Below are positions 1 through 21,833 of a stretch of DNA of 21,833 nucleotides, one piece after another. The position numbers and the translations under genes were made by a program. Position 1 is the stretch's first letter. Each line of letters starts with the position of its first letter. The notes beneath the pieces are model-generated. The model searched no databases. It saw nothing but the letters and a program-made list of their open reading frames with translations, and was not told where the DNA came from. The DNA is from a virus, in the IMG/VR virus record IMGVR_UViG_3300013093_000315, positions 1 through 21,833 of that record; one strand, 5' to 3'.

Positions 1-96
1 ATCATGCGCTTTGGCAACTATGCTTTTTACAGCATTATCAGTAGATAAAGGTTCAAGATTTAATGCTTTTCCTATGGGATCATTATTTGATGTCAT
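1..96 (-). CDS. 16: Terminase small subunit gp16, N-terminal 32 residues (runs off the window)
   Basis: An open frame starts with ATG at 96-94 and stays open to base 1. It begins MTSNNDPIGKALNLEP and continues into an acidic/polar stretch. The start overlaps the stop of the preceding gene 15 homologue as ATGA, so the two are probably translationally coupled. In T4-like phages the gene after 15 is 16, the small terminase subunit, which recognises DNA and regulates the large subunit gp17 during packaging. The call rests mainly on gene order; an early 'DPI..AL.LEP' segment is, from memory, common at the N-terminus of marine T4-like gp16. Only 32 codons are visible, so no domain can be checked. 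Confidence 0.7.
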   Translation of the reverse strand, partial: MTSNNDPIGKALNLEPLSTDNAVKSIVAKAHD

Positions 97-932
97 GTAC
101 TCACATTCGTGTTACTGGATACAAAACCAAAGTCACTATTAGCTGTAATTTGATTAACAGGGATAGAAGCAGCTGCGTTACCAGTTGGCTGTCCATTTGC
201 GGTAAGTCCAGGTTGACCTTGAAGATAAGCAACTGGACCAGTGTTACCAATTGCTGTATTCAATGCACCATCAGCAACATTAGGTGTATAGAAAACAGTA
301 TTTGCATATTTAATAATTGCACCAGTTTTAACTGGACCGTAGATATACCCTTTCAAAGTAAAATCTAATGTCCATGTAAGAGACTTTCGTTCTGAGAAAT
401 TTCCAGTATATGTATCTTCTTGAAAGATACTGTTCATAATTATTGGAATTTCCATTGAAATAGCTGTATCTGGTACCAAATTTATTTTTACAGTAAATTC
501 TGGTGTAAAGAAAGGAAGTATCTGTTCAACAATCTTAGTTCCGTCTTCAGCATTTTTAACAAGAATATACAATCTAAATCCAAAATTATATGGAACTGGA
601 TTGTATTGATACTTCATATTATTTAAATTTGTTGGATCTTGAACAGCTACGCGACCAATAGTTCCAAGTTTTCTAGAACCATCATATCTAATTTCTGTCA
701 TTTCAAAAGACATTAATGGTAGAGTAATTGTTTCTGTTGGTCTGTCGATGTTTGGATCTTGTTGCAAACGAGCCAACATTTTTTCTTTGGGAGCGTATGT
801 AATTGGAACTTTGATTACTGCAGTAAGATTACCGCTGTGATCTGTTCTATCAATGGCAATGTCATCAAACAGCGTGCCGAATAATGCTACGTATTTACGA
901 ATAGTTTGAAAGTAAAAAGTTTGACCGAACAT
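93..932 (-). CDS. 15: Tail sheath stabilizer / tail completion protein gp15
   Basis: This 279-aa protein resembles T4 gp15 (272 aa), which forms the hexameric ring at the head-proximal end of the tail, caps the sheath and tube, and contacts the gp13/gp14 neck. The N-terminus (MFGQTFYFQTIRKYVALFG) is aromatic-rich like T4 gp15. It is followed by the family-typical segment VPITYAPKEKMLARL (residues ~42-56), a central 'YQYNPVPYNFGFRLYI' stretch and 'IVEQILPFFTPEF', both recognisable in gp15. The C-terminal ~40 residues are low-complexity (Asn, Gly, Thr). The start overlaps the gene 14 stop by one base (TAATG), with GAGGG upstream as ribosome binding site; the stop overlaps the gene 16 start. Gene order 13-14-15-16 supports the call. 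Confidence 0.93.
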   Translation of the reverse strand: MFGQTFYFQTIRKYVALFGTLFDDIAIDRTDHSGNLTAVIKVPITYAPKEKMLARLQQDPNIDRPTETITLPLMSFEMTEIRYDGSRKLGTIGRVAVQDPTNLNNMKYQYNPVPYNFGFRLYILVKNAEDGTKIVEQILPFFTPEFTVKINLVPDTAISMEIPIIMNSIFQEDTYTGNFSERKSLTWTLDFTLKGYIYGPVKTGAIIKYANTVFYTPNVADGALNTAIGNTGPVAYLQGQPGLTANGQPTGNAAASIPVNQITANSDFGFVSSNTNVST

Positions 933-1654
933 TAAACAGTACCCTCGCTAAATGGGTCTTGTGTACTAAAATCAATAAACCCTGCTGACTCACCACCAAT
1001 TGTTTCGTTGGTTCCAGTTCCTGTAATTGCATTAAGATTGTATTGTTCCATAACGATGTAGTTGTCTTCTTCGTCAGTAAGCCAAGCACCAGTTTCGTCC
1101 ATAATTACATAATCCAACATATTGGTAGATTCGAGCAGTTGAATACGATCGATTTCTGGTATACCTGTATTGAAGATCTCGTCGCTGTAAGTGAACAGCT
1201 CACATGTCATTTCCCATGTTTGTAATGCGCCGAGTTGATAGAACATCTCAAATTTGTTAACAAACTTGATTTGAAAGCATTTATTGTTCAGCGGGAAATA
1301 GATAAGATCACCTTCGTTTGGTCTTACAAGAGTTGTATAAGCACCAATCTCATTAATGAATGTTCGTTGTGCGATAGAGAACACAACTTGATCATTTATC
1401 TCAACACCAAACTTTGACATAAAGCTGCCATCACCACTGAACCCATCAATTGACTTGATATACAATTCAACCATGTACGCGCTGGTGTATGATGACTGAT
1501 CATCGGCAGTATAAAGCTGATCTAGATTGTTGATGTTACGAGGAATGTAATACATATCCTCGCCATAGATTCGAATTGACTCAATAACTAAACTCTCAAT
1601 GAGATTCTGCTCTTGAGATGATTTGTAATTATTGAAGAAAAAATTCGTAGCCAT
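932..1654 (-). CDS. 14: Neck protein gp14
   Basis: This 240-aa protein matches the T4 gp14 neck family (T4 protein about 256 aa). Gp14 joins the head after DNA packaging and forms, with gp13, the collar to which the tail attaches. Visible family signatures are the N-terminal FFFNNYKSSQEQNLIESLVIES block (residues ~5-26), 'IYGEDMYYIPR' (compare T4 'RGVNIYYIKR'), 'LYIKSIDGFSGDGSFMSKFG' (compare T4 'MYLNSFDGYDGQQTFFTKFG') and a central 'GDLIYFPLNNKCFQIKFV'. The C-terminal ~60 residues are acidic and probably flexible. The start lies two bases after the gene 13 stop (GGATAATCATG), with GGATAA acting both as weak Shine-Dalgarno and as the upstream stop. Confidence 0.93.
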   Translation of the reverse strand: MATNFFFNNYKSSQEQNLIESLVIESIRIYGEDMYYIPRNINNLDQLYTADDQSSYTSAYMVELYIKSIDGFSGDGSFMSKFGVEINDQVVFSIAQRTFINEIGAYTTLVRPNEGDLIYFPLNNKCFQIKFVNKFEMFYQLGALQTWEMTCELFTYSDEIFNTGIPEIDRIQLLESTNMLDYVIMDETGAWLTDEEDNYIVMEQYNLNAITGTGTNETIGGESAGFIDFSTQDPFSEGTV

Positions 1655-1656
1655 GA

Positions 1657-2394
1657 TTATCCAATCATATCAGTTGATGGCATACTGCTATCGTAGATAA
1701 TCTTTTCGATTTCTTTTCTTTCAACCATTCCATCATTTAGAATCTTTTCACCATTAAACTGAACGCCACCTGGCAGCTGCATTCCTGTAAATTTGGTAAG
1801 ATTAGCGCCCCATTGTTCTTTAATAAGAGCTGTTGCATAATTCTGTAGCAGACGTTCGCCGAATGCTTTTGGATAAACTGCTGGATCAATAACCTGATAA
1901 GCTTCGACGATAATAAAATCGCCAACGTTGACAATCGTCCAGTCCATATCGATATACAGCTTATTAACCATACGATTGTATCGAATAGGCTGTTTACCAA
2001 CAAGCATCTGCTCCAAAAACTGAACATGTTGCAAAGCCATGTAGTATGGAACCATTGACACAGAAGTCAATGTATAAAGGTCGTTCAATGCAATTTGGTA
2101 ACGGATGTTAAACAAATTGTTGGTATTAAGCGCCTGACCGATTTCAAACAGGTTTACCACGCCGATAATGTTATCAGGCATGGTGATGTATTTTTTGGAA
2201 ATATCATCAGCTGTTACTTGATATTTGTAGAAAACTTTCTCAGCGCCATCGAAATGATAGTCCCAGTAAAAACGAAGAGCTTCATCAACACGATCATCAA
2301 CTTGGTCATCATCAACGTTGATTTCGATTACTGGAGCGCCAAGCTTGCGTAGGCAATAAGCTTTAAATTCGTCTCTTGTTGTTGGAACAGTCAT
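1657..2394 (-). CDS. 13: Neck protein gp13 (head completion)
   Basis: This 245-aa protein is a gp13 neck/head-completion homologue, shorter than T4 gp13 (309 aa) but close, from memory, to cyanophage versions. The N-terminus (TRDEFKAYCLRKLGAPVIEI) and the following 'DDQVDDRVDEALRFYWDYHFDGAEKVFYKY' region are the family's conserved start. Next come 'PDNIIGVVNLFEIG' and 'DLYTLTSVSMVPYYMALQHV' around residues 75-125, and a C-terminal 'LLQNYATALIKEQWGANLTKF...LPGGVQFNG' (~183-215). Gp13 with gp14 seals the portal vertex for tail joining. It is the first gene after a perfect late promoter box 20 nt upstream of the ATG, with AAAAAGGG as ribosome binding site, so it probably heads a 13-14-15-16 late transcript. 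Confidence 0.94.
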   Translation of the reverse strand: MTVPTTRDEFKAYCLRKLGAPVIEINVDDDQVDDRVDEALRFYWDYHFDGAEKVFYKYQVTADDISKKYITMPDNIIGVVNLFEIGQALNTNNLFNIRYQIALNDLYTLTSVSMVPYYMALQHVQFLEQMLVGKQPIRYNRMVNKLYIDMDWTIVNVGDFIIVEAYQVIDPAVYPKAFGERLLQNYATALIKEQWGANLTKFTGMQLPGGVQFNGEKILNDGMVERKEIEKIIYDSSMPSTDMIG

Positions 2395-2413
2395 GTGAAA
2401 CCCTTTTTAGATC

Positions 2414-2421
2414 TATTTATA
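2414..2421 (-). promoter_or_regulatory. T4-type late promoter box TATAAATA upstream of gene 13
   Basis: Read on the minus strand the bases are TATAAATA, identical to the T4 late promoter consensus recognised by the gp55 sigma-like factor with gp33/gp45. The box lies 20 nt upstream of the gene 13 ATG, in the only non-coding stretch of this area. It overlaps the TAA stop of the preceding 69-aa gene in the register TA-TAA-ATA. Transcription would start a few bases downstream and give a very short leader. It probably drives 13-14-15-16 independently of the fibre module. Confidence 0.75.
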
Positions 2422-2626
2422 AAAAAGGATGATCAATTTGTCCAGATACAGGCTCTCCGTTATTTTCAAATTGTGAGGGATCGACGAGTTGAGAATCGAT
2501 CTGCTTACGGATATTTTCCATCATAAAATATACCTCTCTGTATGGAAGCTGATCCAGCAGATCCAACAGTTTATTAGCGCCATTTATATCAAATTGCAAA
2601 TTGATTCTAAAATCTTCCATTTTCAT
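2417..2626 (-). CDS. Small conserved-type phage protein of unknown function, coupled to the radical SAM gene
   Basis: A 69-aa acidic protein without cysteine. Its start overlaps the stop of the radical SAM gene as ATGA; a second in-frame Met lies two codons further. The core (residues ~5-45: 'FRINLQFDINGANKLLDLLD', then 'QLPYREVYFMMENIRKQI') looks like a short beta segment followed by two helices. From memory this 'F.I...N.LL..L.QLPY..V..L...I..Q' pattern is common in small phage proteins of unknown function near structural genes. Its stop codon lies inside the gene 13 late promoter box. The tight coupling would permit a partner or accessory role to the enzyme, but nothing in the sequence shows that. 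Confidence 0.75.
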   Translation of the reverse strand: MKMEDFRINLQFDINGANKLLDLLDQLPYREVYFMMENIRKQIDSQLVDPSQFENNGEPVSGQIDHPFL

Positions 2627-3993
2627 GCTATAGCCTTTTCTCTGGTTTTTGGAACGATTGCTTTTGCTTCTTTATCGCCCCAGATGTTTTTCCTATGCTC
2701 TGGTAGAGCTTCGTTTTCTATGTAGTATGGCAAGAAACCAGTTAGTTTCTCCAATGCAACTGCGAAGAAAGGAATATGATCATCGTATGCATTGTTACAT
2801 GCACGCAGCCAGTAATTTTTTTCCAGATACATGCATGCTCCCTTGCATGTCTGAAGCACTGGGCAGTCAGAACATTCCTTACGTTTTGACCAATGAGTCG
2901 ACGTGTTTAGTTTGATGCTCTCAAACTTGGATACATGACCAATCATATGTGGTTTACCATTGGGAGCTGTAGAAACATTGGAAACATTCTGACATGTAAG
3001 AACGTAACCATTTAAGTCAACAGCAATCGTATCCACGCTGTCCATACCACATTTCTGTCCAAGCGAGGAAGCTGGTCGATTAGAAGAAATACTTTCAATC
3101 CATTCCTGTATACGATTACGAACAACAGCGAATGAATGATTTTTACCTTCGCGAGTTTGTTTCAATGTAAGGCGACGGAAACCAAGACTTTCTTCTTCGT
3201 TCTGAATACTGTTAGCAAGACCACCTTCATCATATGGATCAATAAAGCCACCCTCACCAATAGTAAATCCATTGATACCAAGCTCTTTATAAAAGTTAAC
3301 AAAAAAACTCTGAATAGCAGCGCGATCCATATTCTCGCGATTAACCATAGCATTAAAGCTGATACGGTTTTGTGGAGCAAGTCTTTTAATTAAGTCAATG
3401 ATGCCTTCTTTGGATATTATATCATCGAATGGATCTGGACCACGAACAGGCATTCCTGGACCATCATGAGACAACCCGATAAGAAATCCCATGCGATCGA
3501 TCCACTCATTAATTTCTTCATTCAGTAATGATCCATTTGTGACCATAACAAACTCAGCTTTTGGAAACTTCTCTCTCAGTTGTTCTGCTAATGGCTTCAA
3601 AGTTTTAATATAAACAAGTGGTTCACCACCCCAAAACTCAATACGTCTCGGAGATCCACGTAACCACGTGTCGAGATTCTTTATAAATTTATCAGCTGAT
3701 TTGTTGTTTGTTTCTTCGGCGTGTGGAACAAAGCGTTGTGAACAATACTCACAAGAATAGTTACAAGACAATCCGAGCTGAATTTTTAATGTTTCGATGT
3801 TGGAGCTTTTACCGAGTGGATTTTCTTTGGAAGTAACAGCTGCTTGTTTGTATTTTCTATTCTTCGTTTGTTCTTTTATTTGTGGAACAGCTATAACATT
3901 ACCACTTAAATCCGTTAACGAAGAAGTCATATTATCATAATAGAAAACACGTTCTTCCGCGCCTCTACGCGAGTGTATTTTAAATAAAGCCAT
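2623..3993 (-). CDS. Radical SAM/SPASM peptide-modifying enzyme (anaerobic sulfatase-maturase-like)
   Basis: A 456-aa radical S-adenosylmethionine enzyme. The CxxxCxxC motif that binds the SAM-cleaving 4Fe-4S cluster is C77/C81/C84 (SCNYSCEYC). The SAM-binding 'WGGEP' is at 121-125, followed by 'VTNGSLL' (151-157) and 'LSHDGPG' (174-180). The C-terminal SPASM domain is textbook: C315, then G329-x4-C334, then C374-x2-C377-x5-C383-x3-C387, then C399, seven Cys predicted to ligate two auxiliary 4Fe-4S clusters. Known SPASM enzymes modify peptides or proteins (formylglycine formation, thioether or C-C crosslinks, epimerisation), so a phage or host polypeptide substrate is likely. About 65 N-terminal residues precede the core; I see no clear RiPP recognition element. 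A strong AAAGGTGA ribosome binding site precedes the ATG. It lies two genes downstream of the Cys-Asn proteins, which are the obvious candidate substrates (inference). The reaction cannot be told from sequence. Confidence 0.93.
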   Translation of the reverse strand: MALFKIHSRRGAEERVFYYDNMTSSLTDLSGNVIAVPQIKEQTKNRKYKQAAVTSKENPLGKSSNIETLKIQLGLSCNYSCEYCSQRFVPHAEETNNKSADKFIKNLDTWLRGSPRRIEFWGGEPLVYIKTLKPLAEQLREKFPKAEFVMVTNGSLLNEEINEWIDRMGFLIGLSHDGPGMPVRGPDPFDDIISKEGIIDLIKRLAPQNRISFNAMVNRENMDRAAIQSFFVNFYKELGINGFTIGEGGFIDPYDEGGLANSIQNEEESLGFRRLTLKQTREGKNHSFAVVRNRIQEWIESISSNRPASSLGQKCGMDSVDTIAVDLNGYVLTCQNVSNVSTAPNGKPHMIGHVSKFESIKLNTSTHWSKRKECSDCPVLQTCKGACMYLEKNYWLRACNNAYDDHIPFFAVALEKLTGFLPYYIENEALPEHRKNIWGDKEAKAIVPKTREKAIA

Positions 3994-4014
3994 TTGTCAC
4001 CTTTCAATGATGTA

Positions 4015-4863
4015 TTATGGTTTTGTATACGTCAACGCAAATATTGAAGAAAACCATTTAAAACCAAATTTGATAGTCGCAGTTTCACCAGAAGTCATAC
4101 CAGCAGAGCTGAAATTAAATGTCGCTCTACCATTATTTAGAGCTACTTTATTTGGCGTTATACCATAATCGGAAGTAATGTAAATGTCAGCTACAGCATT
4201 GTTTGGAACTCCGACAATAATCTGACCGCCATCTGCATTTTGATTTAGAAAACGTGCACCAAGGTTTGGATAATAGTATCTTTTTGTTTCATACCCAGGA
4301 GTTAAAATAATGAATCGCTGAGTTTGCACATTCTGTGTAATATTAGAAGTAATGTTCGTATTTTGACCACCACTTATAGAAAAAAAACACTGTTTAAAAG
4401 AAGATGCTTCAGGAATTGTAACGAGTTGAAAAAATGAATTCCATGTTTTTGTTGGATTTAATACTACGTTATTCTTAATAAAATCAGAAAAACGCTGTTT
4501 GGTAACAGCTGTTTGTGGATATAAATTAAAAATTGGTTCATGATTGCCATATTTGTCAGCGTTCAAAATCCAACGATCGAATCCACTATACGTTGAATCA
4601 TTTTTAAGTTGATCCCAAGTAATTGTTGTTTTTTTCTCACCAACAAGACCGCCTGTATCATTAAGAACAGTTGGTGTATTTGTAGTAATCGTAATTTTTT
4701 GATCTTCAACTTGAACGTCAATCGAATTTAAAACACTCGCATAATCTTTGTAAACTACCATTCTGAACTGATCGTAATCAGAAATAAGCTGGTTGTATTG
4801 ATCAAGTGTTACAAGATCAAAAACATTTACCTGAGGAATTGTTAAATTGGCTAGATCAGTCAT
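4015..4863 (-). CDS. Putative virion / fibre-associated protein of unknown function
   Basis: A 282-aa protein I do not recognise. The N-terminal ~65 residues look helical (TIPQVNVFDLVTLDQYNQLI and following) and may form an assembly segment. The middle is mixed alpha/beta ('TITWDQLKNDSTYSGFDRWI', 'TKTWNSFFQLVTIPEA'). The last ~110 residues are Asn/Thr-rich beta-type ending in an Ig-like stretch ('ADIYITSDYGITPNKVALNN', 'ATFNFSSAGMTSGETATIKF'). It has a single cysteine, unlike its upstream neighbours. Its first eight bases overlap the end of the Hint-protein gene, and its ribosome binding site (TAGGAAA) lies inside that gene, indicating coupling. Position between the Cys-rich proteins and the radical SAM enzyme suggests a structural or partner role in the same tail element; this is inference. 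Confidence 0.8.
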   Translation of the reverse strand: MTDLANLTIPQVNVFDLVTLDQYNQLISDYDQFRMVVYKDYASVLNSIDVQVEDQKITITTNTPTVLNDTGGLVGEKKTTITWDQLKNDSTYSGFDRWILNADKYGNHEPIFNLYPQTAVTKQRFSDFIKNNVVLNPTKTWNSFFQLVTIPEASSFKQCFFSISGGQNTNITSNITQNVQTQRFIILTPGYETKRYYYPNLGARFLNQNADGGQIIVGVPNNAVADIYITSDYGITPNKVALNNGRATFNFSSAGMTSGETATIKFGFKWFSSIFALTYTKP

Positions 4864-6001
4864 TTTTGTTTCCTAATAGATTTGCTACAGACCCTACTAT
4901 CTTAAATGTAATATTGCAAACAACTTTACCTAATTTCCATTTAATTAAAGAGTTTGCGACTAATTTATTTAATATCTTAGAGTTTATTTTACCAAGTATA
5001 ATGCTGGTTAAATAAGCTCCATAATTTATATCTTTTCCAGAATTTGAATATCTGTAAAGTAATTCGTTTATATTTTCATTTGTGAGCAAACCCTGCTCGT
5101 ATGCGTAGCGCATGAACCCACCATCACCAATAATAGAAGTTGTACCATAACCATTTACGATATAAGTTCCATCTCCATCAACCCAAAGATTATATACCTT
5201 TTCGTCTGTCGAATCAACAATATTAACAATAGCAAATGGTTTATTTTTACCTAACCATGGATAAGAATCATAATTTTTATCAGGATCAACAGATGTTAAA
5301 CCTCCATTAGTATATAGAGGATGGTTTGATGTAGCGAATGGTTCAATGTTGTATGTTGGTGAATACAAATTTTGGAAATCTGAAGCGTTTGCACTTTCGA
5401 AATATACGACTGTATTTATTTGTGTTTTATCATGGTTGAAAACTTTGTCGCCAACTTTAATTTGACTGATCGGAACTTCTTCACCATCAGCAAGACAAAC
5501 CATAGTTTCTTCTGTAAAACAACCTCCCCCACAGTTACAGTTGCAGTTACAGTTGCAGTTTGTATAACAATTACCTACAGAGTTATATCCGCTGTTGCAG
5601 TTACAATTATAATAATTTCTCGTGTAATCTGTACCACGAATACGATCAATCAAAACGCTATACGCATCGTATATAAAAGTAACTTGAGCTACTGGATAAT
5701 ATGCTGTTGAACTTGGTAATTGAAAACCACCTGGATTACCACAGAGTCCAGGCATACCAGAAACACCCCATGTCCACCAGCTACCATTTGGTGGATTCCA
5801 GTAGCCATTTCCGTAACAGTTACCGCCTGGCAAAATACCAGTGCAGTTACCTGTTCTGTTATCTATATATGTGTTGTAACGTATACGCTGACCAATAGCT
5901 GTATCGCCAGCTATAAATCCCATACTATTGATATCTGTACCAGATGATATAGCTGCACCGCTATTATCATATGATGTGGTAGTGTTTATCTTCAAACTCA
6001 T
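4856..6001 (-). CDS. Cys-Asn tract protein fused to a Hint self-processing domain
   Basis: A 381-aa two-part protein. Residues 1-157 are paralogous to the 160-aa neighbour: both share 'GNCYGN.YWNPPNGSWWTWGV', 'DRIRG....R.Y.NCNC' and an alternating Cys-Asn tract (here C149, 151, 153, 155, 157). After GGG (158-160) a Hint (Hedgehog/intein) domain begins at C161 (CFTEETMVCLADGEEVPISQ, 'IKVGDKVFNHD'), with the block B 'TSNH' motif (T224, H227) and an 'YNLWVDGDGTYIVNG' block F-like strand (~270-284). The usual terminal His-Asn and downstream Cys/Ser/Thr of splicing inteins are not seen ('NGYGTTSIIGDGG'), so N-terminal cleavage as in Hedgehog-type proteins is more likely than splicing. A further ~80 residues (300-381) look helical and basic. 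Predicted result: release of the N-part with a Cys-Asn-Gly tail. The ribosome binding site TAGGAT includes the upstream gene's stop. Confidence 0.88.
   Translation of the reverse strand: MSLKINTTTSYDNSGAAISSGTDINSMGFIAGDTAIGQRIRYNTYIDNRTGNCTGILPGGNCYGNGYWNPPNGSWWTWGVSGMPGLCGNPGGFQLPSSTAYYPVAQVTFIYDAYSVLIDRIRGTDYTRNYYNCNCNSGYNSVGNCYTNCNCNCNCNCGGGCFTEETMVCLADGEEVPISQIKVGDKVFNHDKTQINTVVYFESANASDFQNLYSPTYNIEPFATSNHPLYTNGGLTSVDPDKNYDSYPWLGKNKPFAIVNIVDSTDEKVYNLWVDGDGTYIVNGYGTTSIIGDGGFMRYAYEQGLLTNENINELLYRYSNSGKDINYGAYLTSIILGKINSKILNKLVANSLIKWKLGKVVCNITFKIVGSVANLLGNKND
5519..5560 (-). other. Junction of Cys-Asn tract and Hint nucleophile
   Basis: Codons 148-161 of the Hint-fusion protein. Five Cys codons alternate with Asn in near-identical hexamers (TGT/TGC AAC), followed by three Gly codons (GGT GGA GGG) and the TGT codon of C161, the predicted N-S acyl-shift nucleophile. 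The scissile bond would be G160-C161. Family knowledge: the Hint active site uses the first Cys and the block B Thr/His, both present here. That cleavage actually occurs is inference. Confidence 0.65.
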
Positions 6002-6010
6002 TTATAAATC

Positions 6011-6493
6011 CTAGCAGTTGCAGTTACAATTGCAGTTACAATTACAGTTACAGTTGTTAAAAGAACCAAAATCGCTTGAGCAGTTGCAGTTGCTATAAGC
6101 ACGATGTATCTCTTGACCTCTGATACGATCATAAAGCAAATAATAGCCATCATATACTAAATTTACTGCTATATTATAAAAGTTGCAGTTTGTTTGACCA
6201 CCACCAAAATCATATCCATAATCGTTAGAGCAAAGACAGTTAACACCAACACCCCATGTCCACCAACTACCATTTGGTGGATTCCAATAAGGATTTCCGT
6301 AACAGTTACCACTTGGTAAATACCCACGACAATTGGTTGCAAGGTCGTCTGTGTATGTTGAATATCGAGCTAACTGACCGATGTCACCACCTTGTGTAAC
6401 AAATCCCATATTACCAGCATCACTACCGCTACGAGCCGAATAGTGAATATTACTGTTGTCGATTACTTGTGTGCCACCAACATAAAATGCCAT
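6011..6493 (-). CDS. Small Cys-rich protein ending in an alternating Cys-Asn tail
   Basis: A 160-aa protein with 14 cysteines. Its last 14 residues (147-160) are seven Asn-Cys pairs, ending with Cys at the very C-terminus. Other Cys are C55, C64, C86, C88, C103, C136 and C138. The body shares 'GNMGFV..GGDIGQ.ARY.TY', 'SGNCYGNPYWNPPNGSWWTW' and 'VYDGYYLLYDRIRG' with residues 1-157 of the downstream Hint-fusion protein, so the two are paralogs and this one has no Hint domain. I see no signal peptide. In an extended strand the tail would place all Cys on one face and all Asn on the other, suited to metal or Fe-S binding, disulfide zippers, or enzymatic crosslinking; which applies is unknown. The start is one base after the preceding stop, with AGGGTAA as ribosome binding site. 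Confidence 0.87.
   Translation of the reverse strand: MAFYVGGTQVIDNSNIHYSARSGSDAGNMGFVTQGGDIGQLARYSTYTDDLATNCRGYLPSGNCYGNPYWNPPNGSWWTWGVGVNCLCSNDYGYDFGGGQTNCNFYNIAVNLVYDGYYLLYDRIRGQEIHRAYSNCNCSSDFGSFNNCNCNCNCNCNCNC
6014..6055 (-). repeat. Hexanucleotide repeat encoding (Asn-Cys)7
   Basis: Seven imperfect copies of a six-base unit AA[C/T]TG[T/C] encode the C-terminal tail of the 160-aa protein, directly before its TAG stop. The unit is a multiple of three, so gain or loss of copies would alter tail length without a frameshift. Synonymous variation between copies (TGT/TGC, AAC/AAT) argues for selection on the protein pattern rather than very recent slippage. Confidence 0.85.
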
Positions 6494-6494
6494 T

Positions 6495-6752
6495 TTACCC
6501 TGCCGTGTTTGCCGTGTTTGCTACTGGTTGTGGGAATTCAAACCATTGAGGTAATGAATTAGCAAAATGATCGTATGGGTCGACACCATTTGCTGTCATA
6601 AGATTTACTGTTGCAATTTCACGTATGTCATTGTTCCCATAGTTGTAAGACACTGTAAAAATAGTTTTGTTTTCAGTGCTTGGTGCAACTATACCAACAT
6701 TATTTTGAGTATATGAAAAGTTTGTTTTCATTACTGGAGGATTTGCCGCCAT
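6495..6752 (-). CDS. Small protein of unknown function between S74 fibre and Cys-Asn proteins
   Basis: An 85-aa protein with no cysteine and no family I recognise. It reads as a beta-rich central part ('MKTNFSYTQNNVGIVAPSTE', 'KTIFTVSYNYGNNDIREIAT') with an Ala/Asn/Thr-rich C-terminus (PVANTANTAG). It starts one base after the stop of the S74 fibre gene, with an AAGGGTAA ribosome binding site inside that gene's end, and stops one base before the 160-aa Cys-rich protein. The packing makes it a real gene of the fibre operon. A role as small virion component or fibre attachment factor is possible but unproven. Confidence 0.75.
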   Translation of the reverse strand: MAANPPVMKTNFSYTQNNVGIVAPSTENKTIFTVSYNYGNNDIREIATVNLMTANGVDPYDHFANSLPQWFEFPQPVANTANTAG

Positions 6753-6753
6753 G

Positions 6754-8310
6754 TTAATTACCCTTTTCTAATTCAGCTACTCTCTGCTCGAGCTCTTTAA
6801 TAGCTTCAAGTAACAGAGGTACAAGTTTTTCGTATTGAACTGTGAGATATTTGTTATTACCTGGAGCTGGTTTAACTGCCTCTGGTAATATTGATTGCAC
6901 TTCCTGAGCGGAAACACCAACACGAGATAGTTGATTATTCTCGATACCAAGTTGAATTGCTGTGTCGTTAGGCATGTAGTAAAAACCATTAAGAGCTTTT
7001 ACTTTATTCAATGCATTATCGATATTATTGATGCGTGTTTTTAAACGATCGTCAGAATATGCAGTAACAACGTCGCCTGTAAAATAACCAGAACCTGTAA
7101 CGATAATTGGAGCTGAAATGGAGAAATTTGTTCCGTTCCAGTAAATGTACTTAGCACCACTATTACCAAAGAAAAGCGCTCCGTTATCTGGATAACCTGA
7201 ACCACTACGAGTTAAAGCAATGTCTCCAGTAAATGTACCACCAGAAAATGATACTTTACCATTAGTTAATGAATTAACATAAGTGTTTGTTGCAAATGTA
7301 CCATTAACATATGTGTTAGAAGCAGCATATGCTTGTGTTGCGAAAACCGAATATACTGCAGTGTTCTGAGCAAATGTTGAGAAAACAGCTGTATTCTGAG
7401 CAAAAGCAGCATATGCTGCAGTGTTCTGAGCAAATGTACCATTAACATATGTGTTAGAAGCAGCGTATGCAAGAGCGTTAGTATAAGCTGCTGTAGAGTA
7501 ACCAATCAATGTAGTAGCTGTGTTACCGTTCAGATAAAGAGCATTGTTTGCTACGATGTTTGGTTGTGAAACAGTTTGAAGTGTACCAGTAAGGTTTGTT
7601 GCATTTACGTTAATAACATTAATGTTTGCCCCGTTGATGGTTGTTGTACCACCAATCGTAACAGTTCCAGTAACAGCCAGTGTGTTTGAAAGAGATGTTG
7701 CACCAGTAACTGCTAATGTGTTAGAAAGAGCAACGTTACCAGCAATTATCGCAGAATTTGATATTGTAACATTTCCTGTCACTGACAGTGTATTTGCCAG
7801 AGTAGCAGCGCCAGTAACACCAAGCGAGCTAAAAAGATTAGCTGCAGCAGAAACACCAAATGTGGATAATACGTTGGCAGCACCAGTTACCGAAAGGGTA
7901 TTCGCAATTGTTGTTGCGCCAGTTACCGATAAAGTATTAGCGAAATTTACGTTCCCAGTTACTGAAAAGGTATTGACGAAAGTCGCGTTACCAGTTATAA
8001 TAACACTGTTAGCGAAAGATGCATTGCCAGTTACAGATAGAGTATTGCTAATAACTGTGTTGCCTGTAACAGCTAGAGTGTTGGATAGGGTTGCAGAACC
8101 AGTAACGGAGAGAGTATTCGCGAGCGTAGCAGCGCCTGTGGATCTGGTTGTTCCCGTCACAGAGAAATTACCCTGTACGTTGGCTGTACCAGTAATTGTT
8201 AAGTTAGCATCTGGTGTTGCGTTGCTAATACCAACTTTACCGCCAGTAGCGTAAATTAAATTGGTGTTGACAATAAGTCCGTTCTTGACGGTAAAATCTT
8301 TATCTGACAT
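6754..8310 (-). CDS. Tail fibre with 12-residue repeat stalk and C-terminal S74 peptidase/chaperone domain
   Basis: A 518-aa fibre protein. Residues ~1-40 are a short head (FTVKNGLIVNTNLIYATGG, 'VGISNATPDANLTITG') typical of phage fibre N-termini. Residues ~42-230 consist of about 15 copies of a 12-residue unit (consensus xxTxxNTLxVTG), expected to build a trimeric beta-helical stalk. Residues ~275-350 contain a second repeat (FAQNTAxYxx, 'AYAASNTYVNGTFA'). A 'GGTFTGDIALTRSG' beta region follows. The last 100 residues are an S74 intramolecular chaperone: S419-D-D-R-L-K424 carries the Ser and Lys of the proposed autocleavage dyad, then 'VGVSAQEVQSILPEAV' and a C-terminal coiled coil. Known S74 domains trimerise the fibre and then cut themselves off at the Ser. 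It has a strong GGGGAG ribosome binding site and its own late promoter, and is the first gene of its transcript. Confidence 0.93.
   Translation of the reverse strand: MSDKDFTVKNGLIVNTNLIYATGGKVGISNATPDANLTITGTANVQGNFSVTGTTRSTGAATLANTLSVTGSATLSNTLAVTGNTVISNTLSVTGNASFANSVIITGNATFVNTFSVTGNVNFANTLSVTGATTIANTLSVTGAANVLSTFGVSAAANLFSSLGVTGAATLANTLSVTGNVTISNSAIIAGNVALSNTLAVTGATSLSNTLAVTGTVTIGGTTTINGANINVINVNATNLTGTLQTVSQPNIVANNALYLNGNTATTLIGYSTAAYTNALAYAASNTYVNGTFAQNTAAYAAFAQNTAVFSTFAQNTAVYSVFATQAYAASNTYVNGTFATNTYVNSLTNGKVSFSGGTFTGDIALTRSGSGYPDNGALFFGNSGAKYIYWNGTNFSISAPIIVTGSGYFTGDVVTAYSDDRLKTRINNIDNALNKVKALNGFYYMPNDTAIQLGIENNQLSRVGVSAQEVQSILPEAVKPAPGNNKYLTVQYEKLVPLLLEAIKELEQRVAELEKGN
6757..7056 (-). 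other. S74 intramolecular chaperone autoprocessing domain (part of fibre)
   Basis: Codons 419-518 of the fibre. Autocleavage is expected at the Ser of SDDRLK. The Ser-Asp and the Lys five residues after the Ser match, from family knowledge, endosialidase-type and phi29 gp12-type S74 domains. The terminal 'LVPLLLEAIKELEQRVAELE' heptad pattern is the usual coiled coil. The mature fibre would therefore be about 418 residues. Confidence 0.85.
7620..8187 (-). repeat. 36-bp coding repeat array (12-residue stalk units)
   Basis: About fifteen degenerate 36-bp units encode the NTLSVTG-type stalk of the S74 fibre. Copies vary at synonymous and non-synonymous sites. The array leaves a long open frame on the opposite strand that is only a shadow. 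Such arrays are prone to recombination that changes stalk length in whole units. Confidence 0.85.
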
Positions 8311-8342
8311 GGTTCACTCTCCCCACTGTTCTTGTTTTTTAT

Positions 8343-8351
8343 TATTTATAG
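8343..8351 (-). promoter_or_regulatory. T4-type late promoter box CTATAAATA upstream of the S74 fibre gene
   Basis: The minus strand reads CTATAAATA, containing the exact T4 late consensus TATAAATA. It lies 33 nt upstream of the S74 fibre ATG, at the edge of the longest gap in the window (35 nt). It overlaps the TAA stop of the oxygenase gene in the register TA-TAA-ATA, the same arrangement as the gene 13 promoter. It probably starts a transcript covering the S74 fibre, the Cys-Asn proteins and the radical SAM gene. Confidence 0.78.
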
Positions 8352-8975
8352 TTCTACGTAGTTCCGCACGTCATCTATAACTTTTATATTTGTTACAAGA
8401 GCAATAAGGTCGATATCGGCTAAATTTAGCTCTGTTGTATGAAAAACACTAGCTGGATGAATTACAAAAGTTCCTGGTAATGGACGTATTGCACTCAACA
8501 TATTATGATTGAGGTAGCGATGGCGCATTGGCATTGGGTCGATCATATGTAGTCGATTACCAGCCATTTTCTGATGTACATTCGAACTATCATCGGTAAC
8601 ACCAACCTGTAAAAATAAAACAGCCACATAATCCACCGAGCGATGGTTGTGTGGTTTAGCGTATTCTTGTGGTCCAAACCGACGCATATTGGTAACAGCT
8701 TCAAATTTTACCTTTTCTGGCTCATTAAATCCTTCTGCCGTAGCTAATTCAATCATGCGCTGTTTTAAAATAGTTTTAAAGATTTGACAAGGTTGACGTT
8801 CGTCAGCTAACAAATTGTAAGATGTTTCTTTATTTTTCCTCATCGCATACGGGACGTGCGCCTCTGGATTCTGAGCTTCATACTCTGAACCAATTTCAAT
8901 CAGTTGGTTAAGAAACTGATCACCACTGATCTGATCTGTTAATATGTTTGTTGGCCATAAAGCTTTTACTGTCAT
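8346..8975 (-). CDS. Probable Fe(II)/2-oxoglutarate-dependent oxygenase
   Basis: A 209-aa protein resembling the small phage 2OG-Fe(II) oxygenases common in T4-like marine phages. Visible features are an N-terminal 'ALWPTNILTDQI' start, a metal site 'KPHNHRSVDYVAVLFLQV' (candidates H109, H111, D115) and the distal segment 'PGTFVIHPASVFHTTEL' (H179, possibly H173), equivalent to the family's 'PG.L..FPS...H.V'. The conserved Arg that usually binds the 2OG carboxylate ten or so residues after the distal His is not seen ('LADIDLIALVTNI'), so cofactor use may differ or the enzyme may be divergent. Such enzymes hydroxylate protein side chains or nucleobases; the substrate here is unknown. The start overlaps the upstream 249-aa gene (ATGA), and its stop is inside a late promoter. 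Placement among fibre genes hints at a virion protein substrate (inference). Confidence 0.75.
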   Translation of the reverse strand: MTVKALWPTNILTDQISGDQFLNQLIEIGSEYEAQNPEAHVPYAMRKNKETSYNLLADERQPCQIFKTILKQRMIELATAEGFNEPEKVKFEAVTNMRRFGPQEYAKPHNHRSVDYVAVLFLQVGVTDDSSNVHQKMAGNRLHMIDPMPMRHRYLNHNMLSAIRPLPGTFVIHPASVFHTTELNLADIDLIALVTNIKVIDDVRNYVEL

Positions 8976-9721
8976 ACTACTACCTTAAATTTTGAAATGT
9001 TTGGCCAGAACTTGTATCCAGCTTTTATTTCAACAATTTCACCTTTATATAACCCTTCAACATTTAAATTGAATTGAACTCCGCTTTTGCATTTTGTTCT
9101 GTTCAAAACACCAGCCGATGCCCAAAGATATATATCTGCCTGTGTGTCAGCTTCAACTACGTAGCAATGATCGGATATTTCTTTTATCGATATTGGTAGC
9201 CAATTATTTAAAAACTCTTTAATTGATTTCATAACATTTTGAGTTTGCTCGACATCATCTATAAAAAATTTGTGTGTTGTTCCAGCATGTTCGTAATCAA
9301 CGCTATGATAAACAATCGTACAATCGTTGTAAAAACAATTTTTATATGGAGTTAGAACGAAAAGAATAGGAATAAGATTAAGCTGAGTCATCGCCCATGC
9401 GGGAGATGCGATGTTATGTTTTCCCTCTCCGTTTAAATCTGTATTCGTAGAGTATTCAGAATTGTAAAGGGAACTGTAAGATTTACCAAATGGAGCTCTG
9501 TATGGTTTTGTAAATCTTGTTGTTTCATACCAAACCATTTCGAGTGTTTTCTTATCATAACCCAAAGCTATACAGCCATGATCTTCCGAATAACTATCGA
9601 TAATTTTTTGTAAGTAAAATGTTTGAATATCATCAGATCTTTTAACGATTAAAGTACTATCGTTCAATCGCATTTCTGTTGAAAATGTTAACATTTTCCT
9701 GTTATTAACAAATAAATTCAT
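8972..9721 (-). CDS. Protein of unknown function upstream of the oxygenase
   Basis: A 249-aa protein I do not recognise. Unlike its Asn/Thr-rich neighbours it has an ordinary globular composition, with charged residues, five Cys and several aromatic clusters: 'HGCIALGYDKKTLEMVWYET', 'PYRAPFGKSYSSLYNSEYST', 'SPAWAMTQLNLIPILFVLTP', 'HSVDYEHAGTTHKFFIDDVE'. No transmembrane segment or signal peptide is clear. Composition and the ATGA overlap with the oxygenase suggest an enzyme or accessory factor acting together with it, rather than a fibre. The start lies nine bases after the giant LamG gene stop; only a weak ribosome binding site (GGATAT) is present. Confidence 0.75.
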   Translation of the reverse strand: MNLFVNNRKMLTFSTEMRLNDSTLIVKRSDDIQTFYLQKIIDSYSEDHGCIALGYDKKTLEMVWYETTRFTKPYRAPFGKSYSSLYNSEYSTNTDLNGEGKHNIASPAWAMTQLNLIPILFVLTPYKNCFYNDCTIVYHSVDYEHAGTTHKFFIDDVEQTQNVMKSIKEFLNNWLPISIKEISDHCYVVEADTQADIYLWASAGVLNRTKCKSGVQFNLNVEGLYKGEIVEIKAGYKFWPNISKFKVVV

Positions 9722-9730
9722 GAAAACAAA

Positions 9731-12700
9731 TTATATCCAAATTTCACTAATAGTTCCACCACCAGAAACAGTTACTGGTGTAACAGTACTTGTTATGTAT
9801 ATTTGCTGCGTGTTAGCATAAACGTATTTAGCGTTCGCAGCGTATATTTGAATTGTAGATAAATTAGCCATAGCTGATTTGTTAATTAAAGGTACGTTGA
9901 TATACGAAATGATTGAACTGTTTGTAGTAATAACTGGTTGTTTAGAGCCTGTTACTGTTAACGTATTCGAATTACCAAACGGACTATTCATTACCATAGT
10001 TGGGCTATATCTGTTTGACTGTGTAATTAGATTGTTATACTGAGAACTATCGATAACAGCTTCTGCCGCGAAAGGATTCTTATTTACAAAGAAAGTTGGA
10101 TTTCCAACTGGTGTTGAGTAACCATTCGAATAACCAGAAATAACATCGAAATATAAACCAGCATCAGACAAAGACAAATAAGAAGTTGTTCCGAAATTGA
10201 TACCGTTCGTAATGTTAAATGGTTCGGTCGGTGGTGTAAAATTGGATGTGTAAAGCGCAACAAATTTTGTAATACGAAGATTTGACAAATAACCATCAAA
10301 CTGTTGAGTATTGTTTGTTTGATAACCATCAGAATTGCCGATAGAAAACAATGTACCAATTGATGGACTTGGAGCTGCTATAACACTTCCTGCAATAACA
10401 CCATTAACAAAAAATGTTAATAATCCAGATTTTCTTACCCATGCCACATGATACCAGTTGTTTATAGACATATTGTGGTTAGCATTGCTTATGTATTGCA
10501 CGCCAGCAAATTGCATAAACATTTTGGTTCTACCAATAAAGAAAGCCATACCATCAGTATAAGATCCACCACTTGTTGTACCAACAATATAAAAACCAGA
10601 TCCAATAGTATCACCAGCTGGTAATGATGTTAAATTAACCCATCCTTCAACTGTAAAATCGAGATAACCAAAACCAAATGGAGCTCCACCCAAATTACCG
10701 TAAGTTGTAGCCATGTAATTGTTGTTAAGCTTATCAAAGCGGAAACTTTGACCTGTTGAAGTTCCTTGTCCAATTAACAACAGATTGTTTATATTGTTTG
10801 GATCAGTTGGGTTAGAAGGAACAGTTCCTGGAGTAAATATCGTTGTAACAGTGTTAGAAAATGTTGGGCTGTTGTTAGTTGAAATAACGTTGCCCCATGA
10901 GCCTACACCATACACCGAAAGGTTATTTGTTATAGTAAAGTTGTTTGATGAGTTATCAATTATCGCTGTATTTTGAGCTGTTAACAGTACTGTGTTACTG
11001 ATAGCTGTAAGAGGAGCTGATGGAGTAGTAAAGTTTGTCGTATAAACGCCTGTACCTTTTACAATACGGAAGTTAGACATATAACCTTGCCAGTTAAATG
11101 TATTTCCAGTTCCACCAGTAGCGCCAATTGGTTTAGAGTTCGCATCAGTATAGTTGTTTGTATCTGATGTATTACTACCAATAATTGTACCATTCAGATA
11201 CATGTTCGAATTACCAGAAACACGCGAAACAGCAACATGCGACCAAGTTCTTAATGGTAATTGGGTTGATGTTGATATTACGTTACCAGAGTCAGTAGCA
11301 TAAACTAATCCAGTGTTGCTCCATGCTAACCATGGTGATGTTGCAGAACCACTCTTATAACCCCAGATCCAATAATACGAATAAGAAGAATTACTAGTCA
11401 CATTAGTTGGTCCAAAACCAACAGGATAAACCCATGTTTCAAGCGTAAAGTCGCCAGTACCAAAAGAAAACGCTGAGTTAGCTGGTGTTGAAAGGAATGT
11501 GTTCGAACCATCGAAATAATAACTATTCGATGTTACACGTGTTTGAATTATATTGGAGTTAGCAATTCTTAAATTGCTTACGTAGCCATTGAAAAAATTA
11601 TTTACACCACCAAGCTGAGAAGCACCAACGTAAATTAAAGTTGATGAGTTACCAAAAACATTAGAATATGCAATAGTGTTTGAAAGAGAACTGTTTGTAT
11701 AAAGATATACGTTAGCAGAATCTTTTACAATAGTAACATATGTCCAAGTGTTTGGAGTTATAGATGGACCAGTAATTATGTTGTTTCCATCATATGAATA
11801 GGTAAGTGTACCATTATTCATATACAAATTCCAGTTACCTAAACCACCAGTATTTGAAGATAGCTGATCGATAATAACAGAGTTACCAGTATTAGAAGTT
11901 GGATATATCCATGCATCTATAACAGCATTAGAAAAACTGCCATATTGGAAAGATGTTACTTGGAAATTATTACCATATCCAAAAGTTGATAAACTATATC
12001 CTACGTTTGCACCAAAATAACCAGAAGAATCAGTTAAAATATTATTCTGTGAGGTTATTAAATATGTTTGTGCTGTAGAGTTTGAAACTGGCAACAGTGG
12101 AGATGTCGGTACAGGAATAGATGCTATTGGGGTTGTATTTGAAGCTGATGGATAAACAAGCGTGTTGCTAACACGAAGATTACTTACATAACCATGAATA
12201 AAACTGTTATTCCATTCTCCAATGTTTATATAACATTGAGGACCAGCTTCGTAATCAGTTGTGTTTATAGTGGCTGAATATGGAATACCGTCAACATACA
12301 ATGTTAAATTATAACCATTTTTTACTGCAGCAATATGAGTCCATTTACCAACAGGAATTGTTGTTGGATGTATAACAGAAATAGCAGATCCAGTCCAAAT
12401 ATAAAATACCAACTGGCCATTTAAGTTCGGACCAAAAGACCATTGAAGGTATGTGTTATTGATTGTACCATAACCTATTAGTCCACTTTGAGTAGTGCTG
12501 TTACCCCAGTTTGATGAAAATGAAAGAGGATATATCCAAGCCTCGATACAAAACTGTTGTAAAATAGGAAGAGAACTTAATAATTTCCATTGACCAGGTG
12601 CGATTGTCGGTTGTCCAGCAATCCCCTGAGTGCCATTGAAATAATAACTATAAGTTCCAGAAAAAGGAACAACAGTATTTGAAAATCCAACAGAACCACC

Positions 12701-15700
12701 ACTCCAAACAGTACTACCAATCGGATCATTAAATGGTGTTTTAATACTCGCAATATTAGCAGTAAGCAAAATTGTTGTATTGCTGGTAGGTAATAATGGA
12801 GCAGTTGGAACAGTAATAGTAGATGCTGTTGAATCGTATGCGTTCGAAAAACCACTTACTCTTATATTCGACAAATAACCCTTGAAAGCTGATGTTGTAG
12901 TATTACCAGCAATGTAGTTTATAGAACCAAATGATGTTGTGATTGCAACGTTACCAGTTGTTGATTTCGTACCATTGACAAAAACAGTAGTTGCGTTTGT
13001 AGTTGGATTTCTATTTACTGCGATATGGTACCAAGTATTACCAGCCAAGGTAACAGGAGAAGTAAAGTTTGTACCAGAAACAGAAAAATTTGTTGTGTTT
13101 GTAGCAGTAAGGTAAAATGGTGATCCTAAGCTGCTGCTTACAAGCTGATATGGGAAAACGTTGTTGTTGAAATAAGCAAACATTTCAACTGTAAAACCAG
13201 AAGAAAAGTTAGGAAACGCTAAAGAACCAAGAGATTGCAATATTTGGGACTGGCCATCAAATTCAAAACTAAACGTATTAGCAAAAGGAATTATGTTGGT
13301 ATTTGTTTTTACTCCAAGCCATGGAGAAGAAGTAAAACCATAACTACGTAGTAATGTTGAGTTGGCAGTTGCAGCATCATTTAAATTGCCCATCGTTTGA
13401 CAGGTAAGAATAGTTGTAGTAGCAGTAGAGTTACTGATATATGTTAAGTTTGCTGTAGGTGGTGTGAAGTTAGTGGTATAAAGAGCGCTACCATTTATAA
13501 CTCTGAGATTTGAAATATAACCATTAAAATAAGAGACCTGGTTTGTTTCAGAACCAATGTAAGTGTTCGAACCAAGACCTGTTGAGTTAGCAAACGTGTT
13601 ACTACCGATCGATGTACCATTTACATAAAATGTAACAACACCATTGTTTCTAACATAAGCAAGATGATACCAAGTATTTGCAGAAATTCCGTGTACGTTT
13701 GTCGACAGATACTGAACATCGTTTACCTGAATACTAAGATGTTGCGAACCAATTAAACAATCAATACCATCTGCTAAAGATGGCGTACCAGTTCCAACAA
13801 GAACAAAGGTGTTAGAAGCTTGTGCTGGCCAAGTATCCTGAGTTGGTAAACCAGTAAGGTTAACGAACGCCTCAACAGTAAAGTTATTTGTACCAAAATG
13901 CATTGGCAACATATCGCGCTGAGATAATGTAGTTGAAACTGTATTTGTAAAACGCCAGCTCGCAGCAGGAGTAAATGGAACAACAGTATTAGAAAACTGA
14001 ATTGTTGAAGAAACAATGATGTTGTTTGTTGAACTATTATCAATCAAAATTGGTGACTGCGCAGTAAGTAATGTTGTATTGGTTGAAGCAGTTAATGCTG
14101 TATTTGATGGTGTAAAATTAGTTGTATAAAGCGCATTACCTTTTGTAATACGAATATTTGAAATGTATCCTTCAAAATAAGTGCATGACTGTCCTTGTTC
14201 GTTACCAATAACAAGAGCTTTACCACCATCTGTAATGGTTGCTGAGAGAGCTTGTGTATTAGCAAGAACACCATTTACCCAAAGATTTAATGTTGTTCCC
14301 TGTTTTGTTGCTGCGATATGATTCCATGTTCCAAAATTTATTGCAACGTTCGAATAAATTTGTTGTATTGAGGTAACACCATTACCACTACCAACACGAA
14401 ATGCTGGATACCACCATCCACTACCAGAAGTAAAAGCAGAAGGACTAAGGTATAAATTATAAGATGGATATGTTGAACCAGAAACACCATCTTTATCTAA
14501 TATCGATTGTATGTTAGTATTACTGTTTGAAGGACCAATTGCTTCAGAAAAAACATATGCTTCAACAGTAAAATCGCCAGATGATAAATTTAAATTAGCA
14601 TTGTATGTTACGTTTGCTTGTGATGTACCATTAAAATAAATGCTATACGTATTTGGGAATGGAGTATCTGTGTTTGTAATAATAGGTCCAGTAGGAACCC
14701 ATGGTGTATTGTTTGGATTGTTTGGACTATTGTCGATAAGAGTATTCGACTGCGCTGTCAACATTAATGTTGAACTGTTTCCAGTTAAAGCTGTTGTTGG
14801 TGGTGTGAATGATTTGTATACTGCACCTTTAGTAATACGAACATTTGAAACATAACCATCCATTTTATCAATGTTTGAAGTCCAATATGGTACTGATGCT
14901 CCACTTTGGAAACTATAATACGTATTACTTGATGGTCCAGAATAATTTGTTGTTGTTGTACCTTGTAGAATACCATCAACATACAAAAATGTTACACCAA
15001 GATATCTTTGAACAACACAATGATGCCATTGTCTTGGAATTAATGGAGGAGCGTTAATATATAATGTTCCATTAATTGCGAAATGAAGACTGTTAACATA
15101 TTGTTCTAGATAAACTCTATTTGATGTTGTATTATCATTTAATTCAAAAAGCGTATAATACTGATTTAATGTAGCAGCTGATTGATTTTGTTCGTTTATG
15201 TACGCCCAGCACTCCATTGTAAAATCATGGTTATTAAAATCAAAAGTCGAATATGAAATAGTAACAGGAACAAGGTTAGCATAACCTGTATTCGAAATCG
15301 TAAGGTTAAATGGACTTTGATCTGTTAATGAAGAAGAGTTAAAGGTTAACAGCGAAAGATTTGTTGATGTTGTATTACTGAATGTAGAATTCGGTGGAAT
15401 AAAGTTTGAGTTGTATACTGTATTACCATTCGTAATTCTAAGATTTGAAATATATCCTTTAAATGCACTGTTAGATGCAGTATTTCCATCGCCTGGATAT
15501 GCGTCAATTCCAATAGTTAAAGCATTGTTAGTATACCAAAATGGAATACTATAATTAGTAGCATTAGCTGTAGTTGTTGATATTAATGAACCATTTCTAT
15601 ATAAACGGAATGCTCTATCATTTTTAACTAAAGCTAAATGAGACCAAGTATTAATTGGAAGAGTTCCATATCCTATATTTGTATCATTACCTACCGCGCC

Positions 15701-17155
15701 AAGACCATTAACAATTCCTAGACCATAACCACCATTATTAATGTTTTGACCAATTCGAACATAATTTCCAACCGATTGGTTTATTGAATTCGAATTTAAT
15801 TCTAAAAAAGAAGTCCAGTTTGTAGAAGGAGCAGCAGTTGGATATGTCCAAAATTCAATACAAAAGTTATTACTACCAAAATTAAAAGCTGATGTATTAG
15901 CAATAGAAAAAGAACTGTTTCCTGTCATATAAACAGCATATGTGCTAAATGATCCTGTTGATGATAGTGCCGTATTTTGTTGAATGTTTGTTGATGTGTA
16001 AAGAGTAACATTGCTTACTGGTACAGGAAGGTTACCTGGATTACCATATGTTGCTGTTGTATTGTAATTTATTGGATTGTTTGGATTTAATGATGAAGGA
16101 TCAGCACCAGTTCCGAATGATGTATCTTGTAAAGAAGGATACTGCAATCCTAAAAATAGTATCTGAGTGTTTGGAGAAACATAATCTGATAAAGGTAACT
16201 GCGGTGGAGTAAACACAGTATTAGGCGCATAAATTACGTACTGCCCGTTTGTATTATTTGCTTGAGTACTTGTTGAAAATCTAAAATTAGATAGATAGGC
16301 GTTTAACGGCTGTGTCAACGAACTGCCGTTCATAAGAACGCCAATAACCAATTGGTTATTGGAAGGAAAATTTGTTGTATATGTTAAGTTACCAAAATTT
16401 AATGTATTACTATAATAAGTTGGATATCCATTAATCCATGTGCAAATACCGTTGGTGCTTGTTCTTGAAAGAACAACGTGATTCCAAACACCATGAGGAA
16501 TATAACCTACAGTTTGGTTTATCGTCCATGATGTACCAGTATTACTCATTAAAAGTGTTAAAGAGCTACCGTTTGCAGCTGCAGCAGCATCAAGTCTTAC
16601 TGTTCCATATGAATTGTTTGTTGAATTTTGATTAAGAATAAAAATTGTACCATTTGTATTAGCTTGTTTATTGATATAAAATTCAATACAAAACTGGTTT
16701 AAACCAGTTCCAAATTCGTTACCTGTTCTATCGTTCCAAGCTAATATATCATTAACACCATTAAAATAATATGCGTAACTGTTACCTACGTTATACCCAG
16801 GTGCGAAAATAAATGATTGAGAATTATAAGAAGATGCATACTGTATAGCATTAGCAATAAACGGAGGTGCTATGTTAGCCATTGTCTGATAGTTGAACGA
16901 TGAATTAACAGTCAGATAATCGCTTGTACCATTAAAGAGAATACTACCGCCTTGCAAATTTGCAGTCTTATTTAAAGTTACTGTGTTTGCGCGAGAAAAA
17001 ATTACGTTACCAGAAAACACATTACCAGAAACAGCATACGTAGAAAACACAGGAGTTTCAAACTTGTCAACACTTTCATATTGATTGTTTGAACTTCTTG
17101 TTGAATTTACTACCAGATTTGCTGCGCTGAATATTGCGTTTACTAAAACTGTCAT
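9731..17155 (-). CDS. Giant tandem-LamG adhesin (2474 aa, about ten LamG-like domains)
   Basis: A 2474-aa protein that takes up a third of the window. It contains about ten LamG/concanavalin-A-like jelly-roll domains. Each opens with 'FNG...' and 'F(C/T)(I/V)E.(W/F).(Y/N)', has a central 'W.H(V/I)A..R....T.(Y/W)VNG' and closes with 'GY(I/V/L)SN(L/I/F)R(I/V)'. Approximate domain spans are 130-300, 415-590, 635-790, 850-1015, 1080-1230, 1310-1440, 1520-1670, 1730-1870, 1895-2045 and 2155-2310. Linkers carry 'LLTAQS..LIDNS.N', a pattern I associate with aquatic-phage tail proteins. An isolated 'FNGTSDYLTVN' at 74-84 looks like a truncated extra domain. LamG folds bind glycans, so binding to host surface polysaccharide or virion decoration is likely. 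The gene begins one base after the preceding stop with no clear Shine-Dalgarno, suggesting translational coupling. The C-terminus ends 'PVTVSGGGTISEIWI'. Confidence 0.9.
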   Translation of the reverse strand: MTVLVNAIFSAANLVVNSTRSSNNQYESVDKFETPVFSTYAVSGNVFSGNVIFSRANTVTLNKTANLQGGSILFNGTSDYLTVNSSFNYQTMANIAPPFIANAIQYASSYNSQSFIFAPGYNVGNSYAYYFNGVNDILAWNDRTGNEFGTGLNQFCIEFYINKQANTNGTIFILNQNSTNNSYGTVRLDAAAAANGSSLTLLMSNTGTSWTINQTVGYIPHGVWNHVVLSRTSTNGICTWINGYPTYYSNTLNFGNLTYTTNFPSNNQLVIGVLMNGSSLTQPLNAYLSNFRFSTSTQANNTNGQYVIYAPNTVFTPPQLPLSDYVSPNTQILFLGLQYPSLQDTSFGTGADPSSLNPNNPINYNTTATYGNPGNLPVPVSNVTLYTSTNIQQNTALSSTGSFSTYAVYMTGNSSFSIANTSAFNFGSNNFCIEFWTYPTAAPSTNWTSFLELNSNSINQSVGNYVRIGQNINNGGYGLGIVNGLGAVGNDTNIGYGTLPINTWSHLALVKNDRAFRLYRNGSLISTTTANATNYSIPFWYTNNALTIGIDAYPGDGNTASNSAFKGYISNLRITNGNTVYNSNFIPPNSTFSNTTSTNLSLLTFNSSSLTDQSPFNLTISNTGYANLVPVTISYSTFDFNNHDFTMECWAYINEQNQSAATLNQYYTLFELNDNTTSNRVYLEQYVNSLHFAINGTLYINAPPLIPRQWHHCVVQRYLGVTFLYVDGILQGTTTTNYSGPSSNTYYSFQSGASVPYWTSNIDKMDGYVSNVRITKGAVYKSFTPPTTALTGNSSTLMLTAQSNTLIDNSPNNPNNTPWVPTGPIITNTDTPFPNTYSIYFNGTSQANVTYNANLNLSSGDFTVEAYVFSEAIGPSNSNTNIQSILDKDGVSGSTYPSYNLYLSPSAFTSGSGWWYPAFRVGSGNGVTSIQQIYSNVAINFGTWNHIAATKQGTTLNLWVNGVLANTQALSATITDGGKALVIGNEQGQSCTYFEGYISNIRITKGNALYTTNFTPSNTALTASTNTTLLTAQSPILIDNSSTNNIIVSSTIQFSNTVVPFTPAASWRFTNTVSTTLSQRDMLPMHFGTNNFTVEAFVNLTGLPTQDTWPAQASNTFVLVGTGTPSLADGIDCLIGSQHLSIQVNDVQYLSTNVHGISANTWYHLAYVRNNGVVTFYVNGTSIGSNTFANSTGLGSNTYIGSETNQVSYFNGYISNLRVINGSALYTTNFTPPTANLTYISNSTATTTILTCQTMGNLNDAATANSTLLRSYGFTSSPWLGVKTNTNIIPFANTFSFEFDGQSQILQSLGSLAFPNFSSGFTVEMFAYFNNNVFPYQLVSSSLGSPFYLTATNTTNFSVSGTNFTSPVTLAGNTWYHIAVNRNPTTNATTVFVNGTKSTTGNVAITTSFGSINYIAGNTTTSAFKGYLSNIRVSGFSNAYDSTASTITVPTAPLLPTSNTTILLTANIASIKTPFNDPIGSTVWSGGSVGFSNTVVPFSGTYSYYFNGTQGIAGQPTIAPGQWKLLSSLPILQQFCIEAWIYPLSFSSNWGNSTTQSGLIGYGTINNTYLQWSFGPNLNGQLVFYIWTGSAISVIHPTTIPVGKWTHIAAVKNGYNLTLYVDGIPYSATINTTDYEAGPQCYINIGEWNNSFIHGYVSNLRVSNTLVYPSASNTTPIASIPVPTSPLLPVSNSTAQTYLITSQNNILTDSSGYFGANVGYSLSTFGYGNNFQVTSFQYGSFSNAVIDAWIYPTSNTGNSVIIDQLSSNTGGLGNWNLYMNNGTLTYSYDGNNIITGPSITPNTWTYVTIVKDSANVYLYTNSSLSNTIAYSNVFGNSSTLIYVGASQLGGVNNFFNGYVSNLRIANSNIIQTRVTSNSYYFDGSNTFLSTPANSAFSFGTGDFTLETWVYPVGFGPTNVTSNSSYSYYWIWGYKSGSATSPWLAWSNTGLVYATDSGNVISTSTQLPLRTWSHVAVSRVSGNSNMYLNGTIIGSNTSDTNNYTDANSKPIGATGGTGNTFNWQGYMSNFRIVKGTGVYTTNFTTPSAPLTAISNTVLLTAQNTAIIDNSSNNFTITNNLSVYGVGSWGNVISTNNSPTFSNTVTTIFTPGTVPSNPTDPNNINNLLLIGQGTSTGQSFRFDKLNNNYMATTYGNLGGAPFGFGYLDFTVEGWVNLTSLPAGDTIGSGFYIVGTTSGGSYTDGMAFFIGRTKMFMQFAGVQYISNANHNMSINNWYHVAWVRKSGLLTFFVNGVIAGSVIAAPSPSIGTLFSIGNSDGYQTNNTQQFDGYLSNLRITKFVALYTSNFTPPTEPFNITNGINFGTTSYLSLSDAGLYFDVISGYSNGYSTPVGNPTFFVNKNPFAAEAVIDSSQYNNLITQSNRYSPTMVMNSPFGNSNTLTVTGSKQPVITTNSSIISYINVPLINKSAMANLSTIQIYAANAKYVYANTQQIYITSTVTPVTVSGGGTISEIWI
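10240..16770 (-). repeat. Array of ten diverged LamG-domain repeats
   Basis: The ten domain units of the giant adhesin are recognisable by the recurring codons for GY(I/V/L/M)SN(L/I/V/F)R(I/V), centred near 15445, 14847, 14160, 13515, 12870, 12185, 11580, 11077 and 10287, with the divergent first copy AYLSNFRF near 16300. Unit spacing varies from roughly 500 to 850 bases because linkers differ. Copies are clearly diverged, pointing to old duplication. Confidence 0.8.
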
Positions 17156-17156
17156 T

Positions 17157-18995
17157 TTATATGTTTATGCTCGGAATTAGAGAACTTGTACCACCAGAGG
17201 TAACAGTAATACTTAGTTGTGTATCTGCAGAGTTACTTGTGGTGATTGTTGCTGATTTAGCACCATTGGCGAAAATCATACTATATCCGTCAATTGTAAA
17301 TGTTAAGTTAGCAACCATTCTGTTGTTACTGTTATCGTATGCATTCACGTTAGCTGTTATGCTTACGTTCGAGCCAGCATATATCGGATTACTGTTCGAG
17401 TATACAATACCAATACTTGTTGGAACAGCTGAGTTAGAAGTCGGAGAAACGATATGTAAAGATCCAGGATCTGGGTTACCGTTATCTGCGACATACGCCC
17501 AGCAACGTGCTGTTTGATCAAAACCAACACTGGCTATGCGTCCTGGATAAAGTGAAGCAAAAGTCCAACCAGATGTTGTATTAAAGTTATACCAGTTTAC
17601 GCCTCTGTAGTTAACAACAGCCAACACGTTACTGTTCGCAGGAGAAGCGATATACGTATGAGGAAAGTCAGTAATATTCGGGAACGTCAATGCGCTGTGG
17701 AATGTTAACACGTTGTCATTTGATGTTGCGACAGAGCCAATTTGGAATGTTAGCCATGTGCGCGCGAGCGTGTTCGCGAAACGAGTTGCCGAGTTACTAA
17801 CCCAGCCAGCTCCCATATCGTTATGAGTAAATGTGATATAGTTGTTTGAACCAACTGAAAATTGATATGGACGATAGAACCAGATATTATTAAGCAATGA
17901 TGTTGCGTTGGTATTTGCACCGTGAGCTGCATAGTTAGCATATGTGTTAGCTCCAGGATATGACATTGTGCAGTTAACTTTGGAGATATTTCCAACCTGT
18001 CCTGGACCCCAAATATATTGAACTGGTGCTAAGTTATTTGACGAATCCCAATGCATCGTATAGAACACTTTTCGAGTAGTGCTGTCTGTACGAATGTTAG
18101 AAGGGATTGTCATATTATAGGTTTGAGAATTAGATGTTGCAGGTAACTGAGCAGAAACGACTGCAGTAACAGCTTTTGATGATGCGTTAACATACGAAAC
18201 AGTAATTGGTTCATTAGCTGTGTTATGTTGAGTTTGAACAAAATATGGGTTATTGTTTGAATCTCTACCCATAAAGAGATAATCCATCTGCGCAGTACCA
18301 GTAATCTGTGATTGACCGATAGAGGATTGAGAGGTATAGTTATTTGATGCTGTGATATAATTACATGAACCGCAAATTGAAGTTTGTGTCCAAATTTGTG
18401 GTGGTGAAGATACAGTATCTTCATAAAGGAACATATTACCAAAAAAATATTGGTTAAAGGCAGAACCATAAGTTGTTGACTGTAATGCATTTTGAGTAAT
18501 ATCAGAACCCCAAAGCCCACCATAATTCGAATTGCTAGGAGTATTATTATATGCTATAGAAATTCCATAAAAATAGTTATTACCAGTAATAGCCATCATT
18601 GGTCGAACAGGATTGTTAATTGGATCCATATTCCAATGATATTGATTACCCCAGCCTCTATTAAACCATTGTGCTCCAGGAGTTGCGCCGTCTTCTACCC
18701 ATGCAGTTCCAGAAACTGCATGATTGTAAAGATACATAATACCTTGATTTTGTGAAAACCAACCATTGTATGCAGTATTAATTGAGAACAAATAACGATT
18801 GTTAAAATGAAATCTTTCTTGAGGAAGGAAAGCAAGACTGTTAACATCGTATGGCTGTTTGTCAATAAAAATTCTTGAATTACCTAAATTTATATCTTCA
18901 ATGACAAAAATTTGCCCTGTTTCACCAATCGGATATGTAGTTGATGGCTGAGTAAAAACAGCTGGAGAATTTCTATTTACAGCAAATTGAACCAT
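17157..18995 (-). CDS. Putative adhesin / fibre protein with Ig-like C-terminus (paralog of upstream gene)
   Basis: A 612-aa protein clearly paralogous to the 629-aa protein upstream. Shared blocks include 'G(R/S)(L/I)FI..Q..DV.SL', 'NNPYF......NEPITVSYVN', 'SNIRTDSTTRKVFYTMHWD', 'NLAPVQYIWGPGQVG', 'NCTMSYPGANT' and 'ARTWLTFQIGS'. The C-terminal ~100 residues (from ~510) form an Ig-like module ending 'FANGAKSATITTSNSADTQL'. The central part resembles a multi-bladed beta structure with repeated aromatic/Gly strands (inference only). It has no enzyme motif I can name. The start has a TAAGGT ribosome binding site. The stop is one base before the giant LamG gene. It is probably a virion surface protein for host binding. 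Confidence 0.82.
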   Translation of the reverse strand: MVQFAVNRNSPAVFTQPSTTYPIGETGQIFVIEDINLGNSRIFIDKQPYDVNSLAFLPQERFHFNNRYLFSINTAYNGWFSQNQGIMYLYNHAVSGTAWVEDGATPGAQWFNRGWGNQYHWNMDPINNPVRPMMAITGNNYFYGISIAYNNTPSNSNYGGLWGSDITQNALQSTTYGSAFNQYFFGNMFLYEDTVSSPPQIWTQTSICGSCNYITASNNYTSQSSIGQSQITGTAQMDYLFMGRDSNNNPYFVQTQHNTANEPITVSYVNASSKAVTAVVSAQLPATSNSQTYNMTIPSNIRTDSTTRKVFYTMHWDSSNNLAPVQYIWGPGQVGNISKVNCTMSYPGANTYANYAAHGANTNATSLLNNIWFYRPYQFSVGSNNYITFTHNDMGAGWVSNSATRFANTLARTWLTFQIGSVATSNDNVLTFHSALTFPNITDFPHTYIASPANSNVLAVVNYRGVNWYNFNTTSGWTFASLYPGRIASVGFDQTARCWAYVADNGNPDPGSLHIVSPTSNSAVPTSIGIVYSNSNPIYAGSNVSITANVNAYDNSNNRMVANLTFTIDGYSMIFANGAKSATITTSNSADTQLSITVTSGGTSSLIPSINI

Positions 18996-19004
18996 GGTTA
19001 TACC

Positions 19005-20894
19005 TTAGACGTTTATACTTGTAGTGATATTATTTATTCCACCACCAGAAATTGAAAAGTTTAATGTTGTATCAGCTGAATTACTTGTTGTAATAACACC
19101 AGATTTAGCACCATTAGCAAAAGTCATAGTCGTTCCATCTATCGTAACTGTTACGTTAGTCGAATATCTATTTCCGTTAACATCGTATGCATTTAATGTT
19201 CCTGACGTACTAATAGATGTACCCGTATATGCATAGTTTGTATTCGCCATCACAAGTGAGATATTAACTGGTGTTGATGGTGTAATAATATGAAGCGAAC
19301 CACAACCTTTGTCACCGAACAGACCCCAGAGACGATTCGTCTGATCAAATCCCATGAATATGCAAGGTCCACCAGCATTATACAATCCAGACTGAACCCA
19401 ACCAGTTGCGGAATTGAACGAATAGAACTTAATACCAGAAGCTGCAATAGTAGCAATTGTTGAACCAGATGGAGTTGTTGGCAACCAAGATCTTGGGAAA
19501 TCGCTGTATTGACTGAATGTTATCTTACTATGATAGGTAAGCTGATAATCGTTAGTACCAGAACCAACACTAAATGTTAACCATGTACGTTGTAGTGGGC
19601 TGTTAAATCTTGAAAGATAGTTTGTTGATGTATTTAAAATTCCATGATCAGACCAAGCGAATGTAAGATAAGTTGTACCACCAACAGTAAATTGATATGG
19701 TTTCAACCAAGAAGTACCATATGGATATTGGTTAGCTACTATTTGTTGTGAACCAAGAATTGGTCTATTCGCATAGTTAAAGAAGTTAGTTCCACCTGGA
19801 TATGTCATTGTGCAGTTTGTTTTAGTAACAGCACCAAGGTTAGTTGGATCCCAAACATACTGCACAGGAGCAAGGTTACCATAAGCGTCATAATGCGCAG
19901 TATAGAAAACTTTTCTGTTTGATGCTGCAGTTCTCACATTTGATGGGAACATATTCTGACCAAGTTGTGTAAAAGAAGTCGAAGGTAATTGGTTTGTTAG
20001 AATATCTGTTAATGTTTTAGAAGAAGAATTAATGTATGAAACTGTTACAGGGTCGTTGTTTGCACCCTTGTTTATTCTGAAAAAATATGGATTGTTATAA
20101 ACATCATTACCCATCCAGAAATTTTCATAACCATTCGTTGCTACTAAAACAGTAATAGAAGAAGATGCAGGAGAGCTATAGTTTCTTACATATGTTATTG
20201 GTTGAGAATTATAATAGGGGGATGAACCCTGATATCCATTCGTTTGAATTCCCCAAACAACGTCCTGAGCAGGATCTTCATATAATAAAGCATTTGGAAA
20301 ATATTGATAATAACCACTGGTTACATTGTATTGGTTATCATCTTCCATTTGATTTGTTAATGGAGCTGTAACATCACTGTTATACCAAAACACACGTTGA
20401 ACTACTGATGAAGAGCCATTAATTGGATTTAACGTTCCAGGCATTATCATTAAAATGTTATTAGAGTATGTTTTTATCTGTCCTCTGATAGGATAGTTTT
20501 GTGGATCAAGAGTTAAATGATAGTAATGGCTTGTAAATTTTGGAAAACGATAACTTGCTCCAGAACCACCAGCTTCATTATATGCAGTTCCATAAACAGA
20601 CATACCATAAAGGTTATTAAATCCACCAGATGTAATACCAAAGTTAGTATCAGGTACTTGGCTATTAGGTCCAGAAAGAGATTGTAAATTAGCCATGGTG
20701 TACTGGAGATTATACGACCATTTTTTACCATAAATTGGTGTTAAAGATGCAACATCAAACGCCTGTCCGTTAATGAACAATCTTCCTTGAGTTGGATTGG
20801 GATCTTCTAAAATAGCTGGAATAATTGTATCATACACATATCCAGCTAATGTATAGTTTTGAAAATCCCTTGGCGATTGATAAAACTCTGCCAT
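19005..20894 (-). CDS. Putative adhesin / fibre protein with Ig-like C-terminus (first paralog)
   Basis: A 629-aa protein, first of two tandem paralogs. The N-terminal 60 residues differ most from the second copy (MAEFYQSPRDFQNYTLAGYV), while the region around 'RLFINGQAFDVASL' and residues ~220-450 and ~500-629 align well. The C-terminal Ig-like module has 'YTGTSISTSGTLNAYDVNGN' and 'VTVTIDGTTMTFANGAKSGV' and ends 'LNFSISGGGINNITTSINV'. Cys content is low. The start has a good ribosome binding site (AAGGAAT), and the stop is nine bases before the next start. I infer a virion surface or host-recognition role from composition and context; no specific family is named. Confidence 0.82.
   Translation of the reverse strand: MAEFYQSPRDFQNYTLAGYVYDTIIPAILEDPNPTQGRLFINGQAFDVASLTPIYGKKWSYNLQYTMANLQSLSGPNSQVPDTNFGITSGGFNNLYGMSVYGTAYNEAGGSGASYRFPKFTSHYYHLTLDPQNYPIRGQIKTYSNNILMIMPGTLNPINGSSSVVQRVFWYNSDVTAPLTNQMEDDNQYNVTSGYYQYFPNALLYEDPAQDVVWGIQTNGYQGSSPYYNSQPITYVRNYSSPASSSITVLVATNGYENFWMGNDVYNNPYFFRINKGANNDPVTVSYINSSSKTLTDILTNQLPSTSFTQLGQNMFPSNVRTAASNRKVFYTAHYDAYGNLAPVQYVWDPTNLGAVTKTNCTMTYPGGTNFFNYANRPILGSQQIVANQYPYGTSWLKPYQFTVGGTTYLTFAWSDHGILNTSTNYLSRFNSPLQRTWLTFSVGSGTNDYQLTYHSKITFSQYSDFPRSWLPTTPSGSTIATIAASGIKFYSFNSATGWVQSGLYNAGGPCIFMGFDQTNRLWGLFGDKGCGSLHIITPSTPVNISLVMANTNYAYTGTSISTSGTLNAYDVNGNRYSTNVTVTIDGTTMTFANGAKSGVITTSNSADTTLNFSISGGGINNITTSINV
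19031..19038 (-). promoter_or_regulatory. Possible weak late promoter (AATAAATA) upstream of the 612-aa paralog
   Basis: The minus strand reads AATAAATA, one mismatch from the T4 late consensus, 36 nt upstream of the 612-aa gene's ATG, at nearly the same distance as the perfect box before the S74 fibre. It lies inside the last codons of the preceding gene and may be coincidental in AT-rich DNA. Confidence 0.25.
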
Positions 20895-20904
20895 ATTTTA
20901 TTCC

Positions 20905-21156
20905 TTAGGTATTTGCACTTGCTGTATTGGATTCAGCTGTTTGTAATTCTTGAATTTCTTCTGTTGTAAGTCCAGACATTTGAAAATCAGCGCTAATGCT
21001 GTTCCAATAATCCATAGCATCACCTTCGCTTATCCATGGACGAATTGGATCATCACCAATAGCTGGACGAAATGGTTGATGAATAACAGGATGATCGCCT
21101 CGTTTTACCCATAGCTCTCCATTTTCATATGTCGCTGTTAAAGGATCAACTGCCAT
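20905..21156 (-). CDS. Small acidic protein of unknown function
   Basis: An 83-aa acidic protein with two visible parts: an N-terminal Pro/Arg/His-containing region ('ENGELWVKRGDHPVIHQPFR', 'GDDPIRPWISEGDAMDYWNS') and a C-terminal helix ('MSGLTTEEIQELQTAE') ending in Asn/Thr/Ala. It has a strong ribosome binding site (TAGGAGT) and is flanked by gaps of about ten bases. I do not recognise the family. Its size and place between fibre genes would fit a small fibre-assembly or connector protein, but nothing in the sequence proves this. Confidence 0.75.
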   Translation of the reverse strand: MAVDPLTATYENGELWVKRGDHPVIHQPFRPAIGDDPIRPWISEGDAMDYWNSISADFQMSGLTTEEIQELQTAESNTASANT

Positions 21157-21165
21157 TTTTTACTC

Positions 21166-21630
21166 CTATGTATAAACATATCTAAAATAAACTGATAAGT
21201 TATTACCATAATAACTTGCGTTTGTAGGACCAAGATTGATTGTCAAATTATCACCAGTATTAACAGTAAACGAAGCGTAATTGCTGTAGTAATTTACTGT
21301 TGGTGAAGTTGTATTACCTCCAGATATGGTAAGGTTAGCTACGTTATTTGAACCATCTTTTAATACCGAGATATTTATATTACCACCGAGCGGAGGATTA
21401 CCACAAACAGCGTATATGTTTGTTATTGTTAAATTTGCCTGTGAAAAAAACTGAATAATACCTGTATTTGGTGCCAGAGAACCATATCTATTGTATGTAT
21501 GAATGTAAGAAGGAACAGAACGCCAAGTACCTGTTGTACCATTATAGCGCCAGAAACGTGGCTCGCCAACACCTGGATCGTACTGATAAAAAGTACCGTC
21601 TGAGTAAGTATTTGGAAATGCTAATGTCAT
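21166..21630 (-). CDS. Putative virion protein of unknown function
   Basis: A 154-aa, Asn/Thr/Tyr/Gly-rich protein. The N-terminal 40 residues ('DGTFYQYDPGVGEPRFWRYN' then 'GTTGTWRSVPSYI') resemble the short 'W.Y.G..G.W' segments often found in phage tail appendages. The rest looks like one beta-sandwich ('QANLTITNIYAVCGNPPLGG', 'NINISVLKDGSNNVANLTIS', 'FTVNTGDNLTINLG') of a kind seen in phage fibre heads. The start overlaps the stop of the upstream glycine-rich fibre gene (ATGA), indicating coupling and a shared structure. There are no catalytic motifs. Confidence 0.78.
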   Translation of the reverse strand: MTLAFPNTYSDGTFYQYDPGVGEPRFWRYNGTTGTWRSVPSYIHTYNRYGSLAPNTGIIQFFSQANLTITNIYAVCGNPPLGGNINISVLKDGSNNVANLTISGGNTTSPTVNYYSNYASFTVNTGDNLTINLGPTNASYYGNNLSVYFRYVYT

Positions 21631-21833
21631 GCCGTATACGTTCCGTTAGATGTAAATGTGTGAACCCACCAAGTATTACTACCACATGTATATGATGTTA
21701 CTGTACCGCCAGTGGCTCTTTGTGTTGGTGCATTATAACTTATAATAACAGCTCCGTTAGCGCCTGGAGTATTTCCTGGATATTTTGTCGAACCACCTCT
21801 ACCAATTGTTCCGCAACCAGACGTCGCGCTACA
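21627..21833 (-). CDS. Glycine-rich tail fibre protein, C-terminal 68 residues (partial)
   Basis: An open frame enters from the right edge and ends with TGA at 21629-21627. The visible 68 residues read as a Gly-rich stretch ('CSATSGCGTIGRGGSTKYPG', 'NTPGANGAVIISYN'), then 'GGTVTSYTCGSNTWWVHTFT' and 'SNGTYTA'. The 'G.NGAVIISY' and 'HTFTSNGTYT' elements are characteristic of glycine-rich C-terminal domains of phage tail fibres and adhesins, where polyglycine sandwiches present variable receptor-binding loops. The stop overlaps the next gene's ATG. The N-terminal part and total length are outside the window. Confidence 0.8.
   Translation of the reverse strand, partial: CSATSGCGTIGRGGSTKYPGNTPGANGAVIISYNAPTQRATGGTVTSYTCGSNTWWVHTFTSNGTYTA

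Follow-up and report, generated by a model that had tools for sequence, protein, structure and literature searches.

A radical SAM/SPASM enzyme and Cys-Asn tail proteins make up a putative maturation cassette of tailed phages

Genes of the locus and their products

The window, i.e. the whole 21,833-nucleotide stretch of viral DNA analyzed here, encodes on its minus strand a 456-aa radical SAM (rSAM)/SPASM enzyme (2623..3993), a proposed maturase, and two (Cys-Asn)n proteins, its proposed substrates, all three in one tight operon. Tail protein 1 (160 aa, 6011..6493) consists of an N-domain and a C-terminal (Asn-Cys)7 tail (6014..6055), and tail protein 2 (381 aa, 4856..6001) of a homologous N-domain, an (Asn-Cys)5 stretch (5531..5560), GGG, a Hint (intein-like) domain (5140..5521, downstream end approximate) and a C-terminal extension. 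Between the latter and the enzyme lies the 'IGP' partner protein (282 aa, 4015..4863, likewise on the minus strand), with an Ig-like domain at its C-terminus. The setting is T4-like: genes for Ad2 (phrog_211), Hc2 (phrog_460) and a sheath stabiliser (phrog_227) lie downstream, and a tail fibre with an S74 chaperone domain (6754..8310; PF13884, E 1e-10, and phrog tail-fibre matches) lies upstream. Beyond the fibre come a 2OG-Fe(II) oxygenase that may be a second modifying enzyme (8346..8975; phrog_81, E 1e-9; PF13759, E 9e-6, just under the cut-off) and, adjoining it, a second IGP-family protein (249 aa, 8972..9721) that clusters with the first. The fibre, the oxygenase and this protein are also encoded on the minus strand. 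A preliminary description made from the sequence alone had listed a complete seven-Cys SPASM enzyme, two Cys-Asn proteins in its operon and a T4-like fibre setting, and all of these held. It had also described both repeats as tails, which is true of the 160-aa protein only, the repeat of the 381-aa protein being internal as encoded, and it had overlooked the Hint and S74 domains behind tails, the Asn-before-Cys rule, the Ig-like partner and the 2OG oxygenases.

The repeats are written in mixed codons (TGT/TGC for Cys, AAC/AAT for Asn), and so the pattern is kept at the protein level rather than as a DNA microsatellite; a chance or microsatellite origin was rejected on this ground together with the (SN)4 control loci described below. 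Asn precedes Cys throughout the tails, with Ala, Asp, Ser or Lys found less often in this position, and the same rule is followed by Asn-Cys pairs that stand alone at a distance from the tail (246/390). The Cys is retained everywhere, without a pattern of Ser substitution, suggesting that its sulphur is retained. Across loci, the proposed substrates, phage proteins of fibre type, measure about 75-1100 aa, and their tail is either C-terminal or directly followed by a self-cleaving-type domain (Hint or S74). A tblastn search of both tail proteins against annotated phages gave no match, a search limited by the low-complexity filter and by divergence, and a collection scan with the 381-aa protein alone returned one locus. 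Tail composition (Ala-rich or Asn-rich) switched 16 times on the rSAM tree, a count that lacks a shuffled baseline and is thus not evidence of co-evolution.

In tail protein 2, the Hint domain begins at Cys161, its predicted nucleophile. Hint profiles matched it from residue 159-161 with E-values of 5e-5 to 8e-4, below Pfam cut-offs, while a homologue (L001) gave a match above the cut-off (E 5e-12, starting at 306); the criterion of a profile match starting at the nucleophile Cys is thus met, and self-cleavage itself is inferred. The tail-then-Hint arrangement was found in 21 of 176 tail-bearing loci, and in two others (L070 and L118) an S74 domain (PF13884) stands directly behind the tail. 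Hedgehog/intein-like (Hint, BIL) domains share with the phage protein the Cys nucleophile, the Hint profile lying right behind the tail, but neither a C-terminal splice Asn nor an extein was seen in it, and therefore release rather than splicing would be expected, though no activity has been shown. The S74 domains resemble intramolecular fibre chaperones, except that they would, once removed, leave (CK)n or (CN)n exposed rather than an ordinary fibre end.

Membership of the enzyme in the radical SAM/SPASM superfamily requires a CxxxCxxC core and the seven-Cys SPASM motif CX9-15GX4C-CX2CX5CX3C-C, and both are present: the core is formed by C77, C81 and C84 and the complete SPASM set by C315, C334, C374, C377, C383, C387 and C399, all ten being invariant in 57 aligned homologues. 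In line with this, the enzyme matched PF04055 (E 8e-9, above the cut-off), phrog_1802 (E 3e-66) and the SPASM profile TIGR04085. Its AF2 model (pLDDT 95) found its nearest PDB structures among RiPP maturases, the thioether-forming peptide maturase CteB ranking first (Z 23.4), with anSME also among the closest structures and the epimerase EpeE/YydG ranking lower (Z about 12.7). A viperin-like function was rejected, as viperins match the core barrel only (Z about 15). The profile search detected no PqqD/RRE match, and in the AF2 model residues 1-60 form three strands and a single short helix, too little for a complete winged-helix RRE.

Two-way co-occurrence of the enzyme and alternating-Cys tails

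The preliminary description had inferred the enzyme-substrate link from operon position and Cys content, and had held that it would be refuted if the rSAM enzyme were widespread in phages lacking a (CN)n protein. Examined in both directions, the outcome was the opposite, and the link now rests on far stronger evidence. Starting from the enzyme, a same-strand protein with alternating Cys (C.C.C) was found in 97 of the 113 rSAM-selected loci that had enough flank, and 77 of them have an ORF in which at least four Cys alternate, as compared to 4/85 and 0/85, respectively, in control loci selected for (SN)4 and no shorter than 7 kb; the latter difference (0/85 versus 77/113) excludes chance. The opposite strand of the rSAM-selected loci, which gave a count of 25/113, is not a fair control, since TGYAAY repeats, read in one frame of their reverse complement, specify runs of Cys-Ser, and independent loci were used in its place. 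Some of the 16 loci without a tail are artefacts of ORF overlap in the script, and others belong to a non-phage YcaO clade.

Starting from the tail, a (CN)4 scan of 2.9 million viral contigs that used DNA alone detected such an open frame at 84 loci, of which 66 contain the rSAM enzyme; among the remaining 18, 13 are unlike the substrates and the five substrate-like ones lie on fragments. The matched (SN)4 control contained the enzyme in 0/120 loci and 0/30 whole contigs, and a search with the substrate alignment found it in 48/52. These data meet, with controls, the criterion that marks RiPP biosynthesis, a conserved co-occurrence of enzyme with Cys-rich substrate gene. The link spans T4-like phages, 82-kb JWF-group phages, Limnohabitans and Burkholderia prophage-type loci and Rhodobacteraceae genomes, with the gene order of the cassette fixed among loci.

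Given that phage fibre genes travel in modules and that many loci share close kinship, the enzyme might be unrelated cargo, or an auxiliary metabolic gene, hitchhiking with one fibre module. This explanation is largely refuted and all but excluded: the tail partners have at least five unrelated N-terminal domain types, in T4-like, JWF-type and prophage settings, and a search based on nothing but the Cys-Asn DNA pattern arrived at the same enzyme family.

Usual further members of the cassette are an Ig-like partner and 2OG-Fe(II) oxygenases. The IGP family, usually encoded between the tail protein and the enzyme, occurs in 71 of 111 non-identical rSAM loci, being absent from many, and the oxygenase family in 49/111. 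The AF2 model of the window's IGP (pLDDT 78) had no confident PDB match, and the family alignment was too divergent to serve as a query for a collection scan. It could be argued that the (Cys-X)n stretch forms a tip that binds metal or Fe-S or is held by disulphides, and that the enzyme modifies another cassette member, such as the IGP. The alternating Cys of a strand all point to the same side, fibre tips form trimers, and S74 domains occur in such a setting; the T4 long fibre tip, with its His-X-His iron sites, offers a comparison. We consider this very unlikely, given that the IGP is found in only part of the loci whereas the tail is a near-constant partner of the enzyme, and that metal binding does not predict the shared rule of the isolated Asn-Cys pairs.

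Candidate reactions on the tails

Several known systems resemble the proposed one in part. Ranthipeptide/SCIFF maturases (CteB, PapB and the NxxcA maturase) likewise have an rSAM core and a seven-Cys SPASM domain, with CteB the best structural match, and act on a Cys-rich ribosomal substrate encoded next door, with Asn and Asp as known thioether acceptors (NxxcA, freyrasin; PMC8326336). Unlike theirs, the phage substrates are fibre-type proteins with C-terminal tails rather than small leader-core peptides, no RRE or leader was recognised, and the enzyme falls far below the family cut-offs (NF047865, 71.9 bits against 340; TIGR03974, 40.6 against 425). QhpD, the quinohemoprotein amine dehydrogenase maturase, is a SPASM enzyme placing several Cys-Asp/Glu thioethers in a protein subunit; the phage enzyme matches its NCBIfam family TIGR03906 at 60 bits, below the cut-off of 453 bits, and differs in substrate, partners and host context.

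An alternative is that the enzyme acts on the tails by another reaction, either epimerisation to alternating L and D residues, as in proteusins, or oxidation of Cys, to formylglycine or to something else, and that the tip thereby becomes reactive or folds in an unusual way. Iterative epimerisation would suit the strict alternation, with EpeE/YydG among the structural matches, and anSME shares the fold and the seven-Cys SPASM domain; the enzyme of Achromobacter phage JWF was once annotated as sulfatase-maturating. CteB nevertheless fits better than EpeE. anSME has an Asp after a SPASM Cys, acting as catalytic base, whereas the aligned residue here is Q335, a Gln in 97% of the rSAM family, and so the anSME criterion fails; the tails also lack the C-X-[AP]-X-R substrate motif, and the lack of Ser substitution suggests that sulphur is kept. 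We therefore regard this alternative as unlikely.

A proposed fibre-tip maturation cassette

The reading we favour, with moderate confidence, is that the window holds a member of a widespread phage cassette that modifies the phage's own fibre- or tail-tip-type proteins by thioether chemistry. The enzyme would act on Cys preceded by Asn (or, less frequently, by Ala, Asp, Ser or Lys), whether in the (Cys-X)n tail or in Asn-Cys pairs scattered through the protein, and would most likely create a series of thioethers between the Cys sulphur and a carbon atom of a residue close by, like those of ranthipeptides and QHNDH. The Hint domain (S74 in some other phages) would then remove itself from directly behind the tail, leaving a mature protein whose end is the modified tail. 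The 2OG-Fe(II) oxygenases and the Ig-like partner would probably assist. Modification is supported by the two-way co-occurrence, the fixed gene order and the Hint/S74 domains directly behind the tail, as well as by the closest chromosomal relatives, which adjoin a YcaO-nitroreductase fusion typical of RiPP clusters. Thioethers are supported by the known acceptors Asn and Asp being the commonest and third commonest X, and by RiPP maturases, CteB first, being the nearest structures. Against this reading stand Ala (141) and Lys (26) at X, which poorly fit a simple Cys-to-Asn/Asp rule, the lack of a recognised leader peptide or RRE, the PapB profile matched far below cut-off, and the 16/113 loci that yielded no tail. 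Modification of the tails by the enzyme, suggested in the preliminary description as thioether, epimer or other, remains unproven, as does its chemistry; these, actual cleavage and the virion-tip location are all inferred, without biochemical or proteomic evidence.

A bolder reading, which could as easily prove wrong as right, is that of a virion-borne RiPP, the tail tips of several phage lineages being (Cys-X)n strands, polythioether or with some other backbone modification, that a dedicated line of rSAM enzyme and 2OG oxygenase, in some cases joined by a desaturase or halogenase, would produce and Hint/S74 self-removal would expose. Such a tip chemistry, which would serve to bind receptors or penetrate the envelope, is not known from any virus.

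Our search of the open-access PMC literature found no description of the cassette, and radical SAM maturation of phage virion proteins is not known to us; many tailed phages share this small cassette of an rSAM enzyme and Cys-Asn fibre tails, and very probably they alter their own virion tips chemically, by analogy with the production of modified peptides by bacteria, something that, within that scope, seems undescribed. As the cassette is present in the cultured Achromobacter phages JWF (gp28-gp30) and 2-1 as well as in prophages of isolates, modification of the tails can be tested experimentally. If true, such modification would account for many phage rSAM genes that now lack annotation (phrog_1802, a large group), provide many natural enzyme-substrate pairs for peptide engineering, and add a new chemical layer to how phages meet their hosts.

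Gene order and the radical SAM enzyme

Minus-strand transcription of this 21.8-kb virus record runs from LamG-repeat and fibre-like proteins to a 249-aa protein (8972-9721), a 2OG-Fe(II) oxygenase (8346-8975) and an S74 tail fibre (6754-8310), and then to proteins of 85 and 160 aa, the latter (6011-6493) with (Asn-Cys)7 at its C-terminus, a 381-aa protein (4856-6001) in which (Asn-Cys)5 precedes a Hint domain, a 282-aa protein (4015-4863) and the radical SAM enzyme (rSAM, 2623-3993). A 69-aa ORF follows 3' of the rSAM gene, and then T4-type neck and sheath genes on the same strand, with PHROG matches to Ad2 (phrog_211), Hc2 (phrog_460) and the sheath stabiliser (phrog_227). From 6752 to 2417 the genes overlap or are spaced by ~20 bp or less, as expected for a single operon. 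The 249- and 282-aa proteins both belong to IGP, a family of Ig-like partner proteins; the former adjoins the 2OG oxygenase and the latter the rSAM, as if, possibly, every enzyme had a partner of its own. Among the minus-strand products are a protein of 2474 aa (9731-17155), likely a very long fibre or adhesin, in which Laminin_G_3 (concanavalin-like) repeats occur ten times, and neighbouring paralogues of 612 and 629 aa (17157-18995 and 19005-20894) that share phrog_20698 and are of unknown function.

The rSAM is a member of phrog_1802 (E 3e-66). Its radical SAM core and all seven SPASM cysteines were invariant across 57 homologues, which also share a group signature (SHDGP....RG.DP, QKCGMD, TCQN). 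The top PDB match of its AF2 model (mean pLDDT 95) was CteB (Foldseek E 1e-13; Z 23.4 over 355 residues), followed by ChlB, anSME and TigE, and the top NCBIfam profile was the PapB ranthipeptide maturase, with a score far under the family cut-off. Sequence and predicted structure therefore place it among the SPASM enzymes that modify peptides or proteins, but in no named family.

Co-occurrence of the enzyme with alternating-Cys tails

The preliminary description had linked the rSAM to the Cys-Asn proteins by operon position and Cys content; this association held when co-occurrence was searched from both sides. Searching with the rSAM yielded 75 loci in viral_contigs and 79 in bacterial genomes, the latter from Rhodobacteraceae and from isolates of Limnohabitans and Burkholderia, among others. 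A same-strand protein with alternating Cys (C.C.C) was found in 97 of the 113 rSAM-selected loci that remained after de-duplication and had at least 5 kb of upstream sequence. The 16 loci scored as tail-less are partly artefacts of the overlap filter (two of them, L033 and L041, do carry tails), and several form a separate clade (Variovorax, Ramlibacter, others) in which the rSAM adjoins a YcaO-nitroreductase fusion. Such neighbours were observed in L349, L354, L356, L362, L368 and L369, with the domains confirmed in L349, L356, L362 and L368; these loci are likely chromosomal RiPP clusters, apparently undescribed.

From the other side, scanning 2.9 million viral contigs with a DNA pattern for (Cys-Asn)4 turned up 84 loci whose open frame matched; in 66 of them an rSAM was present, either within the locus or on another part of the same contig. 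Thirteen of the remaining 18 were short, low-complexity or unrelated frames, and five were substrate-like proteins on fragments. With the matched (Ser-Asn)4 control, an rSAM was found in 0 of 120 loci and 0 of 30 whole contigs. A substrate-alignment search recovered an rSAM in 48 of 52 loci; a Cys motif sits in one of the two patterns behind it, so this test is not fully independent. Furthermore, many loci are related to one another, and the counts are therefore not independent events; the case for the link rests on the diversity of contexts and N-domains, not on raw counts.

Tail proteins and their cassettes

The Cys-Asn tails of the proposed substrates show mixed codon usage. The N-domains of the 160- and 381-aa proteins share homology with each other and with proteins from other phages, the same Asn-Cys positions being conserved, and at least five N-terminal types occur among tail-bearing proteins. 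Isolated Cys outside the runs was directly preceded by Asn in 246 of 390 cases, against an Asn background of 8%, and the following residue was variable; within runs, the alternating residue was Asn (467), Ala (141), Asp (84), Ser (30), Lys (26) or one of a few others.

In 137 of 176 loci, no more than 12 residues separate the end of the longest run from the C-terminus. Most of the remaining loci either have a Hint domain immediately after the run (21 loci) or carry another Cys run closer to the C-terminus. Five loci (L026, L031, L041, L043 and L046) carry a different domain there, CSKIIC.KL..., which had no Pfam match. In locus L070, and likewise in L118, outside the 176-locus set, the run leads into an S74 chaperone, and Hint was gained or lost in at least nine changes on the rSAM tree. 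That two unrelated self-removing domains, Hint and S74, occupy the same site points to a mature protein that requires a C-terminal tail, the cleavage itself being inferred.

Cassettes usually run from the tail protein(s) through an IGP partner and zero to five 2OG-Fe(II) oxygenases to the rSAM. Of 111 loci, a set that partly came from the (CN)4 selection, 71 have IGP and 49 have 2OG. Some cassettes are extended, by a fatty-acid desaturase in L026 (E 2e-12), a tryptophan halogenase in L070 (E 5e-77), a RimK-type ATP-grasp in L010 (E 4e-11) or additional rSAM genes in L080 and L100. In L026 (11443-12899), L031, L073 and L130, genes resembling fatty-acid desaturases adjoin the rSAM and tail-protein genes or are placed between them. 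Three or four rSAM genes per cassette were seen in L080, L100 and the contigs of L104, L111, L148 and L162, where the (CN)n proteins are short (67-79 aa). L070 (3146-9790) combines 2OG oxygenases, the halogenase and an rSAM with a neighbouring 264-aa (Cys-Lys)n protein that has 27 alternating Cys and carries an S74 domain.

Proposed chemistry and place in the virion

Most likely, the SPASM enzyme would form Cys thioethers along the tail, a chemistry we infer. Both Asn and Asp have precedents as acceptors (Cys-Asn in NxxcA, Cys-Asp in freyrasin), and the substrate on which QhpD carries out this type of reaction is a protein subunit (PMC8326336). Formylglycine, also raised in the preliminary description, is a less likely product: the Asp that comes after the SPASM Cys in anSME, its catalytic base, is replaced by Gln in the phage rSAM. 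Epimerisation or some other reaction remains possible and is not excluded. A virion location of the tail proteins is inferred, without virion proteomics, from their fibre-type N-domains, the presence of S74 domains, the T4-like surroundings of the genes and the annotation deposited for gp28 of the cultured Achromobacter phage JWF (Hint family, T4 gp36-like).

The literature searched contained no description of phage tail proteins being matured by a radical SAM enzyme, preprints and most subscription journals being outside its scope. The enzyme class, Hint and S74 are of known kinds; what is apparently new is that a multi-enzyme, RiPP-like cassette would act on a structural protein of a phage, the modification being inferred. 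To our knowledge, a virion-borne RiPP has no precedent, and, if the modification is confirmed, it would constitute a new biological category.

Follow-up and report, generated by a model that had tools for sequence, protein, structure and literature searches.

A phage gene cluster pairing Cys-X protein tails with a radical SAM/SPASM enzyme: a probable RiPP-like system of tail-fibre-type proteins

Main finding

Many viral and prophage proteins end in a tract of alternating cysteines, (Cys-X)n, or carry one directly before a putative self-cutting domain, and these tails are constantly accompanied by a radical SAM/SPASM gene. We have studied this pairing starting from one window, i.e. the whole 21,833-nucleotide stretch of viral DNA analysed (IMGVR_UViG_3300013093_000315:1-21833). 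The explanation we prefer, and consider probable, is a phage-encoded RiPP-like system that makes the C-terminal tips of tail-fibre-type virion proteins.

Genes of the window

The window is a virus record of 21.8 kb with T4-type neck and connector genes (Pfam and PHROGs), and the minus strand carries every likely gene. In the order of transcription, the gene for an S74 protein is followed by an 85-aa ORF, a 160-aa tract protein, a 381-aa protein with a tract and a Hint domain, a 282-aa protein, the radical SAM protein, a 69-aa ORF and the connector genes. The 282-aa protein carries a domain for which we have coined the name BIG-Ct, and whose Ig/invasin-like fold is guessed from sequence. The features are as follows.

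8972..9721, minus strand: 249-aa protein, a second BIG-Ct carrier
8346..8975, minus strand: 2OG-Fe(II) oxygenase-like protein, phrog_81 (Pfam, PHROGs)
6754-8310, minus strand: S74 tail protein (Pfam)
6011..6493, minus strand: 160-aa tail-type protein with a natural C-terminal Cys-Asn tract (ORF; body family)
6014..6052, minus strand: tract CNCNCNCNCNCNC of the 160-aa protein, residues 148-160, 7 Cys, running up to the stop codon
4856..6001, minus strand: 381-aa paralog, consisting of body, Cys-Asn tract, Hint domain and helical C-terminal extension
5531..5557, minus strand: tract CNCNCNCNC of the 381-aa protein, 5 Cys in residues 149-157; next comes GGG (5522-5530)
5102..5521, minus strand: Hint domain, residues 161-300 (Pfam below threshold, family alignment, AF2, Foldseek, VIA)
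5519-5521, minus strand: codon of Hint Cys1, C161
5330-5332 and 5321-5323, minus strand: Hint block B, T224 and H227
4859..5101, minus strand: C-terminal extension past the Hint domain, residues 301-381 (low-confidence helices, AF2)
4015..4863, minus strand: 282-aa partner with the BIG-Ct domain at its extreme C-terminus
2623..3993, minus strand: radical SAM/SPASM maturase, 456 aa, P0003 (Pfam, NCBIfam, AF2, Foldseek)

A preliminary description of this DNA had reported two adjacent paralogs with a shared body and C-terminal Cys-Asn, one ending naturally in seven Cys and the other having five alternating Cys and GGG before C161. Both ORFs are present with bodies of 51% identity (162 columns, E 8e-58, pairwise alignment), and both tracts read as described. 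Its term "strictly alternating Cys-Asn" was too narrow for the spacers, which across tracts are Asn, Ala or Asp, and it did not mention the radical SAM/SPASM gene further downstream. In 101 tracts that had not been picked by the CN pattern, the 410 spacers comprise 218 Asn, 94 Ala, 61 Asp and 37 others, and the number of Cys per tract is 4-12, mostly 4-6; the Cys are kept while N, D and A exchange between them.

The bodies of tract proteins diverge widely and have further conserved Cys. The body family of the 160-aa protein was found at 45 loci, 38 of which have the radical SAM gene. This protein has no match in Pfam, PHROGs or NCBIfam, and among annotated phages neither direct relatives of the two tract proteins (tblastn) nor a match to the window DNA (megablast) were obtained. 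Among these queries, the radical SAM protein was the one that led to relatives in annotated phages.

Association of tracts with the enzyme gene

The following sets were seeded by the radical SAM gene: viral contigs and species genomes. A tract was scored when it lay within 6.5 kb upstream and was C-terminal or directly before a Hint or S74 domain. When only loci with enough DNA were counted, an upstream tract on the same strand was present in 107 of 127 (55/63 viral and 52/64 genome loci), with antisense tracts in 0/127 and downstream tracts in 0/115. By a stricter gene rule, the tract was upstream in 121 of 165 loci overall and in 76 of the 105 non-redundant ones, the loci being partly redundant (126/210 non-redundant). 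About 16% of the loci seeded in this way have no tract by the rule used. Since several of these "negative" loci hold shorter or displaced tracts that were scored negative (L048, L284 and L292, in our numbering of loci), the upstream fraction is a lower bound.

The seeding was also reversed by use of a DNA pattern for CNCNCNCNC, giving 97 loci. The enzyme was found in all 36 viral loci that had at least 4.5 kb downstream and a tract that was C-terminal or preceded Hint or S74, and in 1 of 27 matches to the pattern that do not represent C-terminal tracts. As a control, 76 contigs seeded by a neck protein, with the same neck-gene neighbourhood and without the radical SAM gene, were searched; none had a tract in their 928 genes, and two spurious tract ORFs of 57 aa appeared when all ORFs of at least 55 aa were counted. 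Since the C-terminal tract is absent from control genes and yet recurs in more than 100 loci with the radical SAM gene, it is not a product of chance. The two genes may be very close: in L001, a contig with two tract/radical SAM sets, a 95-aa tract protein gene and the enzyme gene are 8 bases apart, and in L012 the gene for a 112-aa tract protein directly adjoins the enzyme gene. A putative precursor gene clustered with a modifying enzyme, as in RiPP systems, is found both in the forward and in the reverse direction. This pairing makes it highly likely that the radical SAM enzyme has the tract as its substrate.

A neutral origin of the tracts, as hexanucleotide repeats without function, was given virtually no probability. 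A period of six nucleotides, i.e. two codons, would suit such repeats, and CN tracts do turn up elsewhere, in unrelated DNA or in another reading frame; against this stand the mixed synonymous codons, the N/D/A exchange with Cys kept, the location either precisely at the C-terminus or in front of a self-cleaving domain, and the obligate enzyme partner. In the window, both AAC/AAT and TGC/TGT are used, and because of this mixture the tract is not an exact DNA microsatellite. A microsatellite artefact was ruled out by the codon mixture and the obligate partner.

It is also very improbable that the tract stays unmodified, as a metal- or Fe-S-binding site or a disulfide or thiol-adhesive tail, with the enzyme modifying another part of the tail module. 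Dense Cys sequences readily bind metals or form disulfides, and conserved Cys are found within the protein bodies too, but the linkage of tract and enzyme in 36/36 loci extends across very different bodies, and the two genes are direct neighbours in L001 and L012. Moreover, no other partner is as constant as the tract: the BIG-Ct domain was found in 122 of 188 radical SAM loci, mostly between the tract gene and the enzyme gene, and its gene was not found in the other 66.

Enzyme and its probable reaction

The enzyme is an intact radical SAM/SPASM maturase, whose predicted fold is closest to the thioether-forming CteB. Matches above cut-off were obtained for Pfam Radical_SAM and for TIGR04085 SPASM (32.2 against 27), and PHROG phrog_1802 matches at 3e-66. 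The CxxxCxxC cysteines C77, C81 and C84 are invariant in 40/40 non-redundant representatives, and the SPASM motif CX9-15GX4C-gap-CX2CX5CX3C-gap-C is complete with invariant C315, G329, C334, C374, C377, C383, C387 and C399, so that ten catalytic Cys are invariant in the 40 members. The best named NCBIfam family is the ranthipeptide maturase PapB (NF047865), with 71.9 bits against a cut-off of 340; the scores for SCIFF maturase (40.6 against 425), the TIGR04463 C-rich maturase (34.6 against 525) and CefB (33.1 against 600) are likewise below cut-off. For the AF2 model (pLDDT 93.8), Foldseek gave CteB (5why/5wgg) at the top, then anSMEcpe, ChlB, SuiB, TigE and SkfB, with the epimerase EpeE as a more distant neighbour, and a sequence profile search placed TigE (8vpo) and anSME first. 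In Pfam the enzyme has no match to a RiPP-recognition domain; its first 60 residues are modelled as strands and one short helix.

From the fold and the acceptor residues, thioether stapling is the likeliest reaction, and by analogy with characterized maturases the enzyme probably performs this chemistry on the tract. In Ruminococcin C, the Calpha-thioether acceptors include Asn, Ala and Glu, and two bridges start from one Cys-X-Cys pair (PMC6779426); PapB links Cys to Asp or Glu across 0-6 residues, in nested form too (PMC9413430). The spacers Asn, Ala and Asp resemble these documented acceptors, a likeness that is chemical analogy only. Since some tracts (CACACACNC) have five Cys but one Asn, Ala would have to be counted among the acceptors.

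The tract may instead be an enzyme substrate for chemistry other than thioether formation, such as epimerization of alternate residues (giving a D,L strand or beta-helix, proteusin-like), C-C bond formation, or conversion of Cys to formylglycine as by anSME. The strict two-residue period fits a D,L-alternating strand; the fold neighbours include anSMEcpe, the C-C bond former SuiB and, more distantly, EpeE; and a 2OG oxygenase is often present in the cluster. We nevertheless regard this alternative as unlikely, because most of the nearest relatives by family and fold form thioethers (PapB, CteB, SkfB), N, A and D are known thioether acceptors, and epimerization alone needs no Cys, yet Cys is invariant in every tract. 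Relatives of the 2OG-Fe(II) oxygenase were upstream of the radical SAM gene in 27 of 78 viral and 13 of 80 genome loci and never downstream in these loci; the protein is a possible further modifying enzyme.

Probable exposure of the tract

The preliminary description had also proposed a Hint fold in the 381-aa protein, with block A at C161 and block B at T224/H227, and had named a profile search as the check. In Pfam the window domain is below the curated cut-offs (Hom_end_hint 5e-5, Hint 8.5e-5, Vint 8e-4), and relatives exceed the curated cut-off (3e-12 for gp028 of Achromobacter phage JWF and 2.8e-8 for L088); comparison of the predicted structure confirmed the Hint fold. The AF2 model, built from 21 sequences, has a mean pLDDT of 68.8 and is good only in its N-terminal core (>90). 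All 49 PDB matches of this model with E<1e-3 in Foldseek are Hint, intein or hedgehog structures. VIA-align superposes it on the BIL2 domain 6y75 (Z 16.3, 2.2 A, 127 residues) and on hedgehog 1at0 (Z 11.4), and C161 (model residue 18) aligns with intein residue 1. The residues of blocks A and B are present as described; in 22 aligned Hint domains no column is invariant except Cys1 and the block-B His, and Thr or Ser nearly always stands three residues before the His.

The fold, Cys1, the block-B Thr/Ser-x-x-His and the placement after a passenger are common to the Hint superfamily (BIL, hedgehog Hog, Vint). The window domain differs in that it follows a Cys-X tract, is paired with a radical SAM enzyme, and has no C-terminal His-Asn and nucleophile: the splicing end HN-(C/S/T) is absent from its C-terminus, IVNGYGTTSII, and a splicing intein was ruled out. 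No trace of a His-Asn splicing end was found across the tract-Hint set, and one is present in the tract-less L206. The reaction expected for such an end is N-terminal cleavage or transfer, not splicing, and cleavage before C161 in the 381-aa protein is very probable.

The tracts end in several ways. While 99 distinct tract proteins terminate within 10 residues past the tract, 17 have Hint directly after it, and two (L073 and L119) have an S74 domain at that place. Peptidase_S74 is a domain that cuts itself off spikes and fibres. This chaperone is a C-terminal self-removing fibre domain and follows a similar tract in these two loci. Its sequence is unrelated to that of Hint, and the tract proteins of the window have no S74 domain; an S74 protein is encoded nearby. 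A 165-aa domain ("KIICxKL...ADQxYG") follows the tract in six loci, including L029 and L171, for which it has no match in Pfam or PHROGs.

Within one body family, natural tract ends (the 160-aa protein, L155, L293 and L296) and Hint-capped ones (the 381-aa protein, L136, L152 and L308) are found at the same sequence point. This agrees with the earlier proposal that a cut before C161 would give a tail like that of the paralog; the likeness holds, and the claimed near-identity does not (5 Cys and GGG against 7 Cys). The presence of unrelated self-removing domains there is, in our view, the strongest indirect sign that the tract has to become a C-terminus. Its presence at an exposed tip in virions is likely.

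The Hint domain may also transfer the tail, the thioester being caught by an amine, a thiol or a small molecule, as in hedgehog, and the tail being joined to a subunit, the BIG-Ct protein or a host molecule. Such transfer would suit a domain that has no splicing end, like hedgehog and B-type BIL domains, and strong nucleophiles would be adjacent to the thioester; in L101, a tract-less Hint-tipped fibre is next to a separate 67-aa tract peptide, which could suit trans ligation. It is doubtful, however, since no acceptor was identified, the S74 variant is released by hydrolysis in known cases, and other members of the body family need nothing but translation to end with a free tract, so that simple exposure of the tract suffices. 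Transfer and thioether stapling of the tract could go together.

Carriers and relation to known systems

Tail-fibre family matches were obtained for carriers in L084, L133, L097, L079, L113, L017 and L155 and for JWF gp028, and some carriers match collagen repeats or Mtd_N, the N-terminal domain of Mtd. The two tract proteins of the window have no tail-fibre family match in Pfam or PHROGs; L133, L084 and L155 contain a homologue of their body in the C-terminal part. The tract design is widespread in myoviruses, siphoviruses and prophages and is not confined to one phage, and among the hosts at the genome loci are cultured Limnohabitans, Burkholderia paludis, Thalassobius and Nereida. Isolated phages with the same pairing are Achromobacter phages JWF and 2-1, in which the gene for a fibre with tract and Hint lies two genes upstream of the one for a radical SAM protein of 44% identity. 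JWF is a siphophage (PMC9959647); its fibre gp028, whose body is unrelated to that of the window, is encoded immediately downstream of the gene for the central tail fibre, and its radical SAM protein is gp030. The annotations of both phages go no further than the names Hint family protein and radical SAM protein, with no function assigned.

In ranthipeptide and sactipeptide systems (PapB, CteB, RumMC1/2, SkfB), a ribosomally made substrate rich in Cys is likewise encoded beside a radical SAM enzyme that has the three-Cys and seven-Cys motifs. Their substrate is a small leader-bearing peptide, whereas here it would be the C-terminus of a phage structural protein, and neither leader cleavage nor an exporter nor a RiPP-recognition domain was found in the window system. 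Radical SAM genes are known in other phages: host-recognition clusters of Pelagimyophages carry radical SAM cassettes (PMC7029224), and Campylobacter phages CP220 and CPt10 have 11-12 such genes (PMC2853527). As far as the available text of these two papers goes, the genes are read as metabolic or variable cassettes, and neither a Cys tract nor a substrate nor a modification of the tail is described. No account of the tract/radical SAM system, and no biochemistry for any of its members, was found in the literature searched, mostly outside subscription journals, and we provisionally regard it as new as a system, its Hint and radical SAM/SPASM components being of known kinds.

Proposed mechanism and significance

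In the mechanism we propose, a structural protein would be made with a C-terminal (Cys-X)n tract, X being mostly Asn, Ala or Asp, on which the cognate radical SAM/SPASM enzyme would use SAM and 5'-deoxyadenosyl radical chemistry. Each bond would link a Cys sulfur with the alpha (or beta) carbon of an interleaved residue, and the tip would become rigid through these thioether staples. Some proteins would be made with an internal tract, followed by a removable folding or processing domain. In the 381-aa protein, C161 would attack the G160 carbonyl and form a thioester, and its release, most simply by hydrolysis, would make the tract the C-terminus as in the 160-aa paralog; in other phages a self-cleaving S74 chaperone would take the place of Hint. 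The finished tip would probably serve host contact or fibre assembly. A role in host contact is a guess from the fibre location, and we hold it to be evenly balanced. That unrelated phage lineages use a dedicated radical SAM/SPASM enzyme to make a multiply thioether-bridged fibre tip, presented through a natural end or through Hint or S74 self-cleavage, is a generalization that we favour slightly.

If this proposal is true, viruses make part of their adhesion apparatus with radical chemistry hitherto associated with peptide antibiotics and a small number of enzyme cofactors, and a RiPP-type modification serves as a part of the virion. It would provide a function for the phage radical SAM group phrog_1802, which is now classed as "other" or read as metabolic, and a reason for the presence of Hint domains on some phage fibres. 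It would also mean that there are enzymes stapling the C-termini of proteins with no evident need for a leader peptide.

Domains adjoining the tract

In six of the viral or genome loci compared with the window (L029, L034, L044, L046, L171, and L173), an uncharacterised domain of 165 aa (KIICxKL...ADQxYG), which is without a match in Pfam or PHROG, abuts the Cys-X tract C-terminally. A very long (Cys-Lys)n-rich tract with about 27 Cys immediately precedes the self-cleaving Peptidase_S74 domain of locus L073 (1146-1940), where the relative of the radical SAM/SPASM maturase, located 6 kb away, is among the most distant ones (33% identity). Two tract/maturase sets (4156-5861 and 7172-10495) are present on a single contig, L001, and their tract proteins differ from each other.

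A second cluster type has a peptide of 67-79 aa with the C-terminal end HTHIFYDDYSTACNCNCNCNCSRGIL or near variants (L081, L101, and L148; also L105, L112, and L161) and up to four distinct radical SAM genes, set among tail genes. A separate, tract-less fibre of L101 has a Hint domain as its end. Phage fibres with collagen-like GPTG repeats followed by a Hint domain were detected on the contigs L205, L206, L224, and L225, in which neither tract nor radical SAM gene was found alongside; the Hint of L206 retains the HN-C splicing end.

Neighbouring genes

The window encodes a protein of 2474 aa (9731-17155) built of many repeated units, whose pattern, read by eye, resembles LamG-like concanavalin domains. 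Between the connector and neck genes of two other loci (L005, 6251-6928; L187, 4132-4809) lies an ORF of 225 aa, judged by eye to resemble a GIY-YIG homing endonuclease, and the neck ORF that follows it has a late start.

Near relatives of the window's region (L178, L179, and L182) have genes for the putatively Ig/invasin-like C-terminal domain (BIG-Ct) and the 2OG-Fe(II) oxygenase, and no radical SAM gene was found between these and the neck genes on contigs that end early upstream. The oxygenase (window 8346-8975 and relatives) is enriched upstream of the radical SAM gene; it could hydroxylate Asn/Asp of the tract or could act elsewhere.
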